64,000 bases of DNA from contig NZ_KB893316.1 of NCBI RefSeq assembly GCF_000374045.1, positions 62,001 to 126,000 of the forward strand, written 5' to 3'. Position numbers and translations under genes: made by a program. Below, piece after piece: positions 1 through 64,000 of the stretch. The notes beneath the pieces are model-generated. The model searched no databases. It was not told the DNA's origin and saw nothing but the letters and a program-made list of their open reading frames with translations. This stretch comes from Segetibacter koreensis DSM 18137 (lineage in GTDB: Bacteria; Bacteroidota; Bacteroidia; Chitinophagales; Chitinophagaceae). Numbering within the stretch: position 1 is the first letter of the stretch; each line of letters opens with the position of its first letter.

Positions 1-1199
1 CCGCCGGCCATCATTTCCTCTTTGAGGAAGGGCCGGTTTTTCAGATGAAAAACCTGATAGAAATGCCCTCTAACCCTGCACTTTTTGCATATAGCATTAT
101 GGGCATTTTAATTGGCTTTCTGTCTGTGTTTGTGACAAAAATTGTCTATTTCATTGAAGATACTTTCGAAAAAATTCCTGTGCATTGGATGTGGTGGCCA
201 GCCATTGGCGGTCTGGCCGTTGGCGCAATAGGTTATTTTGCCCCACGAACTCTTGGCGTGGGTTATGAAAATATTACTGACCTTCTTTCCGGTACTATGC
301 CTATACAAATAGTGCTTTCATTATGTCTTTTAAAATTTGTTTCCTGGGCTGTAGCCCTCGGAAGCGGAACATCAGGGGGTACATTAGCTCCACTGCTTAC
401 AATTGGCGGAGCCACAGGTATATTGTTAGGTAGCGCAATTATGTATTTCTTCCCCGCGTCAGGAGTAACACTTCCACTTGCAGCGATGGTAGGTATGTCA
501 GCAATGTTTGCAGGAACATCACGTGCGTTAATAACTTCTATCATTTTTGCCATAGAAACAACTTCACAATCAAATGCTCTTCTGCCTCTTTTGGCATCTT
601 GCACTGCGTCCTATTTTATTTCATTTTTTCTGATGAAAAATACTATCATGACAGAAAAAATTGCTCGAAGAGGAGTAAAAACACCACATTCCTACGAGCC
701 TGATCTTTTAGAGAAAGTAAGCGTTGGCGAGGTGCTGGATGAAAACGGATTGGTACTAAGTGATGAAAATAGAATTTATGAGGTACAGGAATGGCTTGAA
801 AACGAAAGCAACTATAAAAGCAACTATTTTATAATTGTAAATAATCACAATGCTTACCAGGGAATTATAAGCTCATCAAATTTACTTAGTAATCACCATA
901 ATAAAAGTGCCTTAGTAGGAACACTTATCAAACGAAAAAATATTTCTGTTTCTGTTGATAACAGTTTAAGAAAAGCAGTGGAAATAATGGCGAAAGAAAA
1001 CATAGATGTCTTACCAGTTGTATCGAAAGAAAATAATATAACCGGCATATTAACTTACAAAAACATTATTTCCGCATACAAGTCAGGCATTGATGAACAT
1101 CATAAGAAGCATCAAAGTATTTCACTAAAAAGAAATAGCCTGAAAATTTTAGTACATGGTCAAAAGTTGATGTCGGCAGTAACCGGTAAAAATTCATAA
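1..1199 (+). CDS. ClC-family chloride channel/transporter with C-terminal CBS pair (5' partial)
   Basis: The C-terminal part of a voltage-gated-chloride-channel-type membrane protein; the frame is open from base 3 and has no start in the window, so the gene begins upstream. The ATG at 45 is internal. ClC proteins are homodimeric chloride channels or H+/Cl- exchangers in the inner membrane. The visible part has several hydrophobic helices, a Gly-rich segment GSGTSGGTLAPLL (about bases 360-400) that matches the anion-selectivity GxFxP region (here GGTLAP), and a following GTSRALITSIIFAIE helix typical of the family. After about base 720 the protein is soluble and looks like two CBS domains, which in this family bind adenine nucleotides and regulate gating. 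The next gene begins 13 bases after the stop, so they may be cotranscribed. Family assignment is firm; channel versus exchanger cannot be decided because the gating glutamate lies upstream. Confidence 0.9.
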   Translation, partial: AGHHFLFEEGPVFQMKNLIEMPSNPALFAYSIMGILIGFLSVFVTKIVYFIEDTFEKIPVHWMWWPAIGGLAVGAIGYFAPRTLGVGYENITDLLSGTMPIQIVLSLCLLKFVSWAVALGSGTSGGTLAPLLTIGGATGILLGSAIMYFFPASGVTLPLAAMVGMSAMFAGTSRALITSIIFAIETTSQSNALLPLLASCTASYFISFFLMKNTIMTEKIARRGVKTPHSYEPDLLEKVSVGEVLDENGLVLSDENRIYEVQEWLENESNYKSNYFIIVNNHNAYQGIISSSNLLSNHHNKSALVGTLIKRKNISVSVDNSLRKAVEIMAKENIDVLPVVSKENNITGILTYKNIISAYKSGIDEHHKKHQSISLKRNSLKILVHGQKLMSAVTGKNS

Positions 1200-1212
1200 A
1201 TTCTTTAAAGTA

Positions 1213-2025
1213 ATGAAGCTATTATTTTTTTGTCCTCGCTGGGGACAGGAACATACACCTTGGGATACCTTTTTACAGAATGTAAAAGAAGCGGGGTACG
1301 ATGGTGTAGAGTGTAGTTTGCCACTTTCTGAGAGGGAACAGGAAGAAATACTGAGTGGCTTTTCTAAATATAATCTGCAGTTTATTGCACAGCATTGGGA
1401 GACAGTTGATCCCAATTTTGAAAAGCATTGTTTAGAATATCAAACAAGGCTTCAGTCATTGGCAAATGCTAAACCTTTGTTTATAAATACCCAAACAGGA
1501 AAGGATTATTATTCCTTTCAGCAAAATGGGCAGCTTATTTCAATTGCCCGTGACATTGCAAAAAATACAGGAGTTTCAATTATTCATGAAACGCACAGAG
1601 GTAAGTTTAGCTTTGCTGCACACGTTACTAAATTTTTTTTAGAGCAGATTCCTGATTTAAGAATAACCCTCGATATTTCACATTGGTGCAATACAGCAGA
1701 AACATTTTTGCAAGACCAGGCTGATGCTGTTAATCTTGCCTTGTCAAGAACAGATCATCTTCATTCCCGTGTTGGATATACTGAAGGTCCTCAAGTGCCC
1801 GATCCTCGTGCTCCCGAATGGCAGGAAGCCTTGCAATTTCATTTGAATTGGTGGGACCAGGTAATTGAAAGGCAGCGAATAAATAATAAAGACCAATTTA
1901 CAATTACATCTGAATTTGGCGCACCACCCTATATGCTGCTGCTTCCTCATACACGTCAGCCAGTAGTTGATCAATGGGAAGTAAATATGTATATGATGAA
2001 TTTGTTAAAAGACAGGTATAAATAA
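1213..2025 (+). CDS. Sugar phosphate isomerase/epimerase family TIM-barrel protein
   Basis: A 270-residue xylose-isomerase-like TIM-barrel protein (AP endonuclease 2 superfamily). These enzymes bind a divalent metal and isomerise or epimerise sugars or polyols; the substrate here is unknown. The expected metal ligands are all visible in order: Glu in IIHETHRG, Asp/His in TLDISHWC, His in TDHLHSRVG and Glu in ITSEFG. There is no signal peptide, so it should be cytoplasmic. It sits 13 bases after the ClC gene and 21 bases before a nitrilase-fold gene, suggesting one transcript of unrelated or loosely related functions. The start is the first ATG after the upstream stop. Confidence 0.85.
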   Translation: MKLLFFCPRWGQEHTPWDTFLQNVKEAGYDGVECSLPLSEREQEEILSGFSKYNLQFIAQHWETVDPNFEKHCLEYQTRLQSLANAKPLFINTQTGKDYYSFQQNGQLISIARDIAKNTGVSIIHETHRGKFSFAAHVTKFFLEQIPDLRITLDISHWCNTAETFLQDQADAVNLALSRTDHLHSRVGYTEGPQVPDPRAPEWQEALQFHLNWWDQVIERQRINNKDQFTITSEFGAPPYMLLLPHTRQPVVDQWEVNMYMMNLLKDRYK

Positions 2026-2046
2026 AGTAATACATTTTCTTCAAAA

Positions 2047-3006
2047 ATGAACAATATAAAAATAGCATCTGCCCAATTTGAAAATAGGAGTGGAGATAAA
2101 GAATATAACTTAAGTGTAATAGAAAAACTCTCACGGAAAGCAGCGGCAGATGGAGCTGAAGCAATTGCTTTTCATGAATGTTCCATTACAAGTTACACAT
2201 TTGCACGTCACTTGTCAAAAGAACAATTGCTCGACGTAGCAGAGCTGATACCCGACGGAAACAGCATAAAACGTTTGACAGATATTGCAAGAGAGCATAA
2301 CATAACTGTATTAGCTGGTCTTTTTGAAAAGGACAAGGAAAATAAAATGTACAAGGCATACGTATGTGTCAATAAAAATGGAATGGTAGCAAAACACAGA
2401 AAATTGCACCCATTTATACATCCTGAACTGATACCGGGTAATGAATATACCGTATTTGAAATTAAGGGATGGAAGTGTGGTATTCTTATTTGCTATGACA
2501 ACAATATTATTGAAAATGTAAGAGCAACAAATCTATTGGGAGCCGATATTATTTTTATGCCCCACGTAACCATGTGTACTCCTTCGCCGCGACCAGGTGC
2601 AGGCTTTGTTGACCCCCTTTTATGGAAAAACCGGGAGACAGATCCGACGTCGCTAAGAGCAGAATTTGACGGTTTAAAGGGTAGGGAGTGGCTAATGAAG
2701 TGGCTGCCTGCACGGGCCTATGACAATGCGATTTATGCCGTCTTTTCAAACCCTATTGGTATGGATGATGACCAGTTAAAAAACGGGTGTTCTATGATAA
2801 TAGATCCTTATGGTGATATTGTTGCAGAATGTCGCAGGTTGGGTGATGATTATGTAATTGCCACCTGTACCGCTGAAAAATTAGTTAATGCCGGAGGATA
2901 CAGGTATAAAAAAGCAAGACGTCCGGAAATGTATGCAAACATTATTGGTCAACCGCATGAGGCTGTACAAAAAGTTGTTTGGCTTAATGCAGATGGAGAA
3001 AATTGA
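2047..3006 (+). CDS. Carbon-nitrogen hydrolase (nitrilase superfamily)
   Basis: A 319-residue cytoplasmic nitrilase-fold amidase. The family hydrolyses non-peptide C-N bonds of amides, carbamoyl compounds or nitriles with a Glu-Lys-Cys triad. All three residues can be seen: Glu44 in FHECSITSY, Lys119 in AKHRKLH and Cys149 in ILICYDNN. Length is normal for single-domain members such as N-carbamoylputrescine amidase and N-carbamoyl amino acid hydrolases, but the substrate cannot be told from sequence. It follows the TIM-barrel gene by 21 bases and is probably in the same operon. No signal peptide. Confidence 0.88.
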   Translation: MNNIKIASAQFENRSGDKEYNLSVIEKLSRKAAADGAEAIAFHECSITSYTFARHLSKEQLLDVAELIPDGNSIKRLTDIAREHNITVLAGLFEKDKENKMYKAYVCVNKNGMVAKHRKLHPFIHPELIPGNEYTVFEIKGWKCGILICYDNNIIENVRATNLLGADIIFMPHVTMCTPSPRPGAGFVDPLLWKNRETDPTSLRAEFDGLKGREWLMKWLPARAYDNAIYAVFSNPIGMDDDQLKNGCSMIIDPYGDIVAECRRLGDDYVIATCTAEKLVNAGGYRYKKARRPEMYANIIGQPHEAVQKVVWLNADGEN

Positions 3007-3014
3007 TAATAGGA

Positions 3015-3098
3015 ATGAAAAGAATTTTGGCTCTGTTATGTTTTCTATTTTTCAATAAAGGTGTGATTATAATAAAGTCAAATACATTTCAAATCTAA
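3015..3098 (+). other. 27-codon open frame resembling a severed signal peptide
   Basis: Eight bases after the nitrilase stop an ATG opens a 27-codon frame that begins MKRILALLCFLFF and then stops. It looks like a signal peptide with nothing behind it. It may be the 5' remnant of an exported-protein gene, a tiny membrane peptide, or chance. No family was recognised. Confidence 0.2.
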
Positions 3099-3116
3099 CA
3101 CAAATAACAATCGCAT

Positions 3117-3872
3117 CTATTTGCTGCCTGGGTACCAATTTCGCAATCTAACTTCAATGTTTTTGTCGCCGGCATTAACAAGGCTTTTAAAAGTGTTTAC
3201 ATCTTGGCCGCGGTAGTGGTATGGGTACACAACTTTTGGTTTAAACGCAAGTACACCTTGCGCAGCCTGCGTTGCATCCATAGTATAAGGCAAATTCATG
3301 CAAATAAAAGCAATGTCTATATTTTTAAGTGCGCGCATTTCAGGGATATCTTCGGTGTCACCGGAGATATAAATGTTCTTGCCGCCAATGCCAAGAATAT
3401 AACCGTTTCCTCTCCCTTTAGTATGACGAGCATCAGGTGCTTCCGGGAGGTTATACATTGGAATAGCCGTAATTGAAATACCTGCCGGCAAAGTTTTATC
3501 CCCGTTTTTTAAAATCACAACCTTTTCTTTATTAACTGTTGCCGGCAGTTTATCGGCAACAGCTTGCGGAACTATCAGCAATGCATCCGTACTATTAATT
3601 GCTTCAATGGTGGCAGTATCGAAGTGGTCGCCGTGGATATCAGTGATCATAATTATGTCAGGAGCACCAAACCCTTTAAAGGCATCAATTCCACCGGTGG
3701 GATCAACATAAATATTCTTTTTATTGTAACTAAGTACAAGTGTAGCATGGGTAATGGGTTGTATCGTAAGTTCTCCGCCTTCAACCTTTTCATGGTCCGC
3801 TTGCGCTGGCTGCGATTTAGCAAACACGATTGTTAAGCAAAAAAAGAAGGCCAGTATGAGTTTAAGGTTCAT
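3117..3872 (-). CDS. Exported MBL-fold metal-dependent hydrolase
   Basis: About 251 residues with the metallo-beta-lactamase fold of the UlaG/UPF0173 type. Members are zinc or manganese hydrolases with varied substrates. Visible metal ligands are the ITDIHGDHFD motif, an aspartate in SGDTEDIPEM and a late histidine in YPYHYRGQD. I chose the ATG at 3872 (MNLKLILAFFF) over a GTG seven codons earlier because it gives a clean signal peptide ending near AKSQPAQA, so the protein is predicted periplasmic. It converges on the nitrilase gene and diverges from the next small gene. Substrate unknown. Confidence 0.82.
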   Translation of the reverse strand: MNLKLILAFFFCLTIVFAKSQPAQADHEKVEGGELTIQPITHATLVLSYNKKNIYVDPTGGIDAFKGFGAPDIIMITDIHGDHFDTATIEAINSTDALLIVPQAVADKLPATVNKEKVVILKNGDKTLPAGISITAIPMYNLPEAPDARHTKGRGNGYILGIGGKNIYISGDTEDIPEMRALKNIDIAFICMNLPYTMDATQAAQGVLAFKPKVVYPYHYRGQDVNTFKSLVNAGDKNIEVRLRNWYPGSK

Positions 3873-4007
3873 CCAACTGAATTTTAATAACACTAAAATA
3901 TGTTTTTAAAAATTAAAAAAATCACTTCATTTTGAAACCCAGATTTTATTACTCACCATCGGTGGCATAATCTTAGTTTACATTAATTGAAGTTAAAATA
4001 TAAATTT

Positions 4008-4349
4008 ATGGCAACAGAACAAGAAAGGGCTTTACAAGAGAAATCAGAAAATATTATTGATGGCGCGAAGTCGCCATTGGGCGGTTTACAAAATAAAGCT
4101 ACAGAACAAACAAATGAAGCTGGCAATAATGAGCAGAACTTACCAGTTGAACAAGCAGATGATGAAGTTACTAATAATGATGGGTCTATAGTTGAAACAC
4201 TCGATACAGCTTTTCATAATGAACCGGGTGTAATAAAAGATCACAGTATTGCCGGCAGCAACCGCGCCGATTATTATGAAGCCCAATCGCAAGGTAAAAG
4301 TGATGCGGAGGAAGAAATGGATTTCATTAGGAAGCAACAGGCAGAATAG
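4008..4349 (+). CDS. Small acidic hydrophilic protein of unknown function
   Basis: A 113-residue protein rich in Glu, Asp, Asn and Gln, with no hydrophobic segment and no recognised domain. The ATG at 4008 (MATEQERAL) is preferred to an upstream TTG. The composition suggests a largely disordered cytoplasmic protein; in Bacteroidota such genes are often stress-associated, but that is only an impression. It is monocistronic: a minus-strand gene lies downstream behind a hairpin. Confidence 0.6.
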   Translation: MATEQERALQEKSENIIDGAKSPLGGLQNKATEQTNEAGNNEQNLPVEQADDEVTNNDGSIVETLDTAFHNEPGVIKDHSIAGSNRADYYEAQSQGKSDAEEEMDFIRKQQAE

Positions 4350-4369
4350 ACGTTAATCTTGCTTAAAAA

Positions 4370-4398
4370 AAGAGGCGAAGTTTCAGGCTTCGCCTCTT
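4370..4398 (-). terminator. Intrinsic terminator for the DoxX-like gene
   Basis: A perfect 11-bp stem (AAGAGGCGAAG / CTTCGCCTCTT) with a 7-base loop. On the minus strand it is followed by a run of seven T, so it mainly ends the gene at 4461-4868; it may also stop plus-strand transcription from 4349. Confidence 0.75.
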
Positions 4399-4460
4399 AG
4401 AGGTTTACACCACAATTTTCCGAAATTCGTTTTTCAATACGATTATTTAAGTAGATATCC

Positions 4461-4868
4461 TTAGGAATTAATAACGAAATCGTGCTTATAATTTGGTGCA
4501 TTAATGTGGCTGATCATTTTATGATAAGAAACATAAGACATAACTAGTATAGCAAACGCAACCAGCGGAAAAATCGCTTGTCCCCCAAACCCATCTACAA
4601 CCCAATGAGAAATGGCAGCACAAATAAAATTAATAGCGAAACCAACATACGCCCATTCTTTAAACCTGCCTTTTATTACTGGTAAAATCAATACTAAAGC
4701 TCCAATTATTTTAAATATGGTAAGCATTACTCTAAAGTAGTCAGGATAACCAAGGTGGCTTATTCCTTGTCTTGCAAGTTCTGTGTTTGACGTCAAAGCC
4801 GGCATCAGTCCATCCATTAAAAAGATAACAATAGTAGAAGCCCAGTATGTGATTTTTGTCGTTTTCAT
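4461..4868 (-). CDS. DoxX-like family membrane protein
   Basis: A 135-residue inner-membrane protein with four predicted hydrophobic helices, matching the DoxX-like family in length and topology. Recognisable features are the N-terminal TYWASTIVIFLMDG helix, the LARQGISHLGYPDYF segment between helices 1 and 2, and KIIGALVLILPVIKGRFKEWAY. The biochemical role of this family is poorly defined; some DoxX relatives are linked to redox or thiol stress. Single gene with its own downstream terminator. Confidence 0.8.
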   Translation of the reverse strand: MKTTKITYWASTIVIFLMDGLMPALTSNTELARQGISHLGYPDYFRVMLTIFKIIGALVLILPVIKGRFKEWAYVGFAINFICAAISHWVVDGFGGQAIFPLVAFAILVMSYVSYHKMISHINAPNYKHDFVINS

Positions 4869-5436
4869 AGCGGTTTATTTTTGGTTAATTAATATTTTGT
4901 TCGTGTAAAATTAAGTGTACTCATCCTCATGCATGGTGTGTGGTAACGACAATATGAGGGGTTAAATGCGCTACCCGATTCGCTAAACTTACACTCCGGG
5001 GAATCCTTTTATACTGCCATTAAAAGTTGTGCGCACGATTATTTCAGCATGCGAAAATCTCTTTTTTCATACCCGTATTTTCTGCCATTTTTCACTGTTA
5101 AAAACTTGCCTTTTTTAGTATAAAAATGATTTTGTTTTTGCCGGAATTTTGTAATTTAGATGCAGCAAGCAACATATAACCGTTGTCTTCGATTTTATAA
5201 GGCTTATTATCTTTTTTAGCTCCGGTTTTAGAATCAACAGCAGATAATTTTGTAGGAGATGCTTTTTTATTTACGCCGATATAAACCCTCAGAAAGGAAG
5301 AAGAACTAAAAGCTTGGTTATTAGTTTAATAGATGCATTGACGCAATTGAAAAGTTAGTCAAGGAAGTTATTGAGTCGAGGTAAAAACGATTATATAGCT
5401 TTTCTAAATTTTATTAAATTTTTAAAACTAAGAGAA
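4869..5436. other. Intergenic region with a coding remnant
   Basis: 568 bases without an intact gene. The only structure seen is the start-less minus-strand frame at 5098-5325, described separately. The remainder is AT-rich and featureless to the eye. Confidence 0.5.
5098..5325 (-). pseudogene. Possible 3' remnant of an unidentified gene (no start codon)
   Basis: On the minus strand a 75-codon frame runs from just after a TAA at 5326-5328 to a TAA at 5098-5100. It lacks an N-terminal Met, the first one occurring about two thirds of the way in. The translation looks like real protein, with SFLRVYIGVNKKASPTKL near its start, then KKDNKPYKIEDNGYMLLAASK and a basic end. It could be the C-terminal part of a deleted gene. 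I do not recognise the family, and a chance frame cannot be excluded. Confidence 0.3.
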
Positions 5437-5874
5437 ATGAAAAAAGAAACCACTTCCCTTTTTGGAAATCTTTTTGGTGGCAAGAGTGATTCCTCCGAAT
5501 CAGAAAAATCTAAACCAGTAGTTATCACTTCGTATTCGCAACCAAATGTTTTACAACAAAGAATGAAAGAAGAAAAATTGACCCATGGTGAAACAGTAAC
5601 TGCAAATTTATCACCTGTACGGTTAGAAAATGCTTACGGTAAAATGGTAATGTATTTTTGCCCAATGAAAAACATTGAGGTTCTTGAAACTGTTACCAAC
5701 GGAGATGGAGAAAACATTCCGGCCGAGGCTAAAGTCGAAGGACTAACCATACCTGATAATTTAAAAGCCGGGTTTTATAACCTGAAAAATGTTATGCTGA
5801 CCTCAAATGGAACAATGCAGGTAAAAGCTACTAATAAAACCTTTTGGGAAAAAGCAGAACTAGAGCAACTTTGA
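5437..5874 (+). CDS. Hypothetical cytoplasmic protein
   Basis: A 145-residue protein with no signal peptide and no recognised domain. I start it at the ATG at 5437 (MKKETTSLFGNLFGG); an in-frame TTG 66 bases upstream gives an unlikely extension. The N-terminal 35 residues are Ser/Lys/Glu-rich and probably flexible. The rest is mixed and likely folded, with LTHGETVTANLSPVRLENAYG and a hydrophobic MYFCPMKNIEVLE stretch. A complex inverted repeat follows its stop. Function unknown. Confidence 0.6.
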   Translation: MKKETTSLFGNLFGGKSDSSESEKSKPVVITSYSQPNVLQQRMKEEKLTHGETVTANLSPVRLENAYGKMVMYFCPMKNIEVLETVTNGDGENIPAEAKVEGLTIPDNLKAGFYNLKNVMLTSNGTMQVKATNKTFWEKAELEQL

Positions 5875-5880
5875 AAAATG

Positions 5881-5947
5881 TTTCTATCCATGTTGGTGTA
5901 GTCGCCAATGAGTCACTCCTGCGATACGCACCAGCATGGTATAGAAA
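5881..5947. repeat. Nested imperfect inverted repeat (REP/MITE-like or terminator)
   Basis: The outer arms are 5881-5898 (TTTCTATCCATGTTGGTG) and 5929-5947, which match as inverted repeats except for one inserted base and one substitution. Inside are a second pair, GTCGC and GCGAT, and a central GAGTCACTC palindrome, so the whole 67 bases can fold into one long hairpin. It starts six bases after a stop codon. It may be a terminator or a copy of a small dispersed palindromic element. Confidence 0.55.
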
Positions 5948-6011
5948 TATTAATAGGTTTGTTACAATCGTTCATAAACTCTTCATGATACAAATGACGC
6001 AGTAAGGTAAA

Positions 6012-6449
6012 TTACTTTTTTAATGAAAGGATGTAGGTAACCATACTTTTAGCGTCATCTAATGAAAGCTTTGGATGTGGGTCCATAACTGCATACCCCC
6101 AACTTCTACTTCCCCCAACAATTACTTTTTGAGCAAGCATTTCAATATATACTTTATTGACAGGGTATCTTTTTGCTATGTCTTTAAAAGCCGGTCCAAC
6201 TGATCTTTGGTCTTCTTTATGACAAGTATAGCAATCTGCGTAGCTGATAAGCGATTCACCCTTTTCCGCTACTTTAGCCGGTATGCTATCGTTTTTACCG
6301 GGTATTGGCTTTATATAATCAATTTTTTCTCTATTTTTCTTACGTTCAGGCTCAGCCCGATTGCATCCCAGTACATAGAAAGCAGGTAATAACAGCCAAA
6401 CGATTAATAACAGTTTATTCTTTATAAAAATGGCAGCGCAACTTTTCAT
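6012..6449 (-). CDS. c-type cytochrome lipoprotein
   Basis: A 145-residue monohaem cytochrome c. The N-terminal hydrophobic segment ends in FYVLGC (Cys29), a lipobox, so the mature protein should be membrane-anchored and face the periplasm. Haem is attached at CYTCH (Cys73, Cys76, His77); the likely axial Met is Met122 in GYAVMDPHP. The domain resembles the cytochrome c551/c552 class that shuttles electrons or is fused to periplasmic oxidoreductases. It stands alone, with long AT-rich flanks. Physiological partner unknown; the cytochrome-fused dehydrogenases further along are possible partners. Confidence 0.88.
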   Translation of the reverse strand: MKSCAAIFIKNKLLLIVWLLLPAFYVLGCNRAEPERKKNREKIDYIKPIPGKNDSIPAKVAEKGESLISYADCYTCHKEDQRSVGPAFKDIAKRYPVNKVYIEMLAQKVIVGGSRSWGYAVMDPHPKLSLDDAKSMVTYILSLKK

Positions 6450-7102
6450 TACAATTTCAATTTTTTATTGGTTTTCTGTATGAATAGAAAAATGTATTTA
6501 TTTGCTACATAAGTTTTTATTCTTGATCTGTTTCTTCCATTTAATTGAAATGTTATTTAGAGAACGTAGTTTCTTGTCCTGCTTTATCATAATCTAAGTT
6601 ATCCTCTTTGTGTAATTCCTGAAACTTCTTAAAAACACGTAATTGCTAATTCCAGGTAATCAGCTTTTGTTATAGCAAGTTGTTTTAGCTCTCTAAATTA
6701 CACATATTTAAAAGTATAAAAATTTGAAATCCACTATTAGTCGTTAGAAATTAAGAAAGAAAGAGCTATCTATAGCTGAAGTTGAAAATGTTATCAACCT
6801 AACACTTTTACATTCTTTATCCACACCCGTGCAACAGTCGCATGTATCGTTTACGGTAATATTAACTTTGGCTAATTTTTAAATGGGTGCTTAGAGTGTT
6901 TGTTAAACAAAATTTGTAGAAAGCTGAATTAGAATCCGCCGGTACAAGTGAGTGACACAACGATGGTGAAGAATGGGCTATGATGGTTCCCCAAAAAAAT
7001 TCATTCTTATAACTTCTCTTCCGCACCTGTTACAACTTTTTTGCTTTTTATTATGATTGACAATTGTAATATTTATAAAAATATTCAAGTTAACACTGAG
7101 CT
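6450..7102. other. Long intergenic region
   Basis: 653 AT-rich bases without an intact gene. The minus strand between about 6697 and 6553 translates, in two adjacent frames joined by one shift, into peptide-like sequence (FRELKQLAITKADYLELA, then KKFQELHKEDNLDYD), possibly a decayed gene. The rest should contain the promoter of the TPR operon, but I found no clear TAnnTTTG element. Confidence 0.35.
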
Positions 7103-10100
7103 ATGATCGCAGTACTGAAAAGAAGTTTAGGCGCAGCAGCGCTTGTTTTGGCGATGCAAAGCCATCCGTTTGCACAGGCTACCTTGGCTAATATAGATCC
7201 TGATGCTGATTTTAAGTTGGCTAAAGAGCTTTATCAGAAAGAACAGTTCAGCCTTGCTTATCCTTTATTTAAGAATATTGCAGATGGTAATTATGCTAAT
7301 AGTAAGTTGCCGGTAAGCACACAACTTGAAGCTAAATATTATACTATTGTTGCCGGTTTGAAAATGGGCGAATCCACCGCGGAGACATCCGCCCGTACGT
7401 TTATAGAGGAAGAGCATAATGAGCCGCGAATACAGATGCTAAGCTACCAGCTGGGTGAATATTATTACCGCAACCAAAAGTTTGAAGATGCGTTAACGTA
7501 TTATGAAAAAGCAGGCATTGATAACCTGAGCAATCGCGAGATAGCCGACATGAAATTTCACCAGGGCTATGCCTATTTTACGTTGCAGCAATTTGACAAG
7601 GCAAAACCACTGTTTAACTCTATCAGGCAGATACCGTCAGACCCTAATTATCTTGATGCAAATTATTATTTTGGTTTTATTTCCTTTTATGAAAAAAACT
7701 ATCAGTTGGCAATGGAGTCTTTTCGTAAAGTGGAAAACCAGCCGACTTACCAGAAAATTGTTCCTTATTATATAGCCGAAATTTTATACTTCCAGGGCGA
7801 TAAAGATAAAGCTATCGAATACGGTGAAGCTAAACTAAACAATGGCGGACAGTATTATAATATGCAACTGCAACAGTTAATTGGGCATGCTTATTTCGAA
7901 AAAAAGAATTATAAAAAAGCATTGCCCTACCTGCAGGAGTATGTCACCAAAACGGACAAGGTAAGACGCGAAGACCTTTACGAATTATCGTACACATATT
8001 ATCAATCGAACCAATTAGCAAAAGCTATTCCTGGCTTTAAAGAGCTGGGAGGGAAGGAGGACTCACTGGCTCAAAACAGTATGTACCTCCTGGCCGATTC
8101 GTATTTAAAAATGGGACAAAAGACAAATGCTCGTAGTGCGTTTTTATTTTGTGCCTCAAACAGCAGCAATCCTGCGCAAAAAGAAATATCTGTTTTTAAC
8201 TATGCAAAGCTTTCTTTTGATTTAGGATACCAGGATGTAGCATCAAGCGAATTACAAAGTTTTATTAGTACTTACCCCACCTCAACTTATGCTGCTGAAG
8301 CAAAAGAATTGCTTGTAAACGTTCTCGCCAACACAAATAATTACCAGGATGCATTAGTGTTGTATGAAAGCCTGCAGGGAAAGAGTGAAAATGTGAAAAG
8401 AGTATATCCTAAAATTTTATACGGAAGGGCAGTAGAATATATAAATGAACAGCAACTGGTAAAAGCGGACGGACTGCTAAATGATGTTTTGCAAGCTCCT
8501 TATAATAGTGCCCAACTTCCATATGTTTACTTCTGGAAAGGCGAAATAGCTTATCGTCTTAATAATCCTGACCTTGCTATAGAACATTTGACCAACTACT
8601 TAAAAAACCCTGCAACAAGTGGTGAGGTAAATGTAACAGATGCGAAATATGATCTGGGGCATGCATACCTGCAAAAAGAAAATTTCAGGCAGGCGCTCGG
8701 TTATTTTGAGCAGATAACCAAGAAGATAAACAGTAGTTCGACACCTATAGAGCAGGACGCTTACCTGAGAAGCGCCGATGCGTATTTTATGAATCGTAAT
8801 TATAAGCAGGCCCAGGAAATGTATGATGTTGTTTTAAACATCAATTCTTCTTCAGCAGATTATGCTTTATATCAAAAAGCGATCATTGCAGGAGCAGCAA
8901 ACCGAAATACAGAAAAGATAAACATGCTGCAATCTTTAGAGCAGCGTTTTCCTTCTTCTTCATTAATTCCTGATGCAAATCTTGAAATTGCAAATACTTA
9001 CCTGTCGCAGGAAGATTATCATTCGGCTATTGCTCCCTTAAATAAAATAGTAAAAACACCTAACGCTTCTGCACTTCATCCTCAGGGCTATCTGAAACTC
9101 GGAGTCGCCTATTTTAACTTAGAAAATAACCAGGAAGCTTTAGCAAGTTTTAAAACATTAATTTCTTCTTATCCAAATTCAGCAGAAAGTGATGCGGCGG
9201 TGGAGTATGTGCGGGATATATTTATAGAACAGCAAAAGCCAACAGAGTTTGCTGTTTTTATGAGAGAAAATGGAAAGAGCATCAGTTATAATGAGGAGGA
9301 TTCCATAACGTACGCTTCTGCAAACAACCGTTATACTAACAACGACCAGCAAAATGCGCTAACCGGTTTTAAAGATTATTTAAATAAATTTCCAAATGGA
9401 CGATATGCAATTGATGCTAACTATAATATAGCGGAGATGTATACCGGCAAGAAGGATTATCAGAATGCGTTAACCGGTTATGCTTATGTTGCATCTAAAG
9501 CGCCTAATAAATATGCCGAAAAAAGTATTTTGCAGGCTGCCCGTATTAACTTTTTCGAATTGAAAAATTATACCGATGCAGAGATATATTTTACTCAATT
9601 AAAAGGGCTGGCATCTCAACCAGATATACAACTGGAAGCGATGCGCGGACTTCTTCGTTCGCAGTACAGGTTAAACCAATGGAAAGATGCTGTACCAAAC
9701 GCGAAGGAATTGTTAGCAAAAAAAGGTATTGCCACAGATGATAAAATGATGGCAAATATGGTAATTGCTAAAAACTACCAGGAAAATAATGAAACTGATT
9801 TGGCATCTTCAACCTATAAGACAGTGATTTCGTTGGGAAAATCAGAATTTGCTGCGGAGGCACGTTACCAGATAGCAAACATATTATTTCAACAAAATAA
9901 ATTGTCAGAAGCTGAGAAAGCAGCCTTTGAAGTAGTTAACAAAGCAGGCTCTTACGAATACTGGACTACAAAATCATATATTCTTTTAGGTGAAATATAC
10001 TGGAAACAAAAAGATTACTTCAATGCAGAAGCAACACTAAAAAGTGTTTCAGAAAATGCAACAATACCTGAATTGAAAGAGGAAGCGAAGAAAAAGCTTG

Positions 10101-10150
10101 ATGAAGTAGTAAGTGAAAAAAACGCAAACAGTAAGGTTGCACAACAGTAA
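7103..10150 (+). CDS. Exported tetratricopeptide-repeat protein
   Basis: A 1015-residue protein with a signal peptide (hydrophobic stretch GAAALVLAM, cleavage near FAQA) followed by TPR-type helical repeats over almost its whole length. Typical repeat cores are LGEYYYRNQKFEDALTYYEKA and LGEIYWKQKDYFNAEATL. TPR solenoids are protein-binding scaffolds, here predicted in the periplasm or attached to the outer membrane. The beta-barrel gene starts 17 bases after its stop and an HU-CCDC81 gene follows that, so the three form one operon. I infer that it scaffolds an envelope complex with the barrel. The short C-terminal tail is charged and probably disordered. Confidence 0.85.
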   Translation: MIAVLKRSLGAAALVLAMQSHPFAQATLANIDPDADFKLAKELYQKEQFSLAYPLFKNIADGNYANSKLPVSTQLEAKYYTIVAGLKMGESTAETSARTFIEEEHNEPRIQMLSYQLGEYYYRNQKFEDALTYYEKAGIDNLSNREIADMKFHQGYAYFTLQQFDKAKPLFNSIRQIPSDPNYLDANYYFGFISFYEKNYQLAMESFRKVENQPTYQKIVPYYIAEILYFQGDKDKAIEYGEAKLNNGGQYYNMQLQQLIGHAYFEKKNYKKALPYLQEYVTKTDKVRREDLYELSYTYYQSNQLAKAIPGFKELGGKEDSLAQNSMYLLADSYLKMGQKTNARSAFLFCASNSSNPAQKEISVFNYAKLSFDLGYQDVASSELQSFISTYPTSTYAAEAKELLVNVLANTNNYQDALVLYESLQGKSENVKRVYPKILYGRAVEYINEQQLVKADGLLNDVLQAPYNSAQLPYVYFWKGEIAYRLNNPDLAIEHLTNYLKNPATSGEVNVTDAKYDLGHAYLQKENFRQALGYFEQITKKINSSSTPIEQDAYLRSADAYFMNRNYKQAQEMYDVVLNINSSSADYALYQKAIIAGAANRNTEKINMLQSLEQRFPSSSLIPDANLEIANTYLSQEDYHSAIAPLNKIVKTPNASALHPQGYLKLGVAYFNLENNQEALASFKTLISSYPNSAESDAAVEYVRDIFIEQQKPTEFAVFMRENGKSISYNEEDSITYASANNRYTNNDQQNALTGFKDYLNKFPNGRYAIDANYNIAEMYTGKKDYQNALTGYAYVASKAPNKYAEKSILQAARINFFELKNYTDAEIYFTQLKGLASQPDIQLEAMRGLLRSQYRLNQWKDAVPNAKELLAKKGIATDDKMMANMVIAKNYQENNETDLASSTYKTVISLGKSEFAAEARYQIANILFQQNKLSEAEKAAFEVVNKAGSYEYWTTKSYILLGEIYWKQKDYFNAEATLKSVSENATIPELKEEAKKKLDEVVSEKNANSKVAQQ

Positions 10151-10166
10151 TTATTCAAACAGAATT

Positions 10167-11816
10167 ATGAAAAAAATCATTTTAATAGCATTATCAGTTA
10201 CCACGTTATCCTCTTTACAGGCACAAAAAAAGGGTGCGCAGGTTTTTGATACAACTAAAAGAACCGTTGTTATCACTTCCGCATACAAACCTGTATTGAA
10301 ACCTGCTGCTAAAATCAATTTCAGCGCAGCCTCGCCTGCGGCAGATTCTTCTAAGCCGGCCCTTTTGTATAACGTGCCGGCACAAAACCTGTTTTTTACT
10401 TATCAGCCTGCATCTCTAAAACCCCTTGCACTTTCCATTGATACAGCAATAAGCTGGGAAAATTCAAATTATATAAAGCTTGGTGTTGGTAATTATCGTA
10501 CACCCTTTGCACAGGCTGGCTTTTCGTTTGGCGACGGGAAAAATTCTGTAGTAAATATTCACGCAAAACAAATTTCCCAAAAAGGAAATCTACCCTTTCA
10601 GCAATACAGCCATTCTAACGCAGATATAATGGGAATCTTCAGCACTCAAAACAATACCGAGTGGCGTGGAAAACTGGGTTTTGACAATAGCACTCAATAT
10701 TTTTATGGTTCGCCCGACGCGGGTAAGTATACTAAAGACAGTTTGCGTCAGAGGTTCAACACTTTAAGCGCAATGGTTGGCTTTAGAAATAAAGAAGTAA
10801 ATAGTTACGGTATTACTTACGACCCTACTATGTCGCTAAACCTCTTTGGCGACAACAGAAAAGGCAGGGAAACAAATTTTGTAGTGAATGCACCTATTAC
10901 GAAAACATTTACTGAAAATTTTGCATTTAATGTTGGTGTTACTGCAGACCTTACAAACTATAAGACCTATAACAGTGAAAAATCGATTAAAAATAATCTT
11001 TTCAATATTAGCCCTTCATTAATAGTCAAAAAACAAAACTTTAGCTTAAATGCGGGTATAACTCCGTCATGGGATAATAAAGCTTTCAGCTTACTTCCAA
11101 ACTTTACTGCATTAGTAAAAGTAAAAGATGAGCAGTTTGTGCTGCAGGCAGGCTGGATTGGTTATTATCAGAAAAATACTTACCAGACACTCACTGCTTT
11201 TAATCCGTGGATATCGCAACCTTCAGCTTTACTAAACACTAGAACAAAAGAATCTTATTTTGGATTTAAAGGTTCTGCCGGAAGTCATTTTTCTTACAAT
11301 GCAAAACTGTCTGTTTTAAATTATAAAAATGCCGCCTTGTTTTTAAATGATACCGCAGACGGCAAGACTTTCAGAACTCTTAATGAGCCTTCCATGAAAG
11401 CAATAAAAATTCATGGCGAAATTGGTTATACCTTCCAGGAGAGATTTAGCCTTCTTGGTGGTGCAAGCATTAACCGCTATACAGGTTTAGAGGTCAACGA
11501 TAAAGCATGGGGATTGCTGCCGGTTGAGATAAACGGAGCGTTGCGCTGGAGGGTTTTAAAAGACCTTCAATTTAAATCTGATGTATTCTTTTGGGATGGA
11601 CCACGTTATTTGACCAAAGAGGGAGAAAGCAAAAGACTTAAAGGAGCTTATGATGTAAATGCCGGAGTTGAATTTACTATAATGCCAAAGCTAAACTTGT
11701 GGCTTCAATTTAATAATATTCTTAATAATAAATACGAGCGCTGGAGTCAGTACCAGGTATTAGGTTTTAATGTTTTAGGAGGAATTGTATATTCGTTCTC
11801 CCAAACGTCTAAATAA
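10167..11816 (+). CDS. Outer-membrane beta-barrel protein (TonB-dependent-receptor-like barrel)
   Basis: A 549-residue exported protein starting at ATG 10167 (MKKIILIALSVTTLSSLQAQ signal peptide); a longer in-frame start overlapping the TPR gene is less likely. After about 90 residues the sequence is a series of alternating amphipathic strands with many aromatic belts, as in TonB-dependent-receptor barrels, but I see no plug domain or TonB box. The C-terminal region NLWLQFNNILNNKYERW is typical of receptor barrels. It lies between a TPR gene and an HU-CCDC81 gene, two bases before the latter. Ligand unknown; a structural or assembly role in the envelope is as likely as transport. Confidence 0.78.
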   Translation: MKKIILIALSVTTLSSLQAQKKGAQVFDTTKRTVVITSAYKPVLKPAAKINFSAASPAADSSKPALLYNVPAQNLFFTYQPASLKPLALSIDTAISWENSNYIKLGVGNYRTPFAQAGFSFGDGKNSVVNIHAKQISQKGNLPFQQYSHSNADIMGIFSTQNNTEWRGKLGFDNSTQYFYGSPDAGKYTKDSLRQRFNTLSAMVGFRNKEVNSYGITYDPTMSLNLFGDNRKGRETNFVVNAPITKTFTENFAFNVGVTADLTNYKTYNSEKSIKNNLFNISPSLIVKKQNFSLNAGITPSWDNKAFSLLPNFTALVKVKDEQFVLQAGWIGYYQKNTYQTLTAFNPWISQPSALLNTRTKESYFGFKGSAGSHFSYNAKLSVLNYKNAALFLNDTADGKTFRTLNEPSMKAIKIHGEIGYTFQERFSLLGGASINRYTGLEVNDKAWGLLPVEINGALRWRVLKDLQFKSDVFFWDGPRYLTKEGESKRLKGAYDVNAGVEFTIMPKLNLWLQFNNILNNKYERWSQYQVLGFNVLGGIVYSFSQTSK

Positions 11817-11818
11817 AC

Positions 11819-12409
11819 ATGCTTCAGTTACTATACAAATACCTTATTCTACACAATAGAGCGAGTGTTCCTGGGGTAGGTGTTTTTTATATCAAACGTA
11901 ATTCTGCCAGGCTTGATTTTGCTAATAAAATATTTTTAGCCCCGACTTTACAAATAAATTTTAAATCGGACACTTCAGGTGCTGATAACAAAATCTATAC
12001 TTTTATTTCAAAAGAGCAAAAAATTGATGAAGCAGAAGCTAAAGGGCGGTACAATAATTTTGCGAATAAGCTAAAAGAAACGCTTGTAGAAAACAATAGT
12101 GTGGATCTGCCAGGTATAGGAGTGCTCACGCAAAATGCGGAAGGTCAGCTATTTTTTAAGGCAACTGTAGAGGTGAATGATTATTTTCCTCCGGTGACAG
12201 CGGAAAGGGTAATAAGAGAAAACTCTGAACACCAGATATTGGTTGGTGACCTTAACCGCACTAATAAGCAGATGAAAGAAGTGCTTGTGGATGACGTGGC
12301 AGACGCGTCCCGCTCAAAAGATTACTGGTGGATCTTTGCTATAGCTCTTGGTCTCATTGGTATTGCAACTATTGTTTATTATTATTTGCACAACGGAAGT
12401 TTGAAATAA
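11819..12409 (+). CDS. HU-CCDC81 domain protein with C-terminal membrane anchor
   Basis: A 196-residue protein. Residues 1-60 (LLYKYLILHNRASVPGVGVF) and roughly 70-150 (VDLPGIGVLTQNAEGQLFF) match the paired HU-CCDC81 domains of Bacteroidota. A single hydrophobic helix lies near the C-terminus (WWIFAIALGLIGIATIVYYY). Relatives often continue past the membrane helix into a periplasmic SPOR domain that binds denuded peptidoglycan; here the protein ends seven residues after the helix, so the SPOR part is missing. The start codon lies two bases after the barrel gene stop, showing operon organisation. Probable role in envelope or cell-division organisation, by family only. Confidence 0.8.
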   Translation: MLQLLYKYLILHNRASVPGVGVFYIKRNSARLDFANKIFLAPTLQINFKSDTSGADNKIYTFISKEQKIDEAEAKGRYNNFANKLKETLVENNSVDLPGIGVLTQNAEGQLFFKATVEVNDYFPPVTAERVIRENSEHQILVGDLNRTNKQMKEVLVDDVADASRSKDYWWIFAIALGLIGIATIVYYYLHNGSLK

Positions 12410-12621
12410 ATAGGTGTTTTTTACAGCATAAGAGAATATTGAACAATATCAAATAGTTTTGAATGTTGAGAAAGGAGCATTAATAGCTCGTTTGTTATGC
12501 TGATATTCTTACTCCTTATGAAACTGCTATAAATCGTGCCGTTCATTAAGCGAAGCAAAGTTTTTTGAGCCACATGGAAGGTGCGAAAGTTCTTTTTATG
12601 GCAAGGTGAGCGCGACTTTTT

Positions 12622-13743
12622 TTACTCGCGTTTTATTTCTGGATTTGATTTTACTTCTTCAGCTAATTTTGGCGGCTGTTCTTCATCTTTTTCATCGCCT
12701 AATAACATGCCCCATGGCTTCATACTTTCAATCCGGTCAAATACTACTTTGCTTATTGCAATTACAGGAATTGATAAAAACATACCTGGTATTCCCCAAA
12801 ACATTTCTCCTACAATAACTCCAATAACAGTAATCAACGCGTTGATCTTAACCTTTGAACCAACAATAACAGGAAGCAGTATATTACTGTCAACCAAATG
12901 CATCGCGACAATTGTAGCTATTACCAGTATAATTTTGGTAGTACTAGCTGCTGTACCTATAGTAATAATAGTGCTCAAGACCAAAGACGTAAATATGCCG
13001 ATATAAGGAATAATATTAAAAAGTCCGGTAATAAGGCCAAGTAAAATGGCATATTTTACTCCTATCAATAAAAATGCAACGCAGCACACCGCTGCCACAA
13101 TTCCCATTTCGAGTAAAAGGCCCAATATATATTTCCTGATAATGTACTCTACCTGGGCAACAATATCATAAACGGTTGTAGAGTTTTCTTCGGTAAATAC
13201 TGCTACCAAGAATTTTATTATTAGCCGCCGGTAAAATAGCAGGAAGAAAGTGTCTATCATAACGAAAACAAGGAACAACAAAACAGATGACAATGAAATT
13301 ACTGTAGCCCCTATGACACCGGCGCTTTCGGCCAGCATCCTTTGGGTTTCAGAATGTATGTAAGCCATTTGCTTATTTACATCAATATGAAATTTTACTG
13401 TTACCCAATTTTGCATTTGATTAATGGTATCCGAAAAGGCCTCTTTGAACAATGGCCAATCCTTCGCCAGATCAGAAATTTGCGACCCGACCACATAAAG
13501 TATCAGCGAGATAAACAAAAGCAGCAGAATTACCGATAATCCCGAAGCTGCACTTCGTGGTAACTTCAACTTTGTTTCAAAGAAACCCGCAAGCGGAAGA
13601 AGTGAAATGGCAAATAGAAAGGAAAATATAAGTGGAGATAGAATCTTTTTTCCTACGATAAATATAAAGCCTAGTGCAATAAGGCTAATAAGTATCATTG
13701 CAAGCTTTGTATAAAATGGGGTAGAAGTAGTTTTGGAAATCAT
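12622..13743 (-). CDS. AI-2E family transporter (PerM/UPF0118)
   Basis: A 373-residue integral membrane protein of the PerM-type permease family: N-terminal helices (LAMILISLIALGFIFIVG), a central soluble segment about residues 95-150, then a hydrophobic core with the conserved GLFNIIPYIGIF and VIVGSKVKINALITVIGVIVG stretches. Some members export autoinducer-2, others are sodium/proton antiporters; the name should not be read as evidence of quorum sensing. The C-terminal 30 residues are charged and cytoplasmic. Single gene, convergent with the HU-CCDC81 operon. Confidence 0.9.
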   Translation of the reverse strand: MISKTTSTPFYTKLAMILISLIALGFIFIVGKKILSPLIFSFLFAISLLPLAGFFETKLKLPRSAASGLSVILLLLFISLILYVVGSQISDLAKDWPLFKEAFSDTINQMQNWVTVKFHIDVNKQMAYIHSETQRMLAESAGVIGATVISLSSVLLFLVFVMIDTFFLLFYRRLIIKFLVAVFTEENSTTVYDIVAQVEYIIRKYILGLLLEMGIVAAVCCVAFLLIGVKYAILLGLITGLFNIIPYIGIFTSLVLSTIITIGTAASTTKIILVIATIVAMHLVDSNILLPVIVGSKVKINALITVIGVIVGEMFWGIPGMFLSIPVIAISKVVFDRIESMKPWGMLLGDEKDEEQPPKLAEEVKSNPEIKRE

Positions 13744-14405
13744 AGATTTAATTGAATTGATAAAAAGCTGTCTTATAAATGATTCTCAAGTTACCGAAGG
13801 AGAATTTGTTTTGCGCATAAAACCATCTTTTTATTAAATTGTTCATCAACCAGAAATAATAAATCTCTTGCCACCGAAAAAAATAATAAGGTGGGAAATT
13901 AATTGAACAATGAGAATAACAAACAAAACTTTTAGAAGATTTAGATAAACTTATTGTTATATCACTTATTGTTTTTTTAATTTTTCTCTTAAAGTAATTG
14001 ATAAGGAAACATTCTTTTTAGATAATTACTGTTATTTTTAGTTGCACCAAGTAATTGCAGGAAGAGATATGATAAATGTTACAAACCAGCTAAACGTTAA
14101 TCTTTGATATAGTGAGGAACAAAGTGAAACAGATTATAAGAAAATCTTTTGATTATTATATAATCTCCTTTTAGATTTTCTTTAGCCATGGTCAAATCAT
14201 GAGAGTTGGCAGACGAAGTTGTAGCGACTTGAACAGGAATTTAAATACTTCAATTTGCTTAATAATTAAAGAAAAGTAATTATAACAAATGCATTTAAAC
14301 GAAAGGTATAAATGCATTTGTGCTTTAGCTAGTATGGATCGAATAGGCCTTAAAAAATATTTACTTATTTTTAAATAATTATAATTAAATAAAACCGTAA
14401 AAATT
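13744..14405. other. Long AT-rich intergenic region between divergent genes
   Basis: 662 bases, strongly AT-rich, with no convincing gene. It contains the paired palindrome at 14286-14320 listed separately and presumably the promoters of the AI-2E and RidA-family genes. Confidence 0.5.
14286..14320. promoter_or_regulatory. Paired palindrome upstream of the RidA gene, candidate operator
   Basis: CAAATGCATTTA (14286-14297) is repeated as an exact inverted copy at 14309-14320 with an 11-base spacer. Each half also contains the 10-bp palindrome AAATGCATTT, so the element is both an inverted and a direct repeat with centres 23 bases apart, about two helical turns. This suits a dimer-of-dimers regulator site 85 bases before the RidA start. 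A hairpin role is also possible. Confidence 0.45.
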
Positions 14406-14873
14406 ATGAATGAACGTAGATCAGTAATGAAAAAAATTCTTGCCTCTGTTATTGGCTTTGCCGGATTTGGACTTGCCGCAAGTGCAAAGTCCAATAACAA
14501 TAGCAATTTGGAAAAGGAAACGTTTAATGTAGAGAAAGACCAGGATGTTCCGCTGTTTTCAGGAGCTACAAAATTTAACGGTCTTATTTTTATCGCGGGA
14601 AAAGGAGCGCACGTTGCACCGTTTGAAATTAAGGCTCACACCGAGATTGTACTAAAAGAACTTGAAAAAGAACTGGTAGCTGCGGGATCATCCATGGAGA
14701 AAGTTCTTAAAGTAGGTGTTTTTTTAAATGACATTGCTGACTACAAGGGAATGAATGAAGTGTATAAAGGCAGATTTGGAAAAAATCCTCCCGTTCGTAC
14801 AACTGTAGCTGTTGCAAAAGGAGGCGTTCCTGGAGATTCTTTGGTCGAAATGGACTGTATCGCTTACGTTTAG
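14406..14873 (+). CDS. Exported RidA-family enamine/imine deaminase
   Basis: A 155-residue YjgF/YER057c/UK114 protein. RidA trimers hydrolyse reactive enamine/imine intermediates released by PLP-dependent lyases to keto acids and ammonia. The catalytic-site Arg is present (Arg131 in PPVRTTVAVA) along with the late Glu148 (LVEMDCIAYV). Unusually for RidA, it starts with MNERRSVMKK followed by a hydrophobic stretch ending near AASAK. The RRxVMK pattern resembles a twin-arginine signal, so export of the folded protein is likely. It stands at the head of a cluster that includes a Tat-type PLP enzyme at 20773-21990, a natural source of the enamine. It ends at its own hairpin terminator. Confidence 0.87.
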   Translation: MNERRSVMKKILASVIGFAGFGLAASAKSNNNSNLEKETFNVEKDQDVPLFSGATKFNGLIFIAGKGAHVAPFEIKAHTEIVLKELEKELVAAGSSMEKVLKVGVFLNDIADYKGMNEVYKGRFGKNPPVRTTVAVAKGGVPGDSLVEMDCIAYV

Positions 14874-14946
14874 TAATAAATTTTTGTTTTTTATTCTAAT
14901 GTAAGAATTATTGTTACAGCATTAGTTTTAAAAATGGAAAAACTTG

Positions 14947-14979
14947 TTCCTTCCCTTTACTGAACATTTAGGGAAGGAA
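14947..14979 (+). terminator. Hairpin terminator after the RidA gene
   Basis: TTCCTTCCCT and AGGGAAGGAA form a perfect 10-bp stem with a 13-base loop, followed by an AT-rich but not purely T tract. It lies 74 bases after the stop. Confidence 0.55.
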
Positions 14980-15086
14980 TTTATATTACTGCCTTCTCCA
15001 GTCAAGTTGTTCTTCAATAGAAATGAACCAATTATTTTATAGCGAATGAGGAAAACTTTATAATCCTCTCTAAATTTTATATTTTA

Positions 15087-16373
15087 ATGAAAAAAATATT
15101 TTTACTTCTCTTTCTGTCAATTCCTATTACCCTTCTTTATTCACAACCGTATGCCATTGTAATAAAAGATGGTCATGTCATAGATCCTAAAAACAATATT
15201 GACGGCGTTATGGATATTGCAGTTAATGAAGGTAAGATCGTACAGGTAGCAAAAAATATCGATCCGAAACAGGCAATACAAGTGGTAAATGCCAAAGGTC
15301 TGTTAGTTACTCCCGGTTTGGTAGATATTCATTCGCACAATTTTTTCGGTACTGAGCCCGATCACCAATATGAAAACGGAAATCTTGCGCTTCCACCCGA
15401 TGGTTTTACTTTTCGTAATGGAGTTACTACAGTAGTAGATGCAGGAAGTTCAGGTTGGCGCACTTTCCCTACTTTCAAGGCTCAAACTATTGATCAATCA
15501 AAGACCAGGGTACTAGCTTTTTTAAATATTGTGGGTGAAGGAATGAGAGGTGGTTATGAGCAGAACTCAAACGATATGGACTCAAAAATGTCTGCCCTTG
15601 TTGCTAAAGGTAACAAAGATATTATTGTCGGTTTTAAAGTTGCACATTATGAAGGTCCGGAATGGACACCAGTTGATAAAGCTGTTGAAGCGGGAAAACA
15701 GGCAGGTGGAATTCCGGTAATGGTAGATTTTGGAGGAAGTAACCCGCCACTTTCCATAGAAGAATTATTTATGAAGCACCTGAGACCAGGAGATATTTTT
15801 ACACATTGTTTTGGACAACTTGGTACTAGGGAGTATATAGTTGACTTGCAAACAAATAAAGTAAAGCCTTTTGTTTGGGAAGCACAGAAACGCGGTATTG
15901 TTTTCGATGTGGGGTATGGCGGTATCAGTTTCGCTTTTTCCCAGGCTATTCCTGCTGTTAAAGAGGGATTTTATCCTAATTCAATCAGTACAGATATTCA
16001 CGTCGGAAGCATGAATAATGCAATGAAAGACATGCTTACAACCATGTCTAAATTTCTGGCAATGGGTATGGATTTGAAAAAAGTTATTACAGCAAGCACC
16101 TGGAATCCTTCCAGGGAAATTAAGCATGAGGAATTAGGAAATCTTTCTGTGGGATCTGGCGCAGACATAGCTATACTAAATATACGCGAGGGGAAATTTG
16201 GACTTTTTGACTACACTGGATATAAAATTGAAGCGAACAAAAAACTGGAATGTGAAATGACCATACGAGATGGCAAAATAGTGTATGATCTTAATGGTAT
16301 TGCAAACCCTATTGTCCCTCCAAAAAATGCTGCTGCGAATGCTGCTAACGTACAAAAGTCAGTAACTCATTAA
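15087..16373 (+). CDS. Exported amidohydrolase/deacetylase-family metallohydrolase (copy 1)
   Basis: A 428-residue amidohydrolase-superfamily enzyme of the dihydroorotase-like deacetylase group. A signal peptide (MKKIFLLLFLSIPITLLYSQ) precedes the usual N-terminal strand domain. Metal-centre residues are visible: HSH at 82-84 (GLVDIHSHNF), Lys184 in VGFKVAH, the probable carboxylated lysine, His240 in IFTHCFG and Asp303 in ISTDIHVGS. Relatives often sit beside SelA-fold ammonia-lyases and remove acyl groups from N-acylated amino acids or sugar acids. A close paralogue lies at 19417-20688. The next gene, a cytochrome-fused dehydrogenase, starts 43 bases downstream. I infer deacylation of an N-acyl compound outside the inner membrane. 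Confidence 0.87.
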   Translation: MKKIFLLLFLSIPITLLYSQPYAIVIKDGHVIDPKNNIDGVMDIAVNEGKIVQVAKNIDPKQAIQVVNAKGLLVTPGLVDIHSHNFFGTEPDHQYENGNLALPPDGFTFRNGVTTVVDAGSSGWRTFPTFKAQTIDQSKTRVLAFLNIVGEGMRGGYEQNSNDMDSKMSALVAKGNKDIIVGFKVAHYEGPEWTPVDKAVEAGKQAGGIPVMVDFGGSNPPLSIEELFMKHLRPGDIFTHCFGQLGTREYIVDLQTNKVKPFVWEAQKRGIVFDVGYGGISFAFSQAIPAVKEGFYPNSISTDIHVGSMNNAMKDMLTTMSKFLAMGMDLKKVITASTWNPSREIKHEELGNLSVGSGADIAILNIREGKFGLFDYTGYKIEANKKLECEMTIRDGKIVYDLNGIANPIVPPKNAAANAANVQKSVTH

Positions 16374-16416
16374 CGCATCAGTAAACCATCAATTACCGTC
16401 CAGAACACTTCACATC

Positions 16417-18177
16417 ATGAAATTACTTCTATATAAGCAAGCTACTTATATCACAGGGATTCTTATTGCGTTCTCTATTATTAGTTTCACTGCTTTTAAA
16501 AACAATAATCATTCTGCCAATTTAGATAATGCAGGATTATTTCTGCCGGCAAATTTTCAGGCAGTAGTAGTGGTAGATAGTTTGGAGGGCAGGGCAAGGC
16601 ATTTGGCTGTTAACAGAAATGGTGACATTTATGTAAAATTAAGATTTCCTGATTCTATAGGAGGAAATGTGGCTCTACGCGATACAAATAATGATGGAAG
16701 GGCTGATATCATACAAAAGTTTGATGACTATGAAGATAAGGGCAGCTATGGAACGGCAATGAGAATTTATAAAGGATATCTTTATTTTAGTTCCGAATTA
16801 AATGTTTTCCGGCAGAAATTAACACCGGGAAAATTAATTCCTGACGGTCCGATAGAATTAATTGTAAAGGATGATGATCCGCGTGGAAGACATGAACATG
16901 ATGCAAAGCCGATCGCCTTTGATGACTCAGGCCATATTTATGTGCCCTTCGGAGCACCATCGAATGCATGCCAGGAGCAAAACCGTGTTCCAGGTTCTCC
17001 CGGTATTTCTGATTGTCCATTACTCGAAGATCACGGTGGTATCTGGCGCTTTGATGCAGAAAAAACAGACCAAACACAAAAAGACGGGGTCAGGTTTGCA
17101 ACAGGACTAAGAAGTATAGTAGCAATAGATTGGAATAAGGCTGATAAAAATTTGTATTGCGTAATGCATGGAAGAGACGATATGCATTTGTTGTGGCCGG
17201 ATGTCTATAGTCAGTGGCAAAGTGCACTGCTTCCGTCGGAAGAATTTTTAAGAATAAAACAAGGTACAAATGCAGGATGGCCTTATTATTACTATGACCA
17301 AATTCAAAAAAAGAAACTCTTGAATCCCGAGTACGGCGGTGATGGAAAGAAAGCAGGTGATGGCAGTAAGTTCGAACAACCTTTAATCGGGTTTCCTGGA
17401 CATTGGGCTCCTAATGATTTATTTTTTTACACTGGTAATCAATTTCCTAAAAGATATAAAAACGGTGCTTTTATTGCTTTTCACGGTTCTACAAATCGGG
17501 GAACTTATCCGCAATCAGGTTTTTTTATAGGTTTTGTACCTTTTAAAAATGGAGCCCCTTCTGGGTCGTGGGAAATTTTTGCTGATGGTTTTGCAGAAAC
17601 AGAGCCTTTGGTAAGTGTAAGTGATGCAGTGTACCGCCCTATGGGATTAGCGATGGGCCCAGATGGCTCTCTGTACGTAAGTGATACGGAGAAGGGGAAA
17701 ATCTGGAAAATAATGTATAAAGGTGATAAGAAGTCTTTTGGAACAGCCCAGTTGGCAAAAATGGAAAAGAGAAAGTTGCTTCCTCATATTAAAACTCCTG
17801 ATGAAGTAAATGATAATCTCGTGAAAGGAATGCTGGAAGGAGGTGCAAAGACTTATGCGACTTATTGTATGCCTTGTCACCAGTTAAATGGAGAAGGTGA
17901 TGGAAACCGTTTTCCCCCGCTGGCTGATTCTGAGTGGGTAATTGGATTTAAATGGGGCGACAAGGAAAAACTTATTCGCCTGCTTCTTCAAGGTTTAGAA
18001 GGACCTATTGAAGTAAAAGGTAAACCATACAATAATGTTATGCCTGCCCACAGCTTTTTAAGCAATGAAGATGCTGCGCACGTCTTAACTTATATCAGAA
18101 ATAATTTTGGAAATAAAGGAATGCCAATTTCTGCAAGTGAAGTAGATGAAATAAGGAAAACCATTTCTTCGAAATAA
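16417..18177 (+). CDS. Sugar-dehydrogenase-like beta-propeller fused to C-terminal cytochrome c
   Basis: A 586-residue exported protein. Residues 45-430 are a beta-propeller of the soluble PQQ glucose/sorbosone dehydrogenase type, with HLAVNRNGDIYVKLRF, DDSGHIYVPFGAPSN and MGLAMGPDGSLYVSDT. Residues 470-586 are a class I cytochrome c with haem attachment at CMPCH (Cys484, Cys487, His488). Such fusions oxidise a sugar or polyol to its lactone or acid and pass electrons to the respiratory chain. The N-terminal hydrophobic segment is a signal peptide or anchor; no lipobox was seen. It is downstream of and probably cotranscribed with the amidohydrolase. Domain order is the reverse of its relative at 22351-24153. 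The cofactor is assumed; no PQQ synthesis gene is in the window. Confidence 0.85.
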   Translation: MKLLLYKQATYITGILIAFSIISFTAFKNNNHSANLDNAGLFLPANFQAVVVVDSLEGRARHLAVNRNGDIYVKLRFPDSIGGNVALRDTNNDGRADIIQKFDDYEDKGSYGTAMRIYKGYLYFSSELNVFRQKLTPGKLIPDGPIELIVKDDDPRGRHEHDAKPIAFDDSGHIYVPFGAPSNACQEQNRVPGSPGISDCPLLEDHGGIWRFDAEKTDQTQKDGVRFATGLRSIVAIDWNKADKNLYCVMHGRDDMHLLWPDVYSQWQSALLPSEEFLRIKQGTNAGWPYYYYDQIQKKKLLNPEYGGDGKKAGDGSKFEQPLIGFPGHWAPNDLFFYTGNQFPKRYKNGAFIAFHGSTNRGTYPQSGFFIGFVPFKNGAPSGSWEIFADGFAETEPLVSVSDAVYRPMGLAMGPDGSLYVSDTEKGKIWKIMYKGDKKSFGTAQLAKMEKRKLLPHIKTPDEVNDNLVKGMLEGGAKTYATYCMPCHQLNGEGDGNRFPPLADSEWVIGFKWGDKEKLIRLLLQGLEGPIEVKGKPYNNVMPAHSFLSNEDAAHVLTYIRNNFGNKGMPISASEVDEIRKTISSK

Positions 18178-18203
18178 AAGATGTTGAATTTACATAGTCA
18201 AAC

Positions 18204-18248
18204 AAAGCATATAAGAGGAAATTTATATTATTTCCTCTTATATGCTTT
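18204..18248. terminator. Bidirectional terminator between convergent genes
   Basis: A perfect 19-bp inverted repeat (AAAGCATATAAGAGGAAAT and its complement) with a 7-base loop, placed between a plus-strand stop at 18177 and a minus-strand stop at 18253. It separates the two arms of the exported oxidative cluster. Confidence 0.85.
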
Positions 18249-18252
18249 GATC

Positions 18253-19176
18253 CTATTGATTATTCTTTGTCATCTGCCATTCACGTCCTGGTTCGTCTAC
18301 TCTGAAAGTCTCTATGTTTTGCTGATCCTGTAGCGTAACATATGCTGTGCGACCGTCTTGTCCGCCAAAAGCAATATTGCTGGGAAGTTTTCCGATTAAA
18401 GTAATCTCTTTTAAAAGCTTGCCTTCCGGCGATACTTTTGCTACGACGCCTTTTCCGTGCCGGCAGATATATAAATTTCCTTTGGTATCACATCGCATTC
18501 CATCCATACCAAAATCAGGGAATTGAATTAATAACCTTTTATTACTGATTTTTCCATCTTCAGATAAATCATATACCCATACTTTGCGCTGAACAGACTC
18601 ATTTACATACAATCTTTTATTATCAGGGCTAACTTCTATTCCATTTGCAGTTCCCATATTATCTTCCAGTAAAGTTACTTTGCCGTCATTTCCAATAGTC
18701 CAGATGCGGCCGGTTCCTGCTTTCCAATTCGGATCGCTTGCATATAACCGGTCTCTGCTGTCAATTGCTATGTCATTCGGCTGACTCATCGAATCTTCAT
18801 GTGCAAATACGGTTAGTTGTTTTGTGCCCATATCTACTTTTAGTATATTATGATTAGTATAGTCCGCAATGTACATCTCACCCTTGCTGTTAAAACGGAT
18901 GCCATTACCGATACTTTTATTGGGCAGCTCGACAAAAATGCTTGCTTGTCCTGATGGAGTTACCATGCCGACGGTACCTTCATGTTCATAATTTACTGCG
19001 TATAACATCCCGGCTTTATCTACCGCTGGTCCTTCTGCACCAGAGGTAAAACTCTTTGCAGGGGTAAATGCTGTTGACTTAAATAGTTCGCCTGCATCAG
19101 CAGTTTTATGGGAAGCATTACATGAAATAGCTGTAAGAATAATTAAAAACTTTGCAACAAGAAACGATGTTTTCAT
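18253..19176 (-). CDS. SMP-30/gluconolactonase-family lipoprotein
   Basis: A 307-residue six-bladed-propeller protein of the SMP-30/gluconolactonase/LRE family, which hydrolyses sugar lactones with a Ca2+ or Zn2+ ion. The N-terminus ends in LTAISC, a lipobox, so it should be anchored in the membrane and exposed outside the cytoplasm. The usual metal ligands are visible as Glu in GAEGPAVD, Asn in SQPNDIAID and Asp in GMDGMRCD. Placed among sugar-dehydrogenase-like genes, it would open the lactone they produce. It reads towards the 18204-18248 terminator. Some relatives are strictosidine-synthase-like or other propeller hydrolases, so the substrate is not fixed. Confidence 0.83.
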   Translation of the reverse strand: MKTSFLVAKFLIILTAISCNASHKTADAGELFKSTAFTPAKSFTSGAEGPAVDKAGMLYAVNYEHEGTVGMVTPSGQASIFVELPNKSIGNGIRFNSKGEMYIADYTNHNILKVDMGTKQLTVFAHEDSMSQPNDIAIDSRDRLYASDPNWKAGTGRIWTIGNDGKVTLLEDNMGTANGIEVSPDNKRLYVNESVQRKVWVYDLSEDGKISNKRLLIQFPDFGMDGMRCDTKGNLYICRHGKGVVAKVSPEGKLLKEITLIGKLPSNIAFGGQDGRTAYVTLQDQQNIETFRVDEPGREWQMTKNNQ

Positions 19177-19317
19177 AAGAAAATATTTTCTTTAGTGTTT
19201 TTGCTTTTAGTATCATGATAGAATAGATAAGTAAAAGTATGAAGTATAGTTCGGTTAAAGCAATGATAGTACAAGAGTCTGACCGTAACTAAAGCAGAGT
19301 GAAGTTTTTGTGCTTGT

Positions 19318-19361
19318 AAACAAAAAGTTCCTAAAGAAAAAATCTTTGGGAACTTTTGTTT
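19318..19361 (-). terminator. Terminator of the amidohydrolase (copy 2) transcript
   Basis: Arms AAACAAAAAGTTCC and GGAACTTTTGTTT pair with one bulged A. The structure lies 56 bases beyond the minus-strand stop at 19417 and is followed in that direction by TTTACAAG. Confidence 0.6.
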
Positions 19362-19416
19362 GAACTACTACAAAATCTGTTTATTATTTTACAACATTAC
19401 TTTTTTATAAAAAAGT

Positions 19417-20688
19417 TTAATGACCAGAAGCCTTGGCATCAGTGAGCACAATTGGGGTAGCAATACCATTTAAATCATAAACAATTTTTCCTCCTCTGAT
19501 AGTCATTTCGCATTCAAAATTTTGTTTTGCATTTACCTTATAACCCATTCTATCCCATAGACCAAAGTCTCCCTGCCGCATATTTAATACGGCAATATCT
19601 GCAACTGCGCCGACAGAAAGATTGCCTAATTCTTCATGTTTTATAGCTTGTGCAGGTGCCCATGTACCTGCTTTTATTACCGCCGGAACATCCATCCCCA
19701 TAGCTACAAAAGTTGACATTACATTCAGCATATCTTTCATAGCTGCATTCATACTTCCGGTATGTAAATCTGTACTCATTGTATTAGGAAAAAAACCGGC
19801 TTTTATAGCGGGTAATGCCTGTCGAAAATCAAAGCTTCCTCCACCATAACCTACATCAAAAATAATCCCCTTCTTCTGAGCATCCTTTACAAAAGGCTTT
19901 AATTGCCTGCTTTTTAAGTCGACAATAGGATCTCGCCTGTCTAATTCGGTAAAGGTGTGTGTGTAAATATCACCCGGGCGTAGATGTTTGAAAAAAAGAT
20001 CTTCTATAGAGAGTGGGGGATGAGTATCGTCGCCGCCAAAATCAACTATGACCGGTATGTCAGCTAACTTTCCTGCTTCTACCGCCCGGTCTACAGGTGT
20101 CCATTCTGCGGCTTCATAATGAGCAACTTTAAATCCAACGATATAATCTTTATACTGCCGTGCTGCATTGGCAGATAATTTTGAATTCATATCATTTGCA
20201 TCCTGTTCATAAGCTCCGCCTCTCATGCCCTCGCCCACAATATTTAAAAAAGACAATACGCGGGTGTAAGAGTGATCAATAATATTTTTCTTAAACGTAG
20301 GGAATGATTTCCAACCTGCACCACCGCAATCTACAACTGTAGTGACACCAACGCGGAAAGTGAAGCCATCAGGAGGAAGGGCATCAAGGCCGTTACTGAG
20401 GTAATGATCTGGTTCTGTGCCGGCAAAAACATGCTCATGCATATCAATCAAACCAGGGGTAACATATTTGCCTTTTGCATCAACAACCTGCCGACCCTGC
20501 CTGGCATCAATGTTTTTAGCTACTAAAGCAATTTTGCCATCATTGACTGCTACATCCATTATACCATTGATATTGTTTTTAGCGTCGATTACATGCCCGC
20601 CTTTTATTACGATATTATAGGTTTGACACTTTAGAATAGTTATAAACAGGAATAGCAAAGAAAAAAGTAAAAATGATTTTTTTAGCAT
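19417..20688 (-). CDS. Exported amidohydrolase/deacetylase-family metallohydrolase (copy 2)
   Basis: A 423-residue paralogue of the enzyme at 15087-16373, matching it over nearly the whole length (shared LNIVGEGMRGG, VGFKVAHYE, EELGNLSVG). It has a signal peptide (MLKKSFLLFSLLFLFITILK). The metal motif is HEH (GLIDMHEHVF) where copy 1 has HSH; the Lys (GFKVAH), His (YTHTF) and Asp (STDLHTGS) are kept. It lies 84 bases downstream of the SelA-fold PLP enzyme gene on the same strand, the classic pairing for this family, so the two probably act in sequence: deacylation, then ammonia elimination. Substrate inferred, not shown. Confidence 0.87.
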   Translation of the reverse strand: MLKKSFLLFSLLFLFITILKCQTYNIVIKGGHVIDAKNNINGIMDVAVNDGKIALVAKNIDARQGRQVVDAKGKYVTPGLIDMHEHVFAGTEPDHYLSNGLDALPPDGFTFRVGVTTVVDCGGAGWKSFPTFKKNIIDHSYTRVLSFLNIVGEGMRGGAYEQDANDMNSKLSANAARQYKDYIVGFKVAHYEAAEWTPVDRAVEAGKLADIPVIVDFGGDDTHPPLSIEDLFFKHLRPGDIYTHTFTELDRRDPIVDLKSRQLKPFVKDAQKKGIIFDVGYGGGSFDFRQALPAIKAGFFPNTMSTDLHTGSMNAAMKDMLNVMSTFVAMGMDVPAVIKAGTWAPAQAIKHEELGNLSVGAVADIAVLNMRQGDFGLWDRMGYKVNAKQNFECEMTIRGGKIVYDLNGIATPIVLTDAKASGH

Positions 20689-20772
20689 TTGTATAATTTA
20701 AAATCAAATTTTTTATAGGAAAGTGTGAAAATCTGTGAGTTTTCGAAAACTAGTAAAATAAATTTTTATGAT

Positions 20773-21990
20773 CTAAGCTGATGCTTTTGTCAGCTCTTCA
20801 TTTATCCTGGTTGCTACAATTTTTTCCTGACCGGGCTTCAACATAAAAACAGTTATATTGATGGTATTGTCAGCAAAACTCATTACTTCGATTGACGGAT
20901 TACCCTCCCTTAATCTTGCCTGCAAATCTTTAGGTGTTGTTTTAACTACAGACGTATCCCACGAAATTTTTAAAGCAGGAGTGTGGTTTGCGATGGGAGG
21001 CACCGTAACTTCTGTGGTTACACCTTTTACTTTTTTTGCAGCGTTTTCAATGATTGCTATTTTTTCTTCCCATTCCTTCCATTCTTTCTCATGGTCTTGC
21101 TTTACATACCGGTCTAATGCAGCATACATACCTAATATTTCCTCTTTGTTTACTTTCATTCCACGACCTATATTACCGCCTCGGGGAGGAGCGCTGAGAC
21201 GGGCAGCAGCAACAAGGTCTTTTTTGCCATAAAGCAAGCCTGCGCTTTGTGGTCCCCGTATTGCTTTACCACCTGAAACACAGATGAGATCAAACCCCAT
21301 TTCACTATACTTCCAAAGATTTTCTACCGGTGGAATATCTGCAGCTATATCAATTATAGTAGGAATATTATGCTTTTTTGCTACTTCAAGCCATTCTTTG
21401 TGTAAAATCTTACCATGAGGTGTGCTTTCATTTAAAAAATACATTAAAGCCGTTTTTGCATTTATAGCTTTTTCCAAGTCATCCATTGTTTCAACGACCA
21501 CAGGTTTAATACCGGTGTTGGTAAGTGCATGAATGTAATCGTGATTATGTCCTTTCTGTACAATTACTTCATTTTTTTCAAAACTGTCAACATTTGGTAG
21601 CTGTGCCACTTTTTCAAGGTCCATTCCGGTAAGTACTCCTGCAGTCCCTAATACCAGTGCCGACCAACAGCCTGCTGTTACCATAGCAGCCTCTGCGTGA
21701 CATAAAGCTGCAATTTTTTCTCCCGCTTTATCCTGTACTTCATCGTACATAATAAATTCTTTTGACGAACTATTAATAGCTTCCATCACTTCATCTGGCA
21801 TTAGCGAAGCAGTCATAAACGTGTATGTACCGGCAGCGTTTATAAAAGTACGCAGACCTAATTCTTTTACCATGTCACGTTTAGGTTTGTTAGATGGGGC
21901 TGCAATCGCTGATTTAAATGGAACAGCTGAGATAGCTGCACCTGTTAATGGTCCTAAAGAAAAATACTTTAAAAGGTCCCTGCGTTTCAT
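20773..21990 (-). CDS. Tat-exported SelA/DgaE-like PLP-dependent enzyme
   Basis: A 405-residue fold-type I PLP enzyme of the selenocysteine-synthase-like group that includes D-glucosaminate-6-phosphate ammonia-lyase. Lys242 in CVSGGKAIRGP is the expected Schiff-base lysine and Asp214 in TIIDIAADIPP the residue under the pyridine ring; NAAGTYTFM near residue 51 is a family signature. It begins MKRRDLLKYF, a textbook twin-arginine motif (RRDLLK), then a hydrophobic stretch ending near AIAA, so it should be exported folded with its cofactor. The neighbouring amidohydrolase and the exported RidA at 14406 fit a deacylase, ammonia-lyase, imine-hydrolase series. True aminotransferase activity is unlikely for this subgroup. 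Confidence 0.86.
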   Translation of the reverse strand: MKRRDLLKYFSLGPLTGAAISAVPFKSAIAAPSNKPKRDMVKELGLRTFINAAGTYTFMTASLMPDEVMEAINSSSKEFIMYDEVQDKAGEKIAALCHAEAAMVTAGCWSALVLGTAGVLTGMDLEKVAQLPNVDSFEKNEVIVQKGHNHDYIHALTNTGIKPVVVETMDDLEKAINAKTALMYFLNESTPHGKILHKEWLEVAKKHNIPTIIDIAADIPPVENLWKYSEMGFDLICVSGGKAIRGPQSAGLLYGKKDLVAAARLSAPPRGGNIGRGMKVNKEEILGMYAALDRYVKQDHEKEWKEWEEKIAIIENAAKKVKGVTTEVTVPPIANHTPALKISWDTSVVKTTPKDLQARLREGNPSIEVMSFADNTINITVFMLKPGQEKIVATRINEELTKASA

Positions 21991-22350
21991 CGTTATTTTT
22001 TTAATTTATTTAGAATAATAAATGCTTTTACTGCGCTTAAACTTATTATTTAAAATCTCTGTAAAAGGTATGACAGGTTTATGTAAGAAAACTGAAAAAT
22101 TACTTTTAAATGATGAAGAAAAGAAGTTATCCTCTTCTTGATCATCTACAGTTTTATGGGGTATTCCAACATACTCTTGTTAATAAATTATCGTTTTTTG
22201 CCTCTGAAACACCTTGTCTTTTCAATCCTTCTGAGTATTTGCGGTCTGTCTGTCTGCTTTAAAGTTATCGGTATCGAAAATTTTTGAAACATTTTGTCAT
22301 CTGTATCATTTCCCGAAATGCACATTTTTATTACTGCAATATTTCCAATA
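21991..22350. other. Intergenic region within the minus-strand arm
   Basis: 360 bases between the cytochrome-dehydrogenase stop and the PLP-enzyme start. A 45-codon minus-strand frame (22188-22325) begins with an ATG and is Lys/Arg-rich, but no family or promoter supports it. No terminator was seen, so read-through between the two genes is possible. Confidence 0.4.
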
Positions 22351-24153
22351 TCAGTTTTTACTGGCAATTTTTTTGGAATTTGTTTTTACTTTTCCGCTTT
22401 CATCTTTCGGAAGTGTTATTTTCCATATATCGCCCCCTTTGCCGCCGTATGAAATAATATATACTTCATTTCCTATCATCACCGCATCTGTTGGTTCTTT
22501 AAAACCTTCAACAATACGGGTGGTCTTAACAAAATAATTATCAGAAGCCTTGTCATATGTCAATTGCAAGTGTAATAAATCTTCACCCTCATTCGTAAAA
22601 GGCCTCATCATAGAGGAAGTAGCCCCTAATGAGTAGCGAATCACAAAGCCATCACCCTTAAAGTCTTTTCCAAGAATTTTTTTATTATCAAAAAATAAAC
22701 CCAGGGGACTGCAATGTGCAGTAAAAGTGCTGACAGTAACACCTGTTATATCTCCGTCCAGTATTTTTCCTGAATGTCCCCGGTACTCATTTGCATCTGG
22801 TCCTAAATTTTGCACGCCTGGTGAAAAAGTAACACCTGCAGGAATTTTTGGAAATGTTGGATCAGTATGAAAATATTTTACTTCCCACGAGTGAGAAGTT
22901 CTGTTGATAAAGGGATCGGTGTTAGGATCTGGTTTCCAGTCATTGTACTGTTGCGGATTTTCAATACCACCCATTATCCAGGGAAAACCATAATGATGAT
23001 TTTGTCTTATCCAAAACATATCTTCCGGCATATCGTAATCAGCAGAGTTAGAAACGGCAAAAAGATTGCCCTGGGGATCAAAAGCAAGGTCGTAAGCATT
23101 GCGTATGCCTTCTGCATAAAGATAACCATCGGCAAGTAATTTTGCTTTGTCATCTGTTAATAACACGTCTTTTGCATCAACAGGAAACCTGAAAATTTTG
23201 GAGGTAAGGTTATTGTCGCGGGCATTTGGATATAATCCTCCATTATCCTGCACTTCTCCATGATCTGTTCTTGCACCGCTGTTTACATAAATATATTTGC
23301 CATCAGGACTTACTTCTAATGCATTCCACCCATGATCGAAAATTGTTTTGTTTGAACCATAATCGACTGTATTGAAAACCTCCGTCATTTCAGCCGGCTT
23401 TGAGGGATACAAATTGTAGCGCACCATTCTTCCTTTAGTACTCTTGTTATCATTTGTACTAACATTGCCGCATAAAAAAAGGCTGTTGTTTAAAAACGCC
23501 GCACCTTGTAATCTCGGAATTCCGTGGTCTTTAGCTGTGAAAATTTTCTCTGCCTTCGGTTGCCCGTTTTTTAAATTTTTTATCTGAAAAACATTGCCAT
23601 CAAAAGTCGTATACCATAGATCGCCGGTGACGGGATTGTGCAAGATCCGTACAGCAAATGAATCAACTTCCATTATGTGATCAACTTTTATATCTGGCCG
23701 CAATGCCTTTGGTGGATTTGAAGAAGCCTTAATATCTGGAATTTTCCTGATAAAAGACACAAGTTGCCAGCGTTGTTCTTCTGATAATGAATTTTTAAAG
23801 GCAGGCATAGGTCCACGGCCGTTACTTAATTTATAAAATATAGCTCCGTCTGTTTGCTTCTGCACTCTGTCTCTATGAAAATTTGCAGGCTTTGGATCAA
23901 AACCTGAACCTGCTGCACCATCTCCAAAACCTGTTTCTCCATGGCAGGTTCTGCAATAAATGTTGTAAAGGTTGTGTCCTTTTTCTTCCATCTCCATAGT
24001 ATTCTTAAATGGGCTTTTTAACTCATTTGCATCTGCTGGAGCAGTCCAGTTTTTATCAGGTGTCTTTGATGAATTACAGGCAACAAATTCTACAATAATA
24101 AAAAGATAAAAACAACCTATTAATAAAAAAGCTTTTAGCCTTTTATTCTGCAT
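22351..24153 (-). CDS. Cytochrome c fused to sugar-dehydrogenase-like beta-propeller (lipoprotein)
   Basis: A 600-residue lipoprotein: the N-terminal hydrophobic segment ends in EFVAC (Cys26). Residues 45-145 are a cytochrome c domain with CRTCH (Cys67, Cys70, His71) and a distal Met in GRGPMPAFKN. The rest is a sorbosone/PQQ glucose dehydrogenase-like propeller, with LEVSPDGKYIYVNSGARTDH and DLAFDPQGNLFAVSNSADYD. It should oxidise a sugar or sugar alcohol at the outer face of a membrane and deliver electrons through its own haem. The domain order is opposite to that of 16417-18177. It is the most upstream gene of the minus-strand arm. Confidence 0.85.
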   Translation of the reverse strand: MQNKRLKAFLLIGCFYLFIIVEFVACNSSKTPDKNWTAPADANELKSPFKNTMEMEEKGHNLYNIYCRTCHGETGFGDGAAGSGFDPKPANFHRDRVQKQTDGAIFYKLSNGRGPMPAFKNSLSEEQRWQLVSFIRKIPDIKASSNPPKALRPDIKVDHIMEVDSFAVRILHNPVTGDLWYTTFDGNVFQIKNLKNGQPKAEKIFTAKDHGIPRLQGAAFLNNSLFLCGNVSTNDNKSTKGRMVRYNLYPSKPAEMTEVFNTVDYGSNKTIFDHGWNALEVSPDGKYIYVNSGARTDHGEVQDNGGLYPNARDNNLTSKIFRFPVDAKDVLLTDDKAKLLADGYLYAEGIRNAYDLAFDPQGNLFAVSNSADYDMPEDMFWIRQNHHYGFPWIMGGIENPQQYNDWKPDPNTDPFINRTSHSWEVKYFHTDPTFPKIPAGVTFSPGVQNLGPDANEYRGHSGKILDGDITGVTVSTFTAHCSPLGLFFDNKKILGKDFKGDGFVIRYSLGATSSMMRPFTNEGEDLLHLQLTYDKASDNYFVKTTRIVEGFKEPTDAVMIGNEVYIISYGGKGGDIWKITLPKDESGKVKTNSKKIASKN

Positions 24154-24754
24154 AATTTTTTATTTGATTTAAATATTTTACTAGCTACTTTTTTTATAGC
24201 ATAAAAGTTAGCGTAATCTCAAATACTGATAACATGACACTTGCTGTATTGATAAGAATAAATGTAATTGCACGACTGAACATCAGGGTAGATTAGTATG
24301 TAAAGAATACATAAATAAAGTCATTACGGGCAATTGAATAAATTCTATCTTTCGATGGATTTATGCGAATAGCAATTCGTCAATCTTTTAATCCCTAAAC
24401 GAAAAATACAACAGAAATTCAAACACAGCTAAATTTATTTTTTAAATTCTCTAATAAAATTTCCGCAATCGTTTGCATTGTTTTTTATACAAAATATTCA
24501 CGGTAATTATGCTTACTTCATATAAGCATAACTGTTTTACCTGGTACTGGTAATAATCGATAGAAAATAATAGTGTTCACCTTTTGATATTTAGAGTACT
24601 TTAATTCCACTTGTAGATTTTACAGTTACAGTACTGAAGTTTTAGATAATAAATGTAGTCAGAATATTATTAGAACTTATATTTAAAAAACCATTCTTAA
24701 AAATTGTAATGAAGTTAGCTTAGGTATTTTAAGATTATAAAACCAACCGGAACG
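24154..24754. other. Divergent promoter region
   Basis: 601 very AT-rich bases between the divergent cytochrome-dehydrogenase and DUF5107 genes. No gene was seen. It holds the inverted repeat at 24507-24531 and presumably both promoters. Confidence 0.5.
24507..24531. promoter_or_regulatory. Perfect 9-bp inverted repeat, candidate operator
   Basis: TTATGCTTA (24507-24515) and TAAGCATAA (24523-24531) are exact inverted copies with a 7-base spacer. The position between divergent genes, 223 bases before the DUF5107 start, and the lack of a following T run favour a regulator site over a terminator. Confidence 0.4.
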
Positions 24755-27700
24755 ATGAATAAATTGACAATAGCTTTACCACTCTTTCTTTTGACATCGC
24801 TGCTATCTACAGCTCAGCAAAAAGCTACTATTAAAGAGACTACAAAAGTTTTTAAAACGTATCCCTTTTCTGACCCAGACCCCATACCTCAAATGGGAAA
24901 AATATATCCATATTTCAGGTTTGATGGTTATACAAATACACCTGTTCAAAAAGAATGGAAAGTGGTCGAAATGGAAAATGATTATATTAAGATATTAATA
25001 ATGCCAGAGGTAGGTGGTAAGATTTGGTCAGCAATAGAGAAGTCAACGGGTAAGTCTTTTATCTATTACAATCATACAGTAAAGTTTCGCGATGTGGGAA
25101 TGCGTGGACCGTGGACCAGTGGAGGAATTGAACCTAATTATGGTATTATAGGACATACGCCCAATTGCGCCACGCCTGTAGATTATACAACTATTAAAAA
25201 AGCCGACGGAAGTGTTAGTTGTGTAATAGGAGTTCTGGATTTACTTACCAGGACATCGTGGCGAATTGATATTAATTTGCCTAAAGACAAGGCCTATCTT
25301 ACCACAACTTCTTTCTGGTATAATTCATCAGCTTTAGAACAACCATATTATACGTGGATGAATACAGGCCTTAAAGCCAGTGGAAATCTTGAATTCATTT
25401 ATCCGGGAACAAAGTATATAGGACATGCCGGCGAATACAGCGATTGGCCAATCAATAAACAAAATGGCAAGAACATTTCATTTTATGAGAATAATGATTT
25501 TGGCGGCCCAAAGTCTTACCACGTTTTTGGAAAGTATACTGACTTCTTCGGAGGCTACTATCATGACGACGATTTTGGAATGGGCAGGTACTCCAATCAC
25601 GATGATAAACCAGGAAAAAAAATATGGATATGGGGCTTATCAAATGAAGGAATGATTTGGGAAAAACTTCTTACAGATACAGATGGACAATATGTAGAGG
25701 TACAGAGTGGACGATCATTTAACCAGGCTGCGGAACAAAGTACATTCACTCCTTTTAAACACAAAGGGTTTTTGCCAAAGACAACGGATGTATGGACCGA
25801 ATATTGGTTTCCTGTTTTAAAGACCAAAGGCTTTGTCGCTGCAAATAATTATGGTGCTCTTAACCTGAAACAAGAAAATGGATTTTTAAAGATATATTTC
25901 TCGCCATTACAAAAAATAGATGATGCATTGGTTATAAGAGATGGAGATAAAATTTTCTATTCAAAAACACTGCAATTACATACCCTGCAGGTGTTTAAAG
26001 ATTCTGTAAAGATTAATACTATCCCAACGCAGCTAAAAGCAACACTTGGAAATAATAAACTTCAATATGATGCAGCTCCTACAGCCAATGTAATTAGCCG
26101 CCCTGTTCAAAGTCCATCTGATTTTGACTGGAACACTGCTTACGGCCTATACCTGCAGGGAAGAGAAGATATACGTCAAAAATATTATGTACCGGCAGAG
26201 AATAAATTAAGGGAATCCCTGCAAAAAGAGCCGTATTATGTACCCGCCCTTACAAGCCTTGCAATGGTGTTGTATAGAAATATGCAGTATGATTCTGCTT
26301 TAAGCGTAGTAAAAAAAGCTTTGTCTGTAGATACATATGATGAAGCGAGTAATTATTATTATGGGCTTATAAATAATAAATTAGGAAACCTAACAGATGC
26401 TAAGGATGGATTTGACCTGGCTGCAATGGGAGCAGAGTATCGAAGCGCTGCTTATGTAGCCCTTGCAAACATATATTTTAAAGAAAATGAATTAACAAAA
26501 GCTACAGAATATGCAAACAAAAGTATTGCTTATAATCGTTATGCCATTGACGCCTATCAACTACTCGCTATAATTCATCGTGAGCAAAAAAATCAGAATG
26601 CGGCAATGAAAATACTTGATACCATTCAGAGGTACGATCCTCTTAATCATTTTGCCGGCTTTGAAAAGTTTCTGTGGAAGCCTACAGAAGAAAATAAAAA
26701 AGCGTTTACCGGTTTAATAAGAAGTGAAATGCCGACAGAGACTTTTCTTGAATTAGCGATATGGTATAATAATGCAGGTAGAAGAAATGATGCCGCAAAA
26801 TTATTAAAGAGTTCTCCTTCAAATGCTGAAGTATTGTACTGGCAGGCATTCCTTGAAAACAGACCATTAAATGTTTCTCTGATTCATCCCGACATGGTTT
26901 TTCCCTTTCGCCCTGAAACTGCTGACGTATTGAAAGGTTTATTGCAGAAAAATGATAATTGGCTTATAAAATATCACTTGGCGCTCATTGAGTGGAACTA
27001 TAATAACATAGAGTCAGCAAAACAGCTTTTTGAGCAAATTGGAAACACGCCTGACTATCCGCCCTTTTATGCTGCAAGAGCCAATTTTAATATGACGAAC
27101 GACAGCAGTATAGTATTAAATGACTTGCAGCAGGCAAGGAAAATGGATAAAAACCAATGGCGCTATGGCAAAAACCTGGTAAACTACTATTTATCGCACA
27201 GAAATTATAACATGGCCTTGCAGGTTGCAGAAGAATGTAAAAGCCAGTTTAAAGGAAATTTTATTTTAGACATGCTGTATGCTAAAACACTGTTACAAAA
27301 CAAAAAATATGCTGAAGCAAATAACTTACTTAAAACAATGCGGATACTTCCAAACGAAGGAGCTACAGGGGGCAGACAATTGTATAAAGAAACGCAACTA
27401 ATGTTGGCACTTCAGCAAATGAAGATTGGTGATTATGCCAAAGCACTCCAATATATAGATTCTGCAAGAATATGGCCTGAAAACCTTGGAGTGGGTAAAC
27501 CATATAGTGAGGATATAGATGAAAGGCTGGAAGATTGGCTTGCCTACGAAAGTTATACAAAACAGGGAAACGCGACAGCGGCAAAGGAAATGCTGGATAA
27601 AATACTTTCAAAGCCAGCAAATGGTTCATCCGTGAATAATCTTGTTAGTGCCTGGGCTTTACAAAAAACAGGAAAAGACAAGCAGGCAAAAAAGCTTTTA

Positions 27701-27844
27701 AACGACTGGAAAGAAAAAGAAAAAAATAACCTTTTAGCAAAATGGGCATGGGATGTTTATAACGGAGAAAACAAAACGTTACCAGATAATATTGATACCA
27801 ATGAAAACACAAGATTGTTACAACAGGTAGTTACTGTTCAATAA
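24755..27844 (+). CDS. Exported DUF5107 domain protein with TPR repeats
   Basis: A 1029-residue protein with a signal peptide (LTIALPLFLLTSLLSTAQQ). Residues 30-400 match DUF5107, a large beta-rich domain seen in carbohydrate-use loci, with MPEVGGKIWSAIEKSTGKSF and GMRGPWTSGGIEPNYG. Residues 455-970 are TPR-like helical repeats (LAMVLYRNMQYDSALSVVKKA). Its catalytic or binding role is not established; the fold of DUF5107 is thought to resemble galactose-mutarotase-like domains, which I cannot verify. Divergent from the cytochrome-dehydrogenase gene across a possible shared operator, it probably belongs to the same regulon as a sugar-handling component. Confidence 0.82.
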   Translation: MNKLTIALPLFLLTSLLSTAQQKATIKETTKVFKTYPFSDPDPIPQMGKIYPYFRFDGYTNTPVQKEWKVVEMENDYIKILIMPEVGGKIWSAIEKSTGKSFIYYNHTVKFRDVGMRGPWTSGGIEPNYGIIGHTPNCATPVDYTTIKKADGSVSCVIGVLDLLTRTSWRIDINLPKDKAYLTTTSFWYNSSALEQPYYTWMNTGLKASGNLEFIYPGTKYIGHAGEYSDWPINKQNGKNISFYENNDFGGPKSYHVFGKYTDFFGGYYHDDDFGMGRYSNHDDKPGKKIWIWGLSNEGMIWEKLLTDTDGQYVEVQSGRSFNQAAEQSTFTPFKHKGFLPKTTDVWTEYWFPVLKTKGFVAANNYGALNLKQENGFLKIYFSPLQKIDDALVIRDGDKIFYSKTLQLHTLQVFKDSVKINTIPTQLKATLGNNKLQYDAAPTANVISRPVQSPSDFDWNTAYGLYLQGREDIRQKYYVPAENKLRESLQKEPYYVPALTSLAMVLYRNMQYDSALSVVKKALSVDTYDEASNYYYGLINNKLGNLTDAKDGFDLAAMGAEYRSAAYVALANIYFKENELTKATEYANKSIAYNRYAIDAYQLLAIIHREQKNQNAAMKILDTIQRYDPLNHFAGFEKFLWKPTEENKKAFTGLIRSEMPTETFLELAIWYNNAGRRNDAAKLLKSSPSNAEVLYWQAFLENRPLNVSLIHPDMVFPFRPETADVLKGLLQKNDNWLIKYHLALIEWNYNNIESAKQLFEQIGNTPDYPPFYAARANFNMTNDSSIVLNDLQQARKMDKNQWRYGKNLVNYYLSHRNYNMALQVAEECKSQFKGNFILDMLYAKTLLQNKKYAEANNLLKTMRILPNEGATGGRQLYKETQLMLALQQMKIGDYAKALQYIDSARIWPENLGVGKPYSEDIDERLEDWLAYESYTKQGNATAAKEMLDKILSKPANGSSVNNLVSAWALQKTGKDKQAKKLLNDWKEKEKNNLLAKWAWDVYNGENKTLPDNIDTNENTRLLQQVVTVQ

Positions 27845-28113
27845 ATTCATCATGCTTATCTACCTAAAGTTATTGCTCCGACATCTAATCAGGGTGTTCG
27901 TATAGATTATAAGTAATTATTGCCCCATTCCTTTTATTAAAAAATAGCAGCGAGTTTTTAATAGGTATGATAACGAAAGTGGGTATTTGTTGCACGTATA
28001 GGAACAATAATTCTACAAAAAAAAAGAGTTACTTTTTTAAATAACCTGTCTTTGTGGTCTGCTAACTGGCATAGAATGTGAAAATATTTAATGTAAAAAT
28101 TAAATATCAAATT

Positions 28114-29016
28114 ATGAGCACATTTCAAAACAACAAAAGTGCAAACAGCGAAAATCCTGTAGAAAAATATCCTAAACCTCCTTTTCCTGACCAGAAACAG
28201 GAAGTGCCCGGATTAGAAAGTAAAATGCAACCTAAAGCAGATCATGGTGAAAAGTCGTATAAAGGGTCGGGAAAGTTAACAGGTAAAAAAGCAATAATAA
28301 CAGGCGGAGATTCGGGTATAGGACGCGCTGTGGCAATTGCATTTGCACGTGAAGGTGCGGATGTACTGATTTCGTATCTTAGCGAACATGAAGATGCAAA
28401 AGAAACAGCAAAATATGTTGAGGAAGCGGGAAGAAAAGCTGTTTTAGTGCCAGGTGATATAAGTGAAGAGGAGCAATGCAAACAAATAATAAACCGGGCT
28501 TTGGAAGAATTTGGTCAGATAGACATTTTAGTAAATAATGCTGCCTATCAAATGGCGCATGAATCACTTCAGGAAATAACCAGCGAGGAGTTGGATCACA
28601 CTTTCAAAACAAACATTTATGCAATGTTTTATTTGTGTAAAGCTGCAGAACCTCACCTAAAACCTGGCAGTACCGTTATTAATACAACGTCCGTTAATGC
28701 CTATAAGCCGTCGCCAAGTTTAGTTGCATACGCTGCTACTAAAGGAGCGATCCAAAACTTTACGGCAAGTCTGGGACAACTGTGGGCAGAAAAAGGTATC
28801 AGAGTAAATTGTGTTGCTCCAGGTCCTATATGGACGCCGCTTGTTGCTTCTACCATGCCTCCTGATCGGGTAAAAACTTTTGGCCAGGATGTTCCTTTAA
28901 AACGAGCAGGACAGCCTGCAGAACTTGCTCCCGTTTATGTATTGCTTGCTTCCAACGATTCTAGTTATATGACTTCTTCAACGGTGCAAGTTACGGGTGG
29001 AACACCGACTATATAA
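28114..29016 (+). CDS. SDR-family NAD(P)-dependent oxidoreductase (YghA/YhdG-like)
   Basis: A 300-residue short-chain dehydrogenase starting at ATG 28114 (MSTFQNNKSA); an in-frame GTG 36 bases upstream is less likely. The cofactor motif is TGGDSGIGR and the catalytic YxxxK is YAATKG. The 45-residue N-terminal extension containing PPFPDQKQEVPG and KADHGEKSYKGSGKL identifies the general-stress/glucose-ribitol-dehydrogenase-like subgroup that includes E. coli YghA. Cytoplasmic; reduces aldehydes or oxidises sugars depending on member. Monocistronic. Confidence 0.9.
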   Translation: MSTFQNNKSANSENPVEKYPKPPFPDQKQEVPGLESKMQPKADHGEKSYKGSGKLTGKKAIITGGDSGIGRAVAIAFAREGADVLISYLSEHEDAKETAKYVEEAGRKAVLVPGDISEEEQCKQIINRALEEFGQIDILVNNAAYQMAHESLQEITSEELDHTFKTNIYAMFYLCKAAEPHLKPGSTVINTTSVNAYKPSPSLVAYAATKGAIQNFTASLGQLWAEKGIRVNCVAPGPIWTPLVASTMPPDRVKTFGQDVPLKRAGQPAELAPVYVLLASNDSSYMTSSTVQVTGGTPTI

Positions 29017-29393
29017 TTACAAAAAATAAAAACACTTCATGCAATAATTTCTAGGTTTTATTGACCCGGCCGTTATTGCTAAAAAATATATGTAATTGAA
29101 AAGAAGGGTTAGAAACTCGAAACGAAGTTTGGTCAAAGTTGTAATGCAAAGTCGGTTGAAGAATCTGTTTATATCAAAAACAGGATGATCGGTAGAAATA
29201 AGTGAGTTAAGCGGAGAAGAAGTAGTAGTAAGTGTTACGCCATTGCAAGCTTTTCAGACATCTTTTAAAACTTTCCAGCTTTACATGCTTTAAAGAAAAA
29301 CTAGCTGGTGTTCCTTTTGATAAAGAGCTTTTTATGAAATGGAAGGTGTCTTTTGCGACACCCTCTATTTTATAAAAAAAGTGCTTGTTGATA
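29017..29393. other. Intergenic region with a hairpin
   Basis: 377 bases with no intact gene. A 6-bp stem GGTGTC/GACACC at 29345-29362 is followed by an AT-rich tract and may end transcription from either side. The frame around 29283-29374 gives peptide-like KEKLAGVPFDKELFMKWKV but has no start and is not recognised. Confidence 0.4.
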
Positions 29394-29546
29394 TTAAAGC
29401 AAATTCATTGCCTTTACAAAAAAAGTAAATACAAAAGGAAGTGTTACCCAGAAAAATTTGGGAGCAACAATACACATAAAAACCAGTGCAATCAAAGCAA
29501 TTAAAAAATATAACCAAAACCTTCCTGTAGACTTAGTTGTTTCCAT
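29394..29546 (-). CDS. Small two-helix membrane protein (50 residues)
   Basis: An ATG at 29546 opens a 50-codon frame ending in TAA at 29394. The product starts METTKSTGRFW and has two hydrophobic helices, LYFLIALIALVFMCIV and FFWVTLPFVFTFFV, separated by APK, followed by a short KAMNLL end. A good Bacteroidota -7 element (TAATTTTG on the minus strand, 29563-29570) lies 16 bases upstream, which supports a real gene. Function unknown; probably a small inner-membrane protein. Divergent from the glucanotransferase gene. Confidence 0.6.
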   Translation of the reverse strand: METTKSTGRFWLYFLIALIALVFMCIVAPKFFWVTLPFVFTFFVKAMNLL

Positions 29547-29562
29547 ACTTTTTTTGTTTCGG

Positions 29563-29570
29563 CAAAATTA
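29563..29570 (-). promoter_or_regulatory. -7 promoter element of the 50-residue membrane protein gene
   Basis: TAATTTTG fits TAnnTTTG exactly. A TTG lies 20 bases further upstream (29591-29593) as a weak -33 element. The predicted leader is under 20 bases, short as usual in this phylum. Confidence 0.5.
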
Positions 29571-29641
29571 GGAGATGAGATATTATAAACCAATATTTGT
29601 TTTTATGTATTTTCAACACACTTTGAAAGGTTTTCATTTAT

Positions 29642-29670
29642 TTTGCCGCATATAAAATTTTAATACTTTG
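29642..29670 (+). promoter_or_regulatory. Possible promoter of the 4-alpha-glucanotransferase gene
   Basis: TTTG at 29642-29645 and an imperfect -7 element ending in CTTTG at 29670 are about 18 bases apart. If real, the TTG at 29668 lies inside the -7 element and cannot be the start codon, pointing to ATG 29689. Confidence 0.3.
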
Positions 29671-29688
29671 AGTAACGATAAATCTTTG

Positions 29689-32600
29689 ATGGAAGAAAAT
29701 AATGATTTAGCATCTAATGATGCTTTGTCTGGCGATGCTGTTTCTAAAGGAAACAGTAAGAAAAATGAAGAAGGTGCATCAGGGAAAAAAACTGTAAAGA
29801 AAAAAACTACAAAAGTTACTGCAGAACCTGTTAAGGTGGAAAAGCCTGCTGCTTCTACAACTGCCGGGAAGAAACCTATAAAAAAAGCAGTACCTAAAAA
29901 GGCTGCTGAAGCAAGAACAGAAACGGTAGAACCAAAGCCGGCAAAAGTAAAAAAAGTCGCAGCTAAAAAAACTACAGGAAAAGAACAAACAGCAAGTGAG
30001 CAAAAGCCTGCAATAAAAAAACAAACACCTGCTGCAAAACTGCCAGTAACAGAGGAACAAACAGAGACCTTAACTAAAGATGTAGCAATAGTAAATCCTG
30101 TTGCAGAACATCAGGAAATATCAGGAGAACATTCCATTGCGGTACTGCCCTTACAAGAACCTGAGAAACAGGAGGAGGCTTTGCGAGCATTACATGAACA
30201 AGTTACCGAAACGGATAATACAAACGAAGAAGCTATAAGTTCAGGAAATGCTGTTATACCTGAAGCAGAATCTGGTACAGAAGAAAAATTTAGATTTATC
30301 GATAATGCGGGCTTAGGCGTACAAGATGAAGTTATACAACCAGCAGTATCAGCACATTTTGAAGAAGATTCGTTAACAGAAGAACAAGTTATGACCGCAG
30401 AAGCAGAAACAAGTCCTGTATTGCCGGATACATCTAGGTCACCTGTTTCTGCGTTACGCAGAATAAATTTTCATGTTAAGTATCATACTAAATTGGGTCA
30501 GTCAATATTTGTGACCGGCAATCATCCATTATTAGGAAATAATAATGCTGACGATGCGTTTGCACTCAGTTATTTAAATAATGAGTACTGGTCAGGCACA
30601 TTAGAAGTTCCTGCGGGTGAAAATATTACAAAAGATATTTCTTATAACTACATCGTAAAAAATGAAGATGGTACAACAACTATTGAATGGGGAGATGATA
30701 AAACCATTCAACCATTAACGTATAACGCGGAAGAAGTTTTTTTAATTGATTCCTGGAATTCTTCATCTTTTATCGAAAATACTTTTTATACAGAGCCATT
30801 TCAAGAGGTGCTTTTAAAAGAAAATTTTACTCAGGTTGAAAGTAAAATACCAGAAACTGTTACACATATATTCAAAGTAAAAGCTCCATTATTATCAAAA
30901 GGGCAAACTTTATTTATTACAGGATCTACACCCGAATTAGGCGAATGGAATACTGAAAGACCATTATTACTTTCAAGAAAAGCTGATGAAATTTGGTACA
31001 CAATTTCGCTTGACCTTACAAATTCTACTTTTCCTTTCAATTATAAATACGGAGTATTTGATATAAATACCAACAAGTTTGTACAATACGAAGATGGAAA
31101 AAACAGGTTGATAGAAAGTTCTACACCTGAAAAACTTACTGTTGTATCAGATGGGTTTGCAATTTTACCAAATACAGGTTTTAAAGGTGCGGGTGTAGCT
31201 ATCCCTGTCTTTAGCTTAAGAAGCGAAAATAGTTTTGGAGTAGGGGAGTTTGCAGATATAAAATTATTAGTTGACTGGGCAAAGCAAGTTGGCTTAAAGT
31301 TAATTCAGATTTTACCTGTAAATGACACAAGTGCAACTCATACAAATGCAGACAGTTATCCTTATGCAGCTATTTCAGCATTTGCGTTGCATCCTTTATA
31401 TCTTCATTTACCATCGGTAATTAATAATGACAGTTCTGTGTTATTCTCTTTACAGGAAAAACAAAAAGAGCTCAACAACAAACCCACTGTTGATTATGTT
31501 GATGTGATGGCGGCAAAATGGGCTTTCATCAAACAGGTTTTTCCGCAACAAAAACAGCAGGTTTTTGAAAGTGACGAGTTCTTGTCTTTTTTTAATGAAA
31601 ATTCTCACTGGCTTGTTCCGTATGCTGCTTTCAGTTATTTTAAAGAAAAATACAACACTTCAGATTTTAGTAAATGGCCTACTAACAGCTCATTTGATGC
31701 TGCAGAAATAAATGGATTAGGGGCTAATGTAAATGATGCTGCCGAAGAATTAAGTATATACTATTATATCCAGTTCCACTTGCATTTGCAATTAAGAGAA
31801 GCTACTACTTATGCTCACCAAAAGGGTATTATTGTAAAAGGTGATATACCCATCGGTATTTACAGGTACAGTTGCGATGCATGGGAGCAACCTGCTCTTT
31901 TTAATATGAATATGCAGGCCGGAGCGCCTCCTGATGACTTTGCAGTCAAGGGGCAAAATTGGGGTTTCCCAACCTACAACTGGCAACGCATGAGAGAAAA
32001 TGGTTTTGCGTGGTGGAAAAAGCGCTTTAAGCAAATGAGTTACTATTTCGATGCTTTCCGTATCGATCATATACTCGGCTTTTTCCGTATCTGGAGTATT
32101 CCAATGGATTCTGTCGAAGGTATCATGGGTTATTTTGTTCCTGCTGTGCCTGTTTATATACACGAGTTTGCTGAAAGAGGAATATCGTTTGACGCTGACA
32201 GGTTTACGAGACCTTATATTAATGACGCTGTTTTATCAGAGGTTTTTGGTATCGATAAAGAAGATATTATTTCTCAGTTTTTAGATTCTGCATCAAATAC
32301 AAACTACACTCTTAAGCCAGCGTTCAATACCCAGAGAAAAGTAGAAACCTATTTTTTATCGCAGGAAGAAACTGAGCAAAACAAAAAAATCAAATTGGGA
32401 TTATTTGATTTAATTAGTAATGTCATTTTATTCGAAGTTGAAGAATCTGAAGGGCAGGAATTTCATTTCCGAATAGATATGGCCTCAACTCCATCTTACA
32501 GGCATCTTGATGGTCATACTCAATACTTGCTGAAAGAGTTGTATGTAAATTATTATTACCGCCGCCAGGATGACTTCTGGAAAAAAGAAGCAATGCTAAA

Positions 32601-33156
32601 ATTACCGGCTTTGAAACATAGTACCAACATGCTTATTTGTGGTGAGGATTTAGGTATGGTACCAGAGTGTGTGCCTGGAGTTATGAAAGAACTGGCAATA
32701 TTGAGCCTGGAAATTCAGCGTATGCCTAAAGACCCTACACGTGAATTTTTCCATCCTAATGATGCACCTTATCTCAGTGTTGTTACTCCTTCAACACATG
32801 ACATGAGCACAATAAGAGGGTGGTGGGAAGAAGACCGTGCTGCAACACAAAGATTTTTTAATAATGAATTAGGGCAATGGGGCACTGCACCGTTTTTCTG
32901 TGAGCCTTGGATTAATAAAATTATTCTTCTGCAGCATTTGTATTCGCCGGCCATGTGGAGCATCTTTCAGTTACAGGATTTGCTGGGAATAAACGGATCA
33001 CTAAGAAGAGAAAACCCGAATGAAGAAAGAATAAACATTCCTGCAGACCCTAAACATTACTGGAATTATCGTATGCATCTGAGCCTTGAAAACTTAATAA
33101 ATGAAACTGAGTTTACTTCTGAACTTAGGGGTTACGTTCATCAATCCGGCCGATAA
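29689..33156 (+). CDS. malQ: 4-alpha-glucanotransferase (GH77) with two CBM20 and a long Lys/Ala/Pro-rich N-terminal tail
   Basis: A 1155-residue amylomaltase-type enzyme that transfers alpha-1,4-glucan segments between maltooligosaccharides or glycogen. Residues 1 to about 255 are low-complexity, rich in Lys, Ala, Pro, Glu and Thr (KKTVKKKTTKV, KKPIKKAVPKKAAEAR), like a histone H1 tail. Two CBM20 starch-binding domains follow at about 257-357 and 392-494. The GH77 domain runs from about 497 to the end with the nucleophile Asp in FRIDHILGF, the acid/base Glu in LICGEDLGM and the third Asp in STHDMSTIRGWW. The tandem CBM20 layout is usual in plant DPE2-like and Bacteroidota enzymes; the disordered tail is not. 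Start taken at ATG 29689; a TTG seven codons earlier is possible. No signal peptide. A hairpin terminator follows. Confidence 0.92.
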   Translation: MEENNDLASNDALSGDAVSKGNSKKNEEGASGKKTVKKKTTKVTAEPVKVEKPAASTTAGKKPIKKAVPKKAAEARTETVEPKPAKVKKVAAKKTTGKEQTASEQKPAIKKQTPAAKLPVTEEQTETLTKDVAIVNPVAEHQEISGEHSIAVLPLQEPEKQEEALRALHEQVTETDNTNEEAISSGNAVIPEAESGTEEKFRFIDNAGLGVQDEVIQPAVSAHFEEDSLTEEQVMTAEAETSPVLPDTSRSPVSALRRINFHVKYHTKLGQSIFVTGNHPLLGNNNADDAFALSYLNNEYWSGTLEVPAGENITKDISYNYIVKNEDGTTTIEWGDDKTIQPLTYNAEEVFLIDSWNSSSFIENTFYTEPFQEVLLKENFTQVESKIPETVTHIFKVKAPLLSKGQTLFITGSTPELGEWNTERPLLLSRKADEIWYTISLDLTNSTFPFNYKYGVFDINTNKFVQYEDGKNRLIESSTPEKLTVVSDGFAILPNTGFKGAGVAIPVFSLRSENSFGVGEFADIKLLVDWAKQVGLKLIQILPVNDTSATHTNADSYPYAAISAFALHPLYLHLPSVINNDSSVLFSLQEKQKELNNKPTVDYVDVMAAKWAFIKQVFPQQKQQVFESDEFLSFFNENSHWLVPYAAFSYFKEKYNTSDFSKWPTNSSFDAAEINGLGANVNDAAEELSIYYYIQFHLHLQLREATTYAHQKGIIVKGDIPIGIYRYSCDAWEQPALFNMNMQAGAPPDDFAVKGQNWGFPTYNWQRMRENGFAWWKKRFKQMSYYFDAFRIDHILGFFRIWSIPMDSVEGIMGYFVPAVPVYIHEFAERGISFDADRFTRPYINDAVLSEVFGIDKEDIISQFLDSASNTNYTLKPAFNTQRKVETYFLSQEETEQNKKIKLGLFDLISNVILFEVEESEGQEFHFRIDMASTPSYRHLDGHTQYLLKELYVNYYYRRQDDFWKKEAMLKLPALKHSTNMLICGEDLGMVPECVPGVMKELAILSLEIQRMPKDPTREFFHPNDAPYLSVVTPSTHDMSTIRGWWEEDRAATQRFFNNELGQWGTAPFFCEPWINKIILLQHLYSPAMWSIFQLQDLLGINGSLRRENPNEERINIPADPKHYWNYRMHLSLENLINETEFTSELRGYVHQSGR

Positions 33157-33177
33157 ATAGTAGTGTATAAAATTTTC

Positions 33178-33206
33178 AAAGCCATTGGGATAATCTCAAT
33201 GGCTTT
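33178..33206 (+). terminator. Terminator of the glucanotransferase gene
   Basis: AAAGCCATTG and CAATGGCTTT form a perfect 10-bp stem with a 9-base loop, 21 bases after the stop, followed by ACTTTAAATT. Confidence 0.75.
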
Positions 33207-33316
33207 ACTTTAAATTGACACTATTGACTGAGTTGATAAGGCTCCTCCGATAACATTATCTCTTGAAGGAAACCTCGCATTTTATTCGCTTATTAACCAT
33301 GAAAAAATGTAATCAA

Positions 33317-33775
33317 TTAGTGTTTATCTTTCCTTATATCCTGAAAATCCTTGTTGCGATCCTGTAAGTCCTTATCGAACTGACTATTGTATTTTTGCAT
33401 TGTTCGTTCATCTTTGTGGCTTTCAGCATCAACTCTGTTATAATCGTCTTTGTCTTTCTTCAACTTTGCATAGTCCCCTGCAAGAGCTGCTTTGTTTCCT
33501 GATTTTTGATCTTGTTTTATCTTAATCCAATCCTTATTAATTGCATGTACATCCCTTCCAATAGCCTTATTATCTTTATGAATATCAGCCCCTTCTTTGT
33601 CTATTTTTTCTTTATTAGCGTGAGTATCACCGTTGTCTTTTTTTAGGTCTTGATAATCTTTGTGCAACTCCTGGTTTGGTGCAATATCTACCTTTTTGGG
33701 TTCTTTTGTTTGGGCATTAACACCTGCTGCAACCGCAACTGCAATTACCAGCATCGAAACTTTAGTTTTCATCAT
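33317..33775 (-). CDS. Exported Lys/Asp-rich helical protein of unknown function
   Basis: A 152-residue protein with a clear signal peptide (VSMLVIAVAVAAGVNAQ). The mature part is extremely hydrophilic, with recurring LKKDNGD, IHKDNKAI and YAKLKKDKDDY units spaced like heptads, so it should be helical or disordered in the periplasm. Similar short Lys/Asp-rich exported proteins occur in soil Bacteroidota; no function is known to me. It could bind metals or act as a desiccation-type hydrophilin. Two adjacent Met codons make the exact start uncertain by one residue. Convergent with the glucanotransferase gene. Confidence 0.68.
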   Translation of the reverse strand: MMKTKVSMLVIAVAVAAGVNAQTKEPKKVDIAPNQELHKDYQDLKKDNGDTHANKEKIDKEGADIHKDNKAIGRDVHAINKDWIKIKQDQKSGNKAALAGDYAKLKKDKDDYNRVDAESHKDERTMQKYNSQFDKDLQDRNKDFQDIRKDKH

Positions 33776-34069
33776 TGTTTTTTTTTGAGTTTAAAAATTC
33801 TTGACAATTCTAACTGAGCAATTAGAATGCCTTAGCTTTATTTTTAGTTCAAATAGAGAATGAACAGCGGTGATTTAAATTAGATTTAACAACAGTTTTT
33901 ACCCTGTTTGTGAGAGTAGATGAAGGAGCAACAAATTGATTTTGTCAGGGCTTTCCTCTCATTTTTTCTTGCATGCCCCTAAAACTTGATTACGGCAGGT
34001 TTTATTGTTTTAAATTTCCCATTGAGAAGTCTTGTACTTCTACACAACGTCTTTATGATCCTCTGTGCG
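33776..34069. other. Intergenic region between divergent genes
   Basis: About 290 bases with no gene seen. It ends in the promoter of the RNA methyltransferase gene, described next. Confidence 0.5.
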
Positions 34070-34099
34070 TTTGAGTTTGTGTGGCATTATTTACCTTTG
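34070..34099 (+). promoter_or_regulatory. Promoter of the TrmH-family methyltransferase gene
   Basis: TTTG at 34070-34073 and TACCTTTG at 34092-34099, spaced 18 bases apart, match the Bacteroidota -33/-7 consensus. Transcription would begin at about 34102-34105, so the ATG at 34105 would have almost no leader; the next in-frame ATG at 34120 is an alternative start. Confidence 0.55.
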
Positions 34100-34104
34100 G
34101 CGTT

Positions 34105-34644
34105 ATGAGAAAACTGAGTATGGATGAATTGGGACGAAAGTCAATAGAAGAATTTAAAGAGGCAGAAAAAAATACCGTTATTGCTGTACTTGACAATATT
34201 CGAAGCATGCACAATGTCGGCAGCGTATTTCGCACGTCTGATGCATTTTTGATAGAAGCTATTTTTTTATGTGGTTACACTCCGCAACCTCCTCACCGTG
34301 ATATAAACAAAACAGCTCTTGGTGCAACTGAAACAGTTGACTGGATATTTTTTCCAACTGCTGCTGAAGCAGTTTACGAATTAAAAAGAAAAGGATATAG
34401 AGTATACGCAATAGAACAAACGGAAGGAAGTATTTCACTCGAAAAATTTGTATGGAACAAGAAAGAAAAAATTGCAGTTGTATTTGGAAACGAAGTGGAT
34501 GGGGTAAGTGATGAAGTGCTCAAACTGGTGGATGGAAGTATAGAAATACCCCAATCAGGAATGAAGCACTCATTAAATATTTCTGTAGCCGCTGGAATTG
34601 TATTGTGGGACATTGTTAGAACAACAATTAGTACAGATCTATAG
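34105..34644 (+). CDS. TrmH/SpoU-family RNA 2'-O-methyltransferase
   Basis: A 179-residue SPOUT-fold enzyme that methylates ribose in tRNA or rRNA using S-adenosylmethionine. The three SpoU motifs are visible: LDNIRSMHNVGSVFRTSDAF, VVFGNEVDGVSDEVL and the knot-forming IPQSGMKHSLNISVAAGIV. Family members in this phylum begin MRKLxMDEL, matching ATG 34105 rather than the GTG at 34081. Its last six bases overlap the end of a truncated cupin gene on the other strand. Exact RNA target unknown. Confidence 0.9.
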   Translation: MRKLSMDELGRKSIEEFKEAEKNTVIAVLDNIRSMHNVGSVFRTSDAFLIEAIFLCGYTPQPPHRDINKTALGATETVDWIFFPTAAEAVYELKRKGYRVYAIEQTEGSISLEKFVWNKKEKIAVVFGNEVDGVSDEVLKLVDGSIEIPQSGMKHSLNISVAAGIVLWDIVRTTISTDL

Positions 34645-34830
34645 TTGTTCGTTGTAATCTCCGTGTTGTAATAGATAATAAATAGCAGTGGAAAAAGTAC
34701 GGGGGCCATTGAAGCGTATTGGCGAAGCTCCTGAAGGAATACTTTCAGTTGCACGATAGTTTTCTTTGAAATAACCACCTTCAGGATGAGGTTGCAGGTT
34801 AAGATGAGTTATGTAAAACGAAGCGTCCAT
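34639..34830 (-). pseudogene. Truncated DUF985 cupin gene
   Basis: A 63-codon frame starting at ATG 34830 with the conserved beginning of DUF985 cupins: LNLQPHPEGGYFKENYR and GPRTFSTAIYYLLQHGDY. Family members are about 150-170 residues long and go on with a segment around SAFHRIKSDE, but this frame ends in NEQL and a stop that overlaps the methyltransferase gene. The 3' two thirds, with most of the barrel, are missing, so it is probably non-functional. Deletion next to the methyltransferase 3' end is the simplest explanation. It lies 44 bases after the arginase-family gene. Confidence 0.75.
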
Positions 34831-34874
34831 AAGTTTAAAAACTTTTTTTACTTTTTTTCTATGTTCATTTATCC

Positions 34875-35822
34875 TCAATTCATCATCAAAACATTTACAC
34901 TTCTTTGCAAAATATTAAATGCAATTTCTGCCATGAGGTTTTCCCGGTCAAGAGTTGGATTTACTTCAGCTATTTCAAAGCAGCAGATTTTTCGGTTTTG
35001 CATAAATTTACTTACCAGGTCTTCAGCTTCTCTTTCACGAAGACCATTACTTACCGGCGTCCCGGTTCCTTTTGATATAGATGAGTCAAGGCAATCAACA
35101 TCAAAGCTGACATATATATCGGTGCAATCACTGAGATAACGAATAACGGACCGAACAATATTTTCAACACCTTTTCGACGCACTTCACTGGTGGTAATTA
35201 CTTTTATTCCATATTTTTCTATTATCGCCTTTTCTTCGCGTTCATAATCCCGAAGAGAAATAAAGACGATGTCTTCAGCTAATATTTTCGGAGAAATATT
35301 TCCAATTGTTTTCAAATAGTTCCATTGCTTTTCTGTTTCGCTATCGAGTTCGTGCACAGCACTTTCTTTATTGTCTTCTGCAAGAGCTGTTGCCAGCGGC
35401 ATACCATGCATATTACCGGATGGAGTTGTGTAAGGTGTATGTAAATCTGCATGGGCATCTATCCATATCACCCCAAGTTTAGAGTTTGGTTTAGCCATTT
35501 TTATACCTGCGATAGTTGCTCCTGATGTGCTGTGATCTCCACTTAAAACAACAGGAAAAAAGTGAGCTTTTATAGTATCTGAAACTGCTTTGCTTACTTT
35601 ATCGTACATAGAGCAAATGCCTTTTATCCGCTTGGCATAAGGTGATACAATAGGTTCAAACAATATATTATTTTCAGCAGGAATTTTTTCTGAGGGAAAG
35701 TGAACAAAAAAGTTGCTCATAAAATCAAGTGCAGCGATCTTAATTGCGTCTACCCCTAAGCTTGCGCCCCTGGTACCGGCACCAATTTCTGATGGAGCTT
35801 CAATTAATTTAATATTTTTCAT
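34875..35822 (-). CDS. Arginase/agmatinase/formimidoylglutamase-family hydrolase, probably arginase
   Basis: A 315-residue ureohydrolase with a binuclear manganese site. The metal motifs are GDHS (95-98), DAHAD (122-126, in WIDAHADLHTP) and SFDVDCLD (Asp241, Asp243). The SGNMHGMPLA loop and overall layout favour arginase (arginine to ornithine and urea) over agmatinase, but formimidoylglutamase cannot be excluded. Cytoplasmic. It may be cotranscribed with the J-protein and CrtA-like genes upstream (168-base gap). Confidence 0.85.
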   Translation of the reverse strand: MKNIKLIEAPSEIGAGTRGASLGVDAIKIAALDFMSNFFVHFPSEKIPAENNILFEPIVSPYAKRIKGICSMYDKVSKAVSDTIKAHFFPVVLSGDHSTSGATIAGIKMAKPNSKLGVIWIDAHADLHTPYTTPSGNMHGMPLATALAEDNKESAVHELDSETEKQWNYLKTIGNISPKILAEDIVFISLRDYEREEKAIIEKYGIKVITTSEVRRKGVENIVRSVIRYLSDCTDIYVSFDVDCLDSSISKGTGTPVSNGLREREAEDLVSKFMQNRKICCFEIAEVNPTLDRENLMAEIAFNILQRSVNVLMMN

Positions 35823-35990
35823 ATAAATTTTTACGTGTACAGTTTTTGCTTAAGTAAACGAAAAGCAGAAGTAGTGTAAACGGGAAAGCTACTGCGGTAT
35901 ATAAAAGTTTACCGGAAGTAATAAGGTGGCAAAAGAAACTGCCTTTGTATGACCAACGCGATTTTGCATGCCCTGTAAAAGGTAACAAAA

Positions 35991-36710
35991 TTACAATTTT
36001 CCTTCTAATGGATTAATACCATTAATAGAACCATAAGACGAGATGATTTTAAAGCGAACAAACATGTCCTCGCTGTACCATTTTTCCTGCCGTGTTTTCC
36101 TGATTACCTCAGTATGTTCGTGCATTTTGTAAGCAAAAGTTTTTAGGCTCTCTTTATCTTCCCAAATGCTAAATGTTGCCTGTTTTATCCAAGGCACTTC
36201 ACCCATGCCTAGTGAAGTAATAAATCCTTTTGATGAAGGCATTAAACGGGCAACTCCATTAACATGTTTCCAAAAATGCTGCAAACGATGTATACGTATA
36301 GTAGCGCGTGTAAGTACAGCAATAAGTCCGTCGTAGTCGGAAGATCGAGGTAAGGTTCCAAATGCTTCTTCACCATCCCATGTGCCGTAACCTTCTATAG
36401 GTTTTAAAACCAAAGTCCATCGTGAGCAGCCCATAAATTTCCACCAGTTATAGATAAAACTGCCGTAAACCGTTTTATAATCAAAAGATGAAAACTGGTT
36501 ATTTTGAGTGAATCCGTCTGTTACCATTAAAATTGCCCATTGACGTAAGTCAGGTACTTTGTCAAAAGAACCGTTTTTTCCGCATCCCATTAATTTATAA
36601 AATGTAGCGTTTTTATTAAAAAACATTGGAAACCTAAACAAGGCCATGGAAAAAAAACCTGCCCATGCTACCCATTTTGGATAACGGACTATAGTAAGAA
36701 ATGCATGCAT
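35991..36710 (-). CDS. Spheroidene monooxygenase (CrtA)-like protein
   Basis: A 239-residue protein with the CrtA signature (WKHVNGVARLMPSS, GFITSLGMGEVPWIKQATFS). CrtA introduces keto groups into acyclic carotenoids in purple bacteria; in Bacteroidota these homologues are widespread and their substrate is often unclear. No other carotenoid gene lies in this window, so the role should be left open. It follows the J-domain gene by 22 bases and should be in the same transcript. The short hydrophobic AWAGFFSMALFRFPMFF segment may touch the membrane. Confidence 0.78.
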   Translation of the reverse strand: MHAFLTIVRYPKWVAWAGFFSMALFRFPMFFNKNATFYKLMGCGKNGSFDKVPDLRQWAILMVTDGFTQNNQFSSFDYKTVYGSFIYNWWKFMGCSRWTLVLKPIEGYGTWDGEEAFGTLPRSSDYDGLIAVLTRATIRIHRLQHFWKHVNGVARLMPSSKGFITSLGMGEVPWIKQATFSIWEDKESLKTFAYKMHEHTEVIRKTRQEKWYSEDMFVRFKIISSYGSINGINPLEGKL

Positions 36711-36732
36711 TATTGCAAGATAGTCTACCGGA

Positions 36733-37389
36733 TTAAAACTTTGAGCTAAGAAGATAAATCAAAATACATAATATAAAAGCAACAATAACAGCTGCTAAAA
36801 ATTTATACTTGTCCCAATAGGTATGTATGCGTGATTGCCTTGAGAATTGATAGATCTTCTTATATATTTCATTATCAGTTCCGGCAAGTTGAGTGAGTTG
36901 ATCACAGATCTTTTGCACTTGCGGAAAGTGTAAAAAACGTGAGCAGTTAAGTATTTCGTCTATGAAATGAGCGCTTATTGTAGGATCATTTGTGTGCTTT
37001 ACTATTAAAATATTTTGAATTGCCAACAAGTGTTGAATGTGATGATATAGCGCCCTTCTGTTCATACGGGCAGGGTCAAGCGCTGTTATTTTTTTTCTAA
37101 ATTCAACAGCTTCATTCAAAATGATCTGTGCAGTAGGTTGCCGATAGGTTTTCTTCTTTTCAGTCTGCGATTGCTCTCGCCGGCGTGAGTTATATTCCTG
37201 TCTTTGCTTTGCATCTGATAATACTTCATATGCCTCTTTTATTTCTTTAAACTTTGCCTCGTGTACATTACTTCCAAAGTTTCTGTCAGGATGATAAAGT
37301 AAGGCAAGCCTGCGAAAAGATTTTTTTATATCGGCAATAGTGGCACCAGGGCTAAGTTCTAATATTTTGTAATAATCTTTCAATAACAT
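36733..37389 (-). CDS. J-domain protein with C-terminal membrane anchor
   Basis: A 218-residue type C J protein. The N-terminal 65 residues are a J domain ([20 protein letters not shown]) with the essential HPD at about 33-35 (LYHPDRN), which stimulates DnaK ATPase. There is no Gly/Phe or zinc-finger region. The C-terminus ends in one hydrophobic helix ([18 protein letters not shown]) preceded by a basic segment, so the J domain should be tethered to the inner membrane facing the cytoplasm. Start taken at ATG 37389, three codons after a TTG. First gene of a likely operon with the CrtA-like gene. Confidence 0.85.
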
Positions 37390-37596
37390 GGTTAACAATC
37401 GAAAAGCATTTTTCTATTTAAGACAAATTGTAGAAAATAGAAATAAGAAAGTAAAGAATATGGCAAGTGTATGATAAATGTTTTGTACAATAAAAAAAGA
37501 AAGACGTTTTTTTTGGAATGGCAATTAAAAATGAGCATGAAGTTAGTCCAAAGCTGGTTTTTTAGTAATTGAAATTGTAGCAATATTTTCTTATTT

Positions 37597-37632
37597 AAAG
37601 AAAAAGGCAGCTTCTCAGCCGCCTTTTTCTTT
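37597..37632 (-). terminator. Terminator of the alcohol dehydrogenase gene
   Basis: AAAGAAAAAGGC and GCCTTTTTCTTT form a perfect 12-bp stem with a 12-base loop, 19 bases beyond the minus-strand stop, with a T-rich 3' arm in the direction of transcription. Confidence 0.75.
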
Positions 37633-37650
37633 AAAATTAATAGACCTCTG

Positions 37651-38811
37651 CTAGGGCTTCAAAATTACCTTTACACAGTTGTCTTGTTTGTCATTAAAAA
37701 TATCATAAGCATAAGCTGCTTGTGCCAGCGGTAAGCGGTGAGTTATTATATCATCCAGTCTTATTTTTCCTTCTTCTACCCATGTATTCAGCTCATCAAT
37801 GTAGGTATGCGCCGGCGCCTGTCCGGCTTTGATGGTTAGCCCTTTATCGAATATCTGGTGCCACGGGAAGTTGTCGTACGGGTAACCATAGACGCCAACT
37901 ACAGATACTGTTCCTCCGCGTCTTACGGCCGAGAGGCACATCCGCAGGGCGTTAATTGTTCCTTTCTCAAAACGGACTACACTTGCAACTCTGTCAAGAA
38001 AACTTCGATCTGCTTCCATGCCGACTGCATCTATAACGACGTCAGCTCCGCGGCCGTTTGTCATTGATCTTATTTCTTCAATAGCATTATCGTTGTCTTT
38101 TACATTTATTATCTCTGCCCCACACACGCTCTTTGCCATTGTTAGCCGGTAATCTTCAACATCAAGAGCAATCACTTTTGAAGCACCGCGCAACCATGCT
38201 ACTTTCATAGCCATGAGCCCTACAGGGCCACAACCAAAGATCGCTACAGTTTCACCACCTTTCACTCCGCCCCAATCAACTGCTGCATATCCCGTAGGCA
38301 GAATATCGGTCAGAAACAAAACCTGCTCATCGGTAAGCGCATCAGAAACTATTCGGGGGCCAAAATTAGCATAAGGCACTCTTACATATTCTGCCTGACC
38401 ACCATCGTAACCTCCATACATGTCGGTGTAGCCAAACAGTCCGCCACCTTTACCGGTTAGCAAACCACCCTCAGGACCGTAATTGTCTGGATTAGAATTT
38501 TCGCAATGACCTACCAAACCATGACTACAAAAATAGCAACCTCCGCAGGCTACAGGAAATGGAACAACTACGCGATCACCCTTTTTTAGTTTGTTGACAT
38601 TGCTTCCCACTTCTTCGACGATACCCATAAATTCGTGCCCTAACACCATATTTCGCGGTTGAGGAAACATGCCGTTATAGATATGAAGATCAGAACCACA
38701 GATTGCTGTGGATGTAACCCTTATAATTGCATCACCAGGTTGTTTTATTTCTGGATCCGGCACATTGTCTACTCTTATGTCTTTCGGTTTATGAAATACT
38801 GCAGCTTTCAT
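37651..38811 (-). CDS. Zinc-dependent alcohol/formaldehyde-type dehydrogenase (MDR family)
   Basis: A 386-residue medium-chain dehydrogenase. Catalytic zinc residues are Cys38 (AICGSDLH) and His59-Glu60 (VLGHEFMG); the structural zinc site is Cys89, Cys92, Cys95 and Cys103 (CGGCYFCSHGLVGHC). The NAD(P) motif is FGCGPVGLMA. The long loop after the structural zinc (GPEGGLLTGKGGGLFGYTD) is typical of the glutathione-independent formaldehyde dehydrogenase-like/threonine-dehydrogenase-like group. Oxidises or reduces small alcohols and aldehydes in the cytoplasm; substrate not fixed. Monocistronic. Confidence 0.9.
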   Translation of the reverse strand: MKAAVFHKPKDIRVDNVPDPEIKQPGDAIIRVTSTAICGSDLHIYNGMFPQPRNMVLGHEFMGIVEEVGSNVNKLKKGDRVVVPFPVACGGCYFCSHGLVGHCENSNPDNYGPEGGLLTGKGGGLFGYTDMYGGYDGGQAEYVRVPYANFGPRIVSDALTDEQVLFLTDILPTGYAAVDWGGVKGGETVAIFGCGPVGLMAMKVAWLRGASKVIALDVEDYRLTMAKSVCGAEIINVKDNDNAIEEIRSMTNGRGADVVIDAVGMEADRSFLDRVASVVRFEKGTINALRMCLSAVRRGGTVSVVGVYGYPYDNFPWHQIFDKGLTIKAGQAPAHTYIDELNTWVEEGKIRLDDIITHRLPLAQAAYAYDIFNDKQDNCVKVILKP

Positions 38812-39139
38812 TACAGGTGAATTTTTGATTGAATAAATGGTTTAAAAAGCAAATTATTTTAATCATTAAAAAAAATATGCCATTTCAAATAATAGTTTCA
38901 ACCTAACGTATGAATAAGTTGCAGCAAGAAATAATGAATAATTGTTAAACAATAGGGTAAAGGCCTATGTAATCTTTAAGCTTAAAAAATTAATAATGGG
39001 AATATTTGAGTTACTCATCCGAATTAAAAAAGTATTACAAATACAAAAACCGGTAATGAAATTTGCAACAAAAACAGGCTGACCAATACCAGTGGACAGC
39101 CTGCAGTTATACCATCATAGAAAAAAACTGAAGCCAAGT
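38812..39139. other. Intergenic region with terminator of the hemerythrin gene
   Basis: 328 AT-rich bases. CAGGCTG and CAGCCTG (39075-39081 and 39097-39103) form a 7-bp stem followed on the minus strand by five T, a probable terminator for the gene at 39140. Nothing else was seen. Confidence 0.5.
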
Positions 39140-39820
39140 CTAATTCATCATTTCTATTTCTAATACAGCTTCCTGAACTTCAGAACGAATATGTCGAGGT
39201 AATTCATTCTCAGCCAAATCAAATAAAGATTGAAATACATAAGCGGGCGCTGTCTGTTTTACACCTTTCAGCCAGTTTATTGCTTCTGCCTTATTTATAC
39301 TCCGTAACATCCATTTTGCAGCAAACATTTTTTCCTGCACAGGAATGCCTGCCGTGAGCCTTGCATTCAACTCAAGCAACTCATCGTCAGTATAGTGTTT
39401 CCATAAGGCCTGGTTAATCAACGACTCTTCTTTGCCCATGTGCTCCAGGTTAAAAATCATAAAATCACGGAAAGCTTTACTGATACAAGATCCGCAATTA
39501 ATTTTTTCTTCATCTAAGTCAACAGAACGAAAAACAGACAGCAAGGTTTTTAGTTTGTTCCCTAATTCGATATCTTCTACATGTTCCTTTTCAAATTTAG
39601 CTACCAAATCGGGCTCAAATGCTTCAATTGCAGGTAGCATAAATGTGTCTTCATGATAAGCATGTTTCTCAAATTGTTCAATTACGGTTTCTACTTTTGC
39701 AAGAGCAATTTCGGCCTCGTCGGCATCTGTAAAATCCGTTTGTTGCAGTGTCATTGCCATATCGTACATCAATGCGCGAAGTGCCTTGTGGATCAGGTTG
39801 AACGAATTGTAACGTTGCAT
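39140..39820 (-). CDS. Hemerythrin-domain protein
   Basis: A 226-residue all-helical cytoplasmic protein. The first 150 residues follow the hemerythrin HHE pattern: an early His (LIHKALRALM), then YHEDTFMLPAIE, then FEKEHVEDIE and a later LEHMGKEESLI, which supply histidine and carboxylate ligands for a di-iron centre. Two Cys (NCGSCIS) sit between the helices. The last 70 residues are a separate helical extension. Such proteins bind O2 or NO, or sense iron and redox state; the precise role here is unknown. Single gene. Confidence 0.8.
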   Translation of the reverse strand: MQRYNSFNLIHKALRALMYDMAMTLQQTDFTDADEAEIALAKVETVIEQFEKHAYHEDTFMLPAIEAFEPDLVAKFEKEHVEDIELGNKLKTLLSVFRSVDLDEEKINCGSCISKAFRDFMIFNLEHMGKEESLINQALWKHYTDDELLELNARLTAGIPVQEKMFAAKWMLRSINKAEAINWLKGVKQTAPAYVFQSLFDLAENELPRHIRSEVQEAVLEIEMMN

Positions 39821-40805
39821 AAAAATAAACAGTTAGTTTTAGTTAATTAAAATTGTAGTTCAAAATTGTTGTCGGAGAGAAACTTAAACAACCAGATTTG
39901 GATGAATTGGCAGAAACGCTGTATGGACGGTAGGAATTAACAATTAACAATGAATAATAACCATTGAAATTAATTAATGATTATCCTTGAAGCACTACTT
40001 TATCTTCAAATGTCATTAGTTATCAACAATAGCGTTAACTGTACGACTAATTGTGGAAATTTTCTTGCTATCTTTTTGTTTGTCGAATAGATGTTATAAT
40101 TACGCATACTTCCTCTAAAATAATTACCTATATCTGCCCTACATCGCACTATACCTATTATAGAATTTGAGAAGTTTTTGGGAAATTTAATTCAATGCCA
40201 GCATGATGATTGTTTTATTGAACCTAGTATTCTGTATTAGACTAATAGGAACAACAACAATTGAGAAACAATTAAGAGGAACAGTTAACTCGTGGTCGCT
40301 AATAGTCATAGCAGGCTTAAGATATAGTTAAAATAACTTATAATAATATTTGTGTATATAAATTTTTGTTTTTATATTTATGCTATATAAAAAGTAAAAA
40401 AAGAAAGCGTACTAGCTTAACAAGTAAGTATAAAATTGCTCCCCCAAATTACAATATTATAGTAGTTAAATGATACTATATAATTATGAAACCTCCCAGA
40501 GTTAAATAGCAACAAATAAGTAAAATATCAAAAGGAAAAGTAGCGGGAATTTAGGCTGAAAAATTATAAGTTATTTCTAGAACTATAAACATTTTAAACT
40601 CCAGAAAGATATCCTATAGCAGGAGATGGAAAAGTGAAAGTCACTTTTTTATTTCCTATTTACCATAAATTAAAAAAGAAAAAATCTCAAAGTGTGACTT
40701 AGGCTGGCGAAGCCCTAAATTTTGTAGTCCTCGTAATGATTTTTGGACGTAGCAATCTTATTTTTCTTCACCACCATAAATCCCAACTATTTAATCTATA
40801 CAATT
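39821..40805. other. 985-base gene-free region with an orphan terminator-like hairpin
   Basis: The longest gene-free stretch in the window, very AT-rich, with stops in all frames. The only structured element is a plus-strand hairpin AAAAGTGA-AAG-TCACTTTT with a T run (40630-40650), which has no protein gene upstream on that strand. A small RNA between about 40300 and 40630 is possible but nothing else supports it. Confidence 0.4.
40630..40650 (+). terminator. Orphan intrinsic terminator
   Basis: An 8-bp perfect stem with a 3-base loop ending in six T. The nearest upstream gene is on the opposite strand and points away. Confidence 0.45.
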
Positions 40806-41300
40806 ATGAAAAAAATATTTGTTTTTTCTGTTGTTTGTTTTTCAGTCATTACGCTTAATGCTCAAAAGAATTTTGATGAGAAAACTGGTGAGCAAATTTT
40901 AAATCTGCTTCCGGGTAAAATGAAGGATAAAGACATTAAGAAAGAAAATGACAGGGTAAAAAATGCAAAAGGTTTTTTGGGATGGTATTGCCATAGAGAT
41001 TACGGTGACTATAAGCAAAACGTGAAGGTTGAATGCATTAATAACTCCCCGTCTCTGGTTAGTGTCAACGATTTTTTAAATAATCCAACAAATAATCCCA
41101 ACTATCTGATAACCACAATAGATGGGAAGAAAGCCCTGGTGCAAACGCTAATCTTTGAAAATGGTACAGTTAATTATGAATTGTTAATCCCCATGAGTAC
41201 TACGCTTCTTTCTGTAAGAACTATTGGCTATTCACGGGATGATTTAATAGCTCTGGCTAATACCATACCCGTAGCCAAAATTGCAAGCCTGGTAGAATAA
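40806..41300 (+). CDS. Exported protein of unknown function
   Basis: A 164-residue protein starting at ATG 40806 with signal peptide MKKIFVFSVVCFSVITLNAQ. The mature part (about 145 residues) contains GEQILNLLPGKMKDKDIKKE, a Trp/Cys-containing WYCHRDYGDY, a long middle with a NNPTNNPNY stretch, and a late STTLLSVRTIGYSRDD. It is predicted soluble and periplasmic. No family recognised. Stands alone. Confidence 0.65.
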   Translation: MKKIFVFSVVCFSVITLNAQKNFDEKTGEQILNLLPGKMKDKDIKKENDRVKNAKGFLGWYCHRDYGDYKQNVKVECINNSPSLVSVNDFLNNPTNNPNYLITTIDGKKALVQTLIFENGTVNYELLIPMSTTLLSVRTIGYSRDDLIALANTIPVAKIASLVE

Positions 41301-41518
41301 GTGTTTGCACTTTTTACGACTTTTTTTTTAATTCAAATCGAGAACTGCTTTTCCAAACCAAATGATGTAGAGGTAAATGTAAGTTGTTCATCTTACTGCT
41401 TATTTCTGATATCATTAATTACGCATCTTGGCAATTTGCAATGATTTGGCTGCTAACAATAATTTCAAATGTTTCTGCTATTTTTTCTTATTAAAGATTT
41501 TTCTATTTAACCAATAAT

Positions 41519-44500
41519 ATGATGGAACACATTGTACAAACCTCCAACTCTTGGATTAATGGCAAATGCAATAAAACAGAAAGTAATTGCTTTTATTTTC
41601 GAAGCATTAAGTCAAAAAAGCTGTTTCCGATTTCAACTTCAACAAAGTATTGCCTGCTTATGCTCTGGTTGCTGATGTCGCTTTTCCCTCATGAGAATCT
41701 TAAAGCACAGAACGCAATTGTAACAGAAAATCAAAAAACAGGCAACCCGGCGTCTGAGTGGGACATTAGTGGTGCAGGAGATCTATCCATTCAGGGATTT
41801 GCAACAGATATTAGTGTGAACAAAGGGGGAACAGTACATTTTAAAATAAAGACAGATGCTTCTGCTTATACAATTAATATTTATCGGCTTGGTTATTACC
41901 AGGGCAACGGTGCACGTAAAATAGGTACAGCCGCAATTACAGCCAGATTGCCACAATCACAACCAGCTCCGAAGACCGATAATAGTACTGGTTTAATTGA
42001 TTGCGGCAATTGGTCAGAATCAGCAAATTGGGTTGTGCCAACCACAGCTGTATCAGGTCTTTATATAGCTAAATTGAGCAGGAGTGATACAAAAGGCTCT
42101 AGTCATATCGTTTTTATCGTTAGAGATGATGCGAGTACATCTAGCCTTTATTTCAAAACCTCTGATGCTACCTGGCAAGCTTATAATGGTTATGGAGGAA
42201 ATAGTTTGTATACAGGCAATACGTCGTACCCGAATGGCCATGCTGCTAAAGTAAGCTATAACAGACCATTTTATACCCGCGATGGCGGTGGTGGGGGTGG
42301 TGTTGCCGAAGACTGGCTGTTTAACGCTGAGTACCCTATGATCCGGTGGTTGGAACGCAACGGGTATGATATGACGTATATCACAGATGTAGATGCTGAC
42401 CGTCGAGGAAACCTTATAAAGAACCATAGAGTATTTCTTTCAGTTGGTCACGATGAATATTGGTCTGGACAGGAGCGGGCAAATGTGGAAGCAGCGCGAG
42501 CTGCCGGTAATCATCTCGCTTTTTTTAGTAGTAATGAAATATATTGGAAAACACGGTGGGAGGCAAGTATTGATGGCACTAATACAGCTTACAGAACGCT
42601 TGTTTGTTACAAAGAAGGTACATTAGGTGAAAACTCTTGCGGTGGAAAATGTGATCCGTTATCAAATGTATGGACAGGATTATGGCGCGATGGTTGCAAC
42701 TATCCAACAGCTGATGGTTGCAGACCCGAAAATGCTTTAAGCGGACAAATAAGTTGGTATGAATCGGACAATGCAATAACAGTACCTTCTACTTATAAAG
42801 GTTATCGTTTTTGGCGCAACACCTCTATTGCCACAACCAGCTCAGGAACCACAACTCTTTCTAACGGTACAATTGGTTACGAATGGGATTATGAACAAAA
42901 CAATGGTAGCTATCCTGCCGGGCGTGTTCGTATGTCTCAAACAACCATTAGTGGCCATACTCATCAACTTTCTTTGTATCGGCATAGTAGTGGTGCTTTG
43001 GTATTTGGCGCAGGCACTGGTCAATGGTCCTGGGGATTAGATGGAAAACATGATCGTTCAAATTTAGGCTCAACACCTGATGTTCGTATACAACAAGCTA
43101 CCGCAAATTTGTTTGCTGATATGGGAGTTCAGCCCGGATCTTTGCAAACAGGTCTCGTTGCTCCTACAGCAACAAACGATTTACAGGCCCCCGTTACTGT
43201 TATCTCTTCTCCAAAGAATGGCGCTACCATTACGCCAAATGTCGCAGTAACAATATCAGGTACCGCAACAGAGGCGGCCGGTGTAGTTGCAGGTGTGGAA
43301 GTTTCTGTAAATGGAGGAACGACATGGGTATCTGCGAACGGTACAACAAGCTGGAGTTATACCTGGACACCAACAGCCAAAGGAACATATACAATTAAAA
43401 GCCGTGCGGTGGATGATATGGGAAACCTGGAAACCACCGCTACATCTTCCAATACTATCCAAGTGAGTACAAATACAAGCAATTGTACACCCCCTACCGC
43501 TACCTTAAGTGCAACACCTGCTAATTGCAATTCTATTACGCTAAAATTAAGTGCAGCCACTGGCTTAGCTCCTTATACTGTCATAGTTAATAATCAAACC
43601 TACTCCAATGTAAATGTAAGTCAAAACTTTGCTACTGTCTCGACTGAGCAAAGCATCTGGGGTAACAGTGGAACTCCACAAACACCTAACGACAATGATG
43701 GACAAAGTATTGAAGTAGGCGTTAAATTTCAAGCTTCCCAAACCGGAACAATCACCGGTATTCGTTTTTATAAAGGCTCCGGTAATACAGGTACTCATAC
43801 GGGCAGTCTTTGGAGTTCTTCCGGTACCAAGCTCGCCTCTGCCACCTTTACTAATGAAACAGCCAGTGGCTGGCAGGAAGTTCGGTTCGCTACCCCTGTT
43901 AGTATTTCAGCCAATACGACTTATGTGGCTTCGTATTATTCAACCGGAGGTGTATACTCTTCCTCTGAAAACTTTTTCGCAGCTGACGTATCTAACGGTT
44001 CTTTAAAGGCTCTGCAAGACGGGAGAGATGGACCCAACGGTATTTATAAGTTAGGTACAAGCGGTTTCCCTAATTCATCCTTTAACAGTTCAAACTACTG
44101 GGTGGATGTATTATTCAAACCAGGCAGTTCTTACACTTTCAACTTGACAAGCATTACCGATGCTAATGGTTGCAACAATACAGGCAACATCAGTACTGCT
44201 ACTGTTACTCAAAGTCAACTACCAAGCTGTTCAACCACAACTTATTATCAAGACTCTGATAACGATGGTTATGGTAATCCCTTGGTTACTAAGACTGGTA
44301 CTACTCCACCTGCTGGCTATGTATCTAATAACACTGATTGCGACGACAATAATGCTGCTATTCATCCGGGAGCAGCTGAAGTTTGTGGTAATAATATAGA
44401 TGATAACTGTAATGGATCCGTAGATGAAGGCTGTTCTGTTGTAACGGAGCAAAGCATCTGGGGTAGCAGTGGTTCTCCTCAAAATCCTAATGACAACGAC

Positions 44501-45226
44501 GGACAATCGATTGAAGTAGGAGTGAAGTTCCGCGCTTCGCAAAATGGAACCATTACGGGTATTCGTTTTTATAAAGGCACAAATAATACAGGTACTCATA
44601 CCGGTAATCTTTGGAGCTCTGGTGGTACCAAGCTGGCCACTGCTACCTTTACTAATGAAACCGCCATTGGCTGGCAGGAAGTACGATTTGCCACCCCGGT
44701 TTCTATTTCCCTCAATACCACTTATGTTGCCTCTTATTATTCAGCATCAGGAACATATGCTTCAACTGAAGGATTTTTTGCTAACGGTTCGGTTACTAAT
44801 GGTTCGCTAACAGCCCTAAGATCGGGAACGGATGGAGCAAATGGGGTTTATAGATTAGGCAGTACAGGTTTTCCAACATCATCTTATAATAGCTCCAACT
44901 ACTGGGTTGATGTACTATTTAAGCCAGCCACTTCGGCAGCCAGGGTCCCAATATCGCAAGAAGACCCAAAAGGCCAAAAGCTGGCAGTAAAAGTAATGCC
45001 TAATCCGGCTGCTTCTTACTTTACCTTGCTCATTAAAGGTTCTGATAAAGGCTCTATTAAAGTAAGGGTTACAGATGCGTCGGGAAGGATAGTAGAAAAT
45101 AAAGGAGACGTGAGAGCGAATGATACATTTACAATAGGAGAAAAGTACCGGCCCGGCACTTATTATGTTCAGTTGATTCAGTCAAACGAAAAAGTAATGA
45201 TAAAACTTGTTAAATTATCTAAATAA
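41519..45226 (+). CDS. T9SS-secreted multidomain protein with N,N-dimethylformamidase-beta-like domain
   Basis: A 1235-residue surface or secreted protein. A hydrophobic signal helix (YCLLMLWLLMSLF, about residues 45-57) is preceded by an unusually long n-region. Residues 65-545 resemble the large-subunit C-terminal domain of N,N-dimethylformamidase (GLYIAKLSRSD, VFLSVGHDEYWSGQERANVE). Then come an Ig-like domain (about 557-645), a DUF4082 module (708-867), a MopE-like putative metal-binding segment with Asp/Cys repeats (905-972), a second DUF4082 (976-1137) and a T9SS type A sorting domain (1155-1235, VMPNPAASYFTLL). The formamidase-like domain probably acts as a hydrolase or binding module outside the cell. 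The next gene shares its C-terminal modules. Confidence 0.85.
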   Translation: MMEHIVQTSNSWINGKCNKTESNCFYFRSIKSKKLFPISTSTKYCLLMLWLLMSLFPHENLKAQNAIVTENQKTGNPASEWDISGAGDLSIQGFATDISVNKGGTVHFKIKTDASAYTINIYRLGYYQGNGARKIGTAAITARLPQSQPAPKTDNSTGLIDCGNWSESANWVVPTTAVSGLYIAKLSRSDTKGSSHIVFIVRDDASTSSLYFKTSDATWQAYNGYGGNSLYTGNTSYPNGHAAKVSYNRPFYTRDGGGGGGVAEDWLFNAEYPMIRWLERNGYDMTYITDVDADRRGNLIKNHRVFLSVGHDEYWSGQERANVEAARAAGNHLAFFSSNEIYWKTRWEASIDGTNTAYRTLVCYKEGTLGENSCGGKCDPLSNVWTGLWRDGCNYPTADGCRPENALSGQISWYESDNAITVPSTYKGYRFWRNTSIATTSSGTTTLSNGTIGYEWDYEQNNGSYPAGRVRMSQTTISGHTHQLSLYRHSSGALVFGAGTGQWSWGLDGKHDRSNLGSTPDVRIQQATANLFADMGVQPGSLQTGLVAPTATNDLQAPVTVISSPKNGATITPNVAVTISGTATEAAGVVAGVEVSVNGGTTWVSANGTTSWSYTWTPTAKGTYTIKSRAVDDMGNLETTATSSNTIQVSTNTSNCTPPTATLSATPANCNSITLKLSAATGLAPYTVIVNNQTYSNVNVSQNFATVSTEQSIWGNSGTPQTPNDNDGQSIEVGVKFQASQTGTITGIRFYKGSGNTGTHTGSLWSSSGTKLASATFTNETASGWQEVRFATPVSISANTTYVASYYSTGGVYSSSENFFAADVSNGSLKALQDGRDGPNGIYKLGTSGFPNSSFNSSNYWVDVLFKPGSSYTFNLTSITDANGCNNTGNISTATVTQSQLPSCSTTTYYQDSDNDGYGNPLVTKTGTTPPAGYVSNNTDCDDNNAAIHPGAAEVCGNNIDDNCNGSVDEGCSVVTEQSIWGSSGSPQNPNDNDGQSIEVGVKFRASQNGTITGIRFYKGTNNTGTHTGNLWSSGGTKLATATFTNETAIGWQEVRFATPVSISLNTTYVASYYSASGTYASTEGFFANGSVTNGSLTALRSGTDGANGVYRLGSTGFPTSSYNSSNYWVDVLFKPATSAARVPISQEDPKGQKLAVKVMPNPAASYFTLLIKGSDKGSIKVRVTDASGRIVENKGDVRANDTFTIGEKYRPGTYYVQLIQSNEKVMIKLVKLSK

Positions 45227-45346
45227 ATACCTCTCTGATTTTAATAATAAGGATGACATGAATTCTCAACTTTCTTAACAAAAGGAAGCCTTAGCTAACC
45301 ACACCGTTCCTGACGAAAATGTTTTCTGTAGATAAAAAAAAGAAAT

Positions 45347-48300
45347 ATGGAACAAATTATAGAACATGTTAGCAATGTGATAATAAGCACTCGTGTGAAA
45401 AAGGACTTGAGCAAGTTCTGTCCTTTGCCAAAAGTAAATTCTGAAAAGGCACGCTACTGCTTTTTATGTTTTGATATACAACAATGGCTCTTGATGCCTT
45501 TACTGCTGATACTGCTTACAACTTCAAGTGCTGTTAACTCGCAAACCCCGAATGATGGGCCGGGTGGACCTATTTTGGTTATTAGTAGTACTTCGAATCC
45601 ATTTAGTCGGTATTTTGTAGAAATTTTACGTGCCGAAGGACTAAATGAATTTGCAGCTAAAGATATTTCGCAGGTAACGGCGACCGATCTGAATAATTAC
45701 GATGTTGTTATTCTTGGTGAAATGGCGTTGTCTGCTGCAAATGTTACCATGATAACTAATTGGGTAAATGCAGGAGGAACACTGATTGCCATGCGGCCGG
45801 ATGCTCAGTTAGCAACGCTTTTAGGAATAACTCCTGTTTCTGGTACGCTTACTAATAAATATTTGCTGGTTAATACTGGTACCGAACAGGGTAAGGGCAT
45901 TGTTGGGCAAACCATTCAATTCCATGGTCCGGCTAACCTTTATACATTAAACGGGGCAACGTCTCTGGCTACTCTTTACTCATCTGCAACAGCTGCAACA
46001 ACCAATCCGGCTGTAACAATACGAGATGTAGGTGCCAATGGCGGACAAGCCATTGCATTTGCTTACGATCTTGCCCGCTCTGTGGTTTATACACGGCAAG
46101 GAAACCCTGCATGGGCAGGCCAGGAACGAGATGGCCAAACTCCAATACGGTCTGATGACTTGTACTTTCCTGACTGGATTGATTTTAATAAAGTTGCTAT
46201 TCCACAGGCCGATGAACAACAGCATTTGCTTACTAATATTATTATAAAAGGAAATGCAGATAAAAAACCAACGCCTCGCTTTTGGTTTTTACCAAGAGGT
46301 TTGAAAGCGGCTATAGTAATGACAGGGGATGATCATGCAAGTGGAGGCACCGCAGGAAGGTTTGACCAGTATAAAGCTTTAAGTTCATCCAACACTGCAG
46401 ATGCAGTAAAGAATTGGACAGCGATAAGAAGCAGTTCTTATTTGTATAATAATTCGCCGTTGACTAATGCCCAAGCACAGGCTTACCAGGCAGATGGCTT
46501 TGACATAAGCCTACATCTCTATACCAATTGTGCTGACTGGAATACAACATCCTTAACAAATTTCTTTACTGATCAGTTACAGCAATTTGCTAATCAGTAT
46601 CCAAGCGTTGCAAAGCCTACCACACATCGCGTGCATTGCCTTGTATGGAGCGATTGGGCGTCGTTGCCGAAAGTGGAATTAAATAATAAAATAAGACTTA
46701 ATGTGACTTATTACTATTGGCCAGGCTCGTGGCTACAAAACAGATCAGGAATGTTTACAGGGTCAGGTATGCCTATGCGTTTTGCTGATATTAATGGTGC
46801 TATCATTGATAACTATCAGCTAACTACTCAAATGACAGATGAGTCTGATCAAATTTATCCTGATTTCGTGGATCAATTATTAGATAAAGCCACCGGGGCC
46901 GAGGGATACTATGGAGTGTTCTGCGCCAACATGCATACTGATAATGTTGCCTCCACCGGTTCTGATGCTATTATTAATTCAGCTCAAACACATAATGTAC
47001 CAGTAGTCTCATCTAAACAAATGTTAACATGGCTTGATGGACGAAACGCCTCAACATTTAATTCTCTTACATGGAATAACAATGTTCTTAGTTTCTCTAT
47101 TACAGCCGCAAACGGTAGCACCAATCTTGAAGCTATGCTTCCTATAGATGTAAAGGCTGCAAAACTCTCAACCATTACGGTTAACGGTTCATCTGTAAGC
47201 TATCGAACAGAAACTATCAAAGGTATTCAATATGCCTTTTTTCCTGCATCTACAGCAAATTATGTGGCAACTTATACTGGTAGTTCCTGCACACCACCTA
47301 CAGCCACGTTAAGTGCTGCTCCTGCTAATTGCCAAGGCAATTCTATTGCGTTAAAATTAACTGCCGCTTCGGGCGTATCTCCTTTTAGTGTTGTAGTTAA
47401 TAATCAAACTTATTCAAACGTGGTTGTAGGGCAAAACTTTGCTACTGTATCAACTGAGCAAAGCATTTGGGGTAACAGCGGTACTCCTCAAAATCCTAAC
47501 GACAATGATGGACAAAGTATTGAAGTCGGAGTGAAGTTCAGGGCTTCACAAAGTGGTAACATTACCGGTATCCGATTTTATAAAGGCTCTGCTAATACCG
47601 GTACGCATACGGGCAATCTTTGGAGTTCTACGGGCACCAAGCTTGCATCCGCCACGTTTTCTAATGAGACATCAAGTGGCTGGCAGGAGGTGCGTTTCGC
47701 TACTCCGGTTGCTATTACAGCAAATACCACTTATATAGCCTCTTATTTTTCAACATCCGGGGGGTATGCCTCAACTGACAACTATTTTGCCAGCAGTAAT
47801 GTGACCAGCGGCTCACTTACTGCTTTGCAATCAGGAATAGACGGAGGTAATGGAGTGTATAAACTAGGTGCTTCCGGCTTTCCTTCTTCATCCTTTAATA
47901 GTTCAAGCTACTGGGTAGATGTATTGTTTAAACCTGCAGGTAACTATACCTTCAATTTAACCAGTATTACGGGTGCCAACGGCTGTAATAATACCGGTAC
48001 ACTCAGCACTGCGACTGTTACTCAAAGTCAATTACAACCAACCTGTACTACTACAACTTACTATAGAGATGCTGATTCGGATGGCTATGGTAACCCATCC
48101 AATAGTACAACTGCTTCAACTCCACCGGCGGGATATGTTACCAACAATACAGATTGCGATGACAGTAATGGAAATGTGCACCCGGGGGCTACCGAAGTTT
48201 GCTCCAATGGTATAGACGATAATTGTAATGGTTCTGTAGATGAAGGTTGCTCAACTACAACTTACTATCAAGATTTTGATAAGGATACTTATGGCAATCC

Positions 48301-49237
48301 ATCAGTTACGCAAACTGGTACCACTCAGCCTACCGGCTATGTAGCACGAGCAGGAGATTGCAACGATAATAATGCCGCCATTAATCCGGGAGCGACTGAA
48401 ATTTGCGGTAATGGCATAGATGAAAACTGTAACGGGAACGGAGACGACACTTGCCCAACTACTGAGCAAAGTGTGTGGGGCAATACCGGTTCTCCACAAA
48501 ACCAAAATGATTACGATGGACAAACGATTGAAGTAGGAGTAAAATTCAGATCTTCCCAAGCTGGAAGCATTACCGGTATTCGTTTTTATAAAGGGACAAA
48601 TAATACCGGTACTCACACAGGTACTCTTTGGACTTCCGGAGGTACTAAACTGGCTTCTGCCACATTTACCAATGAAACAGCCACCGGCTGGCAACAAGTA
48701 CATTTCTCTACTCCGGTTTCAATTTCTGCGAATACTACCTATGTGGCTTCTTATTTTTCCAATTCCGGAAGATATGCTTCAACTGAAGGCTTCTTTGCTA
48801 AAAGTGGTGTTACCAATGGGCCCCTTACTGCATTGCAAGCAGGAGTAAGCGGAGCTAACGGTGTTTATAAATTAGGTGCAACAGGCTTTCCTTCTTCATC
48901 CTATAACAGCTCCAACTACTGGGTAGACGTATTATTTAAATCGGCAACTATTGCAGCAAAGGCCGCCTTATCAAAGCAGTTAGGTCAAAAACTTTCAATA
49001 AGTGTAACGCCAAATCCATCTGGCTCTTACTTTACCTTGTTTACCAAGGGCTCTGACAAAAGTTTTATGCAATTAAGAGTTATTGACGCTTTGGGAAGAA
49101 TAGTGGAAACAAAAACAGGTATAGCCGCCAATAGTTCTTTGCAGATAGGCCACAATTACAGAGCCGGCGTTTACTACACACAGGTAATACAAGGAGATGA
49201 AAAAGTCACCCTGAAGCTTGAAAAGATTAGCCCGTAG
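45347..49237 (+). CDS. T9SS-secreted multidomain protein with amidotransferase-like and deacetylase-like regions
   Basis: A 1296-residue secreted protein. An extended n-region precedes the signal helix (WLLMPLLLILLTTSSAVNSQ). Residues 74-160 resemble a class I glutamine-amidotransferase-like/ThuA-like fold (NNYDVVILGEMALS). Residues about 320-560 recall NodB-type polysaccharide deacetylases (AIVMTGDDHASGG, FDISLHLYTNCADW), though metal binding is uncertain. Then follow DUF4082 (702-863), two MopE-like metal-binding segments (900-968 and 969-1036), a second DUF4082 (1039-1199) and a T9SS type A sorting domain (1218-1296). It is 120 bases downstream of a gene with the same tail, so both arose by module duplication. 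A perfect hairpin terminator follows. Confidence 0.82.
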   Translation: MEQIIEHVSNVIISTRVKKDLSKFCPLPKVNSEKARYCFLCFDIQQWLLMPLLLILLTTSSAVNSQTPNDGPGGPILVISSTSNPFSRYFVEILRAEGLNEFAAKDISQVTATDLNNYDVVILGEMALSAANVTMITNWVNAGGTLIAMRPDAQLATLLGITPVSGTLTNKYLLVNTGTEQGKGIVGQTIQFHGPANLYTLNGATSLATLYSSATAATTNPAVTIRDVGANGGQAIAFAYDLARSVVYTRQGNPAWAGQERDGQTPIRSDDLYFPDWIDFNKVAIPQADEQQHLLTNIIIKGNADKKPTPRFWFLPRGLKAAIVMTGDDHASGGTAGRFDQYKALSSSNTADAVKNWTAIRSSSYLYNNSPLTNAQAQAYQADGFDISLHLYTNCADWNTTSLTNFFTDQLQQFANQYPSVAKPTTHRVHCLVWSDWASLPKVELNNKIRLNVTYYYWPGSWLQNRSGMFTGSGMPMRFADINGAIIDNYQLTTQMTDESDQIYPDFVDQLLDKATGAEGYYGVFCANMHTDNVASTGSDAIINSAQTHNVPVVSSKQMLTWLDGRNASTFNSLTWNNNVLSFSITAANGSTNLEAMLPIDVKAAKLSTITVNGSSVSYRTETIKGIQYAFFPASTANYVATYTGSSCTPPTATLSAAPANCQGNSIALKLTAASGVSPFSVVVNNQTYSNVVVGQNFATVSTEQSIWGNSGTPQNPNDNDGQSIEVGVKFRASQSGNITGIRFYKGSANTGTHTGNLWSSTGTKLASATFSNETSSGWQEVRFATPVAITANTTYIASYFSTSGGYASTDNYFASSNVTSGSLTALQSGIDGGNGVYKLGASGFPSSSFNSSSYWVDVLFKPAGNYTFNLTSITGANGCNNTGTLSTATVTQSQLQPTCTTTTYYRDADSDGYGNPSNSTTASTPPAGYVTNNTDCDDSNGNVHPGATEVCSNGIDDNCNGSVDEGCSTTTYYQDFDKDTYGNPSVTQTGTTQPTGYVARAGDCNDNNAAINPGATEICGNGIDENCNGNGDDTCPTTEQSVWGNTGSPQNQNDYDGQTIEVGVKFRSSQAGSITGIRFYKGTNNTGTHTGTLWTSGGTKLASATFTNETATGWQQVHFSTPVSISANTTYVASYFSNSGRYASTEGFFAKSGVTNGPLTALQAGVSGANGVYKLGATGFPSSSYNSSNYWVDVLFKSATIAAKAALSKQLGQKLSISVTPNPSGSYFTLFTKGSDKSFMQLRVIDALGRIVETKTGIAANSSLQIGHNYRAGVYYTQVIQGDEKVTLKLEKISP

Positions 49238-49254
49238 TTATTACACTTAGCTAA

Positions 49255-49290
49255 AATAGTAAAGGCATCACTCGTGATGCCTTTACTATT
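49255..49290 (+). terminator. Strong hairpin terminator after the T9SS gene pair
   Basis: A perfect 17-bp stem (AATAGTAAAGGCATCAC and its complement) with a 2-base loop, 17 bases after the stop. The bases from here to 49597 contain nothing else I can support. Confidence 0.8.
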
Positions 49291-49597
49291 ACTAAATATA
49301 CCAGTAAGATAATTGTGATAATTAATAAGATAATTAAAAAAAGCTTATTCAAAATTCATTAAGTCAAACTTGTAAAGTTTCTATTTTAAAGGTTTAAATA
49401 ACGCAACTTTAAAATTATCTTATTAAAAAAACAGATTCCCGTCTTTATTGCCATCTTTCTATTTCATCACCTGGTGATATCTATAGCATTACTTATCATT
49501 TTAAAAAAGCTTTTAATAATCTATTTTTTAAATTAAATTGGGAATAGAATTTCAACCTTCAGCACAACATTTTTCATTCACCTATAAATCCCTTTTT

Positions 49598-51841
49598 ATG
49601 CAATCTTCTTTACTGCTTTCAAACCTGATGAACACTATTACTTTTAACAATTACAGAAAAGTAATATTCCTTTTGCTGTTTGCATGTAGCTTTCTTTTAC
49701 AGGCTCACAGCCAATCTGTACCCCCTCCAAAACAATGGGATAAAACAATTGGTGGGCCACTGGACGATTTTCTTCACGCAATGGTAGCAACGCCTGATGG
49801 AGGATATTTGTTGGGTGGTTATTATTTTCAAGGCGGCGAAGGAGGAACAACTGAACCGATTACAGGTACGTATGATTATTATATAGTAAAAATTGACAAG
49901 AATGGTAAAAAAGAGTGGGATAAAACCTACGGGGGAGATAATTACGACTTCCTTTATTCTATAGCAAATACGGCGGATAGCGGCTACTTGTTAGGTGGCT
50001 ATTCTCTTTCGGGTAAAAGTGGTGATAAAAGCACAGAAAGTAAAGGCGGATACGACTATTGGATAGTAAAAATAGACAAAAATGGAAATAAAGAATGGGA
50101 CAAAAGCTATGGAGGAGCCGATTACGATTTGCTTTATAATTTAGTGGCTACTCCAGATGGAGGCTTTTTATTAGGCGGCAGTTCCAGTTCAGCTATTGGA
50201 GGTGACAAAAGCGAAGGAAGTAGAGGTTCCGGAGACTATTGGATAGTAAAGGTTGATAAAAGTGGTACTAAGCAATGGGATAAGACCTTTGGCGGTTCTG
50301 ATTTTGATAATTTTAAAAGTTTGATTAATACGCCTGGCGGCGGTTTTCTGTTGGGAGGCTATACTCAATCTGGCATAAGTGGAGATAAGAGCGATAGTAG
50401 CAGAGGTTTTTATGATTACTGGGTAGTTAAGATTGATAAAAATGGCAACAAGATTTGGGACAAGACTCTTGGAGGAAACAATCTTGACGAGCTTACTTCA
50501 ATGATTGTAACCTCCGATACTGGTTATTTAATTGGGGGAGATTCTTATTCTCACGCCGGAGCTGATAAGACTGATAGTCAAAGGGGTTTTAATGACTATT
50601 GGATAATAAAGTTAGATGCAAATGGGAATAAGAAATGGGATAAGACATTTGGTGGAACAGGAAGCGATTATTTTTCTGCAATAGCAACTGACAATCAAGG
50701 CTATTACCTCGGCGGCTCATCAAGTTCGGGTAAAAGTGGAGACAAAAGTGAAGAAAGTAAGGGCGAATTTGACTACTGGATAGTAAAAATAGACGAAGCA
50801 GGAAAAAAACTATGGGATATTGGATATGGTGGTGGAAAGAGCGATAATCTTTCTACTATAGTTACTACTGCCGATAAAGGGTATTTACTGGGAGGACAAT
50901 CTAAATCAGGTATAGGGGGAGACAAAAGTGAACCTGCATTAGGTGGGGCTGATTTTTGGCTAATAAAGTCAGGAACAGATACAGTTAAAATTCCATCTGT
51001 AACGCTTACCACCGACGATAATATTCTTAAATACACAGGCCCTGGAAGAATTAAACTGCATGCTGACGTGGCTAATTTTAGTGATACAATAGCCAGGGTT
51101 CAGTTTTACAATGGTACCACTTTACTTCATACTGAACTTTATTATCCTTATGGTTTTTTATGGACAAATGTACCTATAGGTGTTTACACTCTTTATGCTA
51201 AGGCTATAGATATAAAGGGCAACGTAGTTACATCTGACAGTGTTATTGTATCAGTTGTAGCGGAAAATGTTCCTCCTATTGTAAGTATAGTAAGTCCGCT
51301 CAGCGATACAATGTATAACGGACCTGCAACTATTGAGTTGATTGCGAAAGCAAAAGATCCAAATGACAAAATAAGTAAAGTGGAGTTTTATAATGGTGAT
51401 ACTTTACTGACAACAGAATATATCTATCCCTATACTTATTCGTGGATGAATGTGCAGCCAGGTACTTACAGAATTACCGCAAAGGCTACCGATGATAAAG
51501 GTCTGTCTTCTATATCTACACCGAGAATGATAACAGTAACAAGTACGGCAATTGTAAGCACCCGGCCAATTTTCACAGGTAATAAAAGGGCCACGATGAG
51601 TTTGAAGCTATTTCCTAATCCTGCAAGTAAATCTTTACAAATTTTCACAAATGGGCTTCCGCGAAATAAGGTATCGTCAATGTCGGTTATCTCGGTTGCG
51701 GGTGTTGTAATCCAAACAATAAATTCAATTACGGCAAATCAAGTAATACAACTCGATGTATCAAAGCTCACCAGCGGAATTTATAACATTAAAATTATCA
51801 GCGGTAATAATGTAACGTGGAAGCAGTTTGTAAAACTGTAA
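49598..51841 (+). CDS. T9SS-secreted protein with seven 60-residue repeats and two Ig-like domains
   Basis: A 747-residue exported protein. Start taken at ATG 49598; ATG 49628 would give a shorter and more usual signal peptide (KVIFLLLFACSFLLQAHSQ), and a TTG at 49538 is less likely. Seven repeats carry a WDKTxGG motif and a D-Y-W-I-V-K-I-D-K-N-G strand pair; the motif recurs every 180 bases six times, then after 177, consistent with a seven-bladed propeller. Two Ig-like domains follow (VQFYNGTTLLHTELYYPYGF and KVEFYNGDTLLTTEYIYPY), then a T9SS type A sorting domain (LKLFPNPASKSLQIF). Probable cell-surface or secreted binding protein; ligand unknown. No link to the preceding operon is certain because of the strong terminator. 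Confidence 0.85.
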   Translation: MQSSLLLSNLMNTITFNNYRKVIFLLLFACSFLLQAHSQSVPPPKQWDKTIGGPLDDFLHAMVATPDGGYLLGGYYFQGGEGGTTEPITGTYDYYIVKIDKNGKKEWDKTYGGDNYDFLYSIANTADSGYLLGGYSLSGKSGDKSTESKGGYDYWIVKIDKNGNKEWDKSYGGADYDLLYNLVATPDGGFLLGGSSSSAIGGDKSEGSRGSGDYWIVKVDKSGTKQWDKTFGGSDFDNFKSLINTPGGGFLLGGYTQSGISGDKSDSSRGFYDYWVVKIDKNGNKIWDKTLGGNNLDELTSMIVTSDTGYLIGGDSYSHAGADKTDSQRGFNDYWIIKLDANGNKKWDKTFGGTGSDYFSAIATDNQGYYLGGSSSSGKSGDKSEESKGEFDYWIVKIDEAGKKLWDIGYGGGKSDNLSTIVTTADKGYLLGGQSKSGIGGDKSEPALGGADFWLIKSGTDTVKIPSVTLTTDDNILKYTGPGRIKLHADVANFSDTIARVQFYNGTTLLHTELYYPYGFLWTNVPIGVYTLYAKAIDIKGNVVTSDSVIVSVVAENVPPIVSIVSPLSDTMYNGPATIELIAKAKDPNDKISKVEFYNGDTLLTTEYIYPYTYSWMNVQPGTYRITAKATDDKGLSSISTPRMITVTSTAIVSTRPIFTGNKRATMSLKLFPNPASKSLQIFTNGLPRNKVSSMSVISVAGVVIQTINSITANQVIQLDVSKLTSGIYNIKIISGNNVTWKQFVKL
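49736..50817 (+). repeat. Seven in-frame 180-bp repeats
   Basis: The TGGGA of each WD codon pair falls at 49736, 49916, 50096, 50276, 50456, 50636 and 50813. Each unit encodes WDKTxGG, a TPDGGFLLGG-like strand, a SGxSGDKSxxSxG turn and a DYWIVKIDKNGNK strand. Confidence 0.9.
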
Positions 51842-52457
51842 ATTGGCAAATTTGAAAGGGGAAAAGTCGTTTTTTATTAATTTGTGGGAATAACGTTATA
51901 TCTCAAGGTCGTAAATGAAGTTATTGAAAGGCGACTTCGTTATTTGCTTCAGGACAAAATAAGATTTTCAAACGAATTGACAGGTGCGTTGAAAAGGAGT
52001 TGGCTTTACATCCCGCTAAAAGCTCTCAGCTTTTTGAGAGGGCTTTTAAAAAAAATATGTATACTTTTTATGGCAATATGCATTTTTGTCTTACATTTGA
52101 TATAGATGATTGGGGGATCATCGAAAATTAATAAACCGGGTATTTATATATCCGGTTTTCTTTTTTTAATGCCCAAGTCTTTGACTGAAAAAGCTCTACA
52201 ATAAATTTCCTCAGCCCAATCAAGTTGACATTTTTAGAGATTTTATTAGTCAAAAAAAATAAGGAGAAAGAAAAAAGTGACAAAAGCCACGTAATTAATG
52301 GGTTACAATACACCACCTTTATCAGGTGAAAAAGATCGAAGAATTGTAAAAAGAATAACTTTCGAATATTTTGACGGAAATGTTATTTCTAAGATTTCTG
52401 AGTGTATTCTATCCTTTATAGCTTTGGTGTCACTCGCAGATTGTAGTTAATCCTATT
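51842..52457. other. Gene-free region with clustered hairpins
   Basis: 616 bases. Four hairpins lie in the first 320: an 8-bp stem near 51915-51942, AAAAGCTCTCA/TGAGAGGGCTTTT at 52018-52047 followed by A-rich sequence, GATGAT/ATCATC at 52105-52122, and AAACCGG/CCGGTTT at 52133-52158 followed by TCTTTTTTT, the best terminator for the T9SS gene at 51841. A 73-codon frame (51884-52105) spans several of these and is judged non-coding. Confidence 0.5.
52133..52166 (+). terminator. Intrinsic terminator
   Basis: AAACCGG and CCGGTTT pair, extendable by a G-T and two A-T pairs, and are followed by TCTTTTTTT. It would stop plus-strand read-through from the repeat protein before the convergent response-regulator gene. 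Confidence 0.65.
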
Positions 52458-52832
52458 TTAAACGTTCTGTTTTTTTAGGCGCTTTTCTACAGCATTAAGA
52501 AGGTGGGAAGTATCAAAAGGTTTGGGAATGTAATCGTCAGCACCGAGCTGAATACCCTTACGAAACTCACTATTTTCGGTTTTAGCAGAAAGAAAAATAA
52601 AAGGTGTATTTTGAAGGTCGCTGTTATGATGCATTATATTTAATACCTCATAGCCATCTAGTTCCGGCATCATAATATCACAAACAACTAAATCAGGATA
52701 AATCGAAAGTGCTGTTTCTACACCTTCATTGCCGTTTTCTGCTGTATATACAGTATAGTTTGCCAACTCCAGTATTTCTGCAATGTTTTCCCGAATGTCA
52801 AGGTTATCCTCTATTACCAAAATTTTTTTCAT
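52458..52832 (-). CDS. CheY-like single-domain response regulator
   Basis: A 124-residue receiver domain starting at ATG 52832 (MKKILVIEDN); a TTG six codons upstream is rejected. The acidic pocket is IEDN, the phospho-acceptor Asp lies in DLVVCDIMMPELDG, the switch Ser/Thr in FIFLSAKTE and the conserved Lys in DDYIPKPFD. There is no output domain, so it works by protein-protein contact or in a phosphorelay. No histidine kinase gene is nearby, so its partner is elsewhere (orphan regulator). Confidence 0.92.
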   Translation of the reverse strand: MKKILVIEDNLDIRENIAEILELANYTVYTAENGNEGVETALSIYPDLVVCDIMMPELDGYEVLNIMHHNSDLQNTPFIFLSAKTENSEFRKGIQLGADDYIPKPFDTSHLLNAVEKRLKKQNV

Positions 52833-53173
52833 ATAATAACTTTTCGTCAATGAAAATCAATAAGGATGTTTAAGAACGGATTGATAGAATTTCTGCAGGA
52901 AAAATAAACTGATAACTACTTATAAAAGTACAATAATTTATTTTAACGTGTGTAAAAAAATTATTATTTCAAAAAGGTTGAAAATCTGGGCGAAGACTAC
53001 TAATTCTGAGTCTAAATCTAATTATATATTTTCTGGAAAACGGTTTTATAACGAGATCTGAATTGGAGACAATGACAGTGAACCTAGAGAATAAAAGGAT
53101 CGGTTTATGAAAGATAATAAAAATGAATCGTTTGTCTACTTTATTCGAGCGAATGAAGTCTTTTTCTTGTGCC
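52833..53173. other. Intergenic region, nothing recognised
   Basis: 341 AT-rich bases. A 29-codon plus-strand frame at 53107-53196 overlaps the 3' end of the next gene and is not supported. Confidence 0.45.
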
Positions 53174-53632
53174 TTATCTATTATTTTTTTGCCTAAATTT
53201 AAAAAATCCAGCCTGTATTGACCAGATGTTACCGGCCCGTGCGACGGTAAAGACTATTTTGCCGGTATGAAAGATTATTCCATATCCTGGTTTAAATCCC
53301 ACATACTTACTATAATCTTCCTTGAGATCTGTTCTGGCACTATGATAACCTATACCTCCATAAAATTCAAAAGATTTAATCTTATATCCTACTCTTGGTT
53401 CAATTATTACTGGTATTGTAGGCTCTGTCATTTTGTTGTGTACCTTAAAGCTAAAAGGATAAATTACAAGATGTTCCCTTAGTTTCACAGCTACGAAAGC
53501 CTCACCAACACCGCAATTATAATTTGCATGACTGTAACCAGCAGTGATTGCTAATCCCAGAGGTACAACAGGGCAATTGTTTCTCTGCGCGAACGATAGT
53601 ATCGGAAATAGGAGAATGAATATTGTTTTCAT
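53174..53632 (-). CDS. Small exported protein, probable outer-membrane barrel
   Basis: A 152-residue protein with a short signal peptide (IFILLFPILSFAQ). The mature part is about 135 residues of alternating strands with Gly/Tyr-rich turns (GLAITAGYSHANYNCG, IEPRVGYKIKSFEFYGGIGYH, AGNIWSIQAGFFKF), the pattern of a small eight-stranded outer-membrane barrel. Two or three Cys may form a disulphide. Family not recognised. It lies on the same strand downstream of a 36-residue lipoprotein gene (147 bases). Confidence 0.65.
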   Translation of the reverse strand: MKTIFILLFPILSFAQRNNCPVVPLGLAITAGYSHANYNCGVGEAFVAVKLREHLVIYPFSFKVHNKMTEPTIPVIIEPRVGYKIKSFEFYGGIGYHSARTDLKEDYSKYVGFKPGYGIIFHTGKIVFTVARAGNIWSIQAGFFKFRQKNNR

Positions 53633-53778
53633 TTATTTTTTAATTGTATCCGTACGCTGCTTCCTGATCTGAAATAGCAATTTATCAAATGCTTACAGCC
53701 CACGCTATTGCCATAAATTTTATTATTCAAATATCTTATCGTAGGGCTTGGATCCTTTTCACTGCCAATTCCATCATT

Positions 53779-53889
53779 TTATTTAAAGAATTTTTCGGGC
53801 TTAGTACGATTTTGCCACCAGCTTACACAACCGTTTTTTGGAGTGGAGCAGGACGATAAGGTTATTAGAAGAATGAGGAAAAGTTTCAT
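53779..53889 (-). CDS. Small lipoprotein (36 residues)
   Basis: An ATG at 53889 opens a 36-codon frame ending in TAA at 53779. The product is a textbook short lipoprotein: basic start, MKLFLILLITLSSC with the lipobox Cys at 14, then a short mature peptide containing STPKNGC, VSWWQN and a basic PEKFFK end. After processing only about 23 residues remain attached to the lipid anchor. Function unknown; such mini-lipoproteins are common and often unannotated in this phylum. Confidence 0.6.
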   Translation of the reverse strand: MKLFLILLITLSSCSTPKNGCVSWWQNRTKPEKFFK

Positions 53890-54272
53890 TGGAAAGTTCT
53901 GTTATAGATTAGGCTGAGGAGATGGATTAGAAAAGGTCTTTTGTTTCTGTTATAGACGAAACAATTTTCTTAATGGCTGCAAACAGTAGCTTTCTTACCA
54001 CATCTGGCGTAACTAACAAGTATATTTAAGTAACAGTATTATTTATTAATCCGCTCAATTTCTAAATACTAAAAATGGAATTTATTGAGGATATTAAATT
54101 ATCGTTGGTTTAAGTGTGTATGTAATATAAATTTAGCAGGGCAAATTTTTATGAGACAGGTATCAAGGAGTTTGTTTTTTTCAACATTCTAAAAGTGGAA
54201 TAAATGTTGGACAAGCGACTAACAAAGACGAATTTCGCTTCACTAAAACTATAAAACCAGAAGCACTTTATT
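53890..54272. other. Intergenic region upstream of the exonuclease gene
   Basis: 383 AT-rich bases with no gene or clear promoter seen. Its base composition contrasts with the GC-richer exonuclease gene that follows. Confidence 0.45.
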
Positions 54273-55049
54273 ATGAAAATAGCTACCTACAACGTTAATG
54301 GAATTAATGGACGTCTCCCAGTGCTACTCCGATGGCTTGCTGAAACAACACCCGATGTCGTTTGCCTGCAGGAGCTAAAAGCGCCGCAGGAAAAGTTCCC
54401 TGAGAAAGCTATACAAGATGCCGGTTATCATGCCATCTGGCACGGCCAAAAAAGCTGGAACGGGGTTGCCATACTGGCACGTAACGAGCAGCCGCACGAA
54501 AGATGTAGGATACTTCCCGGTGACGAGGACGATACACATAGCCGGTATATAGAAGCCACCGTCAATGGCATCCTCGTTGGTTGCCTCTATTTGCCAAATG
54601 GCAATCCTGCTCCCGGCCCAAAATTCGATTATAAGCTACGGTGGTTTGAAAGGTTAACTTCACACGCAGCCGGGCTTCTTGCATCTGGTATGCCTGTAGT
54701 CCTGACGGGAGACTATAATGTGATGCCAACAGAAAAGGACGTTTACAAGCCCGAGCGTTGGGGCGATGATGCCTTGTTTCGGCCAGAGGTTCGGTCTGCT
54801 TTCCATACCTTGGTTGGGCAAGGATGGACTGATGCAATACGCAAACTCTATCCTAATGAAACGATTTACACATTTTGGGATTATTTCCGTAACGCTTTTG
54901 GCCGCAATGCAGGTTTGCGCATCGACCACTTCCTGCTCAGTCCACACCTTGACAGTCGCCTCATTGCTGCCGGTGTTGACACGTCTGTTCGAGGATGGGA
55001 AAAATCCAGCGATCACGCTCCCGTATGGATCGAGTTGGCCGACAATTAA
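54273..55049 (+). CDS. xth: Exodeoxyribonuclease III (AP endonuclease family)
   Basis: A 258-residue Mg2+-dependent exonuclease/AP endonuclease of the ExoIII family, which cuts DNA at abasic sites and degrades 3' ends during base excision repair. Family motifs are all present: ATYNVNGINGR, VVCLQELKAP with the metal-binding Glu, YLPNGNP, GDYNVMPTEKD, LRIDHFLLS and SSDHAPVW with the catalytic Asp-His. Sampled 60-base lines of this gene are about 45-52% GC against roughly 28-38% around it, and its codons are unlike its neighbours, which suggests recent acquisition, perhaps from a proteobacterium. It is monocistronic. Confidence 0.93.
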   Translation: MKIATYNVNGINGRLPVLLRWLAETTPDVVCLQELKAPQEKFPEKAIQDAGYHAIWHGQKSWNGVAILARNEQPHERCRILPGDEDDTHSRYIEATVNGILVGCLYLPNGNPAPGPKFDYKLRWFERLTSHAAGLLASGMPVVLTGDYNVMPTEKDVYKPERWGDDALFRPEVRSAFHTLVGQGWTDAIRKLYPNETIYTFWDYFRNAFGRNAGLRIDHFLLSPHLDSRLIAAGVDTSVRGWEKSSDHAPVWIELADN

Positions 55050-55246
55050 TAAGAGCTAATAAATTGATGGAGCAATACGTAATCATCCGTACATTTTCTT
55101 GTCTCGGGAAGATGTTCCAACTCGGAATGTATTGGTTAGTGCAAGAGCACTTGCACGTGCTCATATAGCTTGCAAAAATATAAACGCATTATTTGCAGAC
55201 AGAACTGTTTAAAGGAAGAAAATATATATTTTACATTCCTAAAACA

Positions 55247-56554
55247 ATGAAAATGCACCTACAACGACAACTTGCCTTCTTATTCTTATTTGTTTTTGTT
55301 TCTTTCTTTAATCTTAATGCGCAACCTACAGAACAATTTATTAAAGTAGTGGTTGCACCTGATCATACCAACTGGGAGTATAAAGTAGGGGAGCGGGTAA
55401 AATTTACAGTCTCTGTATTGCAAAACGATAATCTTCTTAAAAATACTATTGTTCGTTACGAACTGGGTCCCGAAAAATTGCCGGCTACAAAAAAAGATTC
55501 TTTGCTGGTGACATCTGGTTCACTCACGGTGCAGAGTGAAGGAATGAAGACATCGGGATTTTTAAGATTAATTGCTTACGCTTATGTAAATGGCAAGCAA
55601 TACAAGGGTCTTGCTACTGCTGGTTTTGAACCAATGAAAATCAGTCCCACTGTTGCCTTGCCTGATGATTTTAATGCCTTTTGGGAAAATGCAAAAAATG
55701 AACTGGCACAAATACCTATTGATGCCACGATCACTTTGTTACCTGAGCGTTGTACAGAAAAAGTAAACGTATATCATGTAAATCTGCAGAATTATGGTAA
55801 CTCCCGCTTATATGGTATTTTGTGTATACCAAAAGCAAACGGAAAATATCCCGCAATATTAAGGGTACCTGGGGCAGGCGTACGGCCCTATAGTGGCGAT
55901 ATAGCCACAGCGGAAAAAGGATTTATAACCCTGGAGATCGGTATACATGGAATACCTGTAACTATGGATCCATCTGTCTATACCAGCTTAGGACAAGGTG
56001 CGCTTTCCAACTACTGGAATTACAATATGGACAATCGAGACCGTTTTTATTATAAAAGGGTTTACCTGGGTTGTGTAAGAGCAAATGATTTTATTGACTC
56101 TTTGCCACAATATGATGGAACCCATCTTGGTGTAACAGGTGGAAGCCAGGGAGGTGCACTTTCAATTATAACAGCAGCCTTAGATTCCAGGGTAAAATAC
56201 CTTGCTGCCTTCTACCCGGCGTTAAGTGATGTAACCGGTTATTTGCAGGGTAGGGCAGGAGGCTGGCCCCATTACTTCGATAAAACTAACATTACTTTTA
56301 ATAATACAAAAGAGAAAATTGCAACTGTTGCTTATTACGATGTCGTGAATTTTGCAAAACAGCTTAAAGTTCCGGGAAATTACTCGTGGGGATTTAATGA
56401 TGAGACTTGTCCCCCGACTTCTATGTATGCAGCATATAATCAAATTAAAGCTCCGAAGCAACTTTACTTGGCTTTGGAAACAGGCCATTGGTCGTATTCA
56501 GAGCAAAATGAAAAGTTAAGTGGTTGGCTACAGGAACAATTAAAAAATAAGTAA
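55247..56554 (+). CDS. Exported acetylxylan-esterase-like alpha/beta hydrolase
   Basis: A 435-residue protein starting at ATG 55247 with a signal peptide (LAFLFLFVFVSFFNLNAQ). Residues 30-135 form a beta-rich N-terminal domain; the rest is an AXE1-type acetyl xylan esterase (cephalosporin-C deacetylase family). The nucleophile Ser lies in GVTGGSQGGAL, a catalytic Asp is expected near SWGFNDETCPP, and the His is in LETGHWSYSEQ. It should remove acetyl groups from hemicellulose or related acetylated sugars in the periplasm. Other carbohydrate genes are not adjacent. An in-frame TTG at 55193 is less likely as a start. Confidence 0.87.
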   Translation: MKMHLQRQLAFLFLFVFVSFFNLNAQPTEQFIKVVVAPDHTNWEYKVGERVKFTVSVLQNDNLLKNTIVRYELGPEKLPATKKDSLLVTSGSLTVQSEGMKTSGFLRLIAYAYVNGKQYKGLATAGFEPMKISPTVALPDDFNAFWENAKNELAQIPIDATITLLPERCTEKVNVYHVNLQNYGNSRLYGILCIPKANGKYPAILRVPGAGVRPYSGDIATAEKGFITLEIGIHGIPVTMDPSVYTSLGQGALSNYWNYNMDNRDRFYYKRVYLGCVRANDFIDSLPQYDGTHLGVTGGSQGGALSIITAALDSRVKYLAAFYPALSDVTGYLQGRAGGWPHYFDKTNITFNNTKEKIATVAYYDVVNFAKQLKVPGNYSWGFNDETCPPTSMYAAYNQIKAPKQLYLALETGHWSYSEQNEKLSGWLQEQLKNK

Positions 56555-57103
56555 GGTTATCATGTAACCAAGTGCAAATTGTATCCTAGGAGTTACAAAC
56601 GAAATTACACAGTATAATTGCTTCCAATTGCACTATGAGGGGATGGTTAAGTTTTGACATTACGCCCTATTAATTTAAAATTAGGAGCCGAATACTCAAC
56701 TTATTTGGCTCCTATTAATATTCTCGAATGCAAGCTTTGTTCACGCTTTTAGGTTTCTTGTAATCATCCATGATTTTCATATGGAATTATCCATGTAAAA
56801 GTTATAATTTCTCTTACTAATTATTTAATTATCGTTAATCATTATTTCACGTCAAACCTTTTTATACAAAGCCCCCTTGGTTGGCGGCGCATTCTCTGCC
56901 AAAAATCTTCTCAAATCAAAAACACCCCGCCAACCTTGAAGCAAGTGCAAAAAAGATGTCTCATCTTAGTCCAGGGAATCCTAGATTTTAAAAATACTGT
57001 ATGGAAGCGTTAAAACTAATAAATGAATTAGTGGGTTGGTGAAAAGTTTGCCTCAATTATAGGGTATAAGAAAAAGGATTTTCTCTTTGAAAAAAAGCAG
57101 CTT
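56555..57103. other. Intergenic region with terminator
   Basis: 549 bases. TAGGAGCC and GGCTCCTA (56682-56689 and 56707-56714) form the core of a longer imperfect stem and probably end the esterase transcript. The rest shows no gene. Confidence 0.5.
56682..56714 (+). terminator. Probable terminator of the esterase gene
   Basis: An 8-bp perfect core stem, extendable on both sides with mismatches, and a 17-base loop, 128 bases after the stop. The T tract is weak. Confidence 0.5.
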
Positions 57104-57589
57104 TTACCTAACAGCTAATTGATTATCTATCCTTTTAGGACGCAAGGAATTCAGATCGATCATCAACTGTTGCAGTTTATCTTTTTTAATTTCTCCTCTT
57201 AGTGTAATTATCCCATTGCTTACACCAGCTTCTACTCCTTTGTATTTTGAAACAATTTTGTCAGTCATTTCTTTTAAATCTTTGTCAGGCGTTATGTCTA
57301 CTGATGCTTCAACTATTATGTTATTAGTTACGTGTTTTACGCCATCTATTTTTTTAATAGCTTTCTCAGCATTTTTACGGCAATCTTCGTCGGGGCATTG
57401 TCCCGTTAAGGTAACAACTCCGTTAACTACTGTTGCACTCACTCCTGCAAGGTTTGGATTGGTTTGTGTCTCTGAACCAATGGCGGTCTGAATATCAGCA
57501 TCCCTGTTTTGTTTGCACGATTGTATTTGAAAGCTTAATATGAACAGCAGTAATACAAGGCAGCAATAGTTTAAAATTTTATTTTTCAT
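57104..57589 (-). CDS. BON-domain lipoprotein
   Basis: A 161-residue lipoprotein (lipobox SFQIQSC, Cys25). The mature part contains two BON domains (about 45-95 and 100-160) with the usual glycine-centred strand pairs: SATVVNGVVTLTGQCPDEDC and VEAGVSNGIITLRGEIKKD. BON domains bind phospholipid or other envelope components; OsmY-like proteins of this type respond to osmotic or envelope stress. Two Cys in CPDEDC could form a disulphide. Monocistronic. Confidence 0.87.
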   Translation of the reverse strand: MKNKILNYCCLVLLLFILSFQIQSCKQNRDADIQTAIGSETQTNPNLAGVSATVVNGVVTLTGQCPDEDCRKNAEKAIKKIDGVKHVTNNIIVEASVDITPDKDLKEMTDKIVSKYKGVEAGVSNGIITLRGEIKKDKLQQLMIDLNSLRPKRIDNQLAVR

Positions 57590-57927
57590 CTTCTTTTTGT
57601 TTTTATCTTATAAACTTAAACAATAGACATCAATATGTCGGAAATATAAAATGGCAGCCACATTGCCACCATTTATATATCTTTTTAACCTCTTTCAACT
57701 TCCTATTTAATAGTTCAAACATAAAAAAGTGTTTAGTTATTAAATATGAAACACCTTTTTTATGCTAAATTATTGTACCACCAGTTGGTGCTAAAAGCAG
57801 TACTATTTATTGCAAAAGCATGGAAACGAATGAAGTGGAGCAACACAAATTCATTAAACGTTACTTTGTATAACTTAGATTATTTATAAGAAAATGAATA
57901 GTGTCATCGTAACCGCACTTGATTATT
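57590..57927. other. Intergenic region with bidirectional hairpin
   Basis: 338 bases; apart from the hairpin at 57720-57764 nothing was recognised. Confidence 0.5.
57720..57764. terminator. Hairpin terminator of the ROK gene
   Basis: CATAAAAAAGTGTTT pairs with AAACACCTTTTTTATG with one bulged C, 164 bases downstream of the ROK stop. The arms supply A and T runs in either direction. Confidence 0.55.
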
Positions 57928-58899
57928 TTAGTGATTTATATTCCATGCTAATGTGCTTGCGCCAAGTATGGCAGCATCTGCTTCATTTAATTCACTAAAA
58001 ATAATTTTTACTTTATTCTTATAAAGAGGAAGTACGTTTTTCTCCATATGTTCTCTTGTGGCTTTTAAAAACAAATCTCCTGCTTTAATCACTCCGCCAA
58101 ACAAGACGATAGCTTCAGGTGACGAAAACATTACAAAGTTTGCCAGGGCTTCGCCAAGTATTTGCCCGGTAAATCGATAAACTTCCTGTGCGAGTGCATC
58201 CCCTTTTAGAGCACATTCATACACTAACCTCGAATTGATTTCATTCAAACTATACTGCCGCATCAGGCTTTCCTGCTGTGTATTTTGTAAAAGTTCTCTC
58301 GCTGTGAGTACTATACCTGTTGCTGAACAGTAAGATTCTAAAGAACCTTCAAGGTCGGTTTTCCAATGTTTTCTTCCACCATGTCTTATAATGGTATGCC
58401 CTAATTCTCCAGCATACCCGTCATGGCCATACACCATTTGTCCATTGCATACAATGCCGCTGCCCATGCCGGTACCTAAAGTAATCATAATAAAATCCTT
58501 AAAGCCTTTTGCAGCGCCAAAAGTCATTTCACCAATTGCAGCAGCATTGGCATCATTGGTTAAAGTGCACGGTAAATTAAATTTTTCGGTCAATAATCTT
58601 GCAAGTGGTATTACCCCGTTCCAACGCAAATTAGGAGCATATTCTATTAAACCTGTATAATAATTTCCATTAGGAGCTCCTACACCAATACCTACTATGT
58701 TGCCTGCTTTTTGCCATGCCTCGATAATTGGCATCAGGTTATCATACAACTCATCTAAGTAAGGTTCGATAGTAGGATAGGTGTTTGTCTTTATTCTACC
58801 TTTTTTTAAAATTTCTCCGCGATGGTTGACAATACCAAACTCAGTATTGGTGCCACCAATATCAATTCCGATTGCATAGTTGGGAGAATACTGATACAT
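57928..58899 (-). CDS. ROK-family sugar kinase (glucokinase-like) lacking the zinc motif
   Basis: A 323-residue ROK protein. The ATP motif is GIDIGGTNTEFG, the sugar-binding/catalytic region is TLTNDANAAAIGE and GTGMGSGIV follows. The His of the ROK signature is present (GELGHTII), but the usual CxCGxxGCxE zinc-binding motif is replaced by a segment around HGGRKHWKTDLEGSLES without Cys until SYCSAT, so the structural zinc is probably absent. No DNA-binding domain, so it is a kinase, not a repressor. Start taken at ATG 58899 because a -7 promoter element lies at 58921-58928; a GTG 42 bases upstream would overlap the promoter. Substrate probably glucose. Confidence 0.87.
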   Translation of the reverse strand: MYQYSPNYAIGIDIGGTNTEFGIVNHRGEILKKGRIKTNTYPTIEPYLDELYDNLMPIIEAWQKAGNIVGIGVGAPNGNYYTGLIEYAPNLRWNGVIPLARLLTEKFNLPCTLTNDANAAAIGEMTFGAAKGFKDFIMITLGTGMGSGIVCNGQMVYGHDGYAGELGHTIIRHGGRKHWKTDLEGSLESYCSATGIVLTARELLQNTQQESLMRQYSLNEINSRLVYECALKGDALAQEVYRFTGQILGEALANFVMFSSPEAIVLFGGVIKAGDLFLKATREHMEKNVLPLYKNKVKIIFSELNEADAAILGASTLAWNINH

Positions 58900-58920
58900 A
58901 ATTTTAGCGCTTAAGGGAGG

Positions 58921-58928
58921 CAAATGTA
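58921..58928 (-). promoter_or_regulatory. -7 promoter element of the ROK gene
   Basis: TACATTTG on the minus strand fits TAnnTTTG exactly; the -33 element is weak (TTTA about 17 bases upstream). It sets the start at ATG 58899. Confidence 0.5.
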
Positions 58929-59221
58929 TAGAAGTTCTCACTATTTAAAGTTGATCTTAAAATATAATCAACCTAAACCTCATTGAAAATTAGAATGAGG
59001 TAAGTTTATTCTTATGTGCATGAATTTAATAACAACAATCATATTGTTATTTGATTGTAGTCAACTTCTCCGTTTATGCAAATTGTTAGGTTTACATGAG
59101 CAAGTTCCATAGCGACAAAAGAAAATAACATCAGCACATTCATTTCAGTATATAAACTATGGACAGCATTTGTATATGAAGCGCGTTGATTGTAATTTTT
59201 TAAAAACTAAAACTTCTTAAT

Positions 59222-59434
59222 ATGAAAAAGAATATGAGTAATGCCGACAGAATAATTCGTTTAGTACTGGCTGTCACATTTGCCATACTATGGTTTCAAC
59301 ATGTTGTTACGGGAATATTGGGAATTATTTTGCTAGTTCTGGCCGGCATTTTTGTAATAACTAGCCTGATCGGCTTCTGCCCGTTATATTCTTTGCTTGG
59401 TATTCACACTAACACAAAGGAAAAGGCGGTATAG
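59222..59434 (+). CDS. DUF2892-family small membrane protein
   Basis: A 70-residue protein with the DUF2892 pattern: MSNADRIIRLVLAVTFA, a second hydrophobic helix ILGIILLVLAGIFVITSLIG and FCPLYSLLGI, whose Cys is conserved in the family. This domain is the membrane part of YgaP-like rhodanese proteins; alone its role is unknown. ATG 59222 or 59234 may be the start. Confidence 0.85.
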   Translation: MKKNMSNADRIIRLVLAVTFAILWFQHVVTGILGIILLVLAGIFVITSLIGFCPLYSLLGIHTNTKEKAV

Positions 59435-59667
59435 CAGCACCTACGATTGCTAAGAACGAAGTAAAAATGCAATTTGTAAAAATGCTGACTGCACTCTTTA
59501 AAAGAAACAAAGTAAACAGCTTTCGATTGTAATTGCTGTATTAAATATCGTTTTTGTTCGAAACTTACGTATTGATCTAATCGTACGGGAAAGGTTTTTA
59601 TGACAAATAATTTAGCTATTGGAAAGAGTTATGTTAATTGAAAAAAACTTATTTTAATTTACAAAGA

Positions 59668-59889
59668 ATGGCAAACGATAAGAATGCATATGTAGATGAT
59701 TATCAAAAAAGAAAGAACATAAGTGGGAACGGGGTGTCGGGCAGTGTTTATGGGCTGGCTTTTATTGGCGCGCTGATCTATTACATACAGCATGCCACTA
59801 CATTTATTATGGGAGTTTTGGGTTTTTTAAAAGCACTTGTCTGGCCTGCCATATTAACTTACAAGTTGATGGAGTACTTGAAATTGTAG
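59668..59889 (+). CDS. Small membrane protein of unknown function
   Basis: A 73-residue protein starting at ATG 59668 (MANDKNAYVDDYQ), chosen over a TTG ten codons upstream. A hydrophilic, basic N-terminus is followed by two hydrophobic segments (VYGLAFIGALIYYI and FIMGVLGFLKALVWPAILTY). It resembles small conserved membrane proteins found beside stress genes. No function known. Confidence 0.6.
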   Translation: MANDKNAYVDDYQKRKNISGNGVSGSVYGLAFIGALIYYIQHATTFIMGVLGFLKALVWPAILTYKLMEYLKL

Positions 59890-59984
59890 ATACAATAATT
59901 ATGGCCAGTTAATTCGAAATTTATACGAAAGGATTGTGAATAAGCTCTGATTGAATAAGCTTTAAAATATCGACCGTAACCAAA

Positions 59985-60995
59985 TTGGACTCCCTCACCC
60001 ATATTGCCCTCGGAGCTTGTATCGGTGAAGCTTTTTTTGAAAAAGGATTTGCTAAAAAAGCTATGGTGTGGGGAGCGTTGGCGCAAAGTATTCCTGATAT
60101 TGATTTCATTGCGTCGTTCTGGTTAAATACATCTGAGAACTTATTAGCTCACCGCGGTTTTACACACTCAATTTTATTTGCGCTACTCATTATTCCACTA
60201 TTTGCACTAATTGCCGATAAAATTCATCGGCCACACAATATTCAATTCAAAACCTGGCTTTTATTCTTTTCTACCGAAGTCTTTCTTCATTTATTCATTG
60301 ATGGTTTTAATAATTACGGAATAGGGTGGTTGGAACCTTTTAGTCATGCCCGTTTTTCTTTTAATACCATTTATGTAGCCGATCCATTTTTTTCGATCTG
60401 GCCAGCCATTGCATTTGTCATGCTGCTTATTTTAAATAGAAACAGCCCAAAGAGAAAATTCTGGTGGAGGTTTGGAGTCTTTTTGCCATTTATTTATCTT
60501 GCCTATTGCAGTGTCAACAAAATAAAAATTGATAATGATGTAAGCGAAATTTTCGCAAGACAGAATATTCCTCATCAAAAATACTTTACTACACCAGCCC
60601 CCTTACAAAACTGGTTGTGGTACGTTGTAGCAGGAAATGACAAGGGCTATTACGTTGGCTTTCGTTCTTTGTTTGACACGAAGAAGCAAATGAACTTTCA
60701 ATATTTTCCTCGCAACGACTCTTTATTAAAACCATTAAGGGATCATCGCGACTTACAAAACCTTCTGCGCTTTTCTCAAAATTTTTTTACGGTAGAGAAA
60801 TCGGGTGATGGTTTAATTTTTAATGATTTACGTTTTGGACAAATTATTGGGTGGAAAAATCCGAAGGAGCAATTTGTATTTCATTATTACCTTCAGCATC
60901 CTGAAGACAACAAATTGGTAGTACAGCGTGGCCGTTTTGCTAAATGGAATGGGGATGTCATAAAAGCTTTATTGAAAAGAATAAAGGGGAACTAA
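59985..60995 (+). CDS. YdjM-like membrane-bound metal-dependent hydrolase family protein
   Basis: A 336-residue inner-membrane protein of the YdjM/LexA-binding family. The conserved start DSLTHIALGACIGEAF immediately follows a TTG at 59985, and no upstream in-frame ATG fits, so TTG is the real start. HRGFTHSILFALL carries the family His motif, and several hydrophobic helices follow; after about residue 180 a soluble domain of 150 residues begins. Predicted hydrolase by family name only; the true substrate is unknown. Confidence 0.85.
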   Translation: MDSLTHIALGACIGEAFFEKGFAKKAMVWGALAQSIPDIDFIASFWLNTSENLLAHRGFTHSILFALLIIPLFALIADKIHRPHNIQFKTWLLFFSTEVFLHLFIDGFNNYGIGWLEPFSHARFSFNTIYVADPFFSIWPAIAFVMLLILNRNSPKRKFWWRFGVFLPFIYLAYCSVNKIKIDNDVSEIFARQNIPHQKYFTTPAPLQNWLWYVVAGNDKGYYVGFRSLFDTKKQMNFQYFPRNDSLLKPLRDHRDLQNLLRFSQNFFTVEKSGDGLIFNDLRFGQIIGWKNPKEQFVFHYYLQHPEDNKLVVQRGRFAKWNGDVIKALLKRIKGN

Positions 60996-61092
60996 TCTTG
61001 TTGTTATAAAATCTGGTCGATCTTAATTATTACTCATGTATTACTGCACCCGCTATTTCATCCACTTTCACTAGTTGATGGGGAAGCACATT

Positions 61093-61560
61093 TTATCTTT
61101 TCTCAAACCGCCCCGAAACAGAGTCTATTTTAATTCTGTACATCACGTGCTTAACCCTGTTAGCGTCATCTAATTCTCCTGTTACTTCATGTTCATGTGC
61201 ATGAATTGTACTGCTTGTTCTTAATGTAAATACCCGGTTAAAAAGAATATCTCTTGCCTTTTTTGCTTCTTCGTTTTTCAATTCTTCAAATTTTCCAAAT
61301 ACAAGCACGCTCTGCCAGTTGGCCATATCGATCATCATATCTACTTCAAAACATACATTTGGGTTTTTACGAAGTATTTTCAACTTTGTTCCTTCATTGG
61401 TTTGCCCGTAAATGTATTCTCCATCATAGGCATACGTTACCGGTACAATATAGGGTTGTTTACCATCGGTGCAAGCTAATCTTCCCAAAGCCTGGCTTGA
61501 AAGTATATTTCGGATTTGCATCTCATTTAGTTCCCCGAGCATAAATTTTATTTGTTGCAA
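61093..61560 (-). CDS. Pyridoxamine 5'-phosphate oxidase-family flavin-binding protein
   Basis: A 155-residue split-barrel protein with LGRLACTDGKQPYIVPVTYAY near the N-terminus and VCFEVDMMIDMANWQSVLVFG in the middle, the pattern of small FMN-binding PNPOx-like proteins. Such proteins bind FMN or haem and may act as flavin reductases; they are not involved in vitamin B6 synthesis. Cytoplasmic. Lies 69 bases downstream of a minus-strand hydrolase gene and may share its transcript. Confidence 0.85.
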   Translation of the reverse strand: MQQIKFMLGELNEMQIRNILSSQALGRLACTDGKQPYIVPVTYAYDGEYIYGQTNEGTKLKILRKNPNVCFEVDMMIDMANWQSVLVFGKFEELKNEEAKKARDILFNRVFTLRTSSTIHAHEHEVTGELDDANRVKHVMYRIKIDSVSGRFEKR

Positions 61561-61629
61561 TAAAGAATTAATTATTACAATACATTTTTCTGACTTATGA
61601 TCCTGCTCACCTTGCAGCGGCTATCAAAC

Positions 61630-62274
61630 TTATATGACCTGCAAATATTTTCTAAACCATGCTGTTGCCAGTTCCGCTACTTTATCCAACTTTCCAGGTT
61701 CTTCAAATAAGTGCGAAGCGCCTTGTACTATTACCAAATCTTTGAGGCATTGTAGTTTTTTAAATGCCTGTTTGTTTAACTCTATTACTTCAGTATCGAG
61801 GCCACCAACAATTAAAAGTGTTGGTGCCTTTACATTTTCCAGATGCTCCATAGCGAGGTCTGGGCGGCCACCTCTTGAAACGACTGCATCAATTTCAGCT
61901 TTTTGGGCTGCAGCCTGCAACGCAGATGCAGCCCCCGTACTTGCGCCAAAATACCCAATTCGGCAATCTTTTGCAGCGGGCATTTTTTTCAGCCATTCTG
62001 TAGCATCAATTAATCTTTTTGCTAACAAATCAATATTAAAACGGTTGTAGTAATCTCTGTCTTCTTCTTCCGTAAGCAAGTCGAAGAGCAATGTTCCAAA
62101 GTTGTTCTCATGTAAATGTTCTGCTACCTTTTGGTTTCGTTTACTGAATCTGCTACTGCCACTGCCATGAGAAAAAATAACAATAGCGTTTGCATTTGCC
62201 GGAATAATTAATTCGCCTTTTACGGTTACTTTTCCCGCGGGAATGCTGACATCGCCATGAAACCGTTTATTCAT
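61630..62274 (-). CDS. Alpha/beta hydrolase (dienelactone-hydrolase-like)
   Basis: A 214-residue alpha/beta hydrolase. The oxyanion region is IVIFSHGSGSSRFSKRN and the nucleophile elbow GYFGASTGAASALQAA (Ser in GASTGA); the acid Asp is in LLIVGGLDTEVIE and the His in VQGASHLFEEPG. This subgroup often occurs next to, or fused with, phosphoribosyltransferase-like proteins in stress islands together with erythromycin-esterase-like genes. Cytoplasmic. Cotranscribed with the DUF892 gene, whose stop is 9 bases upstream of its start. Confidence 0.87.
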   Translation of the reverse strand: MNKRFHGDVSIPAGKVTVKGELIIPANANAIVIFSHGSGSSRFSKRNQKVAEHLHENNFGTLLFDLLTEEEDRDYYNRFNIDLLAKRLIDATEWLKKMPAAKDCRIGYFGASTGAASALQAAAQKAEIDAVVSRGGRPDLAMEHLENVKAPTLLIVGGLDTEVIELNKQAFKKLQCLKDLVIVQGASHLFEEPGKLDKVAELATAWFRKYLQVI

Positions 62275-62283
62275 TTTTAAGTT

Positions 62284-62808
62284 TTATCGTGGTAAAACAA
62301 TTGGAGTTTTTGCATTGACATTGATCTCGTGTTCGGCTAATTGTGAGAGTCTGTCATCAATTTGTTTTTCGTTTATTTCTGCTTCATGAAAAATAGTTGC
62401 AGACTTTTCCATGTCAAGGGTATTGGCAAATGCGGCAGCAGTGCCATAGGTACTTATTTTAAAATGATTAATAGCTTGTACAGACGCCAGCAGGCTTGCA
62501 TCTTTTATGGCTGCATCGGTGCAGTTACTTAATTTTTCTTGTGCTTCATCAATAAAAGCCTGCATAATCCTGTTCGTAAGGCTTAGAAAACCAATGTTTT
62601 CCTCGTCATAAAACCCTTCCATTTTTTGTACATGTTGTTGTACCAACTCAAGGTATTTCTGTAAGACGGTTTTAAGTTTTAGAGCGCTGGCTTTGTTTAT
62701 CCAGTCTGGTAAAACATTTTTTAATTGTACTTCTGCACTGATAAATTTGCGAGCATCATAATCCAACAAGTCGTGCAGGGAAGCTATGTTTTGAATATTG
62801 TCTGCCAT
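62284..62808 (-). CDS. DUF892 ferritin-like protein (YciE/YciF family)
   Basis: A 174-residue four-helix protein of the DUF892 (YciF) family, ferritin-like with helices bearing Asp/Glu/His ligands: LHDLLDYDARKFISAEVQL, LVQQHVQKMEGFYDEEN, AINHFKISTYGTAAAFANTL and ATIFHEAEINEKQIDDRL. The family is induced in stress in several bacteria; its metal and catalytic role is not settled. First gene of an operon with the alpha/beta hydrolase; a -7 promoter element lies at 62831-62838. Confidence 0.88.
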   Translation of the reverse strand: MADNIQNIASLHDLLDYDARKFISAEVQLKNVLPDWINKASALKLKTVLQKYLELVQQHVQKMEGFYDEENIGFLSLTNRIMQAFIDEAQEKLSNCTDAAIKDASLLASVQAINHFKISTYGTAAAFANTLDMEKSATIFHEAEINEKQIDDRLSQLAEHEINVNAKTPIVLPR

Positions 62809-62830
62809 AATATTTGTATTTTAATTTTTA

Positions 62831-62838
62831 CAAATTTA
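62831..62838 (-). promoter_or_regulatory. -7 promoter element of the DUF892 operon
   Basis: TAAATTTG on the minus strand fits TAnnTTTG. It lies 22 bases upstream of the DUF892 start. The -33 element is poor. Confidence 0.45.
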
Positions 62839-63054
62839 GCCGTCACTTTCAACTAAAGAAATGACTACAATCAGGTAATTGCATATTTTTTCTCATATGA
62901 AATGGATGTGAAATGATGTTGTTTTGATGAAGTGTTTTAAGATTTTTTAATACCATTATTGAAGTATAAGTATGCAACAATCCCGGCATTAATATTTTAA
63001 TAATAGTAGTACAAGACAAGCAGTACAATAGCTGATTACCTAAAAATTACATTT

Positions 63055-64000
63055 ATGCGACGCTATTTCACCAAAGAAGTAATGTTTAATGAAAATGAAG
63101 CCGTTAGTGCTATTAAACAATGGGCGTACCCATTAAAAAGTAAAGCGGACTTGCAGCCTTTGTTTGACCGGATAGGAGATGCAAAGATTGTAATGTTGGG
63201 TGAAGCAAGTCACGGAACGCATGAATATTATACCTGGAGAACAGAAGTTACAAAACGGCTGATTGAAGAAAAAGGGTTCAATTTTATTGCTGTAGAAGGA
63301 GATTGGCCAGATTGTTACCGGCTTAACCGATTTGTAAAAGGTTATGATTTTGAAAGTAAAAGCGCCTATAAAGTATTACATGATTTTAAGCGATGGCCAA
63401 CATTTATGTGGGCCAACTGGGAAATAGTCGCCCTCGCCGATTGGTTACAAAAACATAATAAAGGGTTAATGGCTAATAAGAAGGTTGGATTTTATGGTCT
63501 TGATGTTTATAGCCTTTGGGAGAGTATGGAAAGTATTATGCAGTATTTAAAAAAAACGGATCCGGCCGCATTGAAAGTAGCCGAAGAAGCTTACCGCTGT
63601 TTTGAACCTTACCGTAAAGATGAAGGAACTTCTTATGCAAGGGCATCGCAATTTGTACCTGAATTGTGCCAAAATGAAGTAGTGGGGTTGTTGAAAGAAA
63701 TACAGCAAAAACTTCCAAGTTATAATACGGATTATGAAAACGTATTTAGCGCGGAGCAAAATGCAATGGTTACGGTAAATGCAGAAAAATATTACCGGGC
63801 CATGATCGCTGGGGGCCCACATAGCTGGAATGTAAGAGACAGGCACATGGCCGATACATTGGACCGTTTATTACAATTTCATGGAGAAAACGCAAAAGTA
63901 ATTGTATGGGAACATAACACACATGTTGGAGATGCAAGAGCAACAGACATGGTCGATGAGGGCATGTTCAACATTGGAGAACTTGCCAGGATGCAGCATC
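63055..64000 (+). CDS. Erythromycin-esterase-family protein (3' partial)
   Basis: A frame open from ATG 63055 (MRRYFTKEVMFNENEAV) to the window edge, 315 codons visible and no stop. It matches the erythromycin esterase superfamily, with IVMLGEASHGTHEYYTWR, FIAVEGDWPDCYRLNR, the GLDVYSLWESM helix and VIVWEHNTHVGDARATDM. In soil bacteria most members are not macrolide esterases and their role is unclear; those in stress islands are often fused to a phosphoribosyltransferase domain at the C-terminus, which would lie beyond this window. Divergent from the DUF892 operon. Confidence 0.9.
   Translation, partial: MRRYFTKEVMFNENEAVSAIKQWAYPLKSKADLQPLFDRIGDAKIVMLGEASHGTHEYYTWRTEVTKRLIEEKGFNFIAVEGDWPDCYRLNRFVKGYDFESKSAYKVLHDFKRWPTFMWANWEIVALADWLQKHNKGLMANKKVGFYGLDVYSLWESMESIMQYLKKTDPAALKVAEEAYRCFEPYRKDEGTSYARASQFVPELCQNEVVGLLKEIQQKLPSYNTDYENVFSAEQNAMVTVNAEKYYRAMIAGGPHSWNVRDRHMADTLDRLLQFHGENAKVIVWEHNTHVGDARATDMVDEGMFNIGELARMQH

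What the first reader, a model, noticed from the sequence alone, without database searches (positions are those of the whole stretch)
14406..24153. Candidate exported oxidative pathway for an N-acylated amino sugar or aldonic acid
Seven neighbouring genes, all with export signals, supply a logical series: two cytochrome-fused sugar dehydrogenases (substrate to lactone), an SMP-30 lactonase (lactone to acid), two amidohydrolase/deacetylases (remove the acyl group), a SelA/DgaE-like PLP enzyme (ammonia elimination) and RidA (hydrolyses the resulting enamine/imine). One substrate that fits every step is N-acetylglucosamine via N-acetylglucosaminate and glucosaminate to 2-keto-3-deoxygluconate. 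I recall, without being able to check it, a chitin-oxidation route described in marine bacteria with deacetylation and deamination of N-acetylglucosaminate. A version running outside the inner membrane with respiratory electron delivery would be new to me.
Basis: partly seen in the sequence, partly recalled or inferred. Interest (0 to 1): 0.72.

Follow-up and report, generated by a model that had tools for sequence, protein, structure and literature searches.

The report
Exported amino-sugar-acid breakdown gene set
A Bacteroidota genome carries a set of exported enzymes, kept together in relatives, that looks like a pathway for stripping the acyl group and the nitrogen from oxidised amino sugars outside the inner membrane; the substrate has not been tested.

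Summary
The seven genes are there, intact, at the stated coordinates, with N-terminal export features (motif and hydrophobicity only). Families are confirmed by Pfam/NCBIfam and, for both cytochrome fusions, by fold search (quinoprotein sugar dehydrogenases). The group is real: of 294 family genomes all 31 with the PLP enzyme also have the amidohydrolase, against 3 of 263 without it; 51 of 58 PLP copies lie within 12 kb of one. A twin-arginine motif is in 130 of 130 PLP proteins. Relatives add an exported RraA-family (aldolase-type) protein and a BASS symporter, or instead a 2-keto-3-deoxygalactonate kinase, a KDPG-type aldolase and a galactonate-type transporter. Both sets point to a 2-keto-3-deoxy sugar acid as product, favouring deacylation then ammonia elimination of a 2-amino-2-deoxy-aldonate. 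N-acetylglucosaminate is plausible, unproven. The recalled marine (ong) pathway exists but is cytoplasmic, with different deacetylase and deaminase families; RidA is shared. Unexpected: the amidohydrolases have Asp/Glu where three of four solved relatives align a metal-site His. Against: no PqqE over the cut-off and no AA10 LPMO in the genome; 34 of 71 loci show neither downstream half; no activity data.

The parts
14406..14873 (+). RidA-family protein with N-terminal twin-arginine motif (ERRSVMKK); presumed enamine/imine hydrolase
   Evidence: PF01042 69.3 bits, cut-off 27.3; twin-Arg motif in 54 of 62 relatives; R131 among positions at least 90% conserved in 62 sequences
15087..16373 (+). 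AH1, exported amidohydrolase/deacetylase family (PRK09237); presumed N-deacylase
   Evidence: NF006689 447.9 bits, cut-off 371; H82, H84, H240, D303 in 131 of 131, K184 in 128 of 131; D214 (Asp 123, Glu 8 of 131) where 3 of 4 solved relatives align His
16417..18177 (+). GSDH/AA12-like quinoprotein sugar dehydrogenase propeller fused to C-terminal cytochrome c
   Evidence: PF07995 36.2 bits (cut-off 25) and PF00034; model pLDDT 83.7, best PDB fold 6jt5 pyranose dehydrogenase PQQ domain, E 1.1e-20
18253..19176 (-). exported SMP-30/gluconolactonase-family protein; presumed aldonolactonase
   Evidence: PF08450 152.2 bits, cut-off 26.3; family present in 19 of 84 distinct PLP loci of 15 kb or more
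19417..20688 (-). AH2, second exported amidohydrolase of the same family (68% identical to AH1)
   Evidence: NF006689 431.5 bits, cut-off 371; identity
20773..21990 (-). DgaE/SelA-like PLP enzyme with twin-arginine signal (MKRRDLLKYFSL); presumed ammonia-lyase on a 2-amino-2-deoxy-aldonate
   Evidence: TIGR01437 1.8e-55 but below cut-off; solved D-glucosaminate-6-P ammonia lyase 7lc0 E 1.2e-29; K242 and D214 among positions at least 97% conserved in 130 sequences; twin-Arg 130 of 130
22351..24153 (-). N-terminal cytochrome c fused to a quinoprotein-glucose-dehydrogenase-like propeller
   Evidence: PF13442 2.5e-12; model pLDDT 71.6, best PDB folds 1cq1/1c9u, E 9.4e-15 and 2.2e-14

Best explanation
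The cluster encodes an exported (periplasmic or membrane-attached) catabolic module for N-acylated 2-amino-2-deoxy sugars and their aldonic acids. Proposed order: the cytochrome-fused quinoprotein dehydrogenases oxidise the sugar at C1 and pass electrons to the respiratory chain; the SMP-30 protein opens the lactone; an amidohydrolase removes the N-acyl group; the Tat-exported PLP enzyme eliminates ammonia from the 2-amino-aldonate; RidA hydrolyses the enamine to a 2-keto-3-deoxy acid. That acid is then either cleaved outside by an exported RraA-family aldolase-type enzyme with products taken up by a BASS symporter, or imported and handled by 2-keto-3-deoxygalactonate kinase and KDPG-type aldolase. 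Shown here: genes, families, export motifs, folds, linkage and the two alternative downstream gene sets. Inferred: every reaction, the order, the substrate (an N-acetylhexosamine or its aldonate is my first guess) and the compartment of each step.
For: Linkage: 31 of 31 PLP genomes have the amidohydrolase against 3 of 263 others; 51 of 58 PLP copies within 12 kb of one. RraA-family protein in 29 of 31 PLP genomes against 43 of 263 others. Of 84 distinct PLP loci of 15 kb or more: amidohydrolase 71, a Rid protein 56, GSDH-cyt 43, BASS 28, RraA 25. Alternative half DGOK, Eda and (in four) an MFS in 5 loci, in none of the 71 amidohydrolase loci together with RraA/BASS; scanned in one of them, L089: PF05035 1.4e-51, TIGR01182 over cut-off, D-galactonate transporter model TIGR00893 below its cut-off. 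[quoted passage not shown] Amino-sugar neighbours, without a background control: NagB-like, PIG-L de-N-acetylase, N-acylglucosamine 2-epimerase, sulfatase with SGSH_C domain. RraA, PLP, RidA, a second PLP-dependent protein, amidohydrolase and lactonase in one run in an acidobacterium, with Tat/Sec-type N-termini on the four translated.
Against: No enzyme of this clade has a tested activity that I found. The PLP enzyme is below the DgaE cut-offs. A metal-site His of the amidohydrolase family is replaced by Asp/Glu, so even deacylase activity is not safe. In 71 loci with the amidohydrolase, 34 show neither downstream half within 10 kb; 13 of 84 loci have no amidohydrolase; 7 of 58 PLP copies, the genome's own C8 paralogue among them, are not within 12 kb of one. 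An RraA member has also been shown to act as a dehydratase/decarboxylase (PMC8563752). No PqqE over the cut-off, so PQQ would have to be scavenged or made otherwise. In the window's own genome the RraA and BASS genes lie on other contigs. Export rests on motifs, not on SignalP or experiment.
Confidence: 0.55

Rival explanations
1. The module degrades N-acyl-D-amino acids or similar non-sugar N-acyl compounds: the amidohydrolase frees the amine, the PLP enzyme eliminates ammonia from a beta-substituted amino acid, RidA clears the enamine, and the sugar dehydrogenases and lactonase belong to a neighbouring sugar-oxidation function.
For: The marine route's own deacetylase is related to D-aminoacylases (PMC12017989); the RidA family is generally tied to amino-acid PLP lyases (recalled); 41 of 84 loci lack GSDH-cyt and 65 of 84 lack SMP-30.
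Against: A dehydrogenase of either type is near PLP in 53 of the 71 amidohydrolase loci; downstream sets are those of 2-keto-3-deoxy sugar acids; SusC/SusD, CBM9, sulfatase, NagB and PIG-L neighbours.
Confidence: 0.2
2. The amidohydrolase is a lactonase or lactam/ester hydrolase rather than an N-deacylase, and the substrates enter un-acylated (glucosamine, galactosamine oxidised to the amino-aldonolactone).
For: Altered metal site (Asp/Glu for His); loci without SMP-30 are the majority (SMP-30 in 19 of 84); the solved family members carry uninformative names. An ester activity of the related Atu3266 group is recalled, not from a call.
Against: NCBI names the family amidohydrolase/deacetylase; SMP-30 and amidohydrolase occur side by side in the window; one locus adds a separate PIG-L de-N-acetylase, which could cut either way.
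Confidence: 0.2
3. Loose aggregate: an accessory gene island in which unrelated exported enzymes happen to be adjacent.
For: The PLP enzyme is absent from the four congeners in the family sample, and synteny with congeners ends at the gene 11819-12409.
Against: The same families recur together in other families of the phylum and in an acidobacterium.
Confidence: 0.05

Closest known systems
Oxidative chitin (ong) pathway of Pseudoalteromonas prydzensis (PMC9537276)
   Same: Predicted logic: deacetylate N-acetylglucosaminate, deaminate to 2-keto-3-deoxygluconate; a RidA protein (OngD) needed for growth on N-acetylglucosaminate
   Different: OngB is a D-aminoacylase-type enzyme with a Cys/His/His site (PMC12017989), OngC is described as a D-amino acid deaminase; both cytoplasmic after import; no dehydrogenase or RraA protein appears in the passages seen; reported in Gammaproteobacteria plus one Betaproteobacterium
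[quoted passage not shown]
   Same: Homologous PLP enzyme, E 1.2e-29 over 40-372, catalytic Lys and Asp aligned
   Different: Twin-arginine motif, scores below both curated DgaE cut-offs, no sugar kinase in the cluster
PRK09237 / EF_0837 amidohydrolase family (PDB 8je0, 2ics, 2ogj, 8wzy)
   Same: Over the NF006689 cut-off; near full-length alignment to four solved members
   Different: Signal peptide; Asp or Glu in 131 of 131 at the place where 2ics, 2ogj and 8wzy align His; in 8je0 a His is two columns away in the printed alignment
AA12 / soluble quinoprotein sugar dehydrogenases
   Same: Fold of both propellers
   Different: Fused to cytochrome c at opposite ends; linked to PLP lyase and deacylase genes
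RraA-like KDGR dehydratase/decarboxylase FlDet of alginate catabolism (PMC8563752) and HMG/CHA aldolase (PMC5065237)
   Same: RraA-family proteins acting on 2-keto-3-deoxy or 4-hydroxy-2-oxo acids
   Different: Relatives here carry a hydrophobic N-terminus (32 of 33) and often sit beside a BASS symporter; the Arg/Asp pair is conserved in 31 of 31, an Asp 21 residues before the Arg in 17 of 31

Membership tests
[quoted passage not shown]
   147.4 against 600 and 188.3 against 385.3 bits
[quoted passage not shown]
   K242 and D214 align with Lys and Asp of 7lc0 (their roles are recalled); at least 97% conserved in 130
[quoted passage not shown]
   Tat motif in 130 of 130 argues against, no assay
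PRK09237 amidohydrolase/deacetylase family | Curated score NF006689 | tested here: met
   447.9 and 431.5 against 371
PRK09237 amidohydrolase/deacetylase family | His at the place of D214 (metal ligand on strand beta-5; role inferred from the superfamily) | tested here: not met
   Asp 123, Glu 8 of 131; His aligned in 3 of 4 solved members, two columns away in the fourth
ong oxidative chitin pathway | OngB D-aminoacylase-type deacetylase | tested here: not met
   PpOngB (9kb1) matches AH1 only at E 7.2e-5 over residues 19-86
ong oxidative chitin pathway | OngC D-amino acid deaminase | tested here: inconclusive
   The PLP enzyme hits SelA/DgaE and other fold-type-I-like models, but OngC itself was not compared
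ong oxidative chitin pathway | RidA protein OngD | tested here: met
   RidA family in the window and RidA or RidB in 56 of 84 loci; same family, orthology not tested
ong oxidative chitin pathway | Cytoplasmic deacetylation and deamination | tested here: inconclusive
   Export motifs, no localisation data
Quinoprotein sugar dehydrogenase (GSDH/AA12) | Propeller fold | tested here: met
Quinoprotein sugar dehydrogenase (GSDH/AA12) | PQQ bound | tested here: inconclusive
   Binding residues not examined; own genome has no PqqE over the cut-off, two weaker hits of the kind that all 14 control genomes also give; scavenged PQQ not excluded
RidA | PF01042 gathering score | tested here: met
   69.3 against 27.3; TIGR00004 cut-off not reached, 66.1 against 106.25
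SMP-30/gluconolactonase | PF08450 gathering score | tested here: met
   152.2 against 26.3
RraA-type class II pyruvate aldolase (partner gene) | Arg/Asp pair of HMG/CHA aldolase (R123, D124) | tested here: met
   31 of 31, alignment to 3noj, residues from PMC5065237
RraA-type class II pyruvate aldolase (partner gene) | Aldolase activity on 2-keto-3-deoxy acids | not testable with these tools
   needs assay

The most novel reading that the evidence does not exclude
A complete amino-sugar catabolic route run outside the inner membrane: periplasmic oxidation with respiratory electron delivery, periplasmic deacylation by a metal-site-altered amidohydrolase clade, periplasmic PLP-dependent deamination, periplasmic cleavage of the 2-keto-3-deoxy acid by an exported RraA-family aldolase, and uptake of pyruvate (and acetate) instead of the sugar. 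It would be an unphosphorylated Entner-Doudoroff-like pathway in the periplasm, evolved independently of the marine ong route, with a sister version in the same genome that starts from a Tat-exported aldonate dehydratase (L059).
Probability: 0.3. Interest if true: 0.82.

Novelty: new variant of a known kind. Interest (0 to 1): 0.6.

Why it matters
Deamination of amino sugars and aldol cleavage of keto-deoxy acids are known as cytoplasmic steps. A conserved exported set, with Tat-carried PLP enzyme and RidA, would mean that some Bacteroidota and Acidobacteriota harvest electrons, acetate, ammonia and perhaps pyruvate from oxidised amino sugars before the carbon skeleton crosses the inner membrane. 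It gives a ready candidate for how such bacteria use oxidised chitin or glycosaminoglycan products, and a testable function for several unassigned exported enzyme clades (PRK09237 with Asp site, Tat SelA-like proteins, exported RraA).

Tried and rejected
Considered and rejected: chance adjacency (co-occurrence); that the deacetylase is an OngB-type enzyme; that the second cytochrome protein is not a dehydrogenase fold. Led nowhere: an empty site in congeners (in the five congener stretches that reach further, no window gene beyond 12409 matched, so no simple insertion is seen); papers naming the solved relatives 8je0, 8t7j, 8wzy or Atu3266/EF0837 (two irrelevant listings); prior descriptions of an exported glucosaminate route (search listings: two empty, the rest not about this by title and abstract, not opened); cog3964 (one listing, not opened). 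Rhizobium, Mesorhizobium and Thermomicrobium plasmid relatives of the amidohydrolase showed no DgaE-like PLP partner among the annotated genes in the stretches viewed; a Rhizobium PLP relative sits with RidA and an ABC transporter.

Rows dropped or unseen: one search used PLP hits down to 1.2e-27 and amidohydrolase hits down to 1.4e-75; one amidohydrolase fragment (G205, 8.1e-22) and all weaker hits were left out, and the list was cut below about 1e-9. In some searches at most six to eight first-look candidates a genome were scored, so copy numbers are lower bounds. Of the three genomes with amidohydrolase but no PLP hit, G142 (60% complete) has a 36-residue PLP fragment at a contig edge (7.0e-4) and G129 is 75% complete; G139 is complete. 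Loci under 15 kb (24 of 108) were left out of the counts. Three N-terminally cut PLP and two cut amidohydrolase proteins were left out.
Full report
WHAT IS THERE. The window lies at G000:C3:62001-126000 of a 6.10 Mb, 73-contig genome. Its family is taken to be Chitinophagaceae because stretches of two family genomes (G008, G045) match named Flavihumibacter and Ginsengibacter records. Between 14406 and 24153 there are seven complete genes in two convergent groups: on + RidA, amidohydrolase AH1 and a GSDH propeller with C-terminal cytochrome c; on - a cytochrome c with C-terminal propeller, a DgaE/SelA-like PLP enzyme, amidohydrolase AH2 and an SMP-30 protein. AlphaFold models built from alignments of relatives (25 and 33 sequences) matched solved quinoprotein sugar dehydrogenases best: 1cq1/1c9u for the - strand protein (moderate model, pLDDT 71.6; TM-scores 0.42 by query, 0.54-0.55 by target), 6jt5 and the AA12 enzyme 6h7t for the + strand protein (pLDDT 83.7; TM-score by target 0.73-0.75). 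So both look like sugar-dehydrogenase folds; PQQ binding was not tested.

EXPORT. The PLP enzyme and RidA begin with twin-arginine motifs, the others with hydrophobic segments. Across fetched relatives the motif RR-x-hydrophobic-hydrophobic in the first 75 residues is in 130 of 130 PLP proteins used, 11 of 12 of a longer PLP paralogue type, and 54 of 62 RidA proteins (five of the other eight have RR with another spacing); a hydrophobic N-terminal stretch is in 135 of 139 amidohydrolases, 61 of 63 GSDH-cyt, 37 of 38 cytochrome-propellers, 25 of 27 SMP-30 and 32 of 33 RraA proteins. A twin-arginine signal makes sense for a PLP enzyme, which folds with its cofactor before export (established knowledge). 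No signal-peptide program was at hand and no background rate was computed.

CONSERVATION. In 294 genomes of the family, strong PLP hits occur in 31 and strong amidohydrolase hits in 34; all 31 have both, and 3 of the 263 without PLP have the amidohydrolase (Fisher p 7.7e-39). Of 58 PLP hits 51 lie within 12 kb of an amidohydrolase, of 60 amidohydrolase hits 53 within 12 kb of a PLP gene. In a phylum-wide sample 8 of 395 genomes have the PLP enzyme at E 1e-25: it is an accessory module. It is absent from the four congeners in the family sample. Related genomes are not independent, so the p-values overstate.

THE MISSING HALF. Two proteins recur next to the module in relatives: an exported RraA-family protein (PF03737 62.0 bits, cut-off 24.5) and a BASS-type symporter (PF01758 143.3 bits, cut-off 24.3; nearest NCBIfam models PanS and bass, both below cut-off, as are the RraA models). 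A long operon (L036) reads RidA, PLP, GSDH-cyt, PLP variant with C-terminal extension, AH, AH, GSDH-cyt, PLP, AH, SMP-30, RraA, BASS; a minimal one (L043-L045) reads RidA, PLP, AH, RraA, BASS. RraA occurs in 29 of 31 PLP genomes against 43 of 263 others (p 3.7e-18). In five other loci (L078, L081, L082, L088, L089) relatives of a 2-keto-3-deoxygalactonokinase and a KDPG-type aldolase, and in four of them an MFS protein, take that place; the copies of L089 were scanned: PF05035 1.4e-51, TIGR01182 over its cut-off, and TIGR00893 D-galactonate transporter below its cut-off. Among 71 distinct amidohydrolase-containing loci of 15 kb or more, 32 have RraA or BASS, 5 have DGOK or Eda, none has both, 34 have neither within 10 kb. 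With only five cases the exclusion is suggestive, not strong. Both halves are what one expects downstream of a 2-keto-3-deoxy sugar acid, the product that DgaE-type elimination plus RidA would give from a 2-amino-2-deoxy-aldonate (inference).

THE WINDOW'S OWN GENOME. No RraA or BASS hit lies in the window; five RraA-family genes (four on C13, one on C5) and one BASS gene (C13) lie elsewhere. At C13 two RraA genes, the BASS gene and a twin-arginine galactonate-dehydratase-like enolase protein sit together (L059), a parallel exported route from a plain aldonate to the same kind of product (inference). A cluster of Eda, an enolase-family relative, an MFS relative and DGOK without obvious signals is on C73. 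A second PLP paralogue on C8 lies beside SusC/SusD, a CBM9 protein and a PQQ-propeller dehydrogenase with cytochrome c (PF01011 1.9e-194), with no amidohydrolase within 12 kb. No PqqE over the cut-off (other PQQ genes were not searched) and no AA10 LPMO were found; oxidised chitin monomers, if used, would come from the cell's own dehydrogenases or from neighbours.

SUBSTRATE. Amino-sugar hints from neighbours: a NagB-like gene (PF01182 over, TIGR00502 below cut-off) directly upstream of PLP in L087, L093 and L097, an N-acylglucosamine 2-epimerase-like protein in L087, a PIG-L de-N-acetylase in L040 (and a relative of it in L095), DUF5009/HGSNAT-like proteins in 7 and sulfatases in 11 of 84 loci, the one sulfatase scanned having an SGSH_C domain. 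On a Haloarcula plasmid a more distant PLP relative lies next to an AGE-family epimerase and near a family 8 polysaccharide lyase and a sulfatase. These counts have no background control, and several loci are close relatives. They favour a hexosamine derivative but do not pick glucose, galactose or another configuration; the parallel PLP/amidohydrolase pairs of some loci may serve different ones (inference).

ACTIVE SITES. [quoted passage not shown] In the amidohydrolases H82, H84, H240 and D303 are invariant in 131 and K184 in 128, but position 214 is Asp (123) or Glu (8), where 2ics, 2ogj and 8wzy align a His; in 8je0 the printed alignment puts the His two columns further on. The acidobacterial member also has Asp there. 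That this is the beta-5 metal ligand is inferred from the superfamily. It may mark a changed metal centre and leaves the reaction open. In the exported RraA proteins the Arg/Asp pair of HMG/CHA aldolase is kept in 31 of 31, an Asp 21 residues earlier in only 17 of 31.

OUTSIDE THE PHYLUM. A Granulicella plasmid carries RraA, PLP, RidA, a second PLP-dependent protein, amidohydrolase and a lactonase in one run; its PLP and RidA proteins have twin-arginine N-termini and its amidohydrolase and RraA hydrophobic ones. So the exported module, RraA included, spans at least two phyla.

COMPARISON WITH PRINT. OngB is a subtype V, D-aminoacylase-like amidohydrolase (PMC12017989; passages) and only distantly like AH1. 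The text reports the pathway in Gammaproteobacteria and one Betaproteobacterium. A haloarchaeal paper proposes glucosamine, glucosaminate and a DgaE homologue (PMC12343721; passages). RraA-family enzymes with relevant activities: HMG/CHA aldolase (PMC5065237; passages and introduction) and an alginate-pathway dehydratase/decarboxylase (PMC8563752; passages). Searches for an exported version (listings only) showed nothing that looked relevant in the held open-licence library; most subscription papers are not in it.

VERDICT. Observation confirmed; interpretation partly supported and extended. Most likely an exported deacylation-deamination module for 2-amino-2-deoxy sugar acids (0.55), the fully periplasmic version down to pyruvate being the boldest reading not excluded (0.3).

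Noticed in passing
L059 (G000:C13:362001-382000), 11186-16465: Twin-arginine galactonate-dehydratase-like enolase protein between two exported RraA genes and next to the BASS gene: a possible parallel exported aldonate route in the same genome.
   Followed up: partly
AH1 residue 214 (window 15726-15728) and relatives: A His of the PRK09237 amidohydrolases (aligned in three of four solved members) is Asp or Glu in 131 of 131 exported members.
   Followed up: partly
L033, L036, L037 and others (PLPx): A second PLP paralogue type, about 36-37% identical, with a C-terminal extension of roughly 140 residues, sits inside the longest operons.
   Followed up: no
L100, L101, L108-L111, L114, L115, L120, L122, L131: In Larkinella and Dyadobacter loci the cytochrome c and the propeller of the cytochrome-propeller protein are separate adjacent genes.
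   Followed up: no
L133, L136, L138, L142: The PLP gene is flanked by a sodium:solute symporter (ActP-like in L133, below cut-off) and an LctP-family lactate permease (over cut-off), as expected if acetate and pyruvate-like acids arise outside the inner membrane.
   Followed up: partly
L132, L139, L141, L143-L145, L148 and one copy in L078: A PLP subclade of 8 sequences (support 0.992) with no amidohydrolase within two genes.
   Followed up: no
window 24755-27844: DUF5107 plus TPR-repeat protein with a hydrophobic N-terminus beside the module; not among the recurrent neighbours.
   Followed up: no
window 41519-45226: Large protein with an N,N-dimethylformamidase-like domain, DUF4082 and Ig domains and a type IX secretion sorting tail.
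   Followed up: no
window 12409 onward: In five congener stretches long enough to tell, no window gene beyond 11819-12409 matched; what follows appears specific to this genome within the genus sample.
   Followed up: partly
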